Below the pieces are notes generated by a model. That model did not search any database, was not told the origin of the DNA, and worked only from the letters and a program-made list of their open reading frames with translations. Both the position numbers and the translations under genes were made by a program. DNA of 64,000 bases from assembly GCF_011405515.1 (NCBI RefSeq), contig NZ_AP022671.1, forward strand, positions 1,798,001 through 1,862,000. The letters are read 5' to 3'. How positions within the stretch are numbered: position 1 is the stretch's first letter; every line of letters starts with the position of its first letter. Shown here piece by piece: positions 1 through 64,000 of this stretch. The stretch is from Nitrospira sp. KM1. Its GTDB lineage: Bacteria; Nitrospirota; Nitrospiria; Nitrospirales; Nitrospiraceae.

Positions 1-651
1 TCGAATGGCACGTTGATCCTGAATTACTTTCTGCGTCACGACGCCAACTGACTGAGGGATCTGAATGAATGGAGTATCGGTCCTCGTGGCTGTGCTGGAT
101 TCTTCCGCCACGTACGACCTGGTGTCGTCGTCTCGGCTCACAGTATCCTTCACCACGACCTCTGGAACCTTGACTGGCTTCTGAGCATTTTGGCCAGTGG
201 TCCCATTCTCTACTGCTGCTCCGGTCGCTGCTCCAGCGGCTCCTCCCCCAATCACACCAGGCGCAACGACACCGGTGTTCCCATCAGACTTAACGATCAT
301 CACCGTTCGGGGATTTGTGAATTTATACGTTAAACCTGTATGCGCCAGGAGGAGTTCCAGGGCATCCTTCGTCGCATGAGTGCCTGATACCCCCTGTGTC
401 TCTACCCCTTCTGTCAACTTCGAATCGACTAGCATTTCTAATTGCGTCACTTCTGAAAATTGCAAAAGGGCTGAGGAGAGGGATTGCGGAGGGATGTTGA
501 ATGATCGTTCCGCTTGCGCAGATGCTAAAGATTCACGAGGTTGGGCGAGTGAATGGGGCGGGACAACCGCCACAACTGCAATGGTTGCGGTTAAGCATGC
601 AACAAGTAACGAGCATTGAATAGCCCATGGCATTCCAGTGGGTCCGCCCAT
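1..651 (-). CDS. TonB-dependent siderophore-type receptor, N-terminal part (cut by window edge)
   Basis: The frame is open from an ATG at 651 to the left edge, so only about 217 residues are seen. A hydrophobic signal sequence (about residues 8-35) is followed by an STN-type domain (about 45-110, with FNIPPQSLSSALLQFSEVT near its start), the periplasmic signalling domain of FecA-class receptors. A Gly/Ala-rich linker leads into the beginning of the plug, including TPFIQIPQSVGVVTQ. Family knowledge: such receptors import ferric chelates and signal through FecR to a FecI sigma factor. The FecR- and FecI-like genes lie directly upstream on the same strand, which supports that circuit. A ribosome-site-like AAAAAGG precedes the start. 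The substrate cannot be told because the barrel is missing. Confidence 0.9.
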   Translation of the reverse strand, partial: MGGPTGMPWAIQCSLLVACLTATIAVVAVVPPHSLAQPRESLASAQAERSFNIPPQSLSSALLQFSEVTQLEMLVDSKLTEGVETQGVSGTHATKDALELLLAHTGLTYKFTNPRTVMIVKSDGNTGVVAPGVIGGGAAGAATGAAVENGTTGQNAQKPVKVPEVVVKDTVSRDDDTRSYVAEESSTATRTDTPFIQIPQSVGVVTQKVIQDQRAIR

Positions 652-764
652 CCTTTTTCCCTCCCAATGAGAGTTCTTCTCAATCTCAATTACACAACGC
701 AGAAAAAGAGGGAGACACCCACTCAGAGGGAAAATATATTTTGCCGATCGAATAGGGCTACGGA

Positions 765-1736
765 CTAAGGTGGGGAGAACAAAAGAACGAGCCGATCAGT
801 GATGCGTATAAGTTTCACATGAAGACCTGATTCAATCGTGTTCAATGCCTCATCTATGCGAGTCGTGTCAAATACACCCGTAATAGTCTCCTCGGAAAGC
901 TTGTTATCCATTGGAATGATGAAACCCTGACGATACCTGCTCATTTCGGCAAGCACTTCGGTGAGCGGTTGATGCTCAAAGATCAAACGGTGACGTCTCC
1001 ATGCGAGGTCTCGCTGCTCATTGTAGGGTTCAACCGCGCTAATCTTTCCATCATCCCCCATTCGCACGCGGTTGCCTTGAGAAAGCTCTCGTGAATTGCT
1101 CTGTCCTGCCGAGGTGACTTGTACGGAATGCTCCGAGACGGATATCGTCGTCTGGTGAGCATCGACCCGCACATTAAATGCCGTCCCCAGCGCTTGAATT
1201 GTGCCCTGGCCAACAATCACTTGGAATGGTCTCTGTGGATCAGGTGCTACCGCAAAGAATGCTTCCCCGGCAAGAAGAGTGATTTGACGCTTTTCAGGTG
1301 TCAATGCGATTTTGATAGCACTGTTCGTATTGAGTTCTACCGTTGAGCCGTCGGTCAAGGAGACGGCGCGGGTTTCTCCTGTGCGGGAAGCGTAATCGGC
1401 TCCCCAGTGCAGCGCGTCAGACAAATACCAGGCTCCCAATATCAATCCGCAAACCGCTGCCACCATGGCTAGGCCGGTTGGCCATCGCGACGACAGGTTT
1501 CTGTGATGTTTGAGTGCAATCAGTTGCTGAAGTTGTCGATGGTTAAGGCGGTCCATCGAACTGGTGAAGGCCTCAACCTCCCGAAGCGATTGCCTATTTT
1601 GAGCGGAGTGCTCCGTCCAGTCCTGCATGTCTCGCTGGTCTTTTGGCCCAAACGAACTGCCGTGAGACTGAATATGCCACTTAATGGCTTCTGCCGTTGA
1701 TTTCTGGAGCATCGCTTTATCTGAGGACTTTGGCAT
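765..1736 (-). CDS. fecR: FecR-family anti-sigma / sigma regulator
   Basis: A protein of about 323 residues with the FecR architecture: an N-terminal cytoplasmic DUF4880-like region (AIKWHIQSHGS to about residue 60), one membrane segment around residues 88-108, a periplasmic FecR domain (GETRAVSLTDGSTVELNTNS and LGTAFNVRV), and a C-terminal DUF4974/STN-like part (EHQPLTEVLAEMSRY). In this family the protein holds the sigma factor and relays the state of the outer-membrane receptor. It sits between the FecI-like gene and the receptor gene, all on the minus strand. I chose the ATG at 1736; the frame also opens at a TTG at 1751. Nothing essential appears to be missing. Confidence 0.92.
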   Translation of the reverse strand: MPKSSDKAMLQKSTAEAIKWHIQSHGSSFGPKDQRDMQDWTEHSAQNRQSLREVEAFTSSMDRLNHRQLQQLIALKHHRNLSSRWPTGLAMVAAVCGLILGAWYLSDALHWGADYASRTGETRAVSLTDGSTVELNTNSAIKIALTPEKRQITLLAGEAFFAVAPDPQRPFQVIVGQGTIQALGTAFNVRVDAHQTTISVSEHSVQVTSAGQSNSRELSQGNRVRMGDDGKISAVEPYNEQRDLAWRRHRLIFEHQPLTEVLAEMSRYRQGFIIPMDNKLSEETITGVFDTTRIDEALNTIESGLHVKLIRITDRLVLLFSPP

Positions 1737-1905
1737 GGTCGTGAGTCTCAATGGTTCGTCATCTATGGATTAGACCTAGTGTGGCGTCCCACAAATTTCG
1801 TTCATAACCCGTTCGCCTTGAACCCGTCGAAGCGCATGCAGTTTCAATGACTTCCGTTCATGATTCAACAAGCTCACCACAAAGGAATTTCTGGGACAGC
1901 ACACT

Positions 1906-2109
1906 AGCAGGATGTTGAAAAAGTCCTCCGGCTGCGTTCTCGCATCGTTCAGAGGCTCAGCGTACGGCAGAGAGTACGATTCGCCTCTTCGCTCGCTGCG
2001 GCCTTGCCGGAAGGCCTTTTTGAACACCCTGTGAGCTCTTCCGACCCGATCAGCGATCATGCCAGCTCTGTGTTTTCTGGGGTCCAAAACAGTTTTTCAA
2101 CAGCCTGCT
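1906..2109. repeat. MITE-like repeat, short copy (204 bp)
   Basis: The ends form an imperfect inverted repeat: the left end AGCAGGATGTTGAAAAA matches the reverse complement of the right end (AGCAGGCTGTTGAAAAA) with one mismatch. The right-hand block of about 100 bp, from CTGCGGCCTTGCC through GCCTTTTTGAAC to the end, recurs nearly base for base at 15060-15160, and AGAGGCTCAGC near the left is also shared with that copy. No transposase frame is present, so this looks like a non-autonomous element or a dispersed intergenic repeat. It lies between the FecI- and FecR-like genes. The rest of the 1737-2141 gap shows no gene. No convincing target-site duplication was seen. Confidence 0.85.
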
Positions 2110-2141
2110 GGGCGATTCCCTTTCCATCCATCTCACATCCT

Positions 2142-2654
2142 TCAGATATCACCGCCAGCCTTATCAACTCGATCCTTGCAAAACGCTATTGCCTTGATCA
2201 TTTGCTTCATCACGGTACTTTCCGAAACGCCCAGTTCCACCGCAATCTCACTGTACGTTTTATGTTCGAACTTATTCATGATGAAGACGGCACGCCGCTT
2301 TGGCGGAAGATCAGCAACGGCAGCTAATAACGCCTCGTATTGCTGCCTGCTGAAAATCTCAGTTTCGGCAGACGGTGCGTCATCCGGAATGTCGATCGTC
2401 AGACCGTTTTCGACTAGATGGGCGGCTTCTTTTGAGGAGCGGCGATAATGGTCTGTGACAAGGTTGGCAGCGATCCGGAAGAGGAGCGCACGCGGGTTCT
2501 CGACTGTTCGCTTTGGATCCAGCTTGACGATTCGCAGCCAGGTCTCTTGGAATACATCTGCTGCCGTCGCTGCACAGCCAATCTTTCTTAACAGGAAGCG
2601 CTCTAAGTCTTGGGAGTGGGGCTGAAAAAGTTGCAGGAAATCGCTAGGTGCCAC
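2142..2654 (-). CDS. fecI: ECF RNA polymerase sigma factor, FecI-like
   Basis: 170 residues, the normal length for a minimal ECF sigma factor. Region 2 is visible near residues 10-75 (CAATAADVFQETWLRIVKL, then RALLFRIAANLVTDHYRR). Region 4 is near 110-165 (LPPKRRAVFIMNKFEHKTYS followed by IAVELGVSESTVMKQMIKA, the helix-turn-helix). It starts with GTG. The next genes downstream on the same strand are FecR-like and a TonB-dependent receptor with an STN domain, the standard surface-signalling arrangement, so it probably drives transcription of that receptor. A 204-bp repeat separates it from the FecR-like gene, which is unusual because these two genes are normally close together. Confidence 0.93.
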   Translation of the reverse strand: MAPSDFLQLFQPHSQDLERFLLRKIGCAATAADVFQETWLRIVKLDPKRTVENPRALLFRIAANLVTDHYRRSSKEAAHLVENGLTIDIPDDAPSAETEIFSRQQYEALLAAVADLPPKRRAVFIMNKFEHKTYSEIAVELGVSESTVMKQMIKAIAFCKDRVDKAGGDI

Positions 2655-2931
2655 TGCAAGAGTCCTATGAATGCCGCAGTTTGGCCGGGACTATGGCATG
2701 GAGATCGTGACCCTAGCAATAGCCGCCCGCCAGATACCTCGCACGATCTATAAACTTCAGTCCATTAGGGGCAGGAAGGCGCCCCGCACGATGGGGATGC
2801 TCGACAGCGGCGTTGGCGCACCAAACCCTTGCGAGATTGATTGGACTTTCACGTACCACGGCATCTCACGCTTTCAACACTCCTGGTCTGTCATTCAATG
2901 AGAGCCGATGAAATTAGGACGCGCGCGGTGA

Positions 2932-3240
2932 GCGGAACTCTTATTACGATGGCATATGCAGCGACATATCGAAAATATTGGGAATACGTTCTTCGTAGAC
3001 GTGTCGGTCTCGTCCCTCGATGAGCCTCGGTTCAAGCGGGAGCTGAAGGCACGGCTTGCGAATATGAGAGGGCTCCTGGAACGGCACATCTCCTCAGCCC
3101 GCCGCCTACTCAGAGTCCTTCTTGACCAGCCGCTACGGTTCGAAACTGCACAGGTTGGAGACAAGAGGAAGTACCGGATCGTAGGGACCGGCAGCTACCT
3201 ACCGCTTCTCGAAAATGGTGGTGAATCTTTGCTCCCCAGT
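2932..3240 (+). pseudogene. Remnant of a large serine recombinase (C-terminal part)
   Basis: After an in-frame stop at 2929-2931 the frame encodes about 100 residues resembling the C-terminal tail of large serine recombinases: a charged helical region (FKRELKARLANMRGLLERH) followed by ARRLLRVLLDQPLRF and the short beta segment KRKYRIVGTGSYLPLL. The catalytic resolvase domain and the zinc-ribbon/recombinase region are absent upstream, so it is a fragment. The frame continues into the complement of the tRNA-Glu gene, so the last residues of the apparent protein (WCPQRDSNPC...) are tRNA read backwards, not protein. It lies within about 10 bp of the tRNA 3' end, which fits a decayed integration event. 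The family call rests on pattern recognition and is not proven. Confidence 0.6.
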
Positions 3241-3246
3241 GCGTGG

Positions 3247-3321
3247 TGTCCCCAACGGGATTCGAACCCGTGTTGCCGGCTTGAAAGGCCGGCGTCCTAG
3301 GCCAGGCTAGACGATGGGGAC
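3247..3321 (-). tRNA. tRNA-Glu (anticodon UUC)
   Basis: The minus strand folds as a full cloverleaf: a 7-bp acceptor stem GUCCCCA/UGGGGAC with discriminator A, an anticodon stem GCCGGC/GCCGGC around the loop CUUUCAA (anticodon UUC), and a T arm with GGGUUCGAAUCCC. About 75 nt including the discriminator base; CCA is not encoded. Its 3' end faces the recombinase remnant at 2932-3240. Confidence 0.97.
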
Positions 3322-3456
3322 GAGAGGAGGCTAGTGCAGATCGCTTTGAGACTTACCACATTTCTCACTCTGGTGTCACTAGACGGCGGCGGCCAGTCGC
3401 GTTTTGAGCTCACATGGAGTAGGATACGGCCCTTCCCACGCAGAAGGAGAGGAGCT

Positions 3457-3960
3457 ATGGGGGCAACGGTAAGCTCTATATGGACCGGGTCCGGGTCGTG
3501 GCGTCTGCTCCTATTGTTCTGCGGCACTCTATCCTTCACTTCTTGCGCACATGACACGTATCAAGATCGTACCGATCTTGTGAAAGATCATTCCGAAGCG
3601 TTTTACACCTATCTCAAGGCCAACCGGGTTGAGGCCGCCATTCGCGAGAATGAACAGATTGAAGCGATGGCGAGCCAGATGGGAGAGACGGTCAAGAAGC
3701 GCGCTGCGCAGCGGAACTCCAACGAAGCCACCCGGGAATTTGCGATGATGAAAACGGCTAACGAAGCCGCAGCGTCAAACTGGCTGGCGCTCGGACAGTA
3801 TTTCGCAATCAAGAAGCAGTATCCGCAAGCACGCGCGACATATCAACGAGTGATCGACACCTACACCAATCCCACCGATCAGCAGGTCCGTGAACAGGCG
3901 GCACGCGCCCTCAAGGACCTCGAGATCCTTGAGCCAACCCCCGCGTCGACAAATCCGTGA
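3457..3960 (+). CDS. TPR-like lipoprotein of unknown function
   Basis: I chose the ATG at 3457 because GGAGAGGAG precedes it and a lipoprotein signal follows (hydrophobic run from residue 16, lipobox FTSC with Cys30). An upstream in-frame start would place about 40 arginine-rich residues in front of the signal peptide. The mature protein is helical. Near residues 110-145 it has a tetratricopeptide-like pair (WLALGQYFAIKKQYPQARAT), and it ends in a Pro/Thr tail. It probably sits on the periplasmic face of a membrane as a protein-interaction factor. The stop overlaps the start of the next lipoprotein gene by 4 bp, so the two are likely translated together. No specific function is recognised. 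Confidence 0.8.
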   Translation: MGATVSSIWTGSGSWRLLLLFCGTLSFTSCAHDTYQDRTDLVKDHSEAFYTYLKANRVEAAIRENEQIEAMASQMGETVKKRAAQRNSNEATREFAMMKTANEAAASNWLALGQYFAIKKQYPQARATYQRVIDTYTNPTDQQVREQAARALKDLEILEPTPASTNP

Positions 3961-4499
3961 ACAACCGTTCCATCGGCGCTCGGGTGATTTCGCTTCCTCT
4001 TTGTGTCTCTGTCTTCTTGTGTCTTGGATGCGTACATTACATTCATGTCTCCCCAAGTCCTTCCGTGCAGGCTGTGCAAACGATTCCGTCCTCCGTCCGG
4101 ATTCAAATCCCGTTTCTCGCCATCGAAGGTGCCGACCACATGCCGGGCATTCCCGCCTTCGAATGGCCGAAGAAGGACCTGCATGCGGCGATCATCGACT
4201 ACGTCGAAAAGCGCCGCACGTTTGTGTCGGTGGGGAACGATGGAGCACTCACGCTTTCCATCAAGTCATGGCTCATGATGAGGTCAAGGACTGAATATCG
4301 ATACACGGTTCGATTGGAATCGGATCTCGGTCCCACAGGCAAACCGCCGATTACGTCGTATGTTGCGGAAGCCGAGGAAAAGGGATCGATCGTCCGATGG
4401 GTCACGGCCTCTGATCGGAATCCGATCGAACGGGCCGTGCAGGCGACGCTGGACGATCTTCTGGCACAAATCGAAGCTGATGCCGAATTATTCCGGTAG
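3957..4499 (+). CDS. Putative lipoprotein, unknown function
   Basis: 180 residues starting at a GTG that overlaps the previous stop (GTGA), a coupled arrangement. A hydrophobic segment (residues 11-24) ends in LCLGC, a lipobox-like site although the -3 position is Cys. The mature part has alternating beta and helical stretches (SVRIQIPFLAIEGADHMPGI; ALTLSIKSWLMMRSRTEYRY; a C-terminal helix ending QIEADAELF), suggesting a small envelope domain. It resembles the small outer-membrane lipoprotein pairs common in this window. I do not recognise the family. Confidence 0.72.
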   Translation: MNNRSIGARVISLPLCVSVFLCLGCVHYIHVSPSPSVQAVQTIPSSVRIQIPFLAIEGADHMPGIPAFEWPKKDLHAAIIDYVEKRRTFVSVGNDGALTLSIKSWLMMRSRTEYRYTVRLESDLGPTGKPPITSYVAEAEEKGSIVRWVTASDRNPIERAVQATLDDLLAQIEADAELFR

Positions 4500-4532
4500 G
4501 ATCGTTCTGAGCAATACGTTCGAGCGTGACGG

Positions 4533-4784
4533 CTATCGACCCCGGCGTGAACGGCAAAACCAGAGCCCGGCCATGGCTCCGACCGCCATACCCGCGATGA
4601 AGAGACTTCCGGCCAGCCAGGGAAAGACCGGTTCCCAATCGCGTCTGGCACGACTTCGGAGTTCCCGATTGAGATTGGGGACGTGAGACTCGCCCCCAAG
4701 CCATTCGTCTTGAGGATGTTTGCGCGGGAACTGGGGCAACATCGTCATCGCTGGACGTACCTTCGATGTTTGTTCAGCCATCAT
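4533..4784 (-). CDS. Small protein with one C-terminal membrane helix
   Basis: 83 residues. A polar, basic N-terminal half is followed by a single hydrophobic helix (FPWLAGSLFIAGMAVGAMAG) and a basic end (RSRRGR), giving a tail-anchored or single-pass layout. There is no clear ribosome site at 4784; internal ATGs at codons 2, 13 and 15 could serve instead. It lies about 44 bp downstream of the MarR-type gene on the same strand and could be co-transcribed. No family recognised. Confidence 0.5.
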   Translation of the reverse strand: MMAEQTSKVRPAMTMLPQFPRKHPQDEWLGGESHVPNLNRELRSRARRDWEPVFPWLAGSLFIAGMAVGAMAGLWFCRSRRGR

Positions 4785-4828
4785 ACTACATCACACTCAG
4801 ATTACTTTAGGAAAGGTGTGTACCTGAA

Positions 4829-5536
4829 TTATCCGATGGCCGATCGTCCGCCTGTGAAAACGAGCCAGGCATCCCTCGCCTGCTCTCTCGCCGCCGGTTC
4901 GAACTCCCGGCAATCCAATCGCAGGGCAGGATCTCCAAATGGAGCGTTGACATACTCACAATGATGAGGTTGATCGGCGTCCTCATAGCGGTGTGGCTGG
5001 AAAAAACGGCAGGAGACACACATCCTCGCGACGGATATTTCGCCTCGTTCCTGCAACGTTCGGATGACTTTGACGAGCGTTTTGAGAAGCATGCTCTGTT
5101 CCGCCTGCTCCAGCATGCTGATCGCCGACACGAGATGATCGGGCTTCTCAGCGGTCGCGCCGCAAGCTTTTAAACCACGCGCTGTGAGTTCCACGGTAAC
5201 GACACGACCATCTCTCGCCGTTCGGCGACGGCGCACCAGACGTTTCCGTTCCAAGGTCGCGACCGCCTCGGAGGCTGTCGGCATTCTGACCACTAGTTCA
5301 TTTGCAATCACCGACACCTGGGCCATTTGACCCTGTTTTGATCGTAAAAGTGACAGTATTTGCCGTTGTAACGGCCCTAGTCCGGCCCGCCCTTCACGTC
5401 TCCAACTCCGGCTCTTCATGGCCAGGCTGAGTTTCTCGAAACCCGACGCAAGTTGCTCAACTGCTGTGGCAATTTCCTTGTCTCGCGCATCGCCCGATGA
5501 CCGCGTGGGCTGTCCAATGACCCGCAAATCCGACAT
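4829..5536 (-). CDS. MarR-family regulator with a C-terminal four-cysteine module
   Basis: 235 residues. The centre carries a winged helix-turn-helix of MarR type (VSVIANELVVRMPTASEAVA, then the wing RRRRTARDGRVVTVELTARG), about residues 55-130. After a helical dimer region, the last 60 residues contain four cysteines spaced C-x2-C-x16-C-x15-C (MCVSCRFF, HHCEY, LDCREFEPA), which is not part of the ordinary MarR fold and suggests a metal or iron-sulphur site. The start at 5536 has GGAGG upstream. A perfect palindrome, AAATAC-ct-GTATTT on the gene strand, overlaps the promoter, so autoregulation is likely. Longer than classic MarR proteins (about 140-160 residues). Confidence 0.85.
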   Translation of the reverse strand: MSDLRVIGQPTRSSGDARDKEIATAVEQLASGFEKLSLAMKSRSWRREGRAGLGPLQRQILSLLRSKQGQMAQVSVIANELVVRMPTASEAVATLERKRLVRRRRTARDGRVVTVELTARGLKACGATAEKPDHLVSAISMLEQAEQSMLLKTLVKVIRTLQERGEISVARMCVSCRFFQPHRYEDADQPHHCEYVNAPFGDPALRLDCREFEPAAREQARDAWLVFTGGRSAIG

Positions 5537-5551
5537 GGGGTCCTCCAGAAA

Positions 5552-5597
5552 AAATACAGGTATTTGCAGTGTAGTGCGGGTTCGAAGGCTACGTCAA
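5552..5597 (-). promoter_or_regulatory. Promoter and palindromic operator of the MarR-type gene
   Basis: On the minus strand there is TTGACG (5592-5597), 18 bp, then TACACT (5568-5573), a sigma70-like pair. Immediately downstream lies the perfect 14-bp palindrome AAATACCTGTATTT (5552-5565), between the -10 element and the GGAGG ribosome site. That is where a self-repressing MarR protein would be expected to bind. The rest of the gap (about 5600-5892) shows no gene. Binding is inferred. Confidence 0.6.
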
Positions 5598-5892
5598 GTT
5601 TTGGCAACGGAAAGAGAGGGAAAATATGGAACCAACACGAGGGATCTTGCAAGCTGATCGGAAGTATTGTGCGGGACTCTCAAATACCAGAACGAACCGT
5701 CACTGCTCTCTCGTTCTAATCGGAGGCTCCATCAGGAGACGCATCCTGTTCTTCTGAAAATCTGGACCATCCTGATCGGTCAGTGGCCCGCACAACCAGC
5801 GAATGGTACCCGTTATGCGGGATAACCCACTGATATGCCGGAAGATCCATGAGTCTCTGGCAAACGGCGGAAAGAATGTGGAGACCACCTGG

Positions 5893-6267
5893 TCACTCGC
5901 ATCCCACCCGGTGGCCCTCTTGGATGATGCCTTCCTTATCGGCGATGAAATGGAGCTGGCAATTGAGATTCCCGCCGTAGAGAGGAAGGATATCGTAGTA
6001 ATCCGCCTGTCCGGGCATGCGATCGATACCAAAATCCCAGACCATTTCGGTCCGTCCATCTTCTAATTCGTGGGGGTGAAGGTTGGGAGGACCCAGCTCG
6101 ATATAGAGATCCGGCGTCTTGCCGCCGATCCACCGTTTGATGACATCATCCCAGGTCTGATACGGACCCGCGACATCACGCTTGGATGTATCGGCCGCGC
6201 ACCCGGCCATCGTCACGAACAGACAGCAGCCCATCACGGTCACGGCCATCCTTGTCAACTTGCCCAT
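5893..6267 (-). CDS. Small SmpA/OmlA-like lipoprotein
   Basis: 124 residues from the ATG at 6267, preceded by AAGGGAGAG. The signal peptide ends at the lipobox MAGC (Cys23). The mature region has the 'threshold and slope' pattern of small outer-membrane lipoproteins: a helix (WDDVIKRWIGG), the turn LGPP, then strands with a W-containing segment (TEMVWDFGID) and a paired-cysteine end (LNCQLHFI ... HRVGCE). It is the last gene of the mla-type cluster, 102 bp after the auxiliary lipoprotein gene, so it may help that transporter; this is inferred from position. The frame extends further upstream, but the extra residues lack signal-peptide character. Confidence 0.75.
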   Translation of the reverse strand: MGKLTRMAVTVMGCCLFVTMAGCAADTSKRDVAGPYQTWDDVIKRWIGGKTPDLYIELGPPNLHPHELEDGRTEMVWDFGIDRMPGQADYYDILPLYGGNLNCQLHFIADKEGIIQEGHRVGCE

Positions 6268-6369
6268 AGCTCTCCCTTCAGACGATTTGCGTCGAGCATC
6301 CGGCAGCTGTGGCTCGTCCGCGAGTGGATCACATCGATCGATGACGCGTACGTATTGCGTCGCAACCAT

Positions 6370-7008
6370 TCACCGGCTCGAAGAGGATGAGGCCGTCAGA
6401 TCCACTCCCGCCAGGTCGCGGTCAAAATCCATCAGCACCTGGCGAACGGCCTGCGTCAGTCCGTCCGCCAATGCCTCCGGAGATGCCGCAGGCATCGGAA
6501 CCTCTTTGCGATAAATGCGCCGAAATACGATGCCCCGGTCATGGAGGCCATCAAGGAGATGCAGTTCAATCCCGAACACCGCTTTCGGTGAACCCCCGAT
6601 GCGGTAGTCACCATAAAACTCCACCACGCTCCCGTCCAGCAGATGCGTTGGTTCAACATGATTGGACCCGACAAGCACATAGTGGAACCGCCCGCTCGCG
6701 GAGAGCCAGTCATGGAACTGCTCCGTCAGTAATGCGCCCGGAGGGACGAACCATTCGTCGTAGAAATCATTTTCGTATTGGAGTTCCGACACGCGATACA
6801 CCATCGCTCTGCCGGCGAACAGCGGCGATATACGAAATTTCCCGATTTTGAGCACGACTCCGGTGTCCGCTCCGACGCCGCGCGCTTCCGAAGTGACCTG
6901 CAAGACGAACGACTTCTTCTCCACGTAGGTCTTGCTGAGATTCACGCACGCGCCCAGCGTGATACAGAGGAGAAGACACACACCGGCCGCATGGCGTCGG
7001 ATGGTCAT
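6370..7008 (-). CDS. ABC-type transport auxiliary lipoprotein (PqiC-like)
   Basis: 212 residues with a lipoprotein signal (CITLGAC, Cys21). The body matches the ABC_trans_aux/PqiC pattern: KSFVLQV early, then VVLKIGKFRISPLFAGRAMV (family feature: 'fRvaPpFdgr.lvYR'), a conserved WFVPPGALLTEQFHDWL, and a late strand-helix unit. Proteins of this family dock at the outer membrane and work with MCE proteins in lipid transport. Its start overlaps the stop of the MCE gene (ATGA), showing translational coupling. A run of serines closes the protein. Confidence 0.88.
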   Translation of the reverse strand: MTIRRHAAGVCLLLCITLGACVNLSKTYVEKKSFVLQVTSEARGVGADTGVVLKIGKFRISPLFAGRAMVYRVSELQYENDFYDEWFVPPGALLTEQFHDWLSASGRFHYVLVGSNHVEPTHLLDGSVVEFYGDYRIGGSPKAVFGIELHLLDGLHDRGIVFRRIYRKEVPMPAASPEALADGLTQAVRQVLMDFDRDLAGVDLTASSSSSR

Positions 7009-8042
7009 CGCTTCACCGAATGGGTCTTGGGCGGGGCTTCGCCGAACAACACTTGCGAAGGATATTGCTCGACGCTTTTCGTCAGATATTTCAATTCATC
7101 AGAGACCGACCGTAAACTGTCGAGGAGGTCATCGACGGATTCACCTTTCGACATGATGAAACTGTCCACCCCGCGCATGCTCTTTCTGAGACGAACCATC
7201 ACGTCCGGCAGCTGCGCCATGGCTTGCCGGACGTCTTTGGTCGTATGGCTAAGATCTGCGGACGCCTTCCGGAAATCCTGCATGGCCGCTGCGGAGTCCG
7301 TGAGCGCTTGCCTGAGGTGGGGATTGTCGAGCACGTGGCGAGTCTCCTGCACCGCTCCACGCAATTCTCCAATTAAGTGCTTCGCCTCCGTAATGATCTG
7401 GTCGGACTCGATATGCTTGACCAATTGCGTCACGGACGTGATCATGACATCCAGGTCCGATACAATTTTATCAAGCTCGATCTTCTCGAACTGTCTTGTG
7501 ATCGAACGGAGGTCGGCACCCAGCTCCGAGATCGTGCTGGGAGCCGAGGGAATATACGGAGTGTTCGGCTTCCAGGCAAGTGTCATCGGGGGGTAGCGTT
7601 CGGGATCGAGAAATTCCGATTCGATGTACAGCACCCCGGTGATCCCTTGCGATCCCAATCGGAAGCGGAATCCCGCATCCACCGCCATCGCCATCAGTTT
7701 GTCCTCTTCGATCTCCGGAAAATACGCCGCGATGCTGGGGCGGATCGACATCCGCACGATCACGAGGCCCTTGGTCGGAAACATCCCCCCGGACATATCG
7801 AGAGGAATTCGATATTCCTCCCTCGCCAGCTTGATCGCCTCCACACGTCCGACATGCACGCCCCGCAGCCGCACCGGGGCGCCGACTTCGAGCCCCTGGA
7901 CGGATTCGGAGAAATAGGTCTCGACCAGAATCTTTTTCTCAAACCACTTGCCGGCGCCGAGGATGATCACGGCGGCAAGTGCCAGACTCATCGCACCGGT
8001 GACGAATAATCCGATTTTGAAGAAATGAGCTTTTTGTTTCAT
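7005..8042 (-). CDS. mlaD: MCE-domain substrate-binding protein (MlaD/PqiB type)
   Basis: 345 residues. One N-terminal membrane helix (FKIGLFVTGAMSLALAAVII) anchors a single MCE domain (about residues 38-150: FSESVQGLEVGAPVRLRGV, and LGSQGITGVLYIESEFLDP). A long amphipathic helical region follows (about 180-330) and ends in YPSQVLFGEAPP, a typical closing motif of these proteins. In the family, MCE domains form hexameric rings that shuttle phospholipids across the periplasm. The gene follows the ATPase by 48 bp and overlaps the auxiliary lipoprotein gene. It is longer than E. coli MlaD (about 183 residues) because of the helical tail, as in single-MCE proteins of other phyla. Confidence 0.92.
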   Translation of the reverse strand: MKQKAHFFKIGLFVTGAMSLALAAVIILGAGKWFEKKILVETYFSESVQGLEVGAPVRLRGVHVGRVEAIKLAREEYRIPLDMSGGMFPTKGLVIVRMSIRPSIAAYFPEIEEDKLMAMAVDAGFRFRLGSQGITGVLYIESEFLDPERYPPMTLAWKPNTPYIPSAPSTISELGADLRSITRQFEKIELDKIVSDLDVMITSVTQLVKHIESDQIITEAKHLIGELRGAVQETRHVLDNPHLRQALTDSAAAMQDFRKASADLSHTTKDVRQAMAQLPDVMVRLRKSMRGVDSFIMSKGESVDDLLDSLRSVSDELKYLTKSVEQYPSQVLFGEAPPKTHSVKR

Positions 8043-8090
8043 CGAGAGAACGCGCGGTACGCCTCCTGATCGTCCGTCATCTCGACCGGC

Positions 8091-8864
8091 TCACGCCGCC
8101 GGCGTGGCGGCACGGTTGAAGAATTGTCGGACCCTGGGGTCTGGCGAGTGAGCCCGCAACTCCGCCGGTTTCCCCTCCGCAATGATGCTCTTCGTGCGAC
8201 CGTCCAGCATGATCACGCGGTCGGCGATCGCATCGATGCTCGGCAGTTCATGTGTCACGACGACGAACGTCACCTTTAGATGTTTGGCCAAGGTCAAAAT
8301 GAGCTGATCCAGCTCGGCCGCCGTAATGGGGTCCAGGCCCGCGGACGGCTCGTCCAGAAAGAGGATGCGCGGATCAAGTGCCATGGCTCTGGCAATCGCC
8401 GCGCGCTTTTTCATTCCGCCGCTGATCTCGTCCGGCAATTTGTGGGCGGCAGGGCCCAACCCGACCAGGTTCAGTTTCATCAAGGCGATGGTTTCGATGG
8501 CCTCGTCGGGCAAGTCGGTATACTCTTCGAGCGGCAACCGCACGTTCTCGACCAGAGTCATCGATCCGAATAGCGCTCCATGCTGGTACATCACACCGAA
8601 CTTTCCCAGAATCTTCAATCGCTTCGATCCCTCGGCCGCTGCGAGATCTTCGCCCTCAATGAAAATCGAACCGGCAGCGGGCCTGTATAAACCGATCATA
8701 TGTTTGAGGAGCGTGCTCTTCCCGGACCCGGACCCGCCCAGAATGACGAAAATTTCTCCCGCGTTGACCGTGAACGTCAAGTTTTTCAAGATGACGGTGT
8801 CCTGGTACGCCGCCGTGAAGTTCTCGACCTGAATGATCGGTGTCAATTCGTCACGATCGGTCAT
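8091..8864 (-). CDS. mlaF: ABC transporter ATP-binding protein, MlaF type
   Basis: 257 residues from the ATG at 8864, which lies 7 bp after the permease stop. It has all ATPase motifs: Walker A GGSGSGKST, Q-loop MYQHGALF, signature SGGMKKRAAIARAMALDP, Walker B ILFLDEPSAGLDP, and the H-loop VVTHELPS. SGGMKKR is characteristic of the MlaF class. It powers the lipid transporter formed with the adjacent permease and MCE protein. An upstream in-frame start (8912) would overlap the permease gene and adds nothing conserved. Confidence 0.95.
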   Translation of the reverse strand: MTDRDELTPIIQVENFTAAYQDTVILKNLTFTVNAGEIFVILGGSGSGKSTLLKHMIGLYRPAAGSIFIEGEDLAAAEGSKRLKILGKFGVMYQHGALFGSMTLVENVRLPLEEYTDLPDEAIETIALMKLNLVGLGPAAHKLPDEISGGMKKRAAIARAMALDPRILFLDEPSAGLDPITAAELDQLILTLAKHLKVTFVVVTHELPSIDAIADRVIMLDGRTKSIIAEGKPAELRAHSPDPRVRQFFNRAATPAA

Positions 8865-8871
8865 GATCGAC

Positions 8872-10008
8872 CTAGAGATCCAGATAATAAAATACGACTG
8901 CGAACACGCCATCCACGATCGTGATCAACACCAGCCCGCTTACAACCGCGCTGGTGGTGGACTCTCCGACGGCGCTGGCTCCGCTCCTCGTCTGCAGGCC
9001 CCGCAGACACCCTACGGCTGCCACGACAATGCCGAAGACGAATGCTTTGCACAGGCCGCCCACCATATCGCCGATGGTCACGGCGGACGTCACCTGAATG
9101 ACATAGGTCACGAGAGGAAACCCCAGCGACCGCATGACGACCGCTCCGCCAACCAATCCAAGGAATGCCGCCCACACTGCGAGCAGGGGCGTCATGGCCA
9201 CGGCGGCAATGACGCGAGGCACCACCAGAAACCCCACCGGCTCCAACCCCATCGTCGTCAGGGCATCGATTTCCTCGCTGACCTTCATGGTTCCCAACTC
9301 CGCCGCGAAGGCGGATCCGGAGCGGCCGGCCAGAATGATGGCGGTCAGCAGCGGCCCGAGTTCACGGAGCATCGAAAGCCCGATCAAATTCGCCACATAG
9401 ATATCTGCTCCGAACTGACGCATGGGGATTGCGGCCTGAAACGCCATGATCAACCCGAGAAGAAAACCCAGCAGGGCTACGATCGGCAAGGCGTTCACCC
9501 CCACGAGTTCCGCAGTCCAGAATGCATCGCTCCAGCGGACCAAACCCGGATGCCGGCATGCCCTTCCCATCGCCACGCATAACTCTCCGACAAAGGCGAT
9601 AAGCGCCATCGTGTCCTGTGCAAGCGTCACAGTTGCACGCCCGATCTGTTCGAATATCGATTCGACCGGCGAGGGAGGATCCGGACGTTCCTCTCCCTTG
9701 GGTCCGTACAAATCGATCAGCGCGCGGCACCCGGCATCGAGGGAGCGGATTTCGAAAGTTCCCTTTCTCAGTTGCTGCCGACGCCGCAGCTCCAACAGGA
9801 GAGCCGCCCCGGCTCCGTCACAATAGGTCAGCCCACGTGCGTCGATGATCAACTTGGAGGGATTGGAAGCGGTCAGCCGTTCGAGTGCAGTCCGCCAGGC
9901 CTGCCCTGTAGTCCTGGCATCGAGCGGCCCTGTAATGGAAAATACGAGATCGTCATGCGAAGAGGCGTGCGTCCTGAGGACGCCTTGTGCCGTCTCTACA
10001 GATCTCAT
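8872..10008 (-). CDS. mlaE: MlaE-family permease with an N-terminal STAS domain
   Basis: 378 residues. Residues 1 to about 100 form a STAS-like domain (LVFSITGPLDARTTGQAWRT; SKLIIDARGLTYCDGAGAAL), fused to an MlaE permease (about 110-378). The permease shows GLIMAFQAAIPMRQFGADIY, ELGPLLTAIILAGRSGSAFA and ELGTMKVSEEIDALTTMGLE, the family's core motifs, and about five membrane helices. E. coli has the STAS protein (MlaB) as a separate subunit that regulates the ATPase; here it is covalently joined, a known variant in other bacteria. It is the first gene of the operon with the ATPase, MCE protein and lipoproteins. No strong ribosome site at 10008. Confidence 0.93.
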   Translation of the reverse strand: MRSVETAQGVLRTHASSHDDLVFSITGPLDARTTGQAWRTALERLTASNPSKLIIDARGLTYCDGAGAALLLELRRRQQLRKGTFEIRSLDAGCRALIDLYGPKGEERPDPPSPVESIFEQIGRATVTLAQDTMALIAFVGELCVAMGRACRHPGLVRWSDAFWTAELVGVNALPIVALLGFLLGLIMAFQAAIPMRQFGADIYVANLIGLSMLRELGPLLTAIILAGRSGSAFAAELGTMKVSEEIDALTTMGLEPVGFLVVPRVIAAVAMTPLLAVWAAFLGLVGGAVVMRSLGFPLVTYVIQVTSAVTIGDMVGGLCKAFVFGIVVAAVGCLRGLQTRSGASAVGESTTSAVVSGLVLITIVDGVFAVVFYYLDL

Positions 10009-10126
10009 CGGAAGGCTGGTCCCCGGGGGTCCCGTGGGGGTCGATTGTACGAGAGAAATCTCCTGAGATTCAACAGCCTTAGGACGGGCAGGCCTGCTCT
10101 CGCTGCTGCAATGACAAGCAGATCAG

Positions 10127-10897
10127 CTAGATACCTGCATACCATTCATAACCTTGATCTTCCCAATAGCCTCCTTTTCCTCCTCCGATGGGTTCAAACG
10201 TATCGACCACCACGATCTTGGCAACATACTTCGCGTGCTTGTATCCGAGCTGACGCTCGACCCGGAGTCGCAACGGAGCGCCGTGTGCCACGTCGAGGGA
10301 CCGTCCATTCAGGTCATATGCCAAGATCGTCTGAGGGTGAAAGCAATCCGCCAGGGCCATGCTTTCATAGTAGGAAATCCCTTGGTCATCGATGTCGGCA
10401 CAATGAAACATCACATACCGTGCGTTGGAGCGCGGTCCCGCCGACCGCAGCAGGTCGCCCAACGGCACGCCGGTCCATTTGCCGATCGCGCTCCAGCCTT
10501 CGACGCAATCATGCCGGGTGATTTGAGTGCGCGCCGGCATCGCCTTTAGTGCGACCAGCGACCATGCGTGAGGGCGATCGACCAAGCCGCCGATCTCCAC
10601 CGTCCATTTAGAAAAATTCTGTCTCATATGTCCGGCATATTCGGCTGTCCCCGGGTCCGTGTTCCCATTGGCTGGAAATACGCTGGAGATGTCCGCCTCT
10701 GTATATTCCTTGGCCAAGGCATCCGCCGGCGTGATGATTCCCTGCACCAGACCGGTCAAGTGTTCCGTGGCATGCATGATCTTGGGAAACCAGTCGCTCG
10801 CGGTGAGATTGTCGCACCCTGAAACGGCGAGCGCTCCCGCCGCCCCCGCAGCGCCTTTCAAGAATTCCCTGCGCTTGATTGGCCGCTCAGACTTCAT
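10127..10897 (-). CDS. Tat-exported molybdopterin oxidoreductase (sulfite oxidase / MsrP-like fold)
   Basis: 256 residues. The N-terminus carries a twin-arginine signal (RREFLKGAAGAAGALAVSGC), and its final Cys28 could also make it a Tat lipoprotein. The Oxidored_molyb domain covers about residues 85-245: WTVEIGGLVDRPHAWSL, the cofactor cysteine in TRHDCVEGWSAIGKWTGVPL, FHCADIDDQGISYYES, and HGAPLRLRVERQLGYKHAKY. It acts in the periplasm with a molybdopterin cofactor. Its start overlaps the end of the cytochrome b gene by 11 bp, so the cytochrome is the probable membrane electron partner, as in YedYZ/MsrPQ-like pairs. The substrate is unknown. Confidence 0.9.
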   Translation of the reverse strand: MKSERPIKRREFLKGAAGAAGALAVSGCDNLTASDWFPKIMHATEHLTGLVQGIITPADALAKEYTEADISSVFPANGNTDPGTAEYAGHMRQNFSKWTVEIGGLVDRPHAWSLVALKAMPARTQITRHDCVEGWSAIGKWTGVPLGDLLRSAGPRSNARYVMFHCADIDDQGISYYESMALADCFHPQTILAYDLNGRSLDVAHGAPLRLRVERQLGYKHAKYVAKIVVVDTFEPIGGGKGGYWEDQGYEWYAGI

Positions 10898-11783
10898 GTC
10901 GCGCTCCTTGTTCGGTCTTGATCATGAACCAGCCGGTGATCATCGATCGAACATTGTTGAAAAATCCCGAGATGATAACCTGCGTGATATGCACGAGGAT
11001 GAATCCCACGAAGCTGAAACAGGCCAAGAAATGAATCGTGCGAGCAGCTTGCCTCCCGCCGAACATCGTAAGCAGCCAGGGGAAGGCCGCATCGACGGTG
11101 GGCGACATGGTGAGGCCGGTCAACACGATCAACGGAGCCAACAGGAATATGACTGCCACGTAGGCGATTTTCTGCAAAACATTGTAGTGTTTGGCCTCTT
11201 CTACCCTGGGGTGTCTCAAGACCAGATGATCTTTGAGCGCTTGTCCGATTGTGCGAAGATCTCGACCGGTGGGAAGCAGATCCCGCGTGAAGTGCCTGCC
11301 GATGATGGCATACGCTGTGAAGATCAACCCATTGATCACGAACACCCATGCGAACAGCAGATGCCATTGCCGTCCCATTGCCAGCCATCTGGGCCCTGGA
11401 AGGGTCGCCCAGGCGGGAAACGCCCGGCCGCTATGATCCGAGTATCCGAGCACCCCGGTCGTATCGAATTGGAACCCCAAAACGGTCGTGATGCCCCGTA
11501 CCTCGCCGTTGTTTCCCCGTACCGGGAGAATCGATAACAACGGACGTTCTCGATCCGATCGATCACCCCAGTAGAGAGCCGGATGCGCGTTGAAGATTTG
11601 CAGCCCGCTCATGATCAGAATGGAAAGGCAAACGACATTGAGCCAATGGCCGATCCGTACCGGAAGCGCGTGACGATAGACTTGCAGCTGGGCAGAGGTT
11701 CTCATGGAGGAAGACTGTCCCGCATGATCAAGATGTTCACTCGAACCGCGGTCAGCGGGCTTTGCAGATCTTGGCGGATTCAT
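10887..11783 (-). CDS. Cytochrome b561-type membrane subunit partnering the molybdoenzyme
   Basis: 298 residues with four main hydrophobic helices and histidines placed as in the cytochrome b/b6 family of hydrogenase and thiosulfate-reductase subunits: VRIGHWLNVVCLSILIMSG, RQWHLLFAWVFVINGLIFT, and IHFLACFSFVGFILVHITQV. It should pass electrons between the quinone pool and the periplasmic molybdoenzyme encoded next. The ATG at 11783 has GAGGTCAAC in front; an internal ATG at 11705 (MRTSAQLQVYRHALP) would remove 26 hydrophilic residues and is the main alternative. A periplasmic loop between helices 1 and 2 (about 75 residues) is longer than in small cytochrome b561 proteins. Confidence 0.88.
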   Translation of the reverse strand: MNPPRSAKPADRGSSEHLDHAGQSSSMRTSAQLQVYRHALPVRIGHWLNVVCLSILIMSGLQIFNAHPALYWGDRSDRERPLLSILPVRGNNGEVRGITTVLGFQFDTTGVLGYSDHSGRAFPAWATLPGPRWLAMGRQWHLLFAWVFVINGLIFTAYAIIGRHFTRDLLPTGRDLRTIGQALKDHLVLRHPRVEEAKHYNVLQKIAYVAVIFLLAPLIVLTGLTMSPTVDAAFPWLLTMFGGRQAARTIHFLACFSFVGFILVHITQVIISGFFNNVRSMITGWFMIKTEQGARHEV

Positions 11784-11967
11784 GTTGACCTCATGTATAA
11801 GCGTGCGGAGGTATGTCGTACTCCAGCCGCATATCTTACAGAGGGGAACCCCTTCGCTGAAGCCCTGTACATAAAGGAAAGGAGGGATCTGCTTTCAGCA
11901 CGCAGGAGCGACCGATGGGCTGTCGAAGGAAAAGAGAGAGACGAAGCGGTATGAGAGCCCAAACCGG

Positions 11968-12204
11968 CTATGGCTGGCCTTGGCCAGGAGAACCAGAACC
12001 GGGTGACGGGGATGGAGATGGCACTGGATGCGGAACGGGAGCAGGATTCGGCACAGGGTTTGGAGCCGGCGTAGGTGACGTTGGTCCCGGGCCTGATGGT
12101 TTGGGCGTCGGATCCGTCGGGCCAGGGCCTTGAGCGATTATCCCTTGCGGCATGGCGGCCATGACTCCAACGCATATGACCAGCGTGAGCAGTCCGATAT
12201 ACAT
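11968..12204 (-). CDS. Short secreted or anchored proline-rich protein
   Basis: 78 residues from the ATG at 12204 with GGGGACC upstream. A hydrophobic helix (YIGLLTLVICVGVMAAM) is followed by about 50 residues of alternating Pro with Gly, Asn, Ser, Val and Thr (for example NPVPNPAPVPHPVPSPSPSP). The helix could be a signal peptide or an anchor, with the tail an extended periplasmic spacer. A longer frame to 12312 would overlap the stress-protein gene upstream. The low-complexity DNA also leaves a glycine-rich frame open on the plus strand; I prefer the minus strand because only it has a signal sequence and a ribosome site. Confidence 0.5.
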   Translation of the reverse strand: MYIGLLTLVICVGVMAAMPQGIIAQGPGPTDPTPKPSGPGPTSPTPAPNPVPNPAPVPHPVPSPSPSPGSGSPGQGQP

Positions 12205-12268
12205 CGGTCCCCGCCACAGGTAATCAGCCTCACGACGCAATGAAGAAATGGCCTTACAAGCTTTTACA

Positions 12269-12844
12269 TTACCCGAATGCACTCGATCCTCCGTGTCGCG
12301 CCAATAGGTCACGGATAACGACCGCGTTATGGTCTGCCCTATTATCTGCGGTGACTGTAATGAGAATTTTCCCCTCGTTCACTGCCTGGTCGTATTGCCG
12401 TGCAGTAGATTCCGGCATGTTGATGCTGACGAGGCTCCCGACCAATCCGCCCGTGGCCGCCCCTACACCGGCTCCAGTTACGACTGATGCACCGGTTAAG
12501 CCTAGCGCGGAGGCAAGCATGCCACCGGCTACCAATGGCGTAAGCCCAGGGATAACGATCAGGCCGGTTGCTGTCAACAAACCAGCCAGGCCACCTACCA
12601 TAGCACCAGCCATGGCACCACGTGCTGCATCCTCCTCGGGGGACGGTGGAGTGGCTACCTGGTCCAAGGACTCCGTATGCCTCATAGCGAGACCGATTCG
12701 GTTTTCAGGAACGCCATTTTCTTTCAATTCTTTGACAGCTTCCGACGCTGACGTGAAGTCGGGCATGAGTGCGGCGATGACAGACGGCTGAGTTTCCGTT
12801 GGCTTGGTGATTGGTGAGAATGGTCGCGTACTCGCCATAAACAT
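12269..12844 (-). CDS. YflT / general-stress-17M-like protein with glycine-zipper segment
   Basis: 191 residues. An N-terminal YflT/GSP17M-like domain (about 20-65: VIAALMPDFTSASEAVKELK, ENGVPENRIGLAM) is followed by an extended Gly/Ala hydrophobic stretch (about 75-145: GAMAGAMVGGLAGLLTATG, GAGVGAATGGLVGSL) resembling a glycine-zipper membrane segment. A C-terminal strand-helix unit (KILITVTADNRADHNAVVIR) follows. In this family the fold is a small alpha-beta domain linked to stress responses; the exact role is unknown. AT-rich DNA lies upstream (12845-13176), where a promoter is likely but I found no clear pair of boxes and no gene. Confidence 0.82.
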   Translation of the reverse strand: MFMASTRPFSPITKPTETQPSVIAALMPDFTSASEAVKELKENGVPENRIGLAMRHTESLDQVATPPSPEEDAARGAMAGAMVGGLAGLLTATGLIVIPGLTPLVAGGMLASALGLTGASVVTGAGVGAATGGLVGSLVSINMPESTARQYDQAVNEGKILITVTADNRADHNAVVIRDLLARHGGSSAFG

Positions 12845-13176
12845 AAAAATCTCCTACTCAAATCTGTGGCAAAAAATATAATTCTGGGAATGAATCGTAT
12901 GATAGATAACTCTTTTAACTCACTGGCTTGGAGAATAGGTCTAATATGCTCTGCTGGTCAGAAAGGAGGACAGAACATACGTACTCGCCAAAGAAATGTG
13001 CAAAAATCGCACCTTCATGTATTGCAAAAAACCACTTATAGATCAGTCACATGGTAAATTTTATTTCGAATGATTAGAGACAATATGTCGCCTAGCAGAC
13101 AAATCGTCCCTCATTTTTTCCCCTTACGTATTCGGACTATTCGACCTGCTATTGGCTAACCGGATCGATTCCTCTC

Positions 13177-13458
13177 TCAGGCTCTTCCGCCGGCGGCTCT
13201 TTTGTCGGCGGATCCCTTCTTGGGGTGCATCCTCATCAGGCTCTCTTCTTTTGCCAAAATGGGATCAGGATCCGTGACCGGGAGGGTTTCTTGTTGTACC
13301 GCTGACCAAGTTGAGTTTCCACCCCACCCATCTCCCCTTGCTCCCCTTGAATACTTGCCCAGACCTTTGGCACCTCGTTCACCATCTTCCTTCGCTGCAT
13401 GCAATGGTCCCACCAGCAGACAAATGACCAGGAGAGAGAAAATGTCTCTAAATAGCAA
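13177..13458 (-). CDS. Small exported protein, unknown function
   Basis: 93 residues. A hydrophobic N-terminus (IFSLLVICLLVGPLHA) looks like a cleavable signal peptide (LHA|AK). The mature part is polar and glycine/lysine-rich, with EDGERGAKGLGKYSRGARGD and a basic end (KKGSADKRAAGGRA), and has no cysteines. The frame starts at TTG (13458) and the ribosome site is weak, so the gene is plausible rather than sure. No homologous family recognised. Confidence 0.5.
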   Translation of the reverse strand: MLFRDIFSLLVICLLVGPLHAAKEDGERGAKGLGKYSRGARGDGWGGNSTWSAVQQETLPVTDPDPILAKEESLMRMHPKKGSADKRAAGGRA

Positions 13459-13621
13459 GTTGTCCGCTCACTCTGTGCCCAGTCACAAGCATCATGAGCG
13501 ACCTCGTCACGTTCAGCCGCATATGTTCACGAAAAACCACGATCGAGTCCCAACGGCTCATCTCTTGCTTCAGTACCGTTGATAGAGCGCTTACGGCATT
13601 GATCACATGAAAGGAGTTGTC

Positions 13622-14452
13622 ATGAAAGAAGTCTTTCGCATGGGCATGATGAAAATGATGAGATCCACGACCGCGCCGGCTGCTGCGGCTTTGGCCTTCT
13701 GGACGGGCTCTCTGTTGATGGTATCAATCGCGATGGCAAGTGACGTAATTGAGAAACAGGAAGTCGGAGCGCTTCTTTCGGAGCAGCGCCCCGTCTTAGG
13801 GACAGTCCAGGCGGTTACCGCAGATCAAATAAAAATAGACATCGGGGAAGTACAACCGCGTTTTGTTCCCCTCAAGCAGGCGCAGGAAAAGAGTTCCGCT
13901 CCAATTGCTGTAGGAGATCGCGTGATCATCGTGTTGAATGAGCAGAACCTGGTCGTCGATTTCCACTCGGCAGACACAGGAACGAGTCAGCATGAAATCG
14001 TGAAAGGGGCGATCGCCCAAGCGCTGGCGGTGGGTCAAGAAACCGCGGTGATCACATCAGACGGAACAGAAACTTCGTTTCCGATCCGTTCCCAAGTCCG
14101 CAGTAAACTGGCAGCGATTCCGGTCGGCATATCGGCCATATTTCTGATTGACGAAACCGGACAGATTGCGGATGCCACCTTCACCGACGTCCAGGCGGCG
14201 AAACAAGCGCACCATCAGCCTGAGCGGAAATCACCGATCAAGGCGCCGCACAATCAGGTAGATGGAATGATCGTCGACCCGCTGCATGCCAACCGGATTA
14301 CCATTCAGACACCGTCGGGATCAAAAAACTCTTATGAGGTTCGCGACAACCTGCATCAGAAATTTGCCGCACTTCAGAAAGGAGACAACGTGATCCTGTT
14401 GATCGACACGGAAAACAAGGTCATCGATATGGCGAAACCGCGTTCCCGTTAG
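13622..14452 (+). CDS. Exported protein built from three similar beta-rich units
   Basis: 276 residues from the ATG at 13622, chosen because AAAGGAG lies 6 bp upstream; another ATG at 13607 has no site. After a signal peptide (about residues 18-40, ending SIAMAS) come three related units of about 65 residues. Each begins with V-x-G-x-I/V or GTVQ, has a strand like ITIQTPSG or AVITSDGT, and closes with a GDxVIxLID...VxD-type strand pair (GDRVIIVLNEQNLVVDFH, GISAIFLIDETGQIADATF, GDNVILLIDTENKVIDMA). The pattern suggests small OB- or SH3-like barrels in the periplasm. No known function. Confidence 0.8.
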   Translation: MKEVFRMGMMKMMRSTTAPAAAALAFWTGSLLMVSIAMASDVIEKQEVGALLSEQRPVLGTVQAVTADQIKIDIGEVQPRFVPLKQAQEKSSAPIAVGDRVIIVLNEQNLVVDFHSADTGTSQHEIVKGAIAQALAVGQETAVITSDGTETSFPIRSQVRSKLAAIPVGISAIFLIDETGQIADATFTDVQAAKQAHHQPERKSPIKAPHNQVDGMIVDPLHANRITIQTPSGSKNSYEVRDNLHQKFAALQKGDNVILLIDTENKVIDMAKPRSR

Positions 14453-14463
14453 CGTTTCTACGG

Positions 14464-14495
14464 CCCACAGCGCGCCTTCACTGGGCGCCTGTGGG
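14464..14495 (+). terminator. Hairpin after the three-unit protein gene
   Basis: CCCACAG-c-GCGCC / GGCGC-CTGTGGG with a 7-nt loop and one bulged C, 12 bp downstream of the stop at 14452. There is no U-run after it, so it may be a weak or Rho-assisted terminator or a 3' stabilising structure. Confidence 0.45.
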
Positions 14496-14601
14496 TCTAA
14501 GCATCACAGACATCCGCATCTCCCATACGTTATGTGGATCAACCGTGACGAGACCGTCCTTCCAATGCGTTGGCCAACGCGTCGGATCGATATTTGATAC
14601 T

Positions 14602-15160
14602 AGCAGGATGTTGAAAAAGTCGCTCATGTCACCCGCCCGCCCGGACGTGCCAAGACACGTCTTCACCAGGCTTTGTTCTCGCGGGACACTGCCGTCTCAC
14701 TATCTCGGCGGCGTTCACAGGCGTGCCGTGCCTTATTCGGCACGGCGTGAACCTCAGAGGCTCAGCATACGGCCCCGGGCAAGAGCGGCTTTGGCCGCTC
14801 AGGGCGGCGGGTGAGACCTGGGAAAACGACTGCCCCGCAGTCGGTGGGCGGGCGGGTGCAAAAGGCTACGCTTCGCCTCAAGACACTGGGCGCTCACCGA
14901 CTCGCGCGCCCATCCGCAACCGTGGCGCTCATTATTCTTCGCGCCGCGGACCTCGCTGCGGCCTTGCCCGCGGAACGGCGCGTTGCGGGATAACGATTGC
15001 AAAGCAATCGGTGGGTGGGAGGGTGGAAATGGAATCGCCGGGGCTGGCTGGGTGAGAACAGCAGCCTTTTTGAACATCCTGTGAGCTCTTCCGACCCGAT
15101 CAGCGATCATACCCGGCTCTGTGTTTTTCCGGGGTCCAAAACAATTTTTCAACAGCCTGC
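14602..15160. repeat. MITE-like repeat, long copy (559 bp)
   Basis: It starts with the same AGCAGGATGTTGAAAAAGTC and ends with the same TTTTTCAACAGCCTGCT as the copy at 1906-2109. The last 100 bp (from 15060) match that copy almost completely, and AGAGGCTCAGC and CGCTGCGGCCTTGCC are also shared. The 350 extra bases inside carry two hairpin-bearing subunits (14827-14843 and 14994-15010). No transposase frame is seen. The element fills the gap between the gene ending at 14452 and cydB. Confidence 0.85.
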
Positions 15161-15189
15161 TAAGGAATCGCTCGGCACTGCCGCCAGAT

Positions 15190-16227
15190 TCAATAGGAGG
15201 AATTGGACCCGACTTTCCCCCTGAAAAGCCGGTGCAGATAAACTTGATAGATCACGAGAAGAGGAAAAGCGACCATGAACCACTGTAAGCCGATCTGGAG
15301 ACCGTATGATCCTGCTATGGCATTAGTGACCGTCAAACTATAAGACGGGTCGGTCGTCGCGATCAAAATGTTCGGATAGGTACCCCATGCAATACCGGTA
15401 AGCATGAACAGAATCAGCGCGCTTGAGGCTGAGAATGCGGCAGCCTCCTGCTCCGGTTTTCTCAGGAATATGGTGGCGGCCACGGCGCACACCCCGGCAA
15501 GAGGGAAAAAGAATCCGGCAGGATGTTGCTCGTAGTTCAGGTGGAATGACGGCCGGACGAGTGCGATCGCCGCCATGACTAGCGCGATGAAGGCGGCAGA
15601 AACCCAACTCGCGGCCGCGGCCATACGTCTGGCCCGCCGGCGCAATTCTCCATCGGTTTTCATCGCCAGATAACTAGCGCCGTGCATACCCAGTATGGCC
15701 AGGCTGGTCGCGGCGGTCAGGAGGGTGAACCAATCGAGGATACCGGGGTTTGGACCTGTGAGGAAATCAGTCCAGAGTGCCACAAAGAAATAGCCGTCCC
15801 GATTGAGCGGCACCCCGCGGATCAAATTCCCCAGCGCTGCACCGAATACAAGGGCCAGCATCGTACTGGAGGCCATGAGCGCCAGGTCCCACAATTGCCG
15901 CCAGACGGGATGATCCAGATGACCGCGCAATTCAAGCGCCAGTCCCCGTGCGATCAGCAGCCACAGCACGATGATCAGTGCCAAGTAAAATCCGCTGAAG
16001 CCGGCAGCATAGGCCTTCGGAAATGCAAAAAACAGCGTTCCTCCGGCCCCGATCAGCCAAACCTCATTGCCCGTCCACACCGGCCCGATGGCGGTGAGTG
16101 CCGCCCGCCGCTCAGACTCCGTCCGCGCCACGAATGGATAGATGAAGCCAACGCCGAAATCATACCCATCGAGTACGATGTACATCGCGAGCATGAAGGT
16201 CACGGCGATGTACCAGAATGTTTCCAT
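15190..16227 (-). CDS. cydB: Cytochrome bd-type quinol oxidase subunit II
   Basis: 345 residues, the normal CydB length, with about eight to nine membrane helices. The start METFWYIAVTFMLAMYIVLD is followed by GYDFGVGFIYPFV, the family's quinol-side motif, and later GPVWTGNEVWLIGAGGTLFF and the penultimate-helix motif GTYPNILIATTDPSYSLTVT. It pairs with CydA in the inner membrane to reduce oxygen with quinol electrons. AGGGGG precedes the ATG. It follows cydA by 9 bp. No small CydX frame was found in the 29 bp between its stop and the repeat. Confidence 0.96.
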   Translation of the reverse strand: METFWYIAVTFMLAMYIVLDGYDFGVGFIYPFVARTESERRAALTAIGPVWTGNEVWLIGAGGTLFFAFPKAYAAGFSGFYLALIIVLWLLIARGLALELRGHLDHPVWRQLWDLALMASSTMLALVFGAALGNLIRGVPLNRDGYFFVALWTDFLTGPNPGILDWFTLLTAATSLAILGMHGASYLAMKTDGELRRRARRMAAAASWVSAAFIALVMAAIALVRPSFHLNYEQHPAGFFFPLAGVCAVAATIFLRKPEQEAAAFSASSALILFMLTGIAWGTYPNILIATTDPSYSLTVTNAIAGSYGLQIGLQWFMVAFPLLVIYQVYLHRLFRGKVGSNSSY

Positions 16228-16236
16228 GTGCCCCCT

Positions 16237-17601
16237 TTAGGCGTGTGAGCCCGATGGTTCCGGGACTGCCGGTGTGTGGGGTGGCTCTGTCGGTCCATGG
16301 CGGATGGTTTCCGCGACCAGGAACAAGAAGAGCAATCCGAGCACGAGATAGATTCCAAGAAATCCGAGCAGCGTAAACAACGCATTACCCGAATGCACAA
16401 GAGGCGATGCGCCTTCTGCGGTCCGCAGCAAACCATAGACCAGCCAGGGCTGACGTCCAAGCTCTGCGGTCATCCACCCGGCAGTCGTGGCAATGTAGGG
16501 AAAAGGTACGGCCAGCATCAGTGCCCACAACAGCCACGTGGAGGTAAACAGGCGCCCGCTCAGGAGCCAGAGCAGGGCAAGACCCATAATACCGATGAGG
16601 ATCGTCCCGAGGCCTGCCATGATGTGGTAGGAGTAATACAACAGCGGAAGATTGTCCGGCCACAACTCCCGTGGAAACGCGTCGAGCCCTTTGACTTGAG
16701 CATATAGGTCCTCGTAGACGAGGAAACTCAAGGCGTCGGGTATGGTGAGTGGGTTGTCGATCGTCATGGTTTCGACGTTCGGCTGCCCTACCAAGGTCAT
16801 ACCGGCGCCTCGTTCGGTCTTGAACAACCCCTCGAATGCAGCACCTTTGACCGGCTGATGTTCAAACACCTGACGGGCATTTTCGTGTCCGGTTGGAAAT
16901 GCCATCAGCACCGTCGCGAGACTTCCAACCATGACGCCCGTCTTGACGAACGTTTTGGCATATTCGTGATACTGCCCCGAAAGGAGGTAAAACGCGCCAC
17001 ACGCCGTCACGACAAACGCGCCGGTCACCAGGGCCGCCGTCATATTGTGAGCGAATTGCCAGAAGAGCCAGGGATTGGTAAGCAGTCCCCAGAGGCTGTT
17101 CACGAACAAGCGCCCGTCATCAGCCACGGAGTAGGCCACAGGGTGCTGCATCCAGGCATTGGTCGCGAGAATGAAGTAGCCGGACAACCATGAACCGAGA
17201 AAAAGCATGACCGTTGCAAACCAGAGCATCTTCCGGCTGAAACGGGGGTCGCCGAACAGCAAAATCCCCAGGAACGACGACTCCAGAAAAAACGCAAACA
17301 GTCCTTCCATGGCCAGTGTCTGGCCGATGACCCCTCCGGCGAAATTCGAAAACTTTGCCCAATTCGTTCCGAACTGAAACTCCAATGGGATCCCGGTCAC
17401 CACGCCGAAGGCGAAGCTCAGGGCAAAGATCTTCGTCCAAAATCTTGAGACCCGGTGGAAGTGGTCATCACCCGTCGCAAGCGCTCTGGTTCGGAAATAC
17501 ACCAAGAGCAGCGCCAGCCCCATCGTCAATTGCGGGAAAAGATAGTGAAATGACGCGGTGGCCGCGAACTGCAGACGGTCGTACATCAACGCACTGCTCA
17601 T
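16237..17601 (-). CDS. cydA: Cytochrome bd-type quinol oxidase subunit I
   Basis: 454 residues. The b595-ligand histidine is at residue 19 (ATASFHYLFPQLTMG), the acidic pair lies in AMEGLFAFFLESSFLG, and GRQPW is present in the sequence MTAELGRQPWLVYG. The Q-loop keeps the quinol-binding Lys and Glu (HQPVKGAAFEGLFKTE) and is of the short type, as in cyanide-insensitive-like oxidases, rather than the long E. coli-like loop. The ATG has AAGGAAT upstream. It reduces oxygen to water in the inner membrane without pumping protons. It forms a two-gene operon with cydB. Confidence 0.97.
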   Translation of the reverse strand: MSSALMYDRLQFAATASFHYLFPQLTMGLALLLVYFRTRALATGDDHFHRVSRFWTKIFALSFAFGVVTGIPLEFQFGTNWAKFSNFAGGVIGQTLAMEGLFAFFLESSFLGILLFGDPRFSRKMLWFATVMLFLGSWLSGYFILATNAWMQHPVAYSVADDGRLFVNSLWGLLTNPWLFWQFAHNMTAALVTGAFVVTACGAFYLLSGQYHEYAKTFVKTGVMVGSLATVLMAFPTGHENARQVFEHQPVKGAAFEGLFKTERGAGMTLVGQPNVETMTIDNPLTIPDALSFLVYEDLYAQVKGLDAFPRELWPDNLPLLYYSYHIMAGLGTILIGIMGLALLWLLSGRLFTSTWLLWALMLAVPFPYIATTAGWMTAELGRQPWLVYGLLRTAEGASPLVHSGNALFTLLGFLGIYLVLGLLFLFLVAETIRHGPTEPPHTPAVPEPSGSHA

Positions 17602-17721
17602 GTATTCCTTGCCTTGGCCCCTGCCGGCTTACTACGAACAGAGGCACGACATTCGCCTCGTAGCGGATGCCGGACGGACTCGACGGCTGATCAGAAGTCG
17701 CTGTCGATGAGACGGGTCATG

Positions 17722-18261
17722 CTATTGGCCAAGTTCACCCTTGACCTCGGATGGTACAAATGGAATGTAGTTGGCATCGACCAGCTCTTCCCACACTCCA
17801 TCGTGATCGGACTGTCGCCCCCATCCTCTTACATATACCATGTTCAGTACAGGTTCCTTGCCAGGCGCCAGACCGGCGACACGGCCGACGACGGTCATGT
17901 CGACCCAATGCTGGCGCGCGCTCCGAAAGGCATCCTGACTGCCCACGACGATCCAATACCACCCGGCTTCGGGATCGTTCACGCTGGGAGGAAGTTGTGG
18001 TCGATAGTCCTGGTCGAGGGGTCTGTTTTTCACGTGTAACCAGAGGGCTCCGTCCCTGTGTTCCTCCTCCAGAAGAACCGCTCCCATGATCACCAGCCGA
18101 TTGCGGTAAAGGTCTGGAGTCGTTTGCAGCGAGACGAGCGTGACGTTCGGTACGGCATCCCGGAGGTACTTTCTCGGGACGGGACTGCATCCGATGGCCA
18201 CACAGAGACACACCAGCAAGGCGTAGCCCGGCACACGGTTGCCTTGTCGATCCATTCTCAT
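17722..18261 (-). CDS. slp: Slp-family outer-membrane lipoprotein
   Basis: 179 residues from the ATG at 18261, which overlaps the previous stop (ATGA) and has AGGGAGCCC upstream. Signal and lipobox: ALLVCLCVAIGC, Cys25. The mature protein matches the Slp pattern: a start KYLRDAVPNVTLVSLQTTPD, then YRNRLVIMGAVLLEEEHRDG, a WLHVKNRPLD strand, and VGRVAGLAPGKEPVLNMVYV. In enterobacteria Slp is a starvation- and acid-linked outer-membrane lipoprotein; the role here is unknown. An upstream extension would add 44 arginine-rich residues and is unlikely. Confidence 0.85.
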   Translation of the reverse strand: MRMDRQGNRVPGYALLVCLCVAIGCSPVPRKYLRDAVPNVTLVSLQTTPDLYRNRLVIMGAVLLEEEHRDGALWLHVKNRPLDQDYRPQLPPSVNDPEAGWYWIVVGSQDAFRSARQHWVDMTVVGRVAGLAPGKEPVLNMVYVRGWGRQSDHDGVWEELVDANYIPFVPSEVKGELGQ

Positions 18262-18833
18262 GGGCTCCCTGGTTGCAACACGCCGGCGGTCCGGACCTTG
18301 TTCATGAATATCGCGATGCATTCTCTGATGCCTCCCTCGATCAAGATTCCAGTCTTCATCCAGTCTCTCGTCTGCCGACGGTCGATTTCGCACGAAGTCT
18401 CGAAGTTACCGGCGGCATCATGCCCCGTCACATGAAAGTCCACATCGAGTTGAAAATGCTGGTCCTGAGCTCCCACGTATTCAAGATAGAATTGTTTGAT
18501 GGTCCCGGACACGACCCGAGCGGCACTCGATTGCACGGTATAGCCGGCAAAAGTCAACTCGTCTTTTACGGCGTTCGTAAAAAATACGGCGATGTCCTGT
18601 GACAGAAACAGCGCTTCCGAATCCGATCCGGAGGACTCCACCTCCTTCCGTTTCATGAGCCCCGTGGGATGACCCGCGTACACAAACGTATCGACCTGGA
18701 CTTCTCCGCTCCCCCTTACCGAAGTGGATGGTTGATAGTTGAGGTACAGAATGCGGGGGCAGCCAGCGCTTAACAGGGCCGCCATGATCAACGAAGGAAT
18801 CGCCCATCGGCGATGGATCGTATCGAGACGCAT
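18258..18833 (-). CDS. Putative lipoprotein co-transcribed with slp (YajG-like)
   Basis: 191 residues. Signal peptide with lipobox LSAGC (Cys25). The mature region has the layout of YajG-type lipoproteins: an early strand (QVDTFVYAG), a central helix with AVKDELTFAGYTVQSSA, then the strands VVSGTIKQFYLEYVGAQDQH and FQLDVDFHVTGHDAAGNFET, and a late helix. It probably sits in the outer membrane with its partner Slp, whose start codon overlaps its stop. Function unknown. Confidence 0.75.
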   Translation of the reverse strand: MRLDTIHRRWAIPSLIMAALLSAGCPRILYLNYQPSTSVRGSGEVQVDTFVYAGHPTGLMKRKEVESSGSDSEALFLSQDIAVFFTNAVKDELTFAGYTVQSSAARVVSGTIKQFYLEYVGAQDQHFQLDVDFHVTGHDAAGNFETSCEIDRRQTRDWMKTGILIEGGIRECIAIFMNKVRTAGVLQPGSP

Positions 18834-19152
18834 CTAACACCCCTTTGGATACCGGAATGTTGCCGATAGCAACCGCATGGGCGCGCAGAGCCTACGAAGA
18901 AGGGCCTCGTCTGTCAATAGCTTAGGAGTCCAGGCGTGCAGACCAACTGCATCAGGTCGTGCGTACCAGATCGATGGCGGCGAGCATACCTCCTGGGACG
19001 TAACCGCACGGGCACCTCTCAGACTGCCGACGAAACGGCAGATGCTGAACGGTTAGGCACGACAATGGAGCGTAAGGAAAGGATGGGGACGAGGGTGGAA
19101 CCTCACGACACTGGCGAGGTTGGAGTGGGAAGAGAAGATATGCGCTGAAGGA
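18834..19152. other. 319-bp stretch without a gene; holds a hairpin
   Basis: No convincing coding frame on either strand. A perfect hairpin CTGCCG-acgaaa-CGGCAG lies at 19024-19041, and AACCTC/GAGGTT flank 19097-19121. Either could end transcription leaving the gene at 19153-19605 or regulate the lipoprotein pair on the other side. Confidence 0.5.
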
Positions 19153-19605
19153 TCAAATCGAATGGCCCGTCAACGTCGGGGAAGTCGGAATATCGGACCG
19201 ATGGCCGCTTTCAGTCAGTATGAACACGATGCGACTTTCTTCAGACGCCTTCCGACCCGGAAGTCCAAGACATCGAATCAACACTCTCGTGGTCAACGTC
19301 GCGGCGAGATAGGAAACCGTGCACTCCGATCGGTCCCCCATCTCGTCATGTTCCTGCAGCATTCCAATGATCTTTCCGGCCAAGTACGAAAGAGGCGGCG
19401 GGAGAGTTTCCGCCGCGCTGACGGGGCGGGTGGAAGACACAGATCCAGGGAGGAATTCACGAATGAGTTTCACGGCTCGGCGATTCATGTGAAGCAGATC
19501 GAGAACGGGGGAAAAAACCATGATACCGGGCCCTTCGGTCTGTACGACGTCCTCTACGCATAACTCAGGAGCGGCCGCATAATCCTGCTGTACCATTTGT
19601 ATCAT
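19153..19605 (-). CDS. Small PAS-like protein
   Basis: 150 residues from the ATG at 19605, with AAGGAG 9 bp upstream; longer starts add arginine-rich residues. The centre resembles a minimal PAS core: GIMVFSPVLDLLHMNRRAVK (first strands and helix) and, later, VLIRCLGLPGRKASEESRIVFIL (closing strands). Short PAS-like proteins of this type occur repeatedly in Nitrospira as free-standing proteins or next to response regulators; that is recollection of the lineage, not tested here. Its ligand is unknown. It lies 67 bp after the small gene at 19673-19942, on the same strand, just downstream of a two-component cluster. Confidence 0.72.
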   Translation of the reverse strand: MIQMVQQDYAAAPELCVEDVVQTEGPGIMVFSPVLDLLHMNRRAVKLIREFLPGSVSSTRPVSAAETLPPPLSYLAGKIIGMLQEHDEMGDRSECTVSYLAATLTTRVLIRCLGLPGRKASEESRIVFILTESGHRSDIPTSPTLTGHSI

Positions 19606-19672
19606 CCCGGGATCTCCTTCTTTTCGACTTTCAGCTGAAACTCGTGCATGATGACGCCGCGACCGGCTCGCT

Positions 19673-19942
19673 TCAGCGAGGAACAGTCTGGCGCGCGTGG
19701 AACGTAGACGGCCGCTCTGAAGTATTTCGGGACATCTGAACCGGCCCCATCGACAGCTCATATTCGAATTGACTTGGATGTCGAAGGACAAGATTGCCTT
19801 CACGGCTCAGGTGGTCGATGGCGGCAAACATTTCACTCCACGAGAACTGTGGAAGACGATCGAGCAGCACCTGGAGGGAGCATGGGCCCTGCTCGAGCAG
19901 ATTTGATTGGATAGCTGATTGGATGCCCGTCTCGCTCACCAT
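19673..19942 (-). CDS. Small winged-helix-like protein, paralogue of the 36.7-kb gene
   Basis: 89 residues from the ATG at 19942 with AGGAGGGATTCCT upstream. Residues 14-60 follow a helix-turn-helix plus wing pattern: a hydrophobic helix, CSLQVLLDRLPQFSWSEMF, a recognition-like helix (AAIDHLSREGNL), then a strand pair VLRHPSQFEYEL. It aligns over the same stretch with the protein encoded at 36734-36940 (TLDELSERLPDMHWSDVF; EVDRLSRKGQLLLI). Both could be DNA-binding or protein-docking modules. Function unknown; the family similarity is read from the sequence. Confidence 0.75.
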   Translation of the reverse strand: MVSETGIQSAIQSNLLEQGPCSLQVLLDRLPQFSWSEMFAAIDHLSREGNLVLRHPSQFEYELSMGPVQMSRNTSERPSTFHARQTVPR

Positions 19943-20135
19943 AGGAATCCCTCCTTCTCCCCGTCTGATATGGTCCTCCTTTGACAGAGACCATCTCACC
20001 GTACGAGCAGTGAGGGTAGGGTATATATCTGTCCCAGACACCCAGAAACATCGGGTTCATCACTATTCTGGCGCCGTAGCTGATACTACGTCATGTCATG
20101 GTTTAGACTACAAGCGAGAAGCCGGCGAACTGGGA

Positions 20136-20765
20136 TTACGCGAGGCCTTGCCGGAGGGCATAATGCATCAGCTCGGCGTTGTTTTTCAGATGAAGTTTTT
20201 CGAGAATGCGGGATCTGTATGTGCTGACCGTCGTCACTCCCAAATGCATGGTATCGGCAATTTCGGACACGGTCTTGCCCGAAGCGAGAAATCGCATGAC
20301 CTCGTATTCGCGATCGGATAGGAGATCATGCAGCGGGCCGTCATGACCGGGACGAAGCATATAGACGAGTTTTTCTCCAAGAGCGATCCCGACATATTGT
20401 CCGCCGGCACTGACCTTCTTCACAGCCGTGACCAATTCCTCCGGCGCACTCGCCTTGGTCAGATACGCATTTGCCCCTGCTTTGAACATTCTGACGGCAT
20501 ACTGGTCCTCCGGATGCATGCTCAATACGATGACCGGCAAACCGGGCCGTTCAGCCTTGAGAAGTCTGAGGGCGTCGGTACCCGTCGTGCCCGGCATTCC
20601 AATATCGAGAATGACTAGGTCCCACTGTTTTTGACGGACCTGTTCCATCAGGTCATACGCATTGGCGCATTCCCCGACGGTGACGTCTTCCAAGCCATCG
20701 GCCAGCAGGTCCTTGACCCCGCGTCGGAAGAGGGAATGATCATCGGCAATCAGGATTCTCAGCAT
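20136..20765 (-). CDS. NarL/FixJ-type response regulator
   Basis: 209 residues. Receiver domain at about residues 1-120 with the acidic pocket (ILIADDHS), phospho-acceptor Asp54 (WDLVILDIGMPG), Thr/Ser switch (VIVLSMHPED) and Lys (YLTKASAPE). A LuxR-type helix-turn-helix closes the protein (LLSDREYEVMRFLASGKTVS; ISTYRSRI-type: TTVSTYRSRILEKLHLKNN). It most likely receives phosphate from the kinase encoded 9 bp upstream, and the three signalling genes form one operon. Targets unknown. Confidence 0.94.
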   Translation of the reverse strand: MLRILIADDHSLFRRGVKDLLADGLEDVTVGECANAYDLMEQVRQKQWDLVILDIGMPGTTGTDALRLLKAERPGLPVIVLSMHPEDQYAVRMFKAGANAYLTKASAPEELVTAVKKVSAGGQYVGIALGEKLVYMLRPGHDGPLHDLLSDREYEVMRFLASGKTVSEIADTMHLGVTTVSTYRSRILEKLHLKNNAELMHYALRQGLA

Positions 20766-20774
20766 CGCTCACAT

Positions 20775-22895
20775 TCAGCCGTCAGCCTGACGTGCATCAG
20801 GAATCGCGTCCCGCCCGCCAGCTCTTCCTGATCCCGCCGTTATAATGGCCTCGTAAAGTTCATCACCCGCCGAATCCTTGGAGACGAACAGCGCAGCCCC
20901 TGCGGCCTTCATCGCGGTCTCGACATGGATGGCGCCTTCAACGGACAGTCCGACGACCGCGATGGAAGGATGATCCTGTCTGATCCGTCGCGTAGCCTCA
21001 ATCCCGTCGATGCGCGGCATCGTGACATCCATCACGACGACATCCGGGTTCAGCGATGCGGCCATTTCAATCCCCGCCAGTCCATCCCCAGCCTCTCCGA
21101 CAACCTGGACGTCATGACGCCCATCCAGCAGCGATCGCAATCCCTCGCGAACCATGGCATGATCATCCACCAGCAGGACCCGGAGGGGAGCAGACACTTC
21201 TTCCGCAGTCCGGCGATAGGAGGGCACACCCGGACGATGCTGGTTGAGCGGTTGCCCGGGCTCGGACTGTCCGCCTGATTTGGTGACCGGCCAATACGGA
21301 ATGGTCAGCGTGACGCTCGTACCCTGACCGGAGGCGGATCGAATCTGGATCCGCCCTCCCATGGCTTCCATCCGCTCTTTCGTACTGAACAATCCAAACC
21401 CGCCGGATGCTCCATCGGGAGCGACCTTGGCTTCCGCGTCGAATCCGACCCCGTCGTCCGAGACGGTCACTTCAAGAGACCCCTGTTCCCTCACGGAGAC
21501 GGACACGGTCGCAAGACTCGCAGAGGCATGCTTCAGGATATTGAACAGGAGTTCGCGTATGGATTGATACATCAGCACGGCATCGTCTTCGGGCAGCGAG
21601 AGCACTTCGATGTCCTGTTTGACCTTGATCACGAGTCCGTGAGCCTGCATGCGGGTCGCGAGCCATTCAAGCGCTTCCAACAAGCCGAATTCGTGCAGCG
21701 ACGGAGGAGCCAACTCCGCGACGAGTGAACGGGTATAGTCCAACGACTGGATGACGGCCTGATCGGCCTCCCTCAGCAGGCGCGACACCTTGCCCTCGGC
21801 GATCAACGGATCGGTCTGCTTGATCTTGATGCGCACGACCACCAGCAACTGCGCCAGATAGTCATGGAGATCCGAAGCCAGACGGCGTCGTTCTCGCTGC
21901 TCGGTCAAATTCAGCTGGACGGCCAAGGCCCGGAGACGCTCATGCATGAGCACGAGCTCGCTCGTCCGGTCTGCCACACGTTGCTCCAGTTCGGCCGCCA
22001 GTCGCTGCAGCGCCTGCTCCGCTTCCTTGCGCGTCGTGATATCGCGAATCACCACCGCATATCCTTGCAGGCTTCCCGTTTCATCCCTGAGACCGGTGAT
22101 CACCAGATTGGCAATGAACCGACTGGCATCCTTCCGGACCATCCAACGGTCCTGATCGGATCCGGGCTCGGCACGCAAGGCCGCCGCCATCTCAAGATCG
22201 CGTGAGGGCTGGCCGGCCGACAGTGCGTCGTCCGGATAAAAACATTCATAATGTCTACCGAGAATTTCAGACGTGCGGTAACCAGTCAGCCTCTCCGCGC
22301 CGATATTCCACGTGGTGACCAAACCGTCGGCATCCAACATGAAGATCGCATAGTCCTGCACTCCCTCGACCAGCAGGCGGAAGCGCTCCTCACTTTGCCG
22401 GACAGCCTGTTGCTTGACTCGTTCCCGGAGCTGATACAGATCGACGAAGACCGCTACTTTGTTCTTCAGGATTTCCGGTACGACCGGCTTGACCAGATAG
22501 TCCACCGCGCCGCTGGTCAAACCCCGCACGACGTCCGCATCCATCGTGTCGATGCCCGAGAGAAAGATGATCGGCGTGTACCGCGACCGTTCCCGTTGAC
22601 GGATAAGCGCCGCCGTTTCGTAGCCGTCCAGCTTCGGCATGCGGATATCCAGGAGAATAACGGCGAAATCCTGCCGGAGCAGATGTCTGAGGGCATCTTG
22701 GCCGGTTTCGGCTTTCACGATGAGGCGATCCTGGCCGTCCAGCAGCGTTTCCATCGCCGTCAGAGCGATCGGATCATCATCGACGATGAGAATGCGCGCG
22801 GTCATCGGCGAGTTGGATGTCGAGTGGACCGCCGGTCCATCGACGTCCCGATCGTCGGGGAACCGCGGCCGGTCCGTCGTCCCGAACATGGTCAT
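20775..22895 (-). CDS. Hybrid sensor: REC-PAS-histidine kinase (NarX/DesK class)-REC
   Basis: 706 residues from the ATG at 22895, whose last bases overlap the stop of the giant kinase (ATGA). Domains: receiver (about 30-150, LLDIRMPKLDGYE), coiled link, PAS with C-terminal extension (about 165-290, FMLDADGLVTTWNIGAERLT; VIRDITTRKEAEQ), HisKA_3 (RRRLASDLHDYLAQLL, phosphohistidine in DLHDY), HATPase (SIRELLFNILKHASAS; VSDDGVGFD) and a second, NarL-like receiver (VVMDVTMPRIDGIEAT). No membrane helix or HTH is seen, so it is a soluble phosphorelay node, likely between the HAMP-array kinase and the NarL-type regulator. An upstream start at 22928 is possible. Confidence 0.93.
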   Translation of the reverse strand: MTMFGTTDRPRFPDDRDVDGPAVHSTSNSPMTARILIVDDDPIALTAMETLLDGQDRLIVKAETGQDALRHLLRQDFAVILLDIRMPKLDGYETAALIRQRERSRYTPIIFLSGIDTMDADVVRGLTSGAVDYLVKPVVPEILKNKVAVFVDLYQLRERVKQQAVRQSEERFRLLVEGVQDYAIFMLDADGLVTTWNIGAERLTGYRTSEILGRHYECFYPDDALSAGQPSRDLEMAAALRAEPGSDQDRWMVRKDASRFIANLVITGLRDETGSLQGYAVVIRDITTRKEAEQALQRLAAELEQRVADRTSELVLMHERLRALAVQLNLTEQRERRRLASDLHDYLAQLLVVVRIKIKQTDPLIAEGKVSRLLREADQAVIQSLDYTRSLVAELAPPSLHEFGLLEALEWLATRMQAHGLVIKVKQDIEVLSLPEDDAVLMYQSIRELLFNILKHASASLATVSVSVREQGSLEVTVSDDGVGFDAEAKVAPDGASGGFGLFSTKERMEAMGGRIQIRSASGQGTSVTLTIPYWPVTKSGGQSEPGQPLNQHRPGVPSYRRTAEEVSAPLRVLLVDDHAMVREGLRSLLDGRHDVQVVGEAGDGLAGIEMAASLNPDVVVMDVTMPRIDGIEATRRIRQDHPSIAVVGLSVEGAIHVETAMKAAGAALFVSKDSAGDELYEAIITAGSGRAGGRDAIPDARQADG

Positions 22896-25800
22896 CGCTT
22901 CACCGTCCGCTTTTTTCCAAACAGCCAAATGCGCAGTAACGCCAGCAACTCCTCGGTGTTGACCGGCTTGGCAATGTAATCGGAGGCGCCCGCCTGAAGA
23001 CAGCGTTCCCGGTCACCCTTCATGGCCTTGGCTGTCAGGGCCAGAATTGGCAGTGTATGATGGCGCGGATTGGTCCGGATGGTACGCATCGTTTCGTAGC
23101 CGTCCATTTCCGGCATCATGATGTCCATCAAGACCATGTCCAGATCCTGATCCTGTTCCACCCGCTCGATCGCCTCGCGTCCGGTCTCGCAACTGACGAC
23201 TTCCATGTGGTGGCTCTCCAGGAGGCTCGTCAGGGCAAAGATGTTCCGGATATCGTCATCCACGACCAGGATCTTTTTCCCGACCAGCGCGTCGTCGCTG
23301 CGTCGTACCTGGTCCAGCATGCGCTGCTTCTCCTGGGGCAGTTGCGAAATCAAGAGATGCAGGAACAGCGAGGCTTCATCGAGCAGACGCTCCGGCGACT
23401 GCACGCCTTTGACCACGATGCTCTGCGACAATTCGCGCAGTCGCCCCTCCTCCGCATCGCCCAGCTCCTTTCCGGTAAACACGATCACCGGCAGATTCAT
23501 GAGCGCGGGGTTCTTACGCATCCGTTCGAGGATCTCGAACCCTGACATGTCTGGCAGTCTGAGGTCCAGCACGATGCAATCGAACGGCTTGCCGGTCATG
23601 GCTTCCCAGGCTTCGGAGCCGTCGCCGGCCATGGTGATCTCGACATCCTGATGCGCCAACAACTCGCTCAAGCTCTGGCGTTCGATCTCGTTATCCTCGA
23701 CCAGCAGCAATTGTCTGCGTTTGGTCTGACTGTAGTTCAACAACCGGTCGAACGCGACGCTCAACTCGTCCGTCGTGTAGGGCTTCAGCGCATAGGCATA
23801 CGCGCCGTGTCCGAGGCCGTGAATGCGCTCTTCCTCCACGGTCAAGATCTGCACGGGTATATGGCGTGTTTCAGGATCCTGCTTCAGGTGACTCAAGACG
23901 GTCCAACCCAGCATGTCGGGAAGAAAGATGTCGAGGGTGATGGCCACGGGATTGTATTGATGCGCCAGCGAAAGCGCGAGGCGGCCATGCGCCGTGACAA
24001 CCCCTTTGAATCCTTTCTCCCGCGCCATGCCCAACAGCACGCGGGCATAATGCGGATCGTCCTCGACGATCAACACCGTCGGTTCGCCCGGTACCAGCGT
24101 TTCGCGGTCGTCCGGAATGTCCTCCAAACGGTCGGCCTGCTGCACCAACAGCGGCATGGGTTCATGCGCGGTCTTCAGCTCCCGTGTCATGGCCAGCGAT
24201 GCGCCCATGTAGGCTTCGGGCAGATACAGCGTGAAGGTGCTGCCTTCTCCGATGGAGCTGGACAAGCGAATTTCGCCGCCCAACAACATCGCGAGCTCAC
24301 GGCTGATCGCCAGCCCCAGACCCGTTCCTCCGTACCGGCGGCTCGTGCCCGCTTCAGCCTGCTGGAACGCTTCGAAGATGATACGTTGCTTTTCCTGAGG
24401 AATGCCGATGCCGGTGTCCTGAACCTCGAACGCAATCACGCTGGGAACGTTCGACAGCAACTGATGATCGAGGCTCCACCCGGTCACCGCCCGCCTGATG
24501 CGGAAGGACACATGACCTTGCGACGTGAACTTGAACGCGTTGGAAAGCAGATTTTTCAGGACCTGCTGGAGCCGCTTGAAATCGGTCACCATTCCGCGCG
24601 GCAACTGCGGATGAATCTCGACGTTGAACACCAGCTGCCGGGACTCGGCCACGTGGCGGAAACTCCGTTCCACGGCCTCACGCACCTTCATGAAGGACAC
24701 CTGCTCCGGCTCCACCGTGACCGTGCCGGATTCGATCTTCGACAGGTCCAGGATGTCGCTGATCAGGTTCAGCAGATCGGCGCCTGCCGCATGGATGTTT
24801 TTGGAAAATTCCACCTGTTTGACGGACAGATTGCCCGCCGCATTGTCCCCGAGTTGCTGTGCAAGAATCAGAATGCTGTTCAGCGGCGTGCGCAGCTCGT
24901 GTGACATGTTGGCCAGGAATTCCGATTTATATTTGGATGCCAGGGCCAGCTCTCCCGCTTTTTCCTCCAATGCATGACGCGCCTGCTCAATTTCCCGGTT
25001 CTTGCGTTCTACCTCCGCGTTCTGTTCCGCCAACTGCTTCGCTTTGCTGGCCAACTCATCGTTGGTTTGCTGCAATTCGCCTTGTTGAATCTGGAGTTCG
25101 CTGGCCAGCTTTTGGGATTTCTGCAACAGGCCTTCGGTCCGCATCGTCGCTTCGATGGTGTTGACCACCACGCCGATCGTCTCCGTCAGCTGCGCAAGAA
25201 ACGTCAGATGGGTCGGCGTGAACTCGCCCAATGACGCCAGCTCGATGACCGCCTTGACCTGGCCCTCGAACAGGACGGGGAACACCACGAGATTTCGCGG
25301 GCTGGCCTCGCCGAGCCCCGAGGCGATTCGGATGTAGTCCCCAGGAATTTCCCGCAAATGAAAATTGCGCTTCTCAATCGCGCATTGCCCGATCAATCCG
25401 GTCCCGATCGCCAACTCGGACTGTTTCAAGACCTCGCGGCCGCACGCATAGCCTGCGAGCAGCTTGAGATACGGACCGGTCTCATCCACATCCATTTGAT
25501 ACACGGTGCCATACTGCGCGTTGACGAGCTGCGTCAATTCGGACAGCAACAGTTTGGCCACGGTCATCAGGTCACGTTGTCCCTGCATCATGCGCGTGAA
25601 TTTCGCGAGGTTGGTTTTCAACCAGTCCTGCTCGGTATTCTGATCGGTCGTCGCGCGCAGGGTTCGGATCATGACGTTGATATTGTCTTTGAGCTCGGCC
25701 ACCTCGCCGCGGGCCTGCACCTGAATGGAACGGGTGAGGTCTCCCTGCGTCACCGCCGTCGCGACCTCCGCAATCGCGCGAACCTGCGTGGTCAGATTCG

Positions 25801-28800
25801 CCGCGAGCAGGTTGACGCTCTCGGTCAGGTCTTTCCACGTTCCGCCGACTCCCGGCACCACGGCCTGGCCGCCCAGCTTGCCTTCCGTGCCGACTTCGCG
25901 CGCCACACGCGTCACCTCGGAGCCGAATCCTCCGAGCTGATCCACCATCCGGTTGATGACGTCCTTGATCTGCAGAATTTCTCCGCGAACGTCCACCGTG
26001 ACTTTCCGGGTCAGATCGCCGTTCGCAATCGCCGTGGCCACCTTCGACATATCGCGAAGCTGGACCGTGAGATTGCTCGCCATGGCGTTGACGTTGTCGG
26101 TGAGGTCCTTCCACGTCCCGGCGACGTCCGGCACGACGGCCTGGCCGCCGAGCTTCCCTTCCGTGCCGACCTCGCGCGCGACGCGCGTCACCTCGGACGC
26201 GAAGCTGCGCAGCTGGTCCACCATCGTGTTGATCGCTTCCTTCAACTGGAGGATCTCTCCGCGTGCGTCGGCCGTAATCTTTTTCGACAGATCGCCGCTG
26301 GCCACCGCAATCGTCACATCGGCGATGTTGCGCACCTGGCCGGTCAGGTTGCTCGCCATGGAATTCACGCTGTCGGTGAGGTCCTTCCAGGTTCCCGCCA
26401 CGCCCGGCACGCCCGCCTGGCCGCCCAACTTCCCTTCTGTACCCACTTCGCGCGCCACCCGCGTCACCTCGGCCGCAAACGCGTTCAATTGGTCGAGCAT
26501 CGTATTGAACGTGTCCTTGAGCTGGAGAATCTCACCGCGCACGTCTACGGTGATCTTCTTCGACAGGTCGCCGGTCGCGACGGCCGTGGTCACGTCGGCG
26601 ATGTTGCGCACCTGGCCGGTCAGATTGCTCGCCATGGAATTCACGTTGTCGGTGAGATCCTTCCAGGTTCCCGCCACGCCCGGCACGACCGCCTGGCCGC
26701 CCAACTTCCCTTCCGTGCCCACTTCGCGCGCCACCCGCGTCACCTCGGCGGCGAAACTGCGCAGCTGGTCCACCATCGTGTTGATCGTGTCCTTGAGCTG
26801 GAGAATCTCACCGCGCACGTCCGCCGTGATCTTCTTCGACAAATCCCCGTTCGCCACGGCGATCGTGACGTCCGCAATGTTCCGGACCTGTGCCGTCAGG
26901 TTGACGGCCATCAAATTCACGCTCTCGGTGAGGTCCTTCCACACGCCGCTCACGTCCCGCACCTGCGCCTGACCGCCCAGCTTCCCTTCCGTGCCGACTT
27001 CGCGCGCCACCCGCGTCACCTCGGCGGCAAAGCTGCGGAGCTGATCCACCATCGTATTGATCGTGTCCTTGAGCTGGAGAATCTCGCCGTGCACGTCCAC
27101 GGTGATCTTCTTCGACAAATCCCCGTTCGCCACGGCCACCGTCACTTCGGCGATGTTGCGCACCTGGCCGGTCAGATTGCTCGCCATCGCGTTGACGCTG
27201 TCGGTGAGGTCCTTCCACGTCCCGGCCACCCCCGGCACACCCGCCTGACCGCCGAGTTTCCCTTCGGTGCCCACCTCCAACGCCACCCGCGTCACCTCGG
27301 CGGCAAACGCATTGAGCTGGTCGACCATCGTGTTGATCGCCTCCTTCAACTGGAGGATCTCACCGCGCACGTCCACCGTGATCTTCTTCGACAAATCCCC
27401 ATTCGCCACGGCGATCGTCACGTCTGCAATGTTCCGGACCTGGGCCGTGAGGTTCCCGGCCATCAAATTCACGCTCTCGGTGAGGTCCTTCCACACGCCG
27501 CTCACGTCCCGCACCTGCGCCTGCCCGCCGAGTTTCCCTTCCGTGCCCACTTCGCGCGCCACCCGCGTCACCTCGGCCGCGAAACTGCGCAGCTGGTCCA
27601 CCATCGTGTTGATCGCTTCCTTCAACTGGAAAATCTCACCGCGCACGTCCGCGGTGATCTTCTTCGATAAATCGCCATTGGCCACGGCGGTCGTCACGTC
27701 GGCAATGTTCCGGACCTGGGCCGTGAGGTTCCCGGCCATCAAATTCACGCTCTCGGTGAGGTCCTTCCACACGCCGCTCACGTCCCGCACCTGCGCCTGC
27801 CCGCCCAGCTTCCCTTCCGTGCCGACTTCGCGCGCGACCCGCGTCACCTCGGCCGCGAAACTGCGCAGCTGGTCCACCATCGTGTTGATCGTGTCCTTGA
27901 GCTGAAGGATCTCACCGCGCACGTCCGCGGTGATCTTCTTCGACAAATCCCCGTTCGCCACGGCAGTGGTCACATCCGCGATGTTGCGCACCTGATTGGT
28001 CAGGTTGCTCGCCATCGAATTGACGTTGTCAGTGAGGTCTTTCCACGTTCCGGCCACCCCCGGCACGACGGCCTGCCCGCCGAGCTTGCCTTCCGTGCCC
28101 ACTTCGCGGGCCACCCGGGTCACCTCCGCGGCAAAACCACGGAGCTGTTCCACCATGGTGTTGATGGCTTCTTTGAGCTGAAGAATTTCGCCCCGTACGT
28201 CCGCGGTGATCTTCTTCGACAAATCGCCGTTGGCCACGGCGATCGTCACTTCGGCGATGTTCCGAACCTGACCGGTCAGGTTGCTCGCCATCGAATTGAC
28301 GCTGTCGGTGAGGTCCTTCCACACGCCGCTCACGTCCCGCACCTGCGCCTGCCCGCCCAGCTTCCCTTCCGTGCCGACTTCCCGTGCGACGCGCGTCACC
28401 TCGGCGGCAAAGCTGCGCAGCTGATCCACCATCGTATTGATGGCTTCCTTGAGCTGAAGAATCTCACCGTGCACGTCTACCGTGATCTTCTTCGACAAGT
28501 CGCCGTTGGCCACGGCGATCGTCACGTCCGCGATGTTCCGGACCTGACCGGTCAGGTTGCTCGCCATCGAGTTGACATTGTCGGTGAGGTCTTTCCATGT
28601 TCCGGCCACCCCCGGCACGACGGCCTGCCCGCCCAGCTTGCCTTCCGTGCCCACTTCGCGCGCGACCCGCGTCACCTCCGCCGCAAAACTGCGCAGCTGG
28701 TCCACCATCGTGTTGATGGCTTCTTTGAGCTGAAGAATTTCGCCCCGTACGTCCGCGGTGATCTTCTTCGACAAATCGCCGTTGGCCACGGCGGTCGTTA

Positions 28801-30004
28801 CTTCGGCAATGTTGCGGACCTGCCCGGTCAGGTTACCGGCCATGGAATTGACGTTGTCGGTGAGATCCTTCCACGTTCCCGCCACCCCCGGCACGACGGC
28901 CTGTCCGCCCAGCTTGCCTTCCGAGCCGACTTCGCGCGCCACCCGCGTCACCTCCGCCGCAAAACTGCGCAGCTGGTCCACCATCGTGTTGATCGTATCC
29001 TTGAGTTGGAGAATCTCGCCGCGCACGTCGGCCGTGATCTTCTTCGACAAGTCGCCGCTGGCCACGGCGATCGTCACTTCGGCGATGTTTCGAACCTGCC
29101 CCGTCAAGTTGCCGGCCATGGCATTGACGCTGTCGGTGAGGTCCTTCCACGTTCCCGCCACGCCCGGCACGACGGCCTGTCCGCCCAGCTTGCCTTCCGA
29201 GCCCACTTCGCGCGCGACGCGCGTCACTTCAGCTCCGAAACTTCGGAGTTGGTCCACCATCGTATTCATCGCTTCTTTCAACTGTAAAATTTCGCCGCGC
29301 ACGTCGGCCGTGATCTTCTTCGACAAGTCGCCGTTGGCCACGGCGATCGTCACTTCGGCGATGTTCCGCACCTGGTTGGTCAAATTGCTGGCCATGGAGT
29401 TGACGTTGTCGGTGAGATCCTTCCACGTTCCCGCCACCCCCGGCACGACGGCCTGTCCGCCCAGCTTGCCTTCCGTGCCGACTTCGCGCGCGACCCGCGT
29501 CACCTCGGCCGCGAAGGCATCGAGCTGCCGGACCATTTCGTTCACGGTCTTGGACGCAGTGAGAAACTCGCCTCTGAGGGGATAGCCTTCGGCTTCCAGT
29601 GATACCGTTTGAGTGAGATCGCCTTTCGCCACAGCTCCGATCACACGAGCCATCTCGGTGGTGGGTCGCACGAGGTCATTAATCAAGCCGTTCACCGATT
29701 CGATATTGACCTTCCACCCTCCTGTGGCCGCGGGTAACGACGCCCGCTCTGATAATTTTCCCTTCTTCCCGACAGCCTGGCTGACCCGATGAAACTCTTC
29801 GACGATCTTGCCGTTGGTCTCGATGATGCCGTTGAGTTCGTCGGCAATTTTGCCGCCGATGCCGGGCCAATCATCCGGGAGGCGCACATCGAAATTGCCG
29901 CGCCGGACCTCCTTGAGCACCTGCAGCAACAATTTCGGGTCCACAGCCTCATCCTTCGCGCCATTCTTTCTAGCCTCGCCCGCCCGACCAGTTTTTACGG
30001 CCAT
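22892..30004 (-). CDS. Giant soluble hybrid histidine kinase with about 16 HAMP units
   Basis: 2370 residues; GGGAGG precedes the start. Residues 28 to about 1450 are a chain of HAMP units, about 16 counted, with no membrane helix. A GAF-like domain follows (about 1490-1640; [20 protein letters not shown]), then a coiled coil, HisKA with the phosphohistidine in [15 protein letters not shown] (about 1703), HATPase ([28 protein letters not shown]) and three receivers starting near 1979, 2102 and 2245 ([39 protein letters not shown]). Architecture resembles fungal group III (Nik1-type) kinases, which have fewer HAMP units. It heads the three-gene signalling operon. The input is unknown. Confidence 0.95.
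25670..29510 (-). repeat. Coding tandem array: 14 units of exactly 276 bp
   Basis: The segment encoding EGKLGGQA recurs at a constant 276-bp (92-codon) step from about 29461 down to 25873, 14 times, with nearly identical DNA between neighbours. Units fall into types by the following residues: VVPGVAGTW (8 copies including VVPDVAGTW and VVPGVGGTW variants), QVRDVSGVW (4 copies) and GVPGVAGTW (2 copies). The HAMP half alternates KEAINTM and KDTINTM forms. This suggests expansion by unequal recombination with gene conversion. Copy number may vary between strains. Confidence 0.95.
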
Positions 30005-30439
30005 GCCTGCCTCCCAAGAGTGAAACTTTTCATCACGACCGAGTTGTGCCTATCCTCAACATGTTGATGACCATCGTCAAATCGATAGGGTGGCCTGCTG
30101 TGGGTTTTTTAACCCGGAGCAGAGAATTGAAGCACATACACAAGGGGAAGGACAAACCTGACCGGTGATGAAAATATCACGCATTCGTGGAATCGGAACG
30201 GGTTTAAAAACCGATGAGATTGCAGGATGCCAGGCGCGAACGGATGCCAAAGGAGAGCCTCATCGAAGGGTTCGACAAGCTCATCACAATAACAGGGTGG
30301 CCCGGCTTAGACAACCGTCGTATTGCGCCTGACGTACCGGCACTGAGCATTTCACGCCTGTTCAGCCCGGCAGAGAGATTCACTGTCCGGTATGGTATGG
30401 TGGGAGGCTAACGCGATTGTGTCCAAACAAGGAGGTTGT
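30005..30439. other. 435-bp gap with a long inverted repeat
   Basis: No convincing gene. Divergent promoters for the giant kinase (minus) and the exported protein (plus) should lie here. A two-step inverted repeat CTGCT-gt-GGGTT-tttt-AACCC-gg-AGCAG spans 30095-30122, and GGGTTTaaAAACC-like symmetry recurs at about 30198. Either could be an operator or a leader hairpin of the kinase message (about 91 bp upstream of its start). Confidence 0.5.
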
Positions 30440-30793
30440 ATGCGCGTGACGAGTCGTATTGGAATGATGGGAATCGGAATAGCCTTGATAGGTGCGTTCG
30501 GCTTGACGCCCGTTCTGGCCGATGAAACTCCAATCGAGGACGGATCCAAGATCGTGATTACCTCTCCGAGAGACGGAGACAAGGTGGGCGATACTTTCGA
30601 CCTGAAATATGAATTTACCAAAGGCTCGGAGGCTGCTCATGCGCATGTGTATCTGGACAAGCAATATCAGAAAGGGTTTCCAGGGACGTTCAAAGGCCTG
30701 AGCAAGGGTCCCCATCAGATCACGGTGACCGGCGCAACGAAAGACCACAAAGTCGTTGCCGCGACCCAGACCATTACCATCGAAGTCCAGTAA
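30440..30793 (+). CDS. Small exported Ig-like protein
   Basis: 117 residues from the ATG at 30440 with AAGGAGGTT upstream. Signal peptide about residues 1-28 (IGIALIGAFGLTPVLA). The mature part is one beta-sandwich-like domain: SPRDGDKVGDTFDLKYEF, EAAHAHVYLDKQYQKGFPG, then KGPHQITVTGATKDHKVV and a terminal strand TQTITIEVQ. The 'SP.DGDKVG...' opening and histidines in AHAHVYLD are seen in periplasmic Ig-like domains of small secreted proteins; a DUF4399-like relationship is possible but unproven. Confidence 0.72.
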   Translation: MRVTSRIGMMGIGIALIGAFGLTPVLADETPIEDGSKIVITSPRDGDKVGDTFDLKYEFTKGSEAAHAHVYLDKQYQKGFPGTFKGLSKGPHQITVTGATKDHKVVAATQTITIEVQ

Positions 30794-31053
30794 CCTCCGG
30801 TGTTCCCAAACCGCCGGGGCCGCAACGCCTCGGCGGCGCCACATTCCCTATCGCCAAGCCGCCACGGCCTGGCCCTTCACAAACCGCGCCGTCCTGCGCT
30901 CGCGGCATCCCCGCAACTGAGCGAATCGGTTCGCCGTCCGTCCTCCAATTGACAGACACCATTTGCAAACGTACTCTGCAGCCATACAGCCTTGACTAAC
31001 CGCCGGTCGCACTCACTCGGCGCCTGTGAATTTGAGGATCGCCGGTACAGGTC

Positions 31054-32448
31054 ATGACTAGCCGTCAACACGGGAAACCGCTACTCGTCCTCATCCACGG
31101 TTTCATCAGCGACCACCGCTGCTGGGACACCTTGTGTCAACTCTTCTTTGCGGATTCGAGAATATCGGATCGGTTCGACATCGAATGCTATGAATACCCG
31201 ACCTCGCTGGTGGGAAGAGGAACCGAGGATTCCCACCCGATTCTCAGGCAGGTGGCGGGTCGTTTGATCGATTTCCTGTCTCAGCCGCGCTTCGCGGGAC
31301 GGCAACTCGTGCTGGTGGGCCACAGCCAGGGAGGATTAGTCATCCAGGCGTATTTCGTCCTCTTGTTGGAAACCGGTCAGGCACGCCAACTTTCACGCAT
31401 CCGGCAAGCCATTTTCATCGCAACGCCCAATCTGGGCTCGATCTTTCTTGACCGAACCAGGAGATTGATGGACCGGGTCCTGAGATTCATCGGCGGATCC
31501 TTCCTGCATCCTCAGGAACGACTGTTACGAGCCCTGCAGCCGCAGATCATGGAAATCCAGAAGCTTCTGCTGGAAAGGATTGTGTCCGCGGCAACCCACT
31601 CCGACCAATCGTTTCCGGTCCCGCTGCAGTGCTTTTACGGCTCCGAAGACAAAGTGGTGCTGGATGTGTCGGCCCAAAGCTTTTTCTCTCCGGACGTCTG
31701 CACCGCGCTGCTCGCGGGACACATGGATATCATCAAACCGCCGGATCGATCGGACGAGCGGTACATCAAATTGGTCGACGCCCTTCTCCACCCGATCGGA
31801 CATGCGAACGTCGTCGAAATCGAGCGCTATGACACGCGTCTGCGGGTCGAACCGTTTGACGGGCGCGAAGGCGTGGAGGTATCGCACGGCACGACAAGCC
31901 GGAAGGTCTATACCGACAATCGGGCAATCTTGTCGCGGAGCATGGTGATCTCGAAAAAGAACCGGTGCTGGAATCACTGCGATATGTCCTACCTGACGAA
32001 TCCCGAGGGGTTCGTCCGTCCGATTCCCCCCGAACTGCTGGAGCAGGTCGAGCGGAAGGAGCGCACCCGCTATGAAAACAACGGCCGGGAATTCAATTAC
32101 GTCTTCTCTCCGGTCTCGGGGCGCACATACGACGTGACTATCGAGATTCTGCGCGGTTTCGAAGCAGGCGACCGGCGCATTCATTTTCATCTCGGAACAT
32201 CGTGCTACCATCAGGTGGTGACCTACAGCCTCGACCTCACGGCTTACCTGGCGGCGGGATATCGGATCAGCCGCACGCCACGGTTATATATCGAAGAAGG
32301 AGAGACACACCGTTGCGAGCAGATCTGGGCTACTCCTCCGCTCGAAGCCGTTCCTTCCGGTCAGGAAGGTTTCTGGCAGTGGGAACTGCGTGATCTGCGG
32401 CAGGGAGCGATCGGACTGGCATGGGACATCGCCGTTGAGCCAGTATGA
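31054..32448 (+). CDS. Alpha/beta hydrolase with an extra C-terminal domain
   Basis: 464 residues. Residues 8-240 form an alpha/beta-hydrolase (lipase/PGAP1-like) fold: LLVLIHGFISDHRCWD (oxyanion region), nucleophile Ser91 in VLVGHSQGG, IATPNLGS, an acid in FYGSEDKVV (about 200) and the histidine in LLAGHMDIIKP (about 223). Residues 250-464 form a separate beta-rich domain of no family I recognise (TYDVTIEILRGFEAGDRRIH, YHQVVTYSLDLTAYLAAGYR). It probably cleaves an ester or amide; there is no signal peptide. It overlaps the next gene by 4 bp, so both proteins likely act together. Confidence 0.85.
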   Translation: MTSRQHGKPLLVLIHGFISDHRCWDTLCQLFFADSRISDRFDIECYEYPTSLVGRGTEDSHPILRQVAGRLIDFLSQPRFAGRQLVLVGHSQGGLVIQAYFVLLLETGQARQLSRIRQAIFIATPNLGSIFLDRTRRLMDRVLRFIGGSFLHPQERLLRALQPQIMEIQKLLLERIVSAATHSDQSFPVPLQCFYGSEDKVVLDVSAQSFFSPDVCTALLAGHMDIIKPPDRSDERYIKLVDALLHPIGHANVVEIERYDTRLRVEPFDGREGVEVSHGTTSRKVYTDNRAILSRSMVISKKNRCWNHCDMSYLTNPEGFVRPIPPELLEQVERKERTRYENNGREFNYVFSPVSGRTYDVTIEILRGFEAGDRRIHFHLGTSCYHQVVTYSLDLTAYLAAGYRISRTPRLYIEEGETHRCEQIWATPPLEAVPSGQEGFWQWELRDLRQGAIGLAWDIAVEPV

Positions 32449-33278
32449 CCAACCTCGCGTTCATCACGCTCGTGATTTTGGTGATGGCCTTTCCCGGCTA
32501 CGTGCTCAGAGCCAGCTACTACGCCGGAACCTTCACCCGGAATGTCCTCCCGAAAAGCTGGACCGACGACATCGCGAAGGCAGTCCTCTATTCGCTGCCT
32601 CTACACACTGCGGCGCTCATCGCTCTTGAATACCTGCAGCACCACGGACTCGTCCACACCACCCTGACGTTCGAAATCGCCTATCGGGTGCTTGTGGGCG
32701 AGTATGACGGCCGTCTCGCCGAGATCGCCGGCACGCTCTATCGCAACAAACTCCACGTCGGCTTGTACTATGCCTGTGTGTTGTCCGCCGCCTTTGCGCT
32801 CGGGCATGTGTTTCGCTGGATCGTGTGGAAGCACAAACTGGACGTCAGATTCCCGTGGCTGCTGCGATATCGAAATGAATGGCTCTACACGCTGATGGGT
32901 CGGGACATTCCGACCCCTCCCGAGTATGAGAAGGCCGCGGTCTATGCCCGGATCGAAGCGCTGACCAGGGCGCAGGCAGAACAGGAGGGGAAAATGCGTC
33001 TGTACCGCGGGGTCGTCGAAGGATTTACCACCGAAGAATCCGGCGCCTTGCGGGATATCCTGATTACTAATGCGGAGCGGGGAACGTTCATACCGAACGA
33101 TCAGCACGGAGAACACACGTTTGAGTGGAAGGCGGTCAGTCCGGGCGATCTGATGGTGCTGAAGTATTCGGAACTCCAGAACCTGAACGTCACCTATTTA
33201 TTGGACGTACCCGATTCTCCTCCGCCCGCTTTTGAAATAGCAGAAACGGCTCAGAAACAATCTTTCCCGTCCGCGTGA
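32445..33278 (+). CDS. Inner-membrane protein coupled to the hydrolase (DUF6338-like)
   Basis: 277 residues. An N-terminal membrane helix (NLAFITLVILVMAFPGYVL), two further hydrophobic helices (about 43-63 and 108-130: GLYYACVLSAAFALGHVFRW) and a cytoplasmic C-terminal domain of about 140 residues (GVVEGFTTEESGALRDILIT; GDLMVLKYSELQNLNVTYLL). The FPGYVLRASYYAG opening and the WL..D-type middle resemble DUF6338 membrane proteins; this is a tentative call. Translational coupling to the hydrolase gene suggests a membrane-docked partner or regulator of it. No transport motifs. Confidence 0.72.
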   Translation: MTNLAFITLVILVMAFPGYVLRASYYAGTFTRNVLPKSWTDDIAKAVLYSLPLHTAALIALEYLQHHGLVHTTLTFEIAYRVLVGEYDGRLAEIAGTLYRNKLHVGLYYACVLSAAFALGHVFRWIVWKHKLDVRFPWLLRYRNEWLYTLMGRDIPTPPEYEKAAVYARIEALTRAQAEQEGKMRLYRGVVEGFTTEESGALRDILITNAERGTFIPNDQHGEHTFEWKAVSPGDLMVLKYSELQNLNVTYLLDVPDSPPPAFEIAETAQKQSFPSA

Positions 33279-33360
33279 TTTCAACCACTTTGCGGCCGTG
33301 TTTCTTGATGTCGGCCAGACCCTGTTCGATGTCTTTCATGAGGGCGCTGTACGTTCCCAT
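33190..33360 (-). CDS. Possible 56-residue protein antisense to the end of the membrane-protein gene
   Basis: The frame starts at the ATG at 33360 and encodes a basic, soluble peptide (MGTYSALMKDIEQGLADIKK, then HGRKVVEITRTGKIVSEPF). It overlaps the last 89 bp of the gene at 32445-33278 tail to tail. TATAGT lies just upstream, 7 bp before the ATG, with no ribosome site, which would suit a leaderless message. The sequence looks protein-like (amphipathic helix, then strand), but it could be chance. Confidence 0.4.
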   Translation of the reverse strand: MGTYSALMKDIEQGLADIKKHGRKVVEITRTGKIVSEPFLLFQKRAEENRVRPINR

Positions 33361-33506
33361 GTGTCACACTATACCAGACGCGTTGAATGGTATAAAACTA
33401 TCCTTCGTGCGGTGTCCCGCGCCGATGGCGAACCGCCCGTCAAGGCGATAGGCCACGTCCTCGCCCGCGGTTTATTCCCGGTGGGGGATCCCATGGAGGA
33501 ATCCAG

Positions 33507-34241
33507 ATGACCTTTGATGACGATCCGACCGGCCGTATGCTTTCCCGCCGCGACGTCGTTTGCCTGCTTGGAAGCGGCGCAGCCTGGATGCTGGCCATCA
33601 ATATGGCGCCACGATGGGTGAAAACCGCTGTTGCCACCGACCTCTGCGTGGTCAGACCGGAGCAGACTGAGGGTCCCTACTTTGTCGATGAGCGTTTGAA
33701 CCGATCCGATATTCGCTCCGATCCATCAGACGGACAGAGCAGGCCCGGTGCTCCGCTCGCGTTGACGATTCTGCTCTCGCGCCTCACGGATGGAACATGC
33801 CGGCCGTTGACCGGCGCACAGGTGGATATCTGGCAATGTGACGCGAGCGGGGTGTATTCGGACGTGCGCGATCCCGGATTCAAGACGATCGGGAAAAAGT
33901 TCTTACGCGGCTACCAGATAACCGACCAACTTGGAGAGGCCAGATTCCTGACCATATACCCAGGCTGGTACCGAGGCAGGACCGCCCATATCCATGTGAA
34001 AGTCCGTACCGCTCCCAGGAATGGCCGCAGCTTCGAGTTCACCTCGCAGATCTATTTCGACGACGCCTATACGGACCGCGTCCATGCAGATGGTCCGTAT
34101 GCCGCGAGAGGGAAACGTACTGAACGCAATGAGGATGACGGCATTTTCCGCCGTGGTGGAGATCGCCTCATCCTCACTCCGACACCGATCGATGGCGGCA
34201 GTCATGCCGGTACGTTTGCGATCAGTCTGGCGTTGCCTTGA
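33507..34241 (+). CDS. Tat-exported intradiol ring-cleavage dioxygenase-like protein
   Basis: 244 residues; GGAGG precedes the ATG. The N-terminus has a twin-arginine-like signal (LSRRDVVCLLGSGAAWMLAI). The body follows the intradiol dioxygenase / protocatechuate 3,4-dioxygenase beta fold: EQTEGPYFVDERLNRSDI, VDIWQCDASGVYSDV with a Tyr iron ligand, and TIYPGWYRGRTAHIHVKV with the Tyr-His-His group. Classical enzymes are cytoplasmic and cleave catechols with Fe(III); secreted single-domain members of unknown substrate are known. No other aromatic-degradation genes are nearby, so a pathway is not implied. Confidence 0.88.
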   Translation: MTFDDDPTGRMLSRRDVVCLLGSGAAWMLAINMAPRWVKTAVATDLCVVRPEQTEGPYFVDERLNRSDIRSDPSDGQSRPGAPLALTILLSRLTDGTCRPLTGAQVDIWQCDASGVYSDVRDPGFKTIGKKFLRGYQITDQLGEARFLTIYPGWYRGRTAHIHVKVRTAPRNGRSFEFTSQIYFDDAYTDRVHADGPYAARGKRTERNEDDGIFRRGGDRLILTPTPIDGGSHAGTFAISLALP

Positions 34242-34427
34242 ACGGGTCGGCCTCCTCCTCGAGCCTGCACCCATTCCATAGGTTCTATTTCCAAACGCCC
34301 GGCGGTTGATCGGCACCGTGCCTTCCCTACCGCAGTTCATTACGGCGAATCAGAGCCTGGCACCTGTGATAACCGAAGCGCATCTGGCATTCTGTGATTG
34401 TGATTAGCCTGGATATGCGGAGACACG

Positions 34428-35120
34428 ATGAGGCCGTGGCTAGGAATTCATGGCACGATCCTAGGAGCTGCATTGTATGCGTGCTCGTCCATTCCAGCCC
34501 AGGATACTCTTCCCACCGCGACGGCAGTGGATTTAACCCGGTATGCCGGGACCTGGTACGAGATTGCTCGATTACCGCTCTGGTTTCAGCGGCATTGCCT
34601 CGACTCCAAGGCCGTGTATTCGATCCGCACCGACGGGAAGGTGGATGTTCACAACGAATGTTTCACCGACGAGGGTAGGACCGACGAGGCCAACGGCGTG
34701 GCAACAGTGGTCGATCCAAAAACCAACGCCAAACTCAGAGTGGTATTCGACAACTGGTTTGCGCGGGCATTTGGAGCATCCCGGGACGGCAACTATTGGA
34801 TTATTGAGCTGGACGCCGAGTATCGCTTCGCCATGGTGGGCACGCCGGACCGACGCCATCTCTGGATTCTTTCCCGTTCGCCAAGCCTCGCCGAAGTCAC
34901 GTACGCCAAACTGGTGGAACGGGCTGCGACACTCGGATTTCCAATTTCCGATCTGATACGCGATACTCGACCATCCCTTCATGAAGAACAAGGACGTTCA
35001 TGCTGCTCGCCGTTCACCGACGCACGGCTCTTCGTCAAACAGCGAGCAACTGAGCGGACCGTTCTTCCTCGCAATCACCGCCTTTTTGACATCCATCGTC
35101 TCGTACTATCGCCTCGATGA
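34428..35120 (+). CDS. blc: Blc-type bacterial lipocalin (lipoprotein) with a long C-terminal extension
   Basis: CGGAG precedes the ATG. Signal peptide with lipobox LYAC (Cys19). Lipocalin motifs: DLTRYAGTWYEIARLP (the GxW signature), CTD-like HNECFTDEGRTDEANGVATV, NYWIIELDAEYRFAMVGTPD, and the typical end SRSPSLAEVTYAKLVERAAT followed by GFPISDLIRDT. Family members end about here (near 175 residues), but this frame runs another 47 residues, rich in Arg and Cys, across the start of the next gene. The extension may be untranslated drift after a lost stop or a frameshift. These proteins bind lipids at the outer membrane. Confidence 0.85.
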   Translation: MRPWLGIHGTILGAALYACSSIPAQDTLPTATAVDLTRYAGTWYEIARLPLWFQRHCLDSKAVYSIRTDGKVDVHNECFTDEGRTDEANGVATVVDPKTNAKLRVVFDNWFARAFGASRDGNYWIIELDAEYRFAMVGTPDRRHLWILSRSPSLAEVTYAKLVERAATLGFPISDLIRDTRPSLHEEQGRSCCSPFTDARLFVKQRATERTVLPRNHRLFDIHRLVLSPR

Positions 35121-36444
35121 CGGCGCCGCCAAGGCCGCTCATTGGTCCCTAACCGCCTGGGTATTCCCGGCCTCTCTCGTCGTTTGTGTACTTCCTGCGC
35201 TTGTTCTGATTTGGCGATATCGGCGTGCCGGTGGACTCGCCTCGAAATCCGTGCGGCTGACGGTAGCCATGAATATCCTGTCAGTCGGTTGCATCCTGGT
35301 GCTGACCGAAGTCCTCCTGCGTCTCGTCGCAGCGCCGCATCCCGAAGGTCCGCTGGTGGGAGACACGCGTCTTCTTCCCCGAAACTGGAGCGATGTTGCG
35401 GGCTATCGACTTGCTTTATGGAAGGAGCATGCGGCTGGGTCCGGCGTGCTCGTCTTTGATCCTCAGCTGGGATGGACCGTCGCGCCGAACCGAAGCAGTA
35501 CCGGTCCTGCCGGCGAGAAGAACTTCAGCAGCGCCGAAGGAAGGCGGATCGGTTCCCAAAGGCCCCACTCTCTACGCAACCAGTCCGGAGTCACGATCGC
35601 GCTGATGGGTAATTCCTACGTCTTCGGATCAGATGTCGATTACGAACAGACCTGGGGGTTTCATCTCGAAACACAGTTAGCAGGTAAGGGACAAGTATGG
35701 AACTTTGGGGTACCTGCTTACGGCGTTGACCAGGCGTACCTTCGATACCTCAAGGAGGTGCAGGGCCGGCGGCCGGACATCGCCATTCTGGGACTGATCA
35801 GTCACGACCTCATCCGCACGACCATGGTGTACTATGCCGTGGGATTTCCGGGAGCTGTGGTTCCGGGTGCCAAGCCAAGGCTGGTTCTGAGAGACGGGGA
35901 CCCGACACCTGTCAATATTCCACTTCCTCAACCCGAAGCAGTTTATGCGACCGCCCGGGTCGACGAACTGCCACACGTCACCGACGACCGGATATACCGG
36001 AGGAGCGACTGGCAGGAGCATTGGTATGCATGGTCATATCTGCTTCGCTACTTCGTGTCCTGGTGTAACCCTTGCGGCGGCATTGCAGGCACGCCTTCAG
36101 AGGATGAGGAAACCGTCGCACTGAACGGAGCCATCCTTCGTGCCTTCGTCCGTGAGGCGAAGAACGCCGGAACGATCCCGATCGTCGTCTTTCTTCCGTC
36201 ATTCACTGAATACCGCGATGAAGGGGAACATTTGTCAGGCAAGTCGCTGTTGGGCACCAGAGTGTTGGACCGGGCGAAGGTAGAGTTCGTCGATATGACG
36301 TACTGCGTGGACCGGAGCGACGCCCGCAACCGATTCACGAGTGGTTGGCACTATACCCCTGAAGCCAACAAGAATCTTGCGGCCTGCCTCTTTGATATCC
36401 TCAAACCCCACCTCTCAACCTTATCCCCACGTTATGTGAATTGA
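34981..36444 (+). CDS. Membrane-anchored SGNH-hydrolase-like protein
   Basis: 487 residues. Two or three N-terminal hydrophobic helices (about 26-45, 57-80, 95-112) precede a large soluble domain with SGNH-like features: ALMGNSYVFGSDVDYEQTW (block I, with Ser after GN), QVWNFGVPAYGVDQAYLRYL (block II, Gly and Asn), and ILGLISHDLIRTT (block III region). A late block has SGWHYTPEANKNLAACLFDI where the Asp/His dyad would lie; 'H' follows W but the Asp is not obvious. Such proteins often act on cell-surface polysaccharide acetylation. The gene overlaps the lipocalin frame by 140 bp; a later start is possible. Confidence 0.72.
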   Translation: MKNKDVHAARRSPTHGSSSNSEQLSGPFFLAITAFLTSIVSYYRLDDGAAKAAHWSLTAWVFPASLVVCVLPALVLIWRYRRAGGLASKSVRLTVAMNILSVGCILVLTEVLLRLVAAPHPEGPLVGDTRLLPRNWSDVAGYRLALWKEHAAGSGVLVFDPQLGWTVAPNRSSTGPAGEKNFSSAEGRRIGSQRPHSLRNQSGVTIALMGNSYVFGSDVDYEQTWGFHLETQLAGKGQVWNFGVPAYGVDQAYLRYLKEVQGRRPDIAILGLISHDLIRTTMVYYAVGFPGAVVPGAKPRLVLRDGDPTPVNIPLPQPEAVYATARVDELPHVTDDRIYRRSDWQEHWYAWSYLLRYFVSWCNPCGGIAGTPSEDEETVALNGAILRAFVREAKNAGTIPIVVFLPSFTEYRDEGEHLSGKSLLGTRVLDRAKVEFVDMTYCVDRSDARNRFTSGWHYTPEANKNLAACLFDILKPHLSTLSPRYVN

Positions 36445-36733
36445 TTCAAATTTGGTTCATTCCTTCAAGAGCTGGAAAGCGAGCGAGTTCGCTCACCTCG
36501 CACAGTACAAACTTGTGCTACCGGATTGGATTTGCCTCCTTCCCTTCACCAAGATTTGGCACCGATAACGATATTCTCCTTATTTTTCGAGATAGTCGCA
36601 AGTACATTGATTCGAGAGACCCCGGGCAGACGCAGGAACGACCTTTGCTGGGGCTCCAATGTTGAACCCGCGTCCGAATCACATCATTGGTTGAAATGTT
36701 AGCCACCCTTAAGGGAAGCACGAGGCCCGCTGC
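36445..36733. other. Gap with no clear gene
   Basis: 289 bp between the SGNH-like gene and the small winged-helix-like gene. I checked for a tRNA because of a GAACCCGCGTCCGAATC-like string near 36663, but no cloverleaf could be drawn. GAGG near 36721 may serve the following start. Confidence 0.4.
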
Positions 36734-36940
36734 ATGTCCTATCAAACCGCCGCCAATCAGATCCTTGAAGTAGTCATTGCCAATCCTGACTGCACTCTCG
36801 ATGAGTTAAGCGAAAGACTCCCCGACATGCATTGGTCCGACGTCTTTCTCGAGGTTGACCGACTGAGCCGCAAGGGCCAGCTCCTCCTGATTCGGACCAG
36901 CTCGGGATTCACAACCACCCTCCGGGCACAGGAACCGTAA
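36734..36940 (+). CDS. Small winged-helix-like protein, paralogue of the 19.7-kb gene
   Basis: 68 residues. A first helix (NQILEVVIANPD), a turn (CTLDELSERLPDMHWSDVF), a second helix EVDRLSRKGQLLLI and a strand pair RTSSGFTTTL. It matches the 19673-19942 protein in order and spacing: both have C(T/S)L, RLP, (H/F)W/SWS, DxLSR(K/E)G and a final strand pair. The conserved pattern and the clean short frame make it a real gene despite its size. Likely a minimal nucleic-acid- or protein-binding module. It stands alone between the SGNH-like gene and the NADH dehydrogenase. Confidence 0.75.
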   Translation: MSYQTAANQILEVVIANPDCTLDELSERLPDMHWSDVFLEVDRLSRKGQLLLIRTSSGFTTTLRAQEP

Positions 36941-37146
36941 GGGCCCTCCGTTTTCTGCTCCACGTCTATTCCGAGATCCGCGAGCGTCCCTATTGTCGGC
37001 CGCGGCAGCATGGCTCCGTTGACAACCTCTTCGTCCTCAACACAGGCCTCAAATTGGGCTCTCTGCCGAACCCATGAACCCCTTTTGTACACGTCATTCT
37101 TCCATTGACTATGGATTTTCCATGGCCATAGCCTGTCACATACACC

Positions 37147-38424
37147 ATGCGTAGCACACGCGTTGTCATCATCGGTGGAGGGTTCGGAGGACTCAGTGCC
37201 GCGCTGTCCCTGCGCGACGTCGATGTCACACTCATCGACCGCACGAATCACCACGTGTTTCAGCCGTTGTTGTATCAAGTCGCCACCGCCGCCCTGTCGC
37301 CCAGCGATATTGCATGGCCCCTCCGCACGATCCTGCGCGGACAGCGCAATATCCGAGTGGTCATGGATGATGTGCTCTCGATCGATCGGGTGGTCAGAAG
37401 TGTCACGCTTCGCAACAGCGGGCCGATTTTGTTCGATGTACTCATCGTCGCGACCGGATCCCGACATTCGTATTTCGGACACGATGAATGGGAGTCGTTT
37501 GCGCCGGGACTCAAGACCATGGCAGACGCGATCCGGTTGCGCGAGAGAATGCTATTCGCGTTCGAAGAGGCGGACCGTCGGCAGGCCGCGACGGGAACGC
37601 ACGATCCCCTCAATTTTGTCATCGTGGGCGGCGGACCTACCGGAGTGGAGCTTGCCGGGGCCATGGCCGAGATCGGGCGAAAAGCCATGGGACCGGATTT
37701 TCCGACGCTACGGCTGAATGATCTGTCGATCGTGCTGGTTGAAGGAGGGCCGCGCCTGTTGCCGGGATTCAGCCCGGACCTTTCGTCCAAGGCCGCCGAC
37801 GACCTGTCGCACATGGGAGTGACCGTCCGTCTGAACACCGAAGTCACGGCAGTGCACGCCGGCGCAGTTTCCATAGGGCAGGAACGGATTCCGGCAACAA
37901 ACATCATTTGGGCTGCCGGAAACAAAGCCTCCCCGCTTCTGGCGACGCTGAAGGCTCGCCAAGACTCCACCGGGCGTGTGTACGTCACGCCGGACCTGTC
38001 GATTCCTGACGAACCCTGGATCTTCGTTATCGGCGACGCCGCGCATTGTCCGGGAAAAGACGGGGCACCTCTGCCGGGCCTGGCGCCGGTCGCCATGCAG
38101 CAGGGCCGATACGTGGCGGACATGATCGAGAAAGACGTGCCGAGCGAACAACGGCGCCCGTTCGTTTATCGGGACCGCGGTATGCTGGCGACAATCGGCC
38201 GGGCACGTGCTGTGGCTGAAATAGGCCCGCTCCACGTCTCGGGCCTCATCGCGTGGGTCCTCTGGTGCACGGTGCACATTTTTTTCCTGATAGGATTCCG
38301 GAACCGGGTCCGCGTCATGTTCGAATGGATCTGGTATTACCTCACCTTCAAACCCGGCGCGCGACTCCTCTACGCCCAGACACAAACCTCACATGAAGAG
38401 GAGCGGCAGCGGGTCGATCCCTAG
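37147..38424 (+). CDS. ndh: Type II NADH:quinone oxidoreductase (NDH-2)
   Basis: 425 residues. FAD-binding GGGFGGLSAALSL at the N-terminus (about residues 9-21), then TNHHVFQPLLYQVATAALSP, a signature near the quinone site. The second Rossmann motif NFVIVGGGPTGVELAGAMAE (about 157-176) binds NADH. The late FAD contact is VIGDAAHCPGKDGAPLPGLA (about 298-316) with PVAMQQGRYVADM next. A C-terminal hydrophobic helix (GLIAWVLWCTVHIFFLIGF) would hold it on the membrane. It oxidises NADH to feed the quinone pool without pumping protons, and cytochrome bd elsewhere in the window could take those electrons. No strong ribosome site; no operon partner. Confidence 0.94.
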   Translation: MRSTRVVIIGGGFGGLSAALSLRDVDVTLIDRTNHHVFQPLLYQVATAALSPSDIAWPLRTILRGQRNIRVVMDDVLSIDRVVRSVTLRNSGPILFDVLIVATGSRHSYFGHDEWESFAPGLKTMADAIRLRERMLFAFEEADRRQAATGTHDPLNFVIVGGGPTGVELAGAMAEIGRKAMGPDFPTLRLNDLSIVLVEGGPRLLPGFSPDLSSKAADDLSHMGVTVRLNTEVTAVHAGAVSIGQERIPATNIIWAAGNKASPLLATLKARQDSTGRVYVTPDLSIPDEPWIFVIGDAAHCPGKDGAPLPGLAPVAMQQGRYVADMIEKDVPSEQRRPFVYRDRGMLATIGRARAVAEIGPLHVSGLIAWVLWCTVHIFFLIGFRNRVRVMFEWIWYYLTFKPGARLLYAQTQTSHEEERQRVDP

Positions 38425-38509
38425 ACAGTGAGCGCATACGTTCAACAGTAGCGACGCGTATGGACTGCCGCCAAAATACGCAAGCCTGTGATTCCTCTAG
38501 GCGAACCCG

Positions 38510-39265
38510 TCATGACTCGCGCACACGATGAAACCGGCGAACCTTCATTGACTGGCTCCGCCCGTCTCTGCCGACCCCTACGAGATAGCTGGATTCCTGA
38601 AACCCATCACCGAACTGCTTTTCCACATGGCCGAGATCCCCGGCGTCACGAGATTGCTGTTCCCGGGCGCGTATGAGCGTCTGTAAACGGACGACCTTTG
38701 CCGCGATACGATTCAGTTTTTCCTCTTCTTCCATCAGCTCTTCCACCAAAAATGCCCGCGTCCCCTCTCTGTCCTGTTCAGAGCGGTTTCCAGACCGGGG
38801 AACAAGCTGACGCTCTGTGCGCGGCCCGTCGCTGTGCTGAAACGTCTGGTCATCTGCGAATGATCCTGGCATGTGTTCAGGTAAGACTTGCGCCGAACGT
38901 GCATGGTTTTTTTCAGATGGCTGAGGGGCAACCGGGCGACCAGGCGCTCGGGCGGTGAGCGCTTGCCAGAGATCCGCGGCTGTCTTTGAAACGCTATTCT
39001 TTACGGTAGTTCCAAATCGATTCAACCTGTCTCTCAGTGCCATGCCGGTCACCATGGTCCGCAATCCACGTCCCCATGAAATGAGCGTGCGCACGACCCA
39101 CGACCCTACGGCCGTGGAAATCTTTTCTGCGGCTTGAACCTGTTTCCATGCCCAAACGCGCAACGGCGAGGGACGCAACGAGGACGGATATTTCACTTGC
39201 AGTCCACCCGGCTGGATCCGAATTTGCTTGACCGGTCTACGATTAGCCAACGTTCGATAACTCAT
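38510..39265 (-). CDS. Basic hypothetical protein with a C-terminal coiled coil
   Basis: 251 residues from the ATG at 39265 with AAGGAGG 8 bp upstream. The N-terminal 40 residues are basic (SYRTLANRRPVKQIRIQPGG). A central helix follows (AAEKISTAVGSWVVRTLISW), then a polar, disordered-looking stretch. Next is a clear amphipathic coiled coil (EELMEEEEKLNRIAAKVVRL) and an Arg/Ser-rich tail. The features suggest a DNA- or membrane-associated protein, but no family is recognised. The strong ribosome site is the main support for the gene. Confidence 0.6.
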   Translation of the reverse strand: MSYRTLANRRPVKQIRIQPGGLQVKYPSSLRPSPLRVWAWKQVQAAEKISTAVGSWVVRTLISWGRGLRTMVTGMALRDRLNRFGTTVKNSVSKTAADLWQALTARAPGRPVAPQPSEKNHARSAQVLPEHMPGSFADDQTFQHSDGPRTERQLVPRSGNRSEQDREGTRAFLVEELMEEEEKLNRIAAKVVRLQTLIRAREQQSRDAGDLGHVEKQFGDGFQESSYLVGVGRDGRSQSMKVRRFHRVRES

Positions 39266-40291
39266 GTGACGTGCCTCCTTCAAACTACAGGACGCTCGTG
39301 TGAAAATGTTTGATGCGCAGATGAAACCGACCGGCTGAACCCGAGAGGATCAATCTCTCAATATGCCACGGGGGAGACGAACGACACGAATCGACCCGCT
39401 GTTCACAAACGGGTTCAGCCCGTCATTGGCAATTCAGGAGGGTCGGAGGGTCAAATCCGTGCCGGTAAACCGGAAAAGTCACAAGATGGACCAATGGTGT
39501 CCGGAATGGAGCCGGCGCTGGGAATCGAGAGGGCTGCCAATTGGTCATAAAATATCTCTACCCCTGCGAGATTGCATTAGTCAATGGGTTAATGGGCCGC
39601 AACATCGCACAGGGAAACATTTGTCGAGATCCATCAACTTGTCACTGTGTCTATAATAAATATCGCCCCCGGGATGTCGAGGGCTTCAAACGAAGACATG
39701 GGCCAACGAGGATATCACCATTATCTGGAGACCTACTTAGGATGTTCCGCAACCCTTTGCTTTTCTAACTATGATCATGATCATGAGAACAGCCGTTGCT
39801 GCATGAACCCCAGGCGGGCATGGAGCCGGTCCTTCGCTTCGTCTACTGTCGTAATGACGACCGTCCTCGGCGAAGGCCAGAGCCACTGATCCCGAACTCT
39901 CCAGACATGTTGATTTCAGGACGTCTAATTCATTCTGCCTGCAACCCTACTCCACATGGCCAACGTATTCATGGTGAGGCAGTCCTCCTCGAGACGGTCG
40001 CCCCACCGTCTGTATGAATGAACAGCGCCTCGTGTAGGGTCCGTAAACGGAAGCGATGAAGACGTTTGCATGAGCCACCCCGGGGTGCGATCTGCGGGTC
40101 TGTGGCCGGTTTGTCGGTGGCATGTTTGCGATCGAAGTCCTTTCAACGAACATGCACGATCGCTCGGTCGAGCGGCGATAACGGGAGCGTTTGTTGCAGG
40201 ACGCTTCTGGCAGTCATTGCCGTAATTGTGGTAGTCATCATTCGTTTCCGGCGATCCGCATGATCCCTGATTACTTTGGAGGTTGATCCCG
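39266..40291. other. About 1 kb without a convincing gene
   Basis: Short frames on both strands lack ribosome sites, signal peptides or family features. Base use is uneven: 39.6-39.9 kb is AT-richer than the neighbours. TTTGGAGGTTGATCC at 40275-40289 belongs to the next gene. It may be an old insertion or decayed DNA. Confidence 0.5.
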
Positions 40292-40960
40292 ATGCGCCGA
40301 CGCTCTGCTTTCGACATTCTCCGTCTGCGGCCGTTCGCCAGACAGTCGCTTTCACTCGGCGTGCTGCTGAGCGCCGCCTGTCTCGCGTTATTGTCCGGAG
40401 AACCGGGTGCCGCGCGGGAACGAAAGATGGAAGTGCTCCCGGCTCAAACGACCGCCCCACCAGCTGTCGTCATCGACCAGGTCAGTGATGAGCACCATCT
40501 CCGAACGCAATTGCGTGGCAAGAATGATGTGGTCGAGCTTTCCGCCTCGAGCAGTCCCTTTTCGCAAGCCCCAACCGGCACCTTCGGATTCATTGCCCCC
40601 AGAGCGTTGGGCATGGCGCTCGTCACGCAAAGCCCTGACCTCACACTGGAACGCATCCCCACCGCTTCCAATTCGTACGAAATTCACAAACTCAAGAACG
40701 GCAGCGGGATGCTCGTCGGATTTGTCGCACACGATGTGATGGCTCAGATATCGCCTGCCAATCGGCCCAAAAACGTTCACCTTTCCTTCCATTCAAACCC
40801 ATCGGAGAAGGCGCCATATATAGCAGCCGTCCCGCTGGTCAAACTGATGGTCGACCGGATGCCCGTCCCTCTCGACGTGAAAAATCCCGAGAGCACTGTC
40901 ACCCTGAACATGGATCTGCAGGGATCGGCCAACCGTAAGTCTCCAACCGTCCCCCAATAA
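40292..40960 (+). CDS. Exported protein, unknown function
   Basis: 222 residues from the ATG at 40292, chosen because GGAGG lies 9 bp upstream. Signal peptide: basic start MRRRSAFDILRLRPFAR, then LSLGVLLSAACLALLSG. The mature part is about 180 residues with beta strands (DVVELSASSSPF; GTFGFIAPRALGMALVTQSP) and a helix near PYIAAVPLVKLMVDRMP. The run SYEIHKLKNGSGMLVGFVAH is compact and probably a folded core. No cysteines after the signal and no known family. The small genes around it are likewise exported. Confidence 0.72.
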   Translation: MRRRSAFDILRLRPFARQSLSLGVLLSAACLALLSGEPGAARERKMEVLPAQTTAPPAVVIDQVSDEHHLRTQLRGKNDVVELSASSSPFSQAPTGTFGFIAPRALGMALVTQSPDLTLERIPTASNSYEIHKLKNGSGMLVGFVAHDVMAQISPANRPKNVHLSFHSNPSEKAPYIAAVPLVKLMVDRMPVPLDVKNPESTVTLNMDLQGSANRKSPTVPQ

Positions 40961-41179
40961 TTAATTCAGACATCCTCATCGACAATGCCTTGACACCTCT
41001 GCAGTCGGGGGGTGAAGCTAAAGAATAGCCTGGAGGTGTCTTATGAGGCCGGGGTAGCTTTCCTTTCTCATTTCTCTTCTTCCCCCTCTTCTTCTTTTCC
41101 TTCATCCCACAATTGTGTGTGCCCCGCAACGCAGGATGCGAAGGGCACTGTTGTATCCAACATACAAGGAGGTCGCACC

Positions 41180-41545
41180 ATGAAAACCTCTCTCGTGCTC
41201 CTCACCGCGTTTGCCGTGATATTCCTGGCACTACCGTCCGCATCGGCGAATCCGAACATGCTGCCCAAACATCCCGGTTACCCGATGGGAAAAGCGCAAG
41301 ACCCCGTGTCGGGACAACCGCTGGCCAATGACCCCGGACAGGTCAATGCGACCGGAGAGAAATCCCTGGCCGCAGCTGCTGGCATTGACGATGTCCATTC
41401 AACGCAAAACCTGCCCACCAATGTCGATAATGAGAGGCTGCTGGAAAAACCAGGTGCAGGAGTGCTGCCGAAGGTTCAGGGCCCCGATATTCGAATCGAG
41501 CCGCCCGTGAAGGAGGGCACCAAGGTACAAGCCTCGCCCCAATAG
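41180..41545 (+). CDS. Small exported protein
   Basis: 121 residues from the ATG at 41180 with AAGGAGG 7 bp upstream. Signal peptide TSLVLLTAFAVIFLALPSASA. The mature 97 residues are polar and proline-rich: NPNMLPKHPGYPMGKAQDPV, then IDDVHSTQNLPTNVDNERLL, and a C-terminal EPPVKEGTKVQASPQ. It appears disordered and may bind a surface or metal. No family recognised. A two-part hairpin follows the stop. Confidence 0.75.
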   Translation: MKTSLVLLTAFAVIFLALPSASANPNMLPKHPGYPMGKAQDPVSGQPLANDPGQVNATGEKSLAAAAGIDDVHSTQNLPTNVDNERLLEKPGAGVLPKVQGPDIRIEPPVKEGTKVQASPQ

Positions 41546-41555
41546 CGAGCGGATC

Positions 41556-41592
41556 GACCGGGTTTCGGACCGTCATGGTCCGGAGCCCGGTC
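41556..41592 (+). terminator. Two-part hairpin after the small exported protein gene
   Basis: GACCGGG-ttt-CGGACC-gtcat-GGTCCG-ga-(G)CCCGGTC: 13 paired bases in two stems separated by a small internal loop, 10 bp after the stop. No U-run, so intrinsic termination is uncertain. Confidence 0.55.
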
Positions 41593-41779
41593 GCAGTCCT
41601 GCGTTGTTTCATGATTAGGGACGGCGTTCACGGACCCAACCCGTCTTCCAATTCCACATTCCCACTGACAGCCAATGAGAAGGTGCGAGGAAAAACAGAC
41701 TTGTTCTTCTCATCGGTCGGGAGTACGATCTTTCCTTCCGACTTCGTTTATTCACATCATATCTGGGAGGAATGGGGTC

Positions 41780-42331
41780 ATGAGCATTCGATCAGTACGG
41801 GCGTTGGGATACATTGCGCTGATGGGTTTCCTCGCTGGCGGTTGTGCGACCGAAAGCACGACCGGTTCGTCCGGTGCAACATCGTCTCCGGCCGGCGCCG
41901 CGACGACCGGCACGCCAAAATCCGGCGGAAGTATGTCCGGTGGAGCATCGTCCAATGCATCGAAATCCGGTGCCGCAATGTCCGGAAGCTCGAGCAGTGA
42001 CTCGACGCCGGCCGCCGGATCCTCACCAAGCAAAGCCGCGGCAAATAATGCGGCAGGGCTCCAGACGGACTCGCTCCAGGCTTGTCTGGCACGAATTCCA
42101 TCTTCCGCATCGGCAGGAACGAAAATGGTGGCGGAAGAAAGCTGTAAGCAAAACGAAGCGCTCCGCTTGGGGATTGTTGGAACGGCTTCGACGAAAAGTA
42201 ACGATCGGGCGGCTTCCGGAACTCAGGGCGACACGCTCGACGCCTGTATGGCCCGCATCCCAAAGGATGCGACTTCGGGCCAGCGCATGATGGCGGAACA
42301 GAGCTGCAACCGCGACCAGGCCAATCGGTAG
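41780..42331 (+). CDS. Ser/Gly-rich lipoprotein with two cysteine-pair repeats
   Basis: 183 residues from the ATG at 41780, with GGGAGG 9 bp upstream. Signal and lipobox LAGGC (Cys22). A low-complexity linker of Gly, Ser, Ala and Thr (about residues 25-95) leads to two copies of one unit: LQACLARIPSSASAGTKMVA plus EESCKQN, and LDACMARIPKDATSGQRMMA plus EQSCNRD. Each unit has two cysteines 20 residues apart, suggesting a disulphide hairpin. Probably an outer-membrane-tethered protein. The unit family is not one I can name. Confidence 0.75.
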   Translation: MSIRSVRALGYIALMGFLAGGCATESTTGSSGATSSPAGAATTGTPKSGGSMSGGASSNASKSGAAMSGSSSSDSTPAAGSSPSKAAANNAAGLQTDSLQACLARIPSSASAGTKMVAEESCKQNEALRLGIVGTASTKSNDRAASGTQGDTLDACMARIPKDATSGQRMMAEQSCNRDQANR

Positions 42332-42353
42332 TCATTCCGGTTCCCTTCGGTTA

Positions 42354-42385
42354 TCCGGGAGATTGTGCCCGCGCCGTCTCCCGGA
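42354..42385 (+). terminator. Hairpin after the cysteine-repeat lipoprotein gene
   Basis: TCCGGGAGA / TCTCCCGGA, a perfect 9-bp stem with a 14-nt loop, 22 bp after the stop. No U-run follows. It would also be met by nothing on the other strand until 42496. Confidence 0.5.
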
Positions 42386-42495
42386 CCTGACTCAATGGAA
42401 ACTTACCGTTGTCGTTCCCGATCTTCGACGCTTTACGCCGGTGATTCAGAAACGGACGTGCCCTCCTCATCGCGCAGGCCTGGAAGTGCCTGCGA

Positions 42496-43713
42496 CTAAA
42501 AGCCTAATGCCTTCTCGAGATCGTCCTGCCCTTTCTTAAACTGTTTTTGCTCCACTGCGTCTTTTTTCTTGGCCAGGGATTCCAGTTCTTCTGCCTTCTT
42601 CTTCAGGGCAGCGCTTTCTTTCTTACGCCCCTCCTCCTGTTGCTCTTCCTGGAGCGAAGCCTCCTGGACTTCTTTGATGGTACGGTCTGCCACCGTCATC
42701 CATGACAGTCGGTAACCCGGCTTCCGGAGAGCCTGTTCTTGATAGAGCACGACAAAGCGAGTGGGATAGCTGCGTCTGCCGATCTGCCTCTCTTCCAGCA
42801 CATACACGGTTGGAGAGCCGAAAAGCTTTGGATCATATGAATCGAGATAGATCCTGCTGCCTTGTTTCGCTCCTATGGACTGGACCTTCTGCATGTACTC
42901 CGTAAAGGCCTGCATGTTTGTCGGATCAGGCGGCTGAACATTTTCCAACTCCTTTCCTGCCGCCTGCTGTGCCAAACTGTTCGCCTCGTTTTCGTCTTGC
43001 AGCTGATACCGGTATTTGTCTTTGAACTCTGCAAGCGGAAATGGTCCCTTCTTGGCCTTCCCCCTGAAAAATTGAGCCGGATCGCTTTTCCCGCTGATGG
43101 AGACATAAGACAGCCGACCGACTGTGGCATCACTCGAATCAAACCAATAACTACTGTCCGGAGCAACCGGCATCGAATATTTTGACGCGTCTGCCGGAGT
43201 TTGCGGCGTGCGTCCAACGCTCATCAGGATGATCCGCTGTTTCAGCAACGCCAGCGCGTTTCCCTTCCCATGGCCGATCATTTGCGAGACGGCTTGCCGT
43301 ACATCCGGCACGGGATCGTTCGTGATTGGGATCAATGCATCGACATCCTGATCCTGCGGTCCGATCATGCCGAGCGCATCGGCTGCCGCAATTCGCAGAT
43401 CGGGTTCATCGCTGGAGAACATCCCTATGATCTCAGGTAGGTAGGTTCGACTGGCAGTCGAACCTAGCGTGTGTACGTCCTGCTTCAGGATATCAATCGT
43501 GTCCTTCCTGAGTTTCTCGCAATTGGCCGGTCCGGAAGGCTTGCCGCCACAGTCCCGAAGATAATTGTCGAGGGTTGCATCTTTCGGTGATGATGCCTTA
43601 ACCGGCGGGGTCCCCTCCGCCAGCGATGGGGACAGTCCAAGACCGGAGAACGCCATGAGCCAAAGCGGGAGCCACATGTACGTCAATAAACGATTGTCGA
43701 GATTTCGTCTCAT
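42496..43713 (-). CDS. Exported HEAT-repeat-like protein with a charged coiled-coil tail
   Basis: 405 residues with an N-terminal signal peptide (LLTYMWLPLWLMAFSGLGLS, cleavage near SLA|EG). Residues 75-160 hold two or three HEAT-like repeats (SRTYLPEIIGMFSSDEPDLR, IAAADALGMIGPQDQDVDAL, PVPDVRQAVSQMIG), a protein-docking fold. The middle (about 190-345) is a mixed domain (YVSISGKSDPAQFFRGKAKK; FVVLYQEQALRKPGYRLSWM). The last 50 residues are a Lys/Glu coiled coil. It is secreted to the periplasm; partner unknown. The stop at 42496 faces the lipoprotein gene's hairpin. Confidence 0.75.
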   Translation of the reverse strand: MRRNLDNRLLTYMWLPLWLMAFSGLGLSPSLAEGTPPVKASSPKDATLDNYLRDCGGKPSGPANCEKLRKDTIDILKQDVHTLGSTASRTYLPEIIGMFSSDEPDLRIAAADALGMIGPQDQDVDALIPITNDPVPDVRQAVSQMIGHGKGNALALLKQRIILMSVGRTPQTPADASKYSMPVAPDSSYWFDSSDATVGRLSYVSISGKSDPAQFFRGKAKKGPFPLAEFKDKYRYQLQDENEANSLAQQAAGKELENVQPPDPTNMQAFTEYMQKVQSIGAKQGSRIYLDSYDPKLFGSPTVYVLEERQIGRRSYPTRFVVLYQEQALRKPGYRLSWMTVADRTIKEVQEASLQEEQQEEGRKKESAALKKKAEELESLAKKKDAVEQKQFKKGQDDLEKALGF

Positions 43714-43761
43714 CGAGCGTCCTCCTCAGCCGATTGTACGAGTCCCCTCGCCGTCATGGCC

Positions 43762-44091
43762 TTATCGCTGCAACCGACGGAAATCGATGTATCTGCGACT
43801 GCGTCCTTGTGAACCGCTCAATTCATCCTGTCTGAAGTTCGCCGCTATCAGGGTTCGTACGACGCTGGCACTAAACCTGGTCTTTGGATCGCATTTGTCC
43901 TTTAATTTTGTCAGATCATCAATAATGATCTTGATGCTGATGAAATCGCTTGTCGGCAGCGCATCTCTGTGTTTCTTCCAGAGATCTTCATCTTGCGGAT
44001 GACATCCGGGCGCTGCGGCACCGTTGAGCGGACCCGAGAGCAGCGTCATCGCAATCAGCAAACCCCCTGACATCATCGCCACAATTCTCAT
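43762..44091 (-). CDS. Small exported protein
   Basis: 109 residues from the ATG at 44091 with GGGGGAG upstream; an upstream in-frame start (44157) is less likely. Signal peptide IVAMMSGGLLIAMTLLSGPL, then a small domain with two cysteines (APGCHPQDEDLWKKH; LKDKCDPKTRFSASV) and a helix (ISIKIIIDDLTKLKDK), which could be linked. Basic tail. Divergently placed from the GT-C/TPR gene; 48 bp upstream of the secreted HEAT protein gene on the same strand, probably co-transcribed. Confidence 0.65.
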   Translation of the reverse strand: MRIVAMMSGGLLIAMTLLSGPLNGAAAPGCHPQDEDLWKKHRDALPTSDFISIKIIIDDLTKLKDKCDPKTRFSASVVRTLIAANFRQDELSGSQGRSRRYIDFRRLQR

Positions 44092-44118
44092 AGCTCCCCC
44101 TATCTCATTAAAGCCGCA

Positions 44119-45543
44119 ATGCAGTATAACGGCGGCGTGGACCGCCTCATCCTTCACCGCTTGGCCTTCTTTGCTCTCGCCGCTTCAGCCACCGTGGCAA
44201 CCTATGCGGGCGCGGTCTACGGCGATTTCCAATTCGACGATGTTCCCGCGATTCTCGAGAATCCGCATCTGGAGCGCTGGGAAACCTTCCTCGGCCATCT
44301 CGGCCACATGGTCCGGCCCGCACTCTACGGGACGTTGCTTATCGATCGGTCGCTGTATGGAACCGGCCCAACCGGATATCATGTCCTGAATCTGTTGCTT
44401 CATCTCGGATCCGGGCTGCTCATCTATCGGATTCTTTCTCATGCGGTGACGGAGGACATCCGACAGCCCGCGTTCTGGACCGCACTGCTCTTTCTGATCC
44501 ATCCGATTCAAACCGAAGCCGTCACGTACATCTCAGGCCGCGCTTCCGGTCTGATGGCTTTTTTCTATCTTCTTGCCCTTACCCTCTATCTCGAAGCCGC
44601 GACGCATCGCCGAAACAGCATCTCTTCCCGACGGTATCTGATCGGAGCGCTCATCTCGTTCATGCTGGCCCTCGGCTCTAAAGAAACCGCCATGACCTTC
44701 CCGTTCGTGCTCCTGCTGTGGGACCCATTGATCCGCCGGCTCGATCATGCCGAACTTCGCCGGACCTTCCTCTCATCTCACCTACCATTCTGGCTGGTCC
44801 TGTTCGCCGCGGGGTTGTGGACCTGGTCTCATCCCCGCTACTCTGCCCTTGCTCAATTCAGTTTCGGTCTCCGGCCTTTCTGGGACAATCTCCTCAGCGA
44901 ACTCCATGCCGCGGTATATGCACTGTTGCTGCTTGTATGTCCCTGGAAGCAGAATTTCGACCACGACCTTCCCGTACTTCATTCGTTGTCAGAGTGGCCA
45001 ATGCCGATCGACATGCTCTTGCTCTCCGGGATGGCAGGAGGAGCGCTGATCGCGGCTCGACGGCTTCCTCTCTTCTCATTCGGCCTTGCGTGGTTCTTCC
45101 TGCAGATGCTTCCCACCATCCTCATTCCCCGCAATGATCTTCTCAGCGAGCGCAACCTGTATTTGGCCTCCATGGGACCGTTCCTTGCGGTCGTCGCCCT
45201 TGGCATCCACCTGATATCGCGCCTCATCGTGACCCTGCCATATCTCAAACTCGTTCGTGTCGCCGCCGGGAGTCTGATCATCGCACTGGTCGTCACGCTC
45301 TGCCTTGTGACCGTCCAGCGAAACGCGCTGTATCGCGACCCGCTCCTTCTCTGGTCCGATACGGTGGCCAAATCACCGCGGAAAGCGAGACCACATAACA
45401 ATCTGGGGCATTCCCTTGCGCAACGGGGCGACTGGAGCCGCGCGATCGACGAATTCCGGATCGCTGCCACGCTCGATCCAGACTACGTGGCGGCTCAAGA
45501 CAATCTTCGCGACGCATACCTCCATCACGTCGGACGACGCTAA
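44119..45543 (+). CDS. TMTC-like GT-C membrane protein with a TPR tail
   Basis: 474 residues with about 10 hydrophobic helices. The N-terminal periplasmic loop holds GDFQFDDVPAILENPHLERW, the acidic DD of GT-C glycosyltransferases, followed by GYHVLNLLLHLGSGLLIYRI and FLIHPIQTEAVTYISGRASG, the hallmark of the TMTC/DUF1736 family. A short tetratricopeptide unit closes the protein (RPHNNLGHSLAQRGDWSRAI, DEFRIAATLDPDYVAAQDNL). In animals TMTC proteins transfer O-mannose; bacterial homologues are uncharacterised. No polyprenol-donor synthesis gene lies beside it. Its stop overlaps that of the convergent carboxypeptidase gene by 4 bp. Confidence 0.85.
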   Translation: MQYNGGVDRLILHRLAFFALAASATVATYAGAVYGDFQFDDVPAILENPHLERWETFLGHLGHMVRPALYGTLLIDRSLYGTGPTGYHVLNLLLHLGSGLLIYRILSHAVTEDIRQPAFWTALLFLIHPIQTEAVTYISGRASGLMAFFYLLALTLYLEAATHRRNSISSRRYLIGALISFMLALGSKETAMTFPFVLLLWDPLIRRLDHAELRRTFLSSHLPFWLVLFAAGLWTWSHPRYSALAQFSFGLRPFWDNLLSELHAAVYALLLLVCPWKQNFDHDLPVLHSLSEWPMPIDMLLLSGMAGGALIAARRLPLFSFGLAWFFLQMLPTILIPRNDLLSERNLYLASMGPFLAVVALGIHLISRLIVTLPYLKLVRVAAGSLIIALVVTLCLVTVQRNALYRDPLLLWSDTVAKSPRKARPHNNLGHSLAQRGDWSRAIDEFRIAATLDPDYVAAQDNLRDAYLHHVGRR

Positions 45544-46400
45544 GGCCTGCCCCCCTCCTGTCCGACGCGCATCACCGCCTGTCCATACCGAAGCAACTGT
45601 GTCGTTTGTTCCCATTGGTCCATGAGATTGAGCCCCACCAGCAGGAATTGGTGCCCGTCTTTGACCATGCTGGCGATGAGACAGCGACCTGCCTTATTGG
45701 TATATCCGGTTTTCACGCCGGTGACTTCCTGATCGAGAAGCAGATCATTGGTGGTATACAGCGCGATGTGCCTCTTGCCATCCACGCTGGCGATATCCTG
45801 CATGACCGTTCGAACCATCGTGGGGAAAATCGGCACCTGCAGCGCCTGCTCCGTCAATTTTGAAAGGTCCGAGGCCGTCGAATAGTGTCCCGGAGCATCG
45901 AACCCACAGGGGTTGGCGAAGTGCGTATTCTTCAATCCCAACTTGCGGGCCCGCTCGTTCATCATTGTCACGAACCGGATGTCATCGCCGCCGACATGCC
46001 AGGCGACCGCCTCGCATGCATCATTCGCGCTGGTCACCAGCATGGCCATCACCAAATCCTGGAGGAGAAATTCTTCTCCGGCCTCAAACTGAAGGGACGA
46101 GCGGTGTCCGAGCGCTCGAGCGTCGATCTTCACCACACTTTGAAGCGGTGCAGCTTCCAACGCCACCAAGGCGGTCATGATTTTCGTCAGACTGGCGGGG
46201 GGAAGCCGGCGGGTCGCATTCTTTTCCAGCAAGACACGCCCGGATCTGAGCTCGACCAGATACAGAGCTGCAGCCCTTACGACGGGCCGGCCCGGCAGGT
46301 CGGAAGACGACTCGTGAGCAAGAACGCCTTCAGTCCACGCCGCCTGAGCCGTCACGAGCACCGCAACCAACAGCGATCCGGCGAGCAGCCGCATCTCCAT
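45540..46400 (-). CDS. dacC: D-alanyl-D-alanine carboxypeptidase (family S11)
   Basis: 286 residues. Signal peptide (LLAGSLLVAVLVTAQAAW). The three serine-PBP motifs are present: SLTK with the nucleophile near residue 70 (PPASLTKIMTALVALE), SAN near 130 (LVTSANDACEAVAWH), and KTG near 236 (GVKTGYTNKAGRCLIASM). It trims the fifth D-alanine from peptidoglycan side chains in the periplasm. The usual C-terminal membrane-anchoring domain of PBP5/6 is absent: the protein ends about 50 residues after KTG. The symbol is a best guess among dacA/C/D paralogues. Confidence 0.92.
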   Translation of the reverse strand: MEMRLLAGSLLVAVLVTAQAAWTEGVLAHESSSDLPGRPVVRAAALYLVELRSGRVLLEKNATRRLPPASLTKIMTALVALEAAPLQSVVKIDARALGHRSSLQFEAGEEFLLQDLVMAMLVTSANDACEAVAWHVGGDDIRFVTMMNERARKLGLKNTHFANPCGFDAPGHYSTASDLSKLTEQALQVPIFPTMVRTVMQDIASVDGKRHIALYTTNDLLLDQEVTGVKTGYTNKAGRCLIASMVKDGHQFLLVGLNLMDQWEQTTQLLRYGQAVMRVGQEGGRP

Positions 46401-46412
46401 ATCGTCGTGGCC

Positions 46413-47213
46413 CTATCGACCGAACAGGCCCTTCATGAAATTGGTGGCCTTGTCCACCTCAGATTCGGCCGGGGGTTCAGGGTTCGGCGCCGGAGTCTCC
46501 TGCGGCATCACGACTTCTGGTCTCGTGCCTGATTGTCGCGTGCTGGGCAGCGGCGTTCCCGTCCCTCCCATATCGGGCCGGCCCATCGGCTGCCCCATAC
46601 CGGAACGGCCCATCATTCCCATCATGCCCATGTCGAATTTCGTGAATCCCTCGGGGATCTCGAAGAGCTGAGGATCCTGCCTTCCGATCTTGAGATTGTT
46701 GAGTTCCGTGAGCATCCGCTTCTTTTCGTTGCCTTCCTTGTAGAGAAGGTCCTGCTTCACGTTGATTCCCTCCGTAGTCCGCCAGGAAAAGCCGCCATAT
46801 TTCTTCCCGTCCGTACTGGTCGCGATGGTCTTGTACTTCGTGACCTTGACGCCGTTCAACGTTTCTTCGCCCATCACCGTATCTTCATAGGTCCATTGCG
46901 ACGGATCACTCCCCCGGCCCTGGCCTCCGCCGATCGAATGTTCCATGTACATCTTTTCCGACGGCATGAGCTGCCACATCACTTTCGTGTCATATCGCAA
47001 AATCTGAACCGCTCCTTCACCGGCGCCGGTCAGCATTTCCCGCCGTTCCTTGCTCGGCGTGACGTACACATGCTGTTGAATGGTCCCTTCCTCGGTTTGA
47101 ACGACCGAATCGGCCGAGTATTCCGCTTGAGGGCGGCTCGGTTGAGCCGCATCCGCAGGCAACAGGGCCAAGAGATTCGCCAGCGCAATCACGATCATCA
47201 TGGCGTGTGACAT
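46413..47213 (-). CDS. Exported LolA/DUF4412-like protein with a Met-rich tail
   Basis: 266 residues from the ATG at 47213, with GGAGG 7 bp upstream; the longer frame to 47474 lacks a site. Signal peptide MMIVIALANLLALLPADAA. The core (about 25-190) has a LolA-fold-like strand pattern (EYSADSVVQTEEGTIQQHVY, YDTKVMWQLMPSEKMYMEHS, VTKYKTIATSTDGKKYGGFS, LFEIPEGFTKFD). The tail is Met/Gly-rich (FDMGMMGMMGRSGMGQPMGR), then Pro-rich, with a final helix KATNFMKGLFGR. Such methionine runs can bind copper, which is conjecture here. It lies 12 bp upstream of the carboxypeptidase gene. Confidence 0.72.
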   Translation of the reverse strand: MSHAMMIVIALANLLALLPADAAQPSRPQAEYSADSVVQTEEGTIQQHVYVTPSKERREMLTGAGEGAVQILRYDTKVMWQLMPSEKMYMEHSIGGGQGRGSDPSQWTYEDTVMGEETLNGVKVTKYKTIATSTDGKKYGGFSWRTTEGINVKQDLLYKEGNEKKRMLTELNNLKIGRQDPQLFEIPEGFTKFDMGMMGMMGRSGMGQPMGRPDMGGTGTPLPSTRQSGTRPEVVMPQETPAPNPEPPAESEVDKATNFMKGLFGR

Positions 47214-47562
47214 GGTGAAGTCCTCCGGGGTGAGTCGCGTCCGACCGACATGACAGTCGCCGGAAAGCCCAATGCAAGCGGTGAGCGGTCGAGAATCGGG
47301 CGGAAGCGTAACGCGCGCCGGAAGGGAAGTAAAGTGGATAGGCACGGCTGGGGAATGTGAGAACATTGCACGAACTGTGCAAGATGACCCGAAACGCGGC
47401 CCTTTATGGCACCCGCCGCCTGCGCCAGGCTCATCGCAACAGATGAAGAACCGATCCGAATCCGCCGATTGCAAGCCCGAGGCTGCCTATTGTACACTTC
47501 AGCCCCTTCGGTATTGTCCAATCTGGGCAACAATTGCAGCGTGACTTGTTCTGCGAGGGTCC
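47214..47562. other. 349-bp divergent intergenic region, no gene
   Basis: It lies between the Met-rich protein gene (minus) and the caspase-like gene (plus) and should hold both promoters. I saw only short frames without ribosome sites; GAGGG at 47554-47559 serves the caspase-like gene. Confidence 0.5.
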
Positions 47563-49017
47563 ATGGTTAGCCGCTCCCGCCGATCAGGCCTTCTGCTTCT
47601 CCTCACCACTGTTATCATCCTTTGGGCGCTCCTTTCCGTTTCTCCTGCTGGCGCCGCATCGCGTGGTGCGAGTCCGGCAAAAGCCGTCCCTGGCGACGTA
47701 TCGATCGAGGGCGAGTACTGGGCTTTGATCATCGGCATCAATGACTATCAATCGGCCCCCAAATTGAAGACCGCCGTCGCCGACGCGAGCGGCATACGCC
47801 AGGTGCTGGTGGATCGGTACGGATTCAAGCCCGAGAAGATCAAAATGCTGCTCAATGGAGACGCGACTCGAAGCCGCATCGAAGGGGCGTTCGTGAAGAT
47901 GGCCCGGGAGGCCGCACCGTCCGACAGTGTGCTGGTCTACTACGCCGGCCACGGGCAGAACAGCGACGATAACCAACTCGCCTGGTGGGTTCCGGTGGAG
48001 GGAAATCTGGAGGAACCGGGAACATGGATTCTGGACGCGGCAATCCGAAACTACGTCGCAGCCATGCGCGCCCGCCATGTCTATGTGATCGCCGATTCCT
48101 GTTTCAGCGGCAATCTGTTCGCGCAATCCCGGGCGCTCGTCAACCCCGTCGCCGATAAGTACTACGCCAAACTCTACGCCAAACGGTCTCGCTGGGGCCT
48201 CACCTCAGGAAGCAACGAGCCGGTCGCCGATCAAGGCAAGGACGGGCACAGCGTCTTCGCTTATCACCTCATCACGTTCCTGAAAGACAACGACGAGCCG
48301 TATCTCGTCCCTAGCCGGATTGCCGACCATGTCATTCCGCTCGTCGCACGGAATGCCGAACAGATGCCGAGAAGCCAGCCCCTTCAAGGGGCAAACGACG
48401 AAGGCGGACAGTTCGTCCTGCAGCTGGCATCGGCCGCACGCGGCATCGAGGATCAGGGCAAAAAAGCCGAGGAAGCGGTCCGCCAGCAGCGTGACAAAGC
48501 GCAGGAAGAATTCAAGAAGGAATTGGAACGCATGGCCGAGGAACGGCGCCGCCTCGAAACCGATGCCAAAGAAAAGCTGGAACTGGAGCGCGCTCGCCTG
48601 ATCGAACTCGAACGCCAACTTGAGAAGCAGCGCCGGGAAGAAGCGGACGTCAAACGGCAGCTCGAAGACGAACATCGTCAGCGTGTCGATGCCGAACGGC
48701 AGGCTGCCGAAGCCAAAAAATCTGGCGAGGCCGCACAGCAGGCCGCGAAGCTGAAGGCGGCGGAAGGCCAGCGCCAGGCTGAAGACGACACGCGAAAGAA
48801 ACTCGCCGAAGAAAAGAAGCAACGAGAGGCGCTCGAACGCCAACTGGCGGATCAGCGTCAGCGAGAGACCGACACGCGCCGTGCACTCGAACAAGAACAG
48901 GCGCGACGGCGTGAGGCGGAACGGATCGCGAAAGACGCCCCGTCGAAGGGCGAATCGGCCGAGCCGCAGTATAAACCGGCGAAGAGCGAGCGAGCACCGT
49001 TCGTGGGCGGCTTTTAG
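47563..49017 (+). CDS. Exported caspase-like protease (C14) with a long coiled coil
   Basis: 484 residues. Signal peptide (LLLLLTTVIILWALLSVSPA). Peptidase C14 domain at about 50-300: YWALIIGINDYQSAPKLKTA, catalytic His130 in VLVYYAGHG and Cys180 in VYVIADSCFSG, LTSGSNEPVADQGKDGHSVF. From about 305 to 470 it is an uninterrupted charged coiled coil (Lys/Glu/Gln/Arg). Active-site residues are intact. Bacterial caspase-like proteases mostly cleave after Arg or Lys; here the domain is likely periplasmic. The next gene encodes an outer-membrane barrel, 68 bp downstream, so they may form a unit. GAGGG precedes the start. Confidence 0.9.
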   Translation: MVSRSRRSGLLLLLTTVIILWALLSVSPAGAASRGASPAKAVPGDVSIEGEYWALIIGINDYQSAPKLKTAVADASGIRQVLVDRYGFKPEKIKMLLNGDATRSRIEGAFVKMAREAAPSDSVLVYYAGHGQNSDDNQLAWWVPVEGNLEEPGTWILDAAIRNYVAAMRARHVYVIADSCFSGNLFAQSRALVNPVADKYYAKLYAKRSRWGLTSGSNEPVADQGKDGHSVFAYHLITFLKDNDEPYLVPSRIADHVIPLVARNAEQMPRSQPLQGANDEGGQFVLQLASAARGIEDQGKKAEEAVRQQRDKAQEEFKKELERMAEERRRLETDAKEKLELERARLIELERQLEKQRREEADVKRQLEDEHRQRVDAERQAAEAKKSGEAAQQAAKLKAAEGQRQAEDDTRKKLAEEKKQREALERQLADQRQRETDTRRALEQEQARRREAERIAKDAPSKGESAEPQYKPAKSERAPFVGGF

Positions 49018-49085
49018 GTCACCGGCAAGCCGAGTGACCGGCATATCAGCGTACGACATCACCCAACCATTTCAGGAGGAATCGC

Positions 49086-49967
49086 ATGAGCAAGCGGGCT
49101 GTGAGACTGGGCATTCTGTGCGGTGTGATGGCACTGACCGGCTTCACGTCTGAACCGGCGTGGACAGCTGACAAGATACCGGCCGACTCGCCGTCGACCG
49201 ACCAGCCGGAGAAACGAGGAATCTTGGGCGATCGGTTTTCGTTGGACGCCGGGATGAAATTTTGGGTCGCAAAGTGGCAGCCGGCGGGATTCGTCGGCGG
49301 CATCAACTCCACCAGAACCTCGGACACGACGGCCATGATGGGTCCCAGCATCACCGGTACCGTCCGGTTACGGAACGACGAATGGTGGAACGCCCTCTCC
49401 GTTAACTTTACGTGGCTTCAGGCTGGGGGATTCGACTTCAGCCCTTTCGGATTTAACAACGGGGGAAACGGTCCGCCAATCGACCAGACCTCTGCGATCC
49501 GTCGTGATTACTCCATCGTCGGTGCGCTCTCAATCTGGCGAGGCTTCGGCGTATTCGCCGGATACTACAATATGCAACAGCGGTTCAGCAGCTCGTATCC
49601 CGGAGCCGTCCAGGGACCGGCTCATGAGAGCGTCTACATCAGCGGACCTCTGATCGGCTTGTTCGGATCGGGAACCGTATCCGGTCCATTGAAGGCCTAT
49701 GGAAATCTCGCGGTTGGATTCTACGATGAGAAGTCGAACAACAACCCGAGTGGAACGGTGCAGACCACGGCCAAGGGTGTTCAGGGTTATTCTGCCGAGT
49801 TCGGCTTGTCCCTGGACGGACCCAGTCTGAAGGTCGGCAGCATCGGCTCCATCGGCTCTGCGATCCAGATGGGCTTCCGTGCTCAGGTCATCAACGTCAA
49901 TACCGGACAGACAGCCAATAACGACGTCACGTGGGGACCGACCTTTCAGGTCGTGGCGCGATTCTAA
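49086..49967 (+). CDS. Outer-membrane beta-barrel protein
   Basis: 293 residues, with AGGAGG 7 bp upstream. Signal peptide LGILCGVMALTGFTSEPAWT. The mature part is an alternating hydrophobic/polar strand pattern: SLDAGMKFWVAKWQPAGFVG, GTVRLRNDEWWNALSVNFTW, SIVGALSIWRGFGVFAGYYN, GNLAVGFYDEKSNNNPS-type turns, ending in a Phe-terminated strand (TFQVVARF), the outer-membrane insertion signal. About 10-12 strands can be counted. Transport or structural role unknown. It follows the caspase-like gene, perhaps in one operon. Confidence 0.82.
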   Translation: MSKRAVRLGILCGVMALTGFTSEPAWTADKIPADSPSTDQPEKRGILGDRFSLDAGMKFWVAKWQPAGFVGGINSTRTSDTTAMMGPSITGTVRLRNDEWWNALSVNFTWLQAGGFDFSPFGFNNGGNGPPIDQTSAIRRDYSIVGALSIWRGFGVFAGYYNMQQRFSSSYPGAVQGPAHESVYISGPLIGLFGSGTVSGPLKAYGNLAVGFYDEKSNNNPSGTVQTTAKGVQGYSAEFGLSLDGPSLKVGSIGSIGSAIQMGFRAQVINVNTGQTANNDVTWGPTFQVVARF

Positions 49968-49987
49968 AACGCGAGGTAATTGGAATG

Positions 49988-50035
49988 GGGTGGCGACGTC
50001 CGGTCAGTTTCTGTGCGCCGACCGGAACGCCACCC
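49988..50035. terminator. Bidirectional two-step hairpin
   Basis: GGGTGGCG...CGCCACCC (8 bp) encloses TCCGGTC...GACCGGA (7 bp). It lies between and overlaps the convergent ends of the barrel gene (stop 49967) and the M48 gene (stop 50004), so it can act on both transcripts. No long U-run. Confidence 0.6.
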
Positions 50036-51728
50036 AACTTTCGACAGCCTGTTTGTCGTCGAATCTGAAGATGATGCCGACACGTTCATCCCGATAGGGA
50101 CTTTGATACAGGTAGTAGCGACCCCGTCCCGACACGAAAACCGAGTTCGGAGAACCATAGGCCCGCTCGACTACGTTCACGGTATCCCCGCGTCGAACGC
50201 CCTTGATCGTCCGGCCTTCGGCTCCCTGCCGTCCGCTCAGAAGATACGTTGAGCTTCGCATCGATCCGCTGCCTTTGATGATCGCCGTGGCACGAACCGT
50301 TCCCCGTTGTCTGGAGACAACGGTCAAGGCAGGCCGCAACTCGTCGTCCGCATCCCACCGAGCCAGGGTCCGCGTGTCTTTGGGATTCATGAATTCACCT
50401 TCCCCGAGATCGGCGATCTTCATGTCCCCGACCTGCTCGGGAAGAGCGAGCGTTCGAGGTTCGGCAACGTGAAGACTTGCTCGACCCGCCGGCGCATTGA
50501 TGCGCGCGAGGTTCTCGACACCGGCGCCGTTCCCGCTATTCGCAGCCAGTCCAAATTCCCGTTTGGCCGATTCATCATCACCTTGATGGGAGAATACGAT
50601 CCCCTTGACGGCATGCGCACGAGCCAGCATCTCGGCGGCGCCCTGGGACTGCGCAAGCAACCGGGCCGCCTCGGCTCTAGAACCGGCCGACTCATAGTCG
50701 CCCAGCAGGTCGAATACACAGGCCAGGTTGAGCAGGGCCATCGCATACGACGGGTTCATGGCGACCGCTTTCTCGAGATGACGCCGGGCCTGCTCCAGCA
50801 AATCGTTCCGACGCCCGCGCCGTTGCTCCGGATCGGCGAACGTCATGCCCCGCTGCCCTTCTCCGGCAAGCCGCGATTCTGAATCGATTTCGAACGGATA
50901 GACGAATCTGTTCTCGGTTTCCGAAAACCATTGCAACGCATCGAGCGCCTCGGCCACCCCGGCGTTATTGAGGATTTCAGGCCCCGGAAACTCAGTGGCG
51001 ATCCGGTCGAAGATCAATCCTGAGCTGGTGTAATCGCCGATCAGCAGCGCATACACCCCCGTCTCAAACAACGGAGCCAATTCGCGGAGCCGCTGTTGGG
51101 CCTCCTTCGCGGTCTCCCGGCGGTGCTTGAGGTGTTCGTAGGCGGGAAGCCCGGGATCGAACCGGTAGTGCGTGTAGATGGCATCGAACACCGGAGTCGC
51201 CACCGAAAGGGGTTGATACCCTGCCAGGAAACTGTAGAACCCTCCGAAGTAGTCCGCCTCCGCTTCCAACCGCCTCCGTTCCTTGGCGGATTCGATCCGG
51301 GGCACGTCTTCCCCGCTCTCTCCGCCTCCTAACGCCGTTTGGCGGTGCGCAAAGGCGCGGCCAAATCCTTCCGCCCAGCGATGGTTGCGGTAAAAATGTG
51401 CGAGTTCATGACCGAGGATGAGCGCCAACCCGTTGGCTTGTTCTTTGGGAAGCGACGACTGCAGCAGGTCGTAGAATTCCTCCTCGAGATAGACGGCATG
51501 CCGGCCGGGGAGAAACTGCGCGACGTCGAAGGTGGTGGCTTTGCCTTTGACGATGCGGAATTCCGGCGGAGTGCGAGGATCGTTGACCGACCGGACGAGT
51601 TGATCGAATACTTGCCGGCTGACGCGAACCTTCTGATTGGAAGCGGGGAGGAATTCTTCAGCGCAGGCGAGTGAGGACCATGTCAGAACGAGCGTTCCGA
51701 TCCACCATATCGCACATCGCGACGGCAT
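50004..51728 (-). CDS. Exported M48-family metalloprotease with TPR-like region
   Basis: 574 residues from the ATG at 51728. Signal peptide (WWIGTLVLTWSSLACA). Zinc motif HELAH at residues 107-111 (LALILGHELAHFYRNH) and the third ligand in EAEADYFGGF (about 155). A helical TPR-like region spans about 220-440 (RHLEKAVAMNPSYAMALLNL; YESAGSRAEAARLLAQSQGA), then a C-terminal domain of about 130 residues (GDMKIADLGEGEFMNPKDTR; GVRRGDTVNVVERAYGSPNS). The N-terminal half resembles BepA/YfgC-like periplasmic proteases that assist outer-membrane protein assembly. It converges on the barrel gene. Confidence 0.88.
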   Translation of the reverse strand: MPSRCAIWWIGTLVLTWSSLACAEEFLPASNQKVRVSRQVFDQLVRSVNDPRTPPEFRIVKGKATTFDVAQFLPGRHAVYLEEEFYDLLQSSLPKEQANGLALILGHELAHFYRNHRWAEGFGRAFAHRQTALGGGESGEDVPRIESAKERRRLEAEADYFGGFYSFLAGYQPLSVATPVFDAIYTHYRFDPGLPAYEHLKHRRETAKEAQQRLRELAPLFETGVYALLIGDYTSSGLIFDRIATEFPGPEILNNAGVAEALDALQWFSETENRFVYPFEIDSESRLAGEGQRGMTFADPEQRRGRRNDLLEQARRHLEKAVAMNPSYAMALLNLACVFDLLGDYESAGSRAEAARLLAQSQGAAEMLARAHAVKGIVFSHQGDDESAKREFGLAANSGNGAGVENLARINAPAGRASLHVAEPRTLALPEQVGDMKIADLGEGEFMNPKDTRTLARWDADDELRPALTVVSRQRGTVRATAIIKGSGSMRSSTYLLSGRQGAEGRTIKGVRRGDTVNVVERAYGSPNSVFVSGRGRYYLYQSPYRDERVGIIFRFDDKQAVESWVAFRSAHRN

Positions 51729-51789
51729 GTGGCCCCCGTGGAATCCGGCAGCCACACGTCGTCGTGTGTCGCCTGCGCGGACGCAGAAA

Positions 51790-52407
51790 TCAACGCGGCT
51801 GCTCGACGCGAATCGAATCAACGGGAAGGTAGCCGACTTTGACGATCTCCCCTTGTGCGGTCTTCATCACGTATGGCACGACGACCTTTTGTCCCGGCGT
51901 ATAGGGCGTCTCGCTGTGAAAGGTGACCCGATCCCCTTCGACTGTCCAGGTGCCGTCCTTCAACACCACCACATCATCTGGAAGATTGATCGATTCAATG
52001 GAACGAATCTGCCGGTCCAGCTGCTCGGATTCCGCGGTCAACCTGGCGAGTTCATCGGATACGGGGTGCGCCGCTCCGGCTGAATCTCCTCCATCTTTCC
52101 CTGCGAACCCGAATCCCCGCTCTTCCGATTGGCCGAGTTGATTGCGCAAACTCGCCACTTGCACGGCGGTGGATTCCTTTTTCGCGGCGAGGTCGGCCTT
52201 CGCCTGGCCGGGACTGGAAATGGTGGTGCCCTGAGCCAACTGGACACTCGCCTGACAGGTCCAAGTCTGAGCAGAAAATCCCTGGGGATTCCCGGGCATG
52301 TTGCCGGACACCCCGCATCCCATGGAGGTTGGGCAACCTCCGACTCCGAGTAAGGCCAACGCAGGAAACGGAAGCCACCATCGGGAGAAGTGACGAGTGG
52401 ACGCCAT
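51790..52407 (-). CDS. Putative lipoprotein with two cysteines and a coiled segment
   Basis: 205 residues from the ATG at 52407, with GAGGA upstream. Signal and lipobox GVGGC (Cys25). Near the start of the mature part are CGVSGN and WTCQASVQ. The middle is a coiled coil (DELARLTAESEQLDRQIRSI). The end is a compact beta pattern (DVVVLKDGTWTVEGDRVTFH; YTPGQKVVVPYVMKTAQGEI). No known family. It lies 61 bp upstream of the M48 gene on the same strand and 126 bp downstream of the large caspase-like gene, so probably one transcription unit. Confidence 0.72.
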   Translation of the reverse strand: MASTRHFSRWWLPFPALALLGVGGCPTSMGCGVSGNMPGNPQGFSAQTWTCQASVQLAQGTTISSPGQAKADLAAKKESTAVQVASLRNQLGQSEERGFGFAGKDGGDSAGAAHPVSDELARLTAESEQLDRQIRSIESINLPDDVVVLKDGTWTVEGDRVTFHSETPYTPGQKVVVPYVMKTAQGEIVKVGYLPVDSIRVEQPR

Positions 52408-52533
52408 AGTGTCCTCACGGTTGAATGTAGACCGGAGAAACGGGTGTCGATCTTTAAAGAAAGTCCCCCACCGAGTCAAGCTCCCATTTGCCGCGCGCAG
52501 TATAACAAGAGCCGGTTTCAACCTGCCTGGCAA

Positions 52534-54891
52534 TCAAGGCACAGCGCCGTCCCCCGCATTTGCCGGCAGGCTGCGGCGAAACTGCCGGGTGATAGACCAA
52601 TCGGACTGTCCACGTGTCTCCTGCCCCGATCCGGCAACCGCTTCTGATTCAATGAGTTGCCTCGCCTGTTGAATCTCATGCGCCGTCGTCAGCAGGATAA
52701 AGGTGTCTACTCCGAACGGCGCATGGACCCTCATAACTCCACTGTCCCCCAAGTCAATCATCGCCAGGTGCTCGGGGGATTTTTTTTCGAACCCTTTGGG
52801 GGGAATCAGGTTTTCGTATTCTTTGCTCGCATCGTTGGGAAACAACAGGGTCGATCGTCCTGATTGGTCGATCACAAAGACATAGACGTATCGCTGCTGG
52901 ATTCCCCAGGTTTGTTGAATGTTTTTGATGGTTTCACGATCGGACTCGAGCATCAGACGGTATGCGCCTTCACGCAACGTACCGGAGCCGGCAGCCGGCG
53001 TGCTGGCGGCCGGACGGAACGTCAGTTCATAGGGAAATCGCCGATCATCGGGACTGCTCTTGATAGAGAGCCACTGATGGATGCGGGCCAGTCCTGCCAG
53101 ACAGCTCTGCAAACCTCCGTGTGCGCAATCCATAGGTTTGTCATTGAAGGTGCCCCACAGGGTATGCACCGGAAGCGGCATCGGAGAATCAGCCTTTTCT
53201 GACGCCGCGGACCTAATAGGGTTTCGAAGCGCCCAGGCATAGTGCACGTGCCCGTCGCTCAAGCGACCCAACAACACGTATTGCGCTTCGTCCGAGTTCT
53301 TGACCAGTCGAATGGGATTCGGAATTGTCTCGATCGACGCCGTAAGGATCCGTTGCAATGCGGCGGAAGGAGGAATGTTCATGTAGAGCCGGATCGGGGC
53401 CCTCTCTTTCTGAAGTCGTTCGGCAATCTGCTTGGCCGTCGGCGCCGCACCGACCTTTTGTGTCCGGCCGTCAGGACCATGCAACAGCCACTCCGAGCCA
53501 TTCCAGGTCAAGAGATGAGTGGGTGATTGTTCGGTCGGTTCCACAACCCAAGTCATACCGATCTGCAATAGATGATCATGAAGCCCTGCGGCGAGGTGCT
53601 CCGCCTCATGCAGGTTTTTGACCGCAGGGGGAAGCCAAATACGGAGAGCCGCCGGGTCGGCATTTCCCTTGCGGCTGACCTCAAATTCATCTCCCGGCTT
53701 GAGCCGATTCCAGTCTCCCTGAACAACAGCAGCCTGACTCCTTGCGAGATTTCGCACGTTCGCTATGCGTAGCCGTACCGCCCCGGCCGCAGAGACTAAC
53801 TCCGTCCCGTTCGTCAGACCGATGGCACTCCCTCCCTGCACATCGACGTCATGAGGACCGTAGGCGCGGACGACATTGATTCGAAGTTTCGGCACATCGC
53901 CGTCCGGATCACCACCGAACAGCGGCGCTCGTTTCCGGGCTTCCGCCCCTGCGACCGCTGGATCCTGCTGCAGACCTTCGGCTTTCAACTTGGCTGTGAC
54001 CCGTCTCATGATCCGGTCCGCGGTCGCATTCACCGCCGTCTCGTTCAGGGCTTCAGTCAATGCAAGCGTGAAGGCCCCGTGCCATTCTGTTTGATCTCCC
54101 GCACGATGAAGCGCTTCCTTGGCCTGCTGATCTTCCTGTGTCGCGGAAATGATGAGCGCGCCCTCCCGCCGTTCAGGCTCCTGACCGGAGGGATGGGCCG
54201 GCGGCTCCTCACCGATCAACACCGCCACGTCGCGGTCATCCTCCTCCAGAAATCGCACTTGGGCCGCAGTGGGCACCGCCCCGCGTGAAATTGAACCGCT
54301 ATGGCAACTGTCGAAAATGGCCGTGAGCTTCGCACCTCGATCCAGCACCCGGGTAAACAGTCGATCCCACTCCTTGTCTCGAATGTCGATAATGGTCCGG
54401 TCCGCCTGTGCCCGATTGGCATCGGCGGGAACAATCGTTTCGTCTTTCCCGTCGAGTTCTGTCGAATTGGAATTTCGAATCCGGGATCCGTGACCCGCAT
54501 AAAAAAAGATGCTGAGGTCGCCAGGCTGGGCGGAATCGATGAGATGACGCTTGAACTGTTCGAGAATCTCGGCCCGAGTGGCCTGTTCATCGGTGAGGAG
54601 GATGACGTCCTGATGTCGAAAGCCGAACCGGCGGATCAACAACTCCCGGATGGCAGTGGCATCGTTGACCGATCCACGAAGGTTGGGCCAAGTGCGGCGG
54701 CCGCCGGATGATGAACGAGAAGGCCCGTCGGCCGCATGTCCTCCGTCGTAATGGTCGATGCCGACCAAGAGGGCCCGCCGATTTTCGGCATCTGATGGAT
54801 GCGGCAAGACCAGCCACGTCGCGAAAATGCAGGCCGCAGCGGCGAGGATCGTTCGCATTGCCGTGAAACGTGTCCTGCGTGAACTGCTCAT
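52534..54891 (-). CDS. Exported caspase-like protease (C14) with a DUF4384-type C-terminal domain
   Basis: 785 residues. Signal-like segment (MRTILAAAACIFATWLVLP). Caspase-like domain about 36-330: RALLVGIDHYDGG, NDATAIRELLIRRFGFRHQD, catalytic His134 in FFYAGHGSRIR and Cys196 in IFDSCHSGS. A middle region of unclear fold (about 330-640) follows. The last 150 residues resemble DUF4384 (YRLMLESDRETIKNIQQTWG, YVYVFVIDQSGRSTLLFPND). DUF4384 is widely found with bacterial caspase-like domains. Active-site residues are intact. No clear ribosome site at 54891; an ATG at 54858 starts the signal peptide directly and is a fair alternative. Confidence 0.9.
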   Translation of the reverse strand: MSSSRRTRFTAMRTILAAAACIFATWLVLPHPSDAENRRALLVGIDHYDGGHAADGPSRSSSGGRRTWPNLRGSVNDATAIRELLIRRFGFRHQDVILLTDEQATRAEILEQFKRHLIDSAQPGDLSIFFYAGHGSRIRNSNSTELDGKDETIVPADANRAQADRTIIDIRDKEWDRLFTRVLDRGAKLTAIFDSCHSGSISRGAVPTAAQVRFLEEDDRDVAVLIGEEPPAHPSGQEPERREGALIISATQEDQQAKEALHRAGDQTEWHGAFTLALTEALNETAVNATADRIMRRVTAKLKAEGLQQDPAVAGAEARKRAPLFGGDPDGDVPKLRINVVRAYGPHDVDVQGGSAIGLTNGTELVSAAGAVRLRIANVRNLARSQAAVVQGDWNRLKPGDEFEVSRKGNADPAALRIWLPPAVKNLHEAEHLAAGLHDHLLQIGMTWVVEPTEQSPTHLLTWNGSEWLLHGPDGRTQKVGAAPTAKQIAERLQKERAPIRLYMNIPPSAALQRILTASIETIPNPIRLVKNSDEAQYVLLGRLSDGHVHYAWALRNPIRSAASEKADSPMPLPVHTLWGTFNDKPMDCAHGGLQSCLAGLARIHQWLSIKSSPDDRRFPYELTFRPAASTPAAGSGTLREGAYRLMLESDRETIKNIQQTWGIQQRYVYVFVIDQSGRSTLLFPNDASKEYENLIPPKGFEKKSPEHLAMIDLGDSGVMRVHAPFGVDTFILLTTAHEIQQARQLIESEAVAGSGQETRGQSDWSITRQFRRSLPANAGDGAVP

Positions 54892-55005
54892 GGAGCGGAG
54901 GGCGCCGGGTGTCTTAAGTCTTGTACGGTTTGATACACTGGGCCGCGCCTGTTAGGGGTTCCTTGCCGCACGTGTTTCGCATGTGCCCGCGGCGGCCTTG
55001 GGACA

Positions 55006-56640
55006 GTGAGCCCGCAAACCGGTTCGCGATGCATGATGTCTTCATGGCTTGATCCATCCGTCCTGCTCAAAAAGCTCATCGAATCGCTTCGGCATCGGCT
55101 CAAACCGTTGGAGCCCATTATAGCGCCGGTCGCCCAAATCTGGCGAAACCTCCCTTCATTCGTACAGCTCCTGCTCAAGAGCATCGCGATCGGCCTTGGG
55201 GCCGCGGTTATCCTGCACATCTGTCGGCCATACATTCCGGGGGTCGTCCCGGCAGAGCGGTCGGCAACGGATTGGGCGATTAACTTCTGGAAAGACCGTT
55301 CGGTCGAATCGCCGGCCTTATCGGAGCGGTTCGTCTTTGTCGATATCGACGAAGCAACCTACCAACAATGGGGAGAGCAGCTGTTCGTCCCACGGGACAA
55401 ACTGCTCGCCCTGATCCGATTTGCCGTCGTGGCACAGGCCAAGCTGCTCGTCGTGGACACGGAATTGACCAAACGTGTCGCGCTTGTGCCGGCACAGACC
55501 GGAGGACTTTCCCCTCGAGAGGCCGGCGGGGACGCAGATGAACTCTTGAAGAACTATCTTGGCTCTTACAGCCGCCTGCTCCCGCAAGGAGACGGGGCTG
55601 AAAGCCGCGTACCGGTTATTTTTGTCCGGTCTATCGGACAGCCGCTGCTGCAGCCGGACGCGGACGGACGAATTCCTGACGGCACCCAGCACGAGACCGC
55701 CGCCTCGATTTCGGAAGAGCGTCCCTCTGAATTTCTTGAGAGCACGTTGGCAAACTCCATCGTGTTGCATTGGGCATCGGCCTTGATCGAGCGCGATGAT
55801 GACGGCGTGGTCCGCGATTGGCGTTTATTCGAACCAACCTGCATCAAGGGAACACCAAACGTGACCCCTTCGATCGCGCTCCTCGCCTGGGCTCTGGTCA
55901 GGCAACCGGAATTGGATGGAGGGGCGTTTGCCGTCACCCGGTTTCGATCGGGACTGCGAGAACGATTTGCTCCCCCCGACACGTTTTGCACCCGGATGGC
56001 ATCCGCTGGGATTCCCGATCCAAAGGCGCGACCGTCGAAGGCCTGGAGATTGATCGATCGGTCGTTGGGGAAACCGGTGGTCTTGAGTCTCAATCCCGAC
56101 GATCTCGAACATCGCGTCTTCTATAAATTTCTCCCCGATTCGGTGCAGGCGGAACTGTTTTCACGGGTCCGCGCCTCCATCATTACCGACCCTCCTGTTG
56201 GCCGCCCGTTGAGTCCCGATTGGCTCAAAGGAAAGATCGTGGTGATTGGGTCAAGTTACGGCGCGGCCCACGACCGCCATGTCACCCCTTTGGGTGAAAT
56301 GCCGGGCGGCTTGGTCGTGATCAATGAAATCAACGCCCTTCTTGAATACGGCCAGATCCGTGAACCCGACGCCCGGATCCGTTGGACGGTGCTGATTGCC
56401 CTGATCATGGCCTTCAGCCTTTCCTTTTCCTACTTTACGAAGTCGTGGGGCACGCGGGTGGCCCGGCTCATCATCAACGTCCTCTTCATCCCTTTGAGTC
56501 TCTGGCTTTTTCAATATGGATGGTGGTTAGATATTGTCTTCCCGTTGATGGTGCTCCAGGCGTACGGTCTCCTGGTCGATTTTCAAGTGGAGCCGCAGAC
56601 GATCAAACGTAAGGCGGCAAGCCAGGCATCGCCGCGATAA
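55006..56640 (+). CDS. CHASE2-domain membrane protein without an output domain
   Basis: 544 residues. One N-terminal membrane helix (about 55-75, SIAIGLGAAVILHICRPY), then a CHASE2 extracytoplasmic sensor (about 85-440: AERSATDWAINFWKDRSV; FVFVDIDEATYQQWGEQLFV; AQAKLLVVDTELTKRV; GKIVVIGSSYGAAHDRHVTP, EMPGGLVVINEINALLEYGQ, all typical). Three C-terminal helices (WTVLIALIMAFSLSFSYF; IINVLFIPLSLWLF; IVFPLMVLQAYGLL) follow. CHASE2 usually feeds a kinase, cyclase or diguanylate cyclase; here only about 20 residues follow. It is divergent from the large caspase-like gene. The start could also be the ATGs at 55033 or 55036. Confidence 0.88.
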   Translation: MSPQTGSRCMMSSWLDPSVLLKKLIESLRHRLKPLEPIIAPVAQIWRNLPSFVQLLLKSIAIGLGAAVILHICRPYIPGVVPAERSATDWAINFWKDRSVESPALSERFVFVDIDEATYQQWGEQLFVPRDKLLALIRFAVVAQAKLLVVDTELTKRVALVPAQTGGLSPREAGGDADELLKNYLGSYSRLLPQGDGAESRVPVIFVRSIGQPLLQPDADGRIPDGTQHETAASISEERPSEFLESTLANSIVLHWASALIERDDDGVVRDWRLFEPTCIKGTPNVTPSIALLAWALVRQPELDGGAFAVTRFRSGLRERFAPPDTFCTRMASAGIPDPKARPSKAWRLIDRSLGKPVVLSLNPDDLEHRVFYKFLPDSVQAELFSRVRASIITDPPVGRPLSPDWLKGKIVVIGSSYGAAHDRHVTPLGEMPGGLVVINEINALLEYGQIREPDARIRWTVLIALIMAFSLSFSYFTKSWGTRVARLIINVLFIPLSLWLFQYGWWLDIVFPLMVLQAYGLLVDFQVEPQTIKRKAASQASPR

Positions 56641-56659
56641 CCCGGCAGTTGAGGCCTCC

Positions 56660-57565
56660 TTGAACCTTCTCGCCCGTCTTCTGTTCGTATGGATTGCGAT
56701 CTGCAGTATCAACCTGGCCCACGGCGGTCCGTCCGACGGTACAGGTCCGGTAGGATATGTTGAACAGCTGGCTGGCAATCTCGACAGCTTCTCTATCGAA
56801 CGGGCAGGACGTACGCTCTCACCGGCGCTCCTCCTTCCTGTCCAAACCGGCGACCGGCTGTCGGTTCGCGGACGAGGAAACATCCTCTCTCTCCAATGCG
56901 GGAATCGTCGCATCCGAGTGACCGAGCTCGAGTCCCCTTTTGTCGTGCCGCCGAATGCGACGCCGCCCGGCTTCCTGTCGCGCCTGGGTGTCCTCCTCCT
57001 CGATGTCGGCGGTCGGTTAACCACGCAGCAGGCCAAGTCGGTGACCAAAGTCGCCACGAGCAGCCGTGGACACGACGAACCGCTTGCAATCCCACTATTG
57101 CAAGGCAGGACGTCCCACCTCGCTTTGCCGGATAAGACGCTCTATGTTGCCTGGGCAGGCGGTTCACCGCCCTATGAGGTGCGGGTGACTTCGGTCAAAT
57201 CAGAATCGCGGCAAATCGCCGCCCTCGGGGGCATCGAGGATCAGCGCGCCATCGTCGCGCTTTCTCACTCGTTGCCGATCGGCTTCGCACAGGTAGAAAT
57301 TATCGATCACGACGGAAGCACCGCGCGGGGACTGTTCGAAGTCATCCCGGCCAAGCGATTGCCGACAGCTGAGGCGGCGTTGAATGACACCGACGTTCCG
57401 GCGTCTCTGAAACAAATATTGTGGATGGATGCCTTGCTGAAAGACAGCCCGGCAGAATGGAGTTTTCAAGCCTATCAGGTCATCTCGCCGTTGGTCCCGG
57501 AATCCCAGCCTGCGCAGGCGCTCCGTGATTGTCTCGAGCGCACCGTGAGCTGTTACGATCGATAG
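56660..57565 (+). CDS. Exported FecR-like protein
   Basis: 301 residues starting at TTG. Signal peptide (LLARLLFVWIAICSINLAHG). Residues 32-115 resemble a free FecR-type domain: GYVEQLAGNLDSFSIERAGR, LLPVQTGDRLSVRGRGNILS, QCGNRRIRVTELESPFVV; this is the 'G.v....G.v.v.r.g' pattern of the family without the cytoplasmic half. The C-terminal half has an Ig-like strand pattern (LPDKTLYVAWAGGSPPYEVR) and helices. It starts 20 bp after the CHASE2 gene and likely belongs to one operon with it. Function unknown. Confidence 0.78.
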   Translation: MNLLARLLFVWIAICSINLAHGGPSDGTGPVGYVEQLAGNLDSFSIERAGRTLSPALLLPVQTGDRLSVRGRGNILSLQCGNRRIRVTELESPFVVPPNATPPGFLSRLGVLLLDVGGRLTTQQAKSVTKVATSSRGHDEPLAIPLLQGRTSHLALPDKTLYVAWAGGSPPYEVRVTSVKSESRQIAALGGIEDQRAIVALSHSLPIGFAQVEIIDHDGSTARGLFEVIPAKRLPTAEAALNDTDVPASLKQILWMDALLKDSPAEWSFQAYQVISPLVPESQPAQALRDCLERTVSCYDR

Positions 57566-57610
57566 TTCGCAGGCAACATCCCCGGCCGCCGACCATTCAA
57601 TCCCGTCGAC

Positions 57611-57910
57611 CTACTTTTTTCGCAATTTGAGGACCTCACGCTGCCTGGGCTTCGTCTGTTCATGAAGCTCTGTCGTGTCAGAGACGGGTTGCTCTGGCTT
57701 CTCCGGCATGCGCTGGTGACCTTCCCGTATCGAGCGCAGTTGGGCCGCATACAGCCGGCACTCTTCGCAGAAAAACAGATGGGTCTGAAACTTCGCGTTG
57801 ACCATGGAAGACAATGTTTGCCTTGGCCCTGCGATGATTCTGGTCACATGCCTGCAGGGCAACGTCAGACGGGTAATAATGTTCTTCATGGAGTTCCAAC
57901 CTTGCTCCAT
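57611..57910 (-). CDS. Small zinc-finger anti-sigma-like protein
   Basis: 99 residues from the ATG at 57910 (GGTGAG upstream); ATGs at 57889 and 57955 are alternatives. The core is an anti-sigma zinc-finger layout: CRHVTRIIAGPRQTLSSMVN (first Cys), then KFQTHLFFCEECRLYAAQLR with H-x3-C-x2-C. In this family the cluster binds zinc and the helices grip a sigma factor. The C-terminal tail (about 40 residues) is charged and has no membrane helix. No sigma-factor gene is adjacent in the window. Confidence 0.78.
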   Translation of the reverse strand: MEQGWNSMKNIITRLTLPCRHVTRIIAGPRQTLSSMVNAKFQTHLFFCEECRLYAAQLRSIREGHQRMPEKPEQPVSDTTELHEQTKPRQREVLKLRKK

Positions 57911-58218
57911 GGTCTCACCGCCGTGGAGACTCTTCAAGAGTTCAGTCGGCTGCAATGATGTTTTTTGCTATTGCACTCATTATTGTTTTGTAGAACCGAC
58001 CGCGTTCTGAATCAGTGCATTTCCGACACTGCACGCAGTCCTTTCGAATGCCAGGCAGGCGACGTCGTTGCCTTGTTGGAAACGTATGAATGCTGTGTGC
58101 ACCACGATGGCGGGCTCGGGGAAGGTGTAACTGCGGGCTTGGAGATTCAGCGAATCAGAGGATCTGCATGGCACGAATTGAGAAGAGATTAGAGATAACG
58201 GGAAATTAAACTTTCAAA
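57911..58218. other. 308-bp gap with no clear gene
   Basis: Short frames on the minus strand run upstream of the anti-sigma-like gene but lack sigma-factor motifs. TTGCAATAG-type AT-rich DNA near 57965-57985 could hold its promoter. Nothing else supported. Confidence 0.4.
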
Positions 58219-60900
58219 TTACTCTCCCGACTGCTGAATGAGCTTTGCGACGAGACCAGTCCAGCCGGTCTGGTGACTTGCTCCGATGCCTGCGCCATTG
58301 TCGCCGTGAAAATATTCATAGAAGCAGAGATGGTTCTGCCAATGCGGGTCCTCCTGGAACACTCGTGTGCCTCCAAAGACCGGCCGTTCTCCCTTCTCAT
58401 TTGTCAGAAAGACATGCGTCAATCGGCGCGACAGTTCGCGGGCGACCTGCCAGAGCGTCATGTGGTGCCCCGATCCAGTCGGATATTCGACCTGAAAATC
58501 GTCTCCGAGAAAAAAATGAAACTTTTGCAGCGACTCGATGAGGAGAAAATTCACCGGAAACCAGACCGGCCCTCGCCAATTGGAATTGCCGCCGAACAGG
58601 TCGGTTGACGATTCCGCCGGCTCGTAGTCCACTCGATGCTCGTGCCCCATCACCGAAAGGATGTAGGGGTGCTCTTTGTGATGGCGGGACAGGGCTCTGA
58701 TACCGTATGGAGACAGAAATTCCTGCTCGTCCAGCATGTACCGAAGCACGGACCGCAGCCGGTCGCGAGTCACCAGCGAGAGAAACCTTCTCACGCCACC
58801 GTCGTACGATTGCGTCTCGATGTGCTGACCAAAGTCCGGCCGGTTTTCGATGAACCACTGCATCCGATGCTTGAAGCGGGGCAGACGGTCGACCAGGTCG
58901 GAGTCGAGCGTATCGACGGCGAACAGGGGAATGAGTCCCACCATCGAGCGCACCTTCAGATGGTGGGTATCTCCGTTGGGCAGATGCAGCACGTCATAGA
59001 AGAAGCCGTCTTCCCGATTCCACAATTCGATCTTCTCGCCGCCCATGTTATTCATCGCGCGGCAAATATAGACAAAATGTTCGAAGAACTTGCTCGCCAC
59101 ATCCTCGTACGCGACGTTGTCCCGGGCGAGTTCCAGCGCGATGGTCAACATGTTGAGACAGTACATGCCCATCCAGCTCGTCGCATCCGATTGCTCGATG
59201 CGCCCTCCGGTGGGGAGAGGCGCGCTCCGGTCGAACACGCCGATGTTATCGAGTCCGAGAAATCCCCCCTGGAAGATATTCTTGCCGTCCATGTCCTTGC
59301 GATTCACCCACCAGGTAAAATTCAGCAGCAGCTTGTGAAAGACGCGCTCCAGAAAACGGCGGTCGCCCACCCCTTTGCGCTTCTTTTCGATCTTATAGAC
59401 GCGCCACGCCGCCCAGGCATGCACAGGGGGATTGACATCGCCGAACGCCCATTCATAGGCGGGCATTTGGCCGTTGGGGTGCATATACCATTCACGGAGC
59501 ATCAGAACCAATTGCTCTTTCGCAAAGGTGGCATCGACCAGGGATAGGGGGATGCAGTGGAACGCCAGATCCCATGCGGCATACCAGGGGTATTCCCATT
59601 TGTCGGGCATCGAGATCACATCCGCATTGTAGAGATGCGTCCAATCCGCATTCCGACCGCGCAGCCGTTCAGCCGGAGGTTCGGTACCGACCGTATCGCC
59701 CTTCAACCACCGGTTCACCTCGTAGTGATAGAACTGCTTGCCCCAGAGCAACCCGGCAAACGCTTGCCGTTGCACGCGCCGCGCATCCTCCGACAGATTG
59801 GCGGGAGCCAACTGGTCGTAAAACTCATTCGCCTCGCGAATCCGCTCCTCGAACACGGCATCGAAGTCCTGATGGCTGAATGCCGGTACAGCTTCCTCAT
59901 TGGTGAATCTCAGTCGAACGGTCTTGCTCACACCGGGTGCCAACGTGAACACATATTGAGCCGACGCTTTGGTGCCGATGTGGTCCGGATTGACTGCGTC
60001 CTTGTCGCCCTGCACGATGTAATCGTGAAAACTGTCCTTCACATACCGGCTGCATTCCGCATCTCCATACAGGCGGCGGGTATTCGTTTCATTTTCAGTG
60101 AACAGGAGGTTCGGTCGCCCCTCGCAGACCAATCGTCGCAGCCCGTAATATTCGTGGATCGTTTCGATGACGCTTGCCTGGTTGCTTGATTCTGCCTGTC
60201 TGAACCGGGGCCGCCGGATATCGGAACCCCATGACCACGTGTTGCGATACCAGATGGTGGGGAGCAAAGTCAGCTCGGCCGACACGGGCCCGCGATTGAT
60301 CATCTGGATACGTATGCACACGTCTTCCGGAGTCGCTTTCGCATATTCCACGATTACGTCGAAGTACCTGCTCCCATCGAAGACACCGGTATCGATCAAT
60401 TCGTATTCCGGTTCTTTGCGCGCCCTCCGGCGGTTTTCCTCCAGGAGTTGGGCATAGGGGAACGCAGCCTGTGGATACTTGTAGAGGAATTTCATGTACG
60501 AATGCGTGGGCGTGGAGTCCAGATAAAAGTAGTACTCTTTGACGTCTTCGCCGTGGTTCCCCTCGGGACCTGTGAGGCCGAACAGCCGCTCCTTCAGGAT
60601 GTGGTCGCGGCCGTTCCAGAGTGCAATGGCGAAACACATGAACTGATGGCGGTCGCACAGGCCGGCAAGGCCATCCTCGTTCCAGCGAAACGTGCGGGAG
60701 CGGGCATGATCGTGTGGAAACGACTCCCAAGCGGAGCCGTCGCGGCTATAATCTTCCCGGACGGTGCCCCATGCCCGGTCGCTGAGATAGGGCCCCCAGC
60801 GTTTCCAGTGGCGTTTCCGGTGAGCGTCGTCTTCCAGGCGCTGTTGTTCTGCACTGATCGGCACAGATGCCGTGTCGGTCTTCCGGCTTTCAGTCTCCAC
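58219..60900 (-). CDS. Large glucosidase-type glycoside hydrolase (MGH1/GH63-like)
   Basis: 893 residues from a GTG at 60900, chosen because AAGGAG lies just upstream in the DNA; a GTG eight codons earlier (60924) is the alternative. The N-terminal region holds [20 protein letters not shown] and a beta domain ([32 protein letters not shown]). The (alpha/alpha)6 domain includes [20 protein letters not shown] (acidic residue in a GH63-like site), [36 protein letters not shown] and [20 protein letters not shown]. Related enzymes cleave alpha-glucosides, some trimming glucosylglycerate-type solutes; the substrate here is open. No signal peptide. Confidence 0.88.
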
Positions 60901-61075
60901 ACATCTCCTTCGGAAGGGGTGCACGCGCGTTGAAACAATTTGCAGACGACGATTGGCGCAGCCTAGTCTGCGGGAAATCCATAGTCAAGCCGACGGGGAA
61001 TCTCTCCATCGAAGTATGAGACGCGGACCGCAATGAATCAGGCTGTTTTATGATTGCATGGCCGGAATGATCCGC

Positions 61076-62008
61076 TCACCAGCCCGCCCCTCGTGCGATG
61101 ATTCGGAGCCGATACACGGACGAACCACCCGTCATGAACAGCGTCCGCCCGTCCTCCCCCCACGCCACGTTGGACGACGGCATTCCCGTTTCAACGGTAC
61201 CCAATAGCGTCCCATCCGGAGCAATCACACTCAGCCCGCCGTAGCGCGAGCCGAATATGTTTCCGTCTCGATCCAGCTTGAATCCATCCGGTCCGTCCGG
61301 TCCAGAAAACGGCTGCTTATGCCAACGCGCCGCGTCGAAAAATACGCGGCCGTTCGACACCGTACCGTCTGCCTTCAGATCATAGGCCAACCATGCCGAG
61401 CGATTCGGATCGACGTCGGAGATATACAAAATGTTTTCGTCCGGCGAGAAGGCGATGCCATTGGGCGCGAATATGTCGTGAACAATCAACGTGACGGCGC
61501 CTTCAGGCGTGAGCCGGTAGACTCCCTGTATCGGCGCCTTGTCCGGATCGTGAAATGTCTCGGGAAGCCCGAAAGGCGGATCGGTAAAATAGAGGTCCCC
61601 GTTGGATCGGAAGACCAGATCATTGGGACTGTTAAATCGATAGCCGCCATGGCCGGACGCCAGCGTCGACATGCGTCCGTCCTGTTCCAACCTGCCGATT
61701 TCGCGATCTCCGTGCCGGCACAATACCAAGCGACCCTTGGTATCGAAGGCCAGTCCGTTCGATCCGGGCTCTTTCCCGCGAAACGGAGCTGCCCCACTGT
61801 ACCCGCTTCGCTTCAAAAACGGTCTGGTGCCGCGGCCATCTTTCCATGCATAGACGGTATTTGAGGGGATATCGGAAAACAACAACACTCCTGTGCGCCT
61901 GTCCCACACAGGTCCTTCGGTCCAGGTAAAACCATCGGCAATCTGTTCGATGAGAGTGTCGTGGGGGACGAGCCGGTCGAATCTGGGGTCGAGCGCACGA
62001 ATAGGCAT
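61076..62008 (-). CDS. SMP-30/gluconolactonase-like protein
   Basis: 310 residues, a six-bladed beta-propeller. Metal site residues: Glu in GFTWTEGPVWDRRTGVLLFS, Asn in RFNSPNDLVFRSNGDLYFTD, and the asparagine/aspartate of VHDIFAPNGIAFSPDENILY and GPDGFKLDRDGNIFGSRYGG. Family enzymes open lactones (gluconolactone) or act on esters. A lactonase next to a large glucosidase could be a sugar-use pair, but the two genes are 175 bp apart and no sugar dehydrogenase is near. It lacks a signal peptide and is cytoplasmic by sequence. Confidence 0.9.
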   Translation of the reverse strand: MPIRALDPRFDRLVPHDTLIEQIADGFTWTEGPVWDRRTGVLLFSDIPSNTVYAWKDGRGTRPFLKRSGYSGAAPFRGKEPGSNGLAFDTKGRLVLCRHGDREIGRLEQDGRMSTLASGHGGYRFNSPNDLVFRSNGDLYFTDPPFGLPETFHDPDKAPIQGVYRLTPEGAVTLIVHDIFAPNGIAFSPDENILYISDVDPNRSAWLAYDLKADGTVSNGRVFFDAARWHKQPFSGPDGPDGFKLDRDGNIFGSRYGGLSVIAPDGTLLGTVETGMPSSNVAWGEDGRTLFMTGGSSVYRLRIIARGAGW

Positions 62009-62097
62009 GGTGGAACCGGGAACGGGAGGTCAGCTACAGGCGGGAGATCCTTTGGCCCACGGCTCAAAGGATTTCCCGCCCATGCCTGTGTACGGCG

Positions 62098-63204
62098 CTA
62101 TTGCGGAAATGTCTTGGGGGCCGCAATTTTCTGCCAGCCTTCCCCGTTCAAGGTGTGGAGAAACGCAACGAGAGCCTTTTTCTCCTCCGGCGTCAACTCC
62201 AGAGCGATCACATTATTGTCGAGATGGGGATTGGCAATGCCTCCCTGATTATAAAAGTCTACGACGGCTTCGAGTGTTGCGAAACGTCCATCATGCATAT
62301 AGGGAGCAGTCCGGCTGATCTCGCGAAGCGTCGGGGTCTTGAATGCGCCGATCTCCTCGGGATTCTTGCTCACCATATATCGTCCGAGATCCACCGTATT
62401 GTCGTCCCAGCCGATTCCAAGATTATGGAACTTCTCATCGGTAAAGTTGAATCCAGAGTGGCATCGGACACAGCGCGCCTTCCCACGGAACAACTCCAAC
62501 CCCTTTTGCGCTTCCGGTGAGATGGCATTCTCCTCGCCTCCCATGTCGAATCGATCGGCGGGACTATTTCCCGACAACATGGTCCGCTGAAAGCTGGCAA
62601 TGGCCTTTCCCACGTTTTCCATCGTAATGTCGGAATCGAAGACGTTCCTGAACGCCGTTTGATAGCCTTTGATCTTCTTGAGCTTCACGAGCATTTGATC
62701 GTAATCCGCGAATCCATGCTCGACCGGATTGGTGAACGGTCCGATCGACTGTGCTTCCAATGTCTCCGCCCGCCCGTCCCAGAACTGGCCCTTGCTGAAC
62801 ACGCGGTTCAGGGACGTCGGAGCGCTTCGATTGCCTTTCAAACCCTTGATGCCGGATGAAACCCGTTGCCCATCCGTAAAAGCCAGATTCGGGAGATGGC
62901 AACTCGCACATGCAATCTTATTCGTTGTCGACATGCGCTTGTCGAAGAAGAGCTGCCGTCCGAGTTCGATCTTCTCCGAGGTCAACGGGTTGTCGTCGGG
63001 AATGACCACGGCGCTCTCTTCAAGACCGAAGGGAAGCTTTAGTTGGTACCCGCCATCCTGCCGGACCGGTTGTGGCCCACCGCGTGAGACCGAATCACCC
63101 GCAAGAGGCGCTCCGGAAGCCCACAGAAGCGCCAATAGCCCGGCGATGCTGCCGACTCCAACGGTGAATCTTCCAACCTGTGATCTCGACGTGAATGGCC
63201 CCAT
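62098..63204 (-). CDS. Di-heme cytochrome c peroxidase (MauG/CcpA family)
   Basis: 368 residues. GGAGGGAGGAG lies before the ATG. Signal-anchor about residues 15-35 (GVGSIAGLLALLWASGAPLA). First heme motif in IACASCHLPNLAFTDGQRVS (CxxCH, near residue 99), second in GKARCVRCHSGFNFTDEKFH (CxxCH, near 240). Other features: RSAPTSLNRVFSKGQFWDGR and PTLREISRTAPYMHDGRFAT, with the second domain's Met or His axial ligand in the last. It reduces hydrogen peroxide in the periplasm using cytochrome c electrons. The next gene codes for a lipoprotein, and a divergent OxyR-like regulator fits peroxide control. Confidence 0.93.
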   Translation of the reverse strand: MGPFTSRSQVGRFTVGVGSIAGLLALLWASGAPLAGDSVSRGGPQPVRQDGGYQLKLPFGLEESAVVIPDDNPLTSEKIELGRQLFFDKRMSTTNKIACASCHLPNLAFTDGQRVSSGIKGLKGNRSAPTSLNRVFSKGQFWDGRAETLEAQSIGPFTNPVEHGFADYDQMLVKLKKIKGYQTAFRNVFDSDITMENVGKAIASFQRTMLSGNSPADRFDMGGEENAISPEAQKGLELFRGKARCVRCHSGFNFTDEKFHNLGIGWDDNTVDLGRYMVSKNPEEIGAFKTPTLREISRTAPYMHDGRFATLEAVVDFYNQGGIANPHLDNNVIALELTPEEKKALVAFLHTLNGEGWQKIAAPKTFPQ

Positions 63205-63250
63205 AAGCTCCTCCCTCCAAGAATTGACGATTGCCGCCGGTTACCGCTAG

Positions 63251-63631
63251 TTAATTGATTTGCGCATGAGGCACTTGGCTTCGGTATTCACGAGCCAACT
63301 CGTCCGCCTCATCCGCCGCAGCCCAGAGGACTTTTGCATTGTCGAGGCTACGTCTCGCCTGCTCGTCGCCCTCTCCCCGTAGCCGGATGAACTGTTGCGC
63401 CTCGAGTTCATAGCGAGCGGCCATGGAGCGCAGTTCTGCCGCCTGCGATCGGTATTTAAATACCGAATCCCCCGCCTCTCTCTGCGACATTCCTTTTACC
63501 ACCTCATCATGTGGCGTTTCAGTGGCTTGATCGAGGCCCAGTGCGCATCCGCTCATCAGCATAACCACAAAGACCGCTCCCAAAACATTTTTAAAATATG
63601 ACTCTCGTTTGTTCGTGGATAAGGTGCTCAT
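63251..63631 (-). CDS. Small helical lipoprotein upstream of the peroxidase
   Basis: 126 residues from the ATG at 63631, with GAGGAGG 5 bp upstream. Signal and lipobox MSGC (Cys29). The mature part is one amphipathic helical hairpin (SVFKYRSQAAELRSMAARYE, LEAQQFIRLRGEGDEQARRS, LDNAKVLWAAADEADELARE), without cysteines or known motif. It is 46 bp upstream of the peroxidase gene on the same strand, so likely co-transcribed and possibly part of the peroxide response. Partner unknown. Confidence 0.75.
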   Translation of the reverse strand: MSTLSTNKRESYFKNVLGAVFVVMLMSGCALGLDQATETPHDEVVKGMSQREAGDSVFKYRSQAAELRSMAARYELEAQQFIRLRGEGDEQARRSLDNAKVLWAAADEADELAREYRSQVPHAQIN

Positions 63632-63780
63632 GACTTCCTCCTCTCTTTTATCCCACTCTCCTCGCGCCTTGCTTTGTGAGGTACGCTTGGATTTTACCGG
63701 CTGCATGGCGATAAGTACAATTGATTATATTTCTAACTGTGATTTATATTTCTTATCATGTATTCCAAGATCAGCCTGTC
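63632..63780. promoter_or_regulatory. AT-rich divergent control region
   Basis: 149 bp between the lipoprotein gene (minus) and the LysR-type gene (plus). GATAAG at 63710-63715 and CTTATC at 63752-63757 make a widely spaced inverted repeat around an AT-rich core; TTATATTTC and GATTTATATTTC inside repeat each other. LysR proteins commonly bind such sites in their own divergent promoters. Binding here is inferred. Confidence 0.45.
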
Positions 63781-64000
63781 ATGACACTCACGGTGCTTCG
63801 CTACATCGTGGCAGTCGCGCAAGAACGCCATTTCGGCCGAGCGGCCGAGCGATGCTTCATCAGCCAGCCGGCCCTCAGTCTGGCGATTCAAAAACTGGAA
63901 GAAGAATTGAATGCCTCGCTTTTCGAACGTAAGAAAAGTGAGGTGACGCTCACCCCACTGGGTGAACAGATCGTCCAACAAGCCCAGCGTGTTCTGGAGG
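63781..64000 (+). CDS. LysR-family regulator, OxyR-like, N-terminal part (cut by window edge)
   Basis: The frame is open to the window end, giving 73 residues. It opens MTLTVLRYIVAVAQERHFGR, then AAERCFISQPALSLAIQKLE, EELNASLFERKKSEVTLTPL and GEQIVQQAQ, a classic LysR winged helix. 'LRYIVAVAxERHFGRAAExCFISQPxLSxAI' matches the OxyR subgroup closely, but the redox cysteines lie beyond the edge. Divergent position to a peroxidase operon supports peroxide sensing. No ribosome site is evident, so a leaderless or weakly started message is possible. Confidence 0.88.
   Translation, partial: MTLTVLRYIVAVAQERHFGRAAERCFISQPALSLAIQKLEEELNASLFERKKSEVTLTPLGEQIVQQAQRVLE

Follow-up and report, generated by a model that had tools for sequence, protein, structure and literature searches.

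A conserved Nitrospira gene cluster pairing caspase-like proteases that carry export signals with a CHASE2 protein lacking an output domain

CHASE2 is known as a sensory domain, and receptors with CHASE2 domains are generally taken to signal through attached cytoplasmic enzymes. In magnetotactic bacteria, the gene for MtxA, an exported protein of about 313 aa with a signal peptide, a beta region, an Ig-like domain (142-226) and C-terminal TPR-like helices, precedes the gene of a CHASE2-adenylate cyclase (PMC4439547; PDB 4Z29), and no protease is reported there. In Campylobacterota, a CHASE2 adenylate cyclase is clustered with an envelope protein bearing a genuine FecR domain, a PDE and a TPR protein (PMC9239204), again with no caspase or CHAT protease reported. 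The BiofilmReg operon of Burkholderia couples an exported FecR/LysM protein to a CHASE2 receptor, but here CHASE2 is part of a histidine kinase with a response regulator, and there is no protease (PMC5192318). A caspase domain is linked to a CHASE2 receptor in the CHASE2-metacaspase fusion of Trichodesmium (PMC2853523, PMC3501461), although this is a single protein with its caspase predicted in the cytoplasm. Finally, among the caspase/STAND conflict systems with EAD and EACC components, which are cytosolic effector systems, one EACC2 variant is fused to CHASE2 (PMC8195603). We describe a locus in which a CHASE2 protein has no output domain, and in which the caspases are encoded by separate genes and carry export signals. 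In the literature searched, in which most subscription papers are not covered, we found no description of output-less CHASE2 with an exported caspase or CHAT protease, and no paper joining CHASE2 with FecR plus caspase, or CHASE2 or FecR with the CHAT domain.

The locus lies in a 64,000-nucleotide stretch (the window) of the 4.5-Mb single-contig genome of Nitrospira sp. KM1 (GCF_011405515.1, contig NZ_AP022671.1, positions 1,798,001 to 1,862,000). A first-pass annotation of the window, made from sequence alone, had described two exported caspase-like proteases with intact His/Cys sites, an M48 protease, a lipoprotein, an outer-membrane barrel, a CHASE2 protein without an output domain and an exported FecR-like protein at 47563-57565. 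This observation was confirmed, with corrections to individual labels given below. The seven ORFs form two groups: casp_cc followed by the barrel gene, and then the M48 gene, the small exported protein gene and caspD, all three on the reverse strand and divergent from CHASE2 and its partner gene.

The first caspase gene, casp_cc (47563-49017, +), encodes a Pfam Peptidase_C14 protein (1.1e-17) with a C-terminal Glu/Lys/Gln/Ala-rich coiled-coil-like tail and an invariant C-terminal RAPFVGGF. It is 73-75% identical to three orthologues, in which H130 and C180 are invariant. Coupled to it is a gene (49086-49967, +) for a probable outer-membrane beta-barrel protein of 293 aa, which is always next to casp_cc in four genomes; the barrel assignment rests only on a signal sequence and a terminal ARF, as no Pfam family matched. 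The second caspase gene, caspD (52534-54891, -), also matches Peptidase_C14 (1.1e-25) and carries a C-terminal DUF4384-like region just below the gathering score (25.1 vs 27 bits). It is 35-52% identical over its full length in four genomes, with H134 and C196 invariant. The dyads of both caspases (GHG...DSC) are thus intact in all orthologues, and both proteins have N-terminal signal sequences; proteolytic activity and cleavage specificity were not assayed. The family of EACC1-associated caspases (NF047832) is not matched, as scores here fall far below its cut-off (84 and 36 vs 140 bits).

Between caspD and the barrel gene lie two further genes on the reverse strand. One (51790-52407, -) encodes a small Cys-rich exported protein with 43-45% identical orthologues in two genomes and a 30% identical, divergent homologue at locus L031. 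Its earlier annotation as a lipoprotein is only possible, as the lipobox is marginal in the window and clear (LVGC) only in the L031 homologue. The other (50004-51821, -) encodes an M48-type zinc protease with TPRs that just passes the Pfam cut-off (20.4 vs 20.3 bits), with its zinc motif (GHELAH...EAEADYFG) conserved in orthologues. Its signal-like sequence appears only if translation starts at an internal ATG, and the likely true start is the ATG near 51728. We would like to note that export throughout this work was judged by hydropathy only and not by a trained predictor. The M48-TPR layout resembles that of BepA, a protease of outer-membrane quality control, although orthology to BepA was not examined. 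One could therefore read the block as an envelope biogenesis or quality-control cluster, in which the M48-TPR protein, the small exported protein and the barrel mature outer-membrane proteins, the caspases are processing enzymes, and CHASE2 and its partner are structural scaffolds rather than sensors. We consider this reading unlikely, because the core that recurs across phyla (see below) lacks the M48, barrel and small-protein genes, and because CHASE2 is otherwise known as a sensory domain.

A 114-bp intergenic region (54892-55005) separates caspD from the divergent CHASE2 gene and is presumed to be a shared promoter region; promoters and regulation were not examined. The CHASE2 protein (55006-56640, +) scores 67 bits (2.3e-18), and its predicted topology is one TM segment (51-74), a periplasmic domain, three further TM segments (460-478, 484-503 and 506-524) and a tail of about 20 aa. 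CHASE2 is the only Pfam family in it and in all 43 relatives, and the cytoplasmic output domain (cyclase, kinase or other) of other CHASE2 receptors is absent. The partner gene (56660-57565, +) begins 19 bp after CHASE2 and encodes a 301-aa protein with a signal sequence.

The first-pass annotation had named a test for its reading, namely whether the DUF4384 caspase, the CHASE2 protein without output and the FecR-like gene co-occur more than expected by chance, with a lack of conserved co-occurrence in other genomes counting against it. We ran this test, and the genes do co-occur. A search of the family (98 genomes) found CHASE2-only orthologues in four genomes besides that of the window: G001, G055, G014 and the same-genus relative G033. 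In neighborhoods of 18-20 kb, the full seven-gene order is present in G001 and G055, five genes are present in G014 (no M48 or small protein), and G033 has CHASE2, partner and caspD on one strand plus a small-protein homologue. The block is syntenic in genomes at 37-79% protein identity, while the flanking genes of the window (DUF4412, PBP-like, GH63) were not found there, so the block behaves as a unit with edges at 47563 and 57565. Family-wide profile searches placed both the partner and caspD in exactly the same five of 96 genomes, adjacent in all five (1/C(96,5)=1.6e-8 per coincidence, ignoring kinship). In contrast, casp_cc was found at full length in four of these five, with partial matches in three other genomes, where no barrel was found alongside. 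The casp_cc, barrel, M48 and small-protein genes are a family-level accessory set and not part of the recurrent core.

To look beyond the family, public genome contigs were scanned for CHASE2 with peptide patterns, which were narrow and found only two loci; one was a CHASE2-only/partner pair in a Thiotrichaceae MAG. A scan of plasmids gave one weak CHASE2 hit. A sample of 398 genomes of the MAG's phylum yielded only two genomes, but in its own order 22 of 43 genomes hold CHASE2-only genes, often several. Maps of 43 loci show CHASE2, the partner and an exported protease as a recurrent trio, with a CHAT-TPR protease in most and a caspase in loci L094, L100, L109 (caspase and CHAT fused) and L115. 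L115 repeats the window's arrangement exactly, with a caspase that also has DUF4384. The partner lies within 1 kb of the CHASE2-only gene in 33 of the 43 loci. Of the 23 loci with at least 3 kb on both sides, 20 have the partner within 1 kb and 18 have a CHAT or C14 protease within 5 kb, against 0/72 and 6/72 control ORFs from the same genomes (Fisher p 1e-17 and 3e-10). The loci are mostly MAG contigs, several of them truncated, the controls are mostly contig starts, ORFs on one contig are not fully independent (the per-contig comparison gives p=3e-5), and the CHAT, C14 and partner profiles were built partly from these loci. CHASE2-partner pairs also occur without a protease nearby (five of the 23 well-flanked loci lack one), and two well-flanked loci (L124 and L125) lack both a detected partner and a protease. 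Nevertheless, a chance neighborhood without functional link is very unlikely, being contradicted by the synteny and co-occurrence results.

On a tree of 43 CHASE2 proteins, the protease type switches about six times: a two-state label (CHAT or C14) needs six changes, and with four labels, well-supported branches alone force four changes for C14. Loci L094 (caspase) and L096 (CHAT) are close kin. Nearly all neighboring proteases have a signal sequence and an intact nucleophile motif. The same trio, or its version with the protease type swapped, recurs in a second phylum, in unrelated sulfur bacteria, which suggests a signaling system that works entirely in the cell envelope.

Our favored explanation, which we hold to be about as likely as not, is a three-component envelope switch: an inner-membrane CHASE2 receptor that exposes its sensory domain to the periplasm and has no cytoplasmic effector, an exported partner with an MtxA-like layout, and an exported clan-CD cysteine protease (caspase-DUF4384 here, CHAT-TPR or other caspases elsewhere). 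As no output domain follows the periplasmic CHASE2 domain, any direct effect must be in the membrane or periplasm. The exported partner encoded next to it is the natural relay, and the exported protease the natural output. Most likely, a periplasmic signal changes the CHASE2 protein, the partner passes the change on, and the protease is released or activated to cleave envelope or surface proteins, so that signal, relay and output would all stay outside the cytoplasm. Exchange of caspase for CHAT with the other two components kept is what one would expect if the output is proteolysis. In the Nitrospira-lineage version, caspD is probably co-transcribed with the small exported protein and the M48-TPR protease, and casp_cc and the barrel next door could be the executing arm, although an envelope cascade of this kind is speculative. 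Our analysis demonstrates the gene content, the intact catalytic residues, the export signals, the missing output domain, the synteny, the co-occurrence and the exchange of protease type, whereas physical contact, direction of control, proteolytic activity, stimulus and substrates are inferred; there is no experiment. The association is well supported, the gating is inferred and no biological role has been assigned. The transcription of caspD and CHASE2 in opposite directions counts against the model. The first-pass interpretation, an envelope-stress proteolysis system sensing periplasmic signals, is partly supported, in that a membrane sensor coupled to an envelope protease is the favored reading, while envelope stress as the stimulus has no direct evidence. 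More tentatively, these loci may represent a widespread, undescribed class of self-contained extracytoplasmic signaling systems in which a CHASE2 receptor without cytoplasmic output drives an exported caspase or CHAT protease through an MtxA-like adaptor, i.e., a caspase-type switch operating in the periplasm or on the cell surface, possibly as a two-caspase cascade in Nitrospira. If confirmed, the system would give a function to output-less CHASE2 proteins and to exported bacterial caspases, and would put caspase-type signaling in the cell envelope of nitrifiers and sulfur bacteria; three adjacent genes and an exchangeable protease also offer a clear genetic handle.

The description of the partner as FecR-like is not supported. 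None of 37 partner proteins (the window protein and 36 relatives) matches Pfam FecR (PF04773) at E 0.1 or any other family convincingly, and a FecR search of the window's own genome does not list it. A profile-profile comparison with genuine FecR proteins (hhalign) gave 74% probability over 51 N-terminal columns only, which leaves a distant relationship undecided. We rejected an anti-sigma role as in FecI/FecR systems, as there is no FecR match, the protein has an N-terminal signal sequence instead of a cytoplasmic anti-sigma domain and is fully exported, and there is no sigma gene among the genes of the block.

MtxA-like is the better description of the partner. In a predicted structure of the window partner, the signal sequence is followed by a beta domain at 28-106, an Ig-like part at 142-231 (Z about 4) and helices at 248-300. 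The model is of low confidence (pLDDT 48), so the shared layout alone does not decide whether the partner is an MtxA-type protein. The conserved W, Y/F and L-x-P-G positions reported for MtxA seem, in our reading of the alignments, to have counterparts. Sequence homology to MtxA was not shown, with 4Z29 not listed in profile searches at E up to 10, a result that leaves this question unsettled as well. Foldseek gave nothing under E 0.001. VIA-align, in which 4Z29 was not among the rows, placed the N-domain (28-106) on 5IX9, a "cell surface anchoring domain", at Z 7.9 over 74 of 76 residues with an rmsd of 3.4, which may reflect only a common arrangement. The structure prediction for caspD was unusable (pLDDT 33). 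The location of the partner gene next to a CHASE2 gene is shared with MtxA.

The partner's domains also occur in other contexts. Its N-terminal domain is fused behind nSTAND1 proteins at three loci: a caspase-nSTAND1 protein in L200, an nSTAND1 protein with a weak C14-profile match in L204, and an nSTAND1 protein in L201. The first two, like the published Trichodesmium fusion, provide a gene-fusion link in favor of our model. They also raise the possibility of a conflict or defense system acting in the envelope, in which the sensor detects an invader or kin signal and the caspase or CHAT protease kills or shields the cell. Caspase, CHAT and nSTAND1 domains are common in conflict systems, the distribution is patchy and multicopy, and conflict systems are enriched in multicellular bacteria (PMC10907252). 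We nevertheless consider this unlikely, as the components are exported, unlike the cytosolic caspase conflict systems, only a generic PADLOC caspase model matches, and no informative PHROG match was found, which also gave no support to a phage origin. A match to the partner's C-terminal domain lies in a VIT-vWA protein next to a CHAT gene in L202.

In several loci, the partner follows a soluble receiver-histidine kinase gene instead of CHASE2, so the partner is not tied only to protease control. In genome G436, a variant locus reads cyclase-like ORF, CHASE2, partner, three small secreted paralogues, ECF sigma factor, probable anti-sigma and caspase, and a detached cytoplasmic output is thus possible in some members. 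These observations, together with the cyclase or kinase output of the known CHASE2/FecR and MtxA modules (PMC9239204, PMC5192318, PMC4439547), allow that CHASE2-only and partner form a receptor whose output is a separate, unlinked or neighboring cytoplasmic enzyme, and that the proteases are merely genes of the regulon it controls. We regard this as the strongest of the alternatives but still doubtful, as no such output gene was recognized in the Nitrospira block or in most maps from the Thiotrichaceae order, and the protease type switches but stays exported. The order to which G436 belongs gave no further CHASE2-only genome. A Gemmatirosa plasmid, on which no CHASE2 was seen, carries a caspD homologue (34% identity, 90% coverage) near two CHAT ORFs.

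The only other CHASE2 protein of the genome containing the window, encoded at positions 8351-11002 of locus L032 (about 3.3636 Mb on contig C1 of that genome), appears from its sequence to be composed of CHASE2, a sigma54 AAA activator and an HTH, i.e., a membrane-bound NtrC-like regulator. The same genome yields 31 genuine FecR (PF04773) matches, unusually many FecR-type systems, of which most lie in one region (C1, 3.81-3.95 Mb), with others elsewhere and one inside the window at 1122-1397. Single ORFs containing two full CHASE2 units in tandem were found at three other loci, L105 (3807-6983), L108 (2964-6101), and L111 (24-5852).

At the loci L200 (1818-4790), L204 (6897-9476), and L201 (4930-7836), proteins with an nSTAND1 NTPase-TM-TPR layout end in the N-terminal domain of the CHASE2 partner; the L200 protein also has a caspase, while the L204 protein has a weak C14 match. 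A Gemmatirosa plasmid (locus L089, 9707-12223) carries a near full-length homologue of caspD, the DUF4384 caspase of the window, close to two CHAT ORFs, and no CHASE2 was seen there. With regard to casp_cc, the coiled-coil caspase at 47563-49017, the orthologues share an invariant C-terminal tail, RAPFVGGF, after a variable linker, which raises the possibility of a recognition peptide. A divergent casp_cc homologue in another member of the family lies in a cluster (locus L061, 9578-18778) with a possible ECF sigma/anti-sigma pair. At locus L068, three small secreted paralogues (6279-7668) are encoded between the CHASE2 partner gene and an ECF sigma factor gene. Lastly, locus L066 contains four VapC/PIN-like ORFs in a row (15797-18895), two of which have the same N-terminal sequence.
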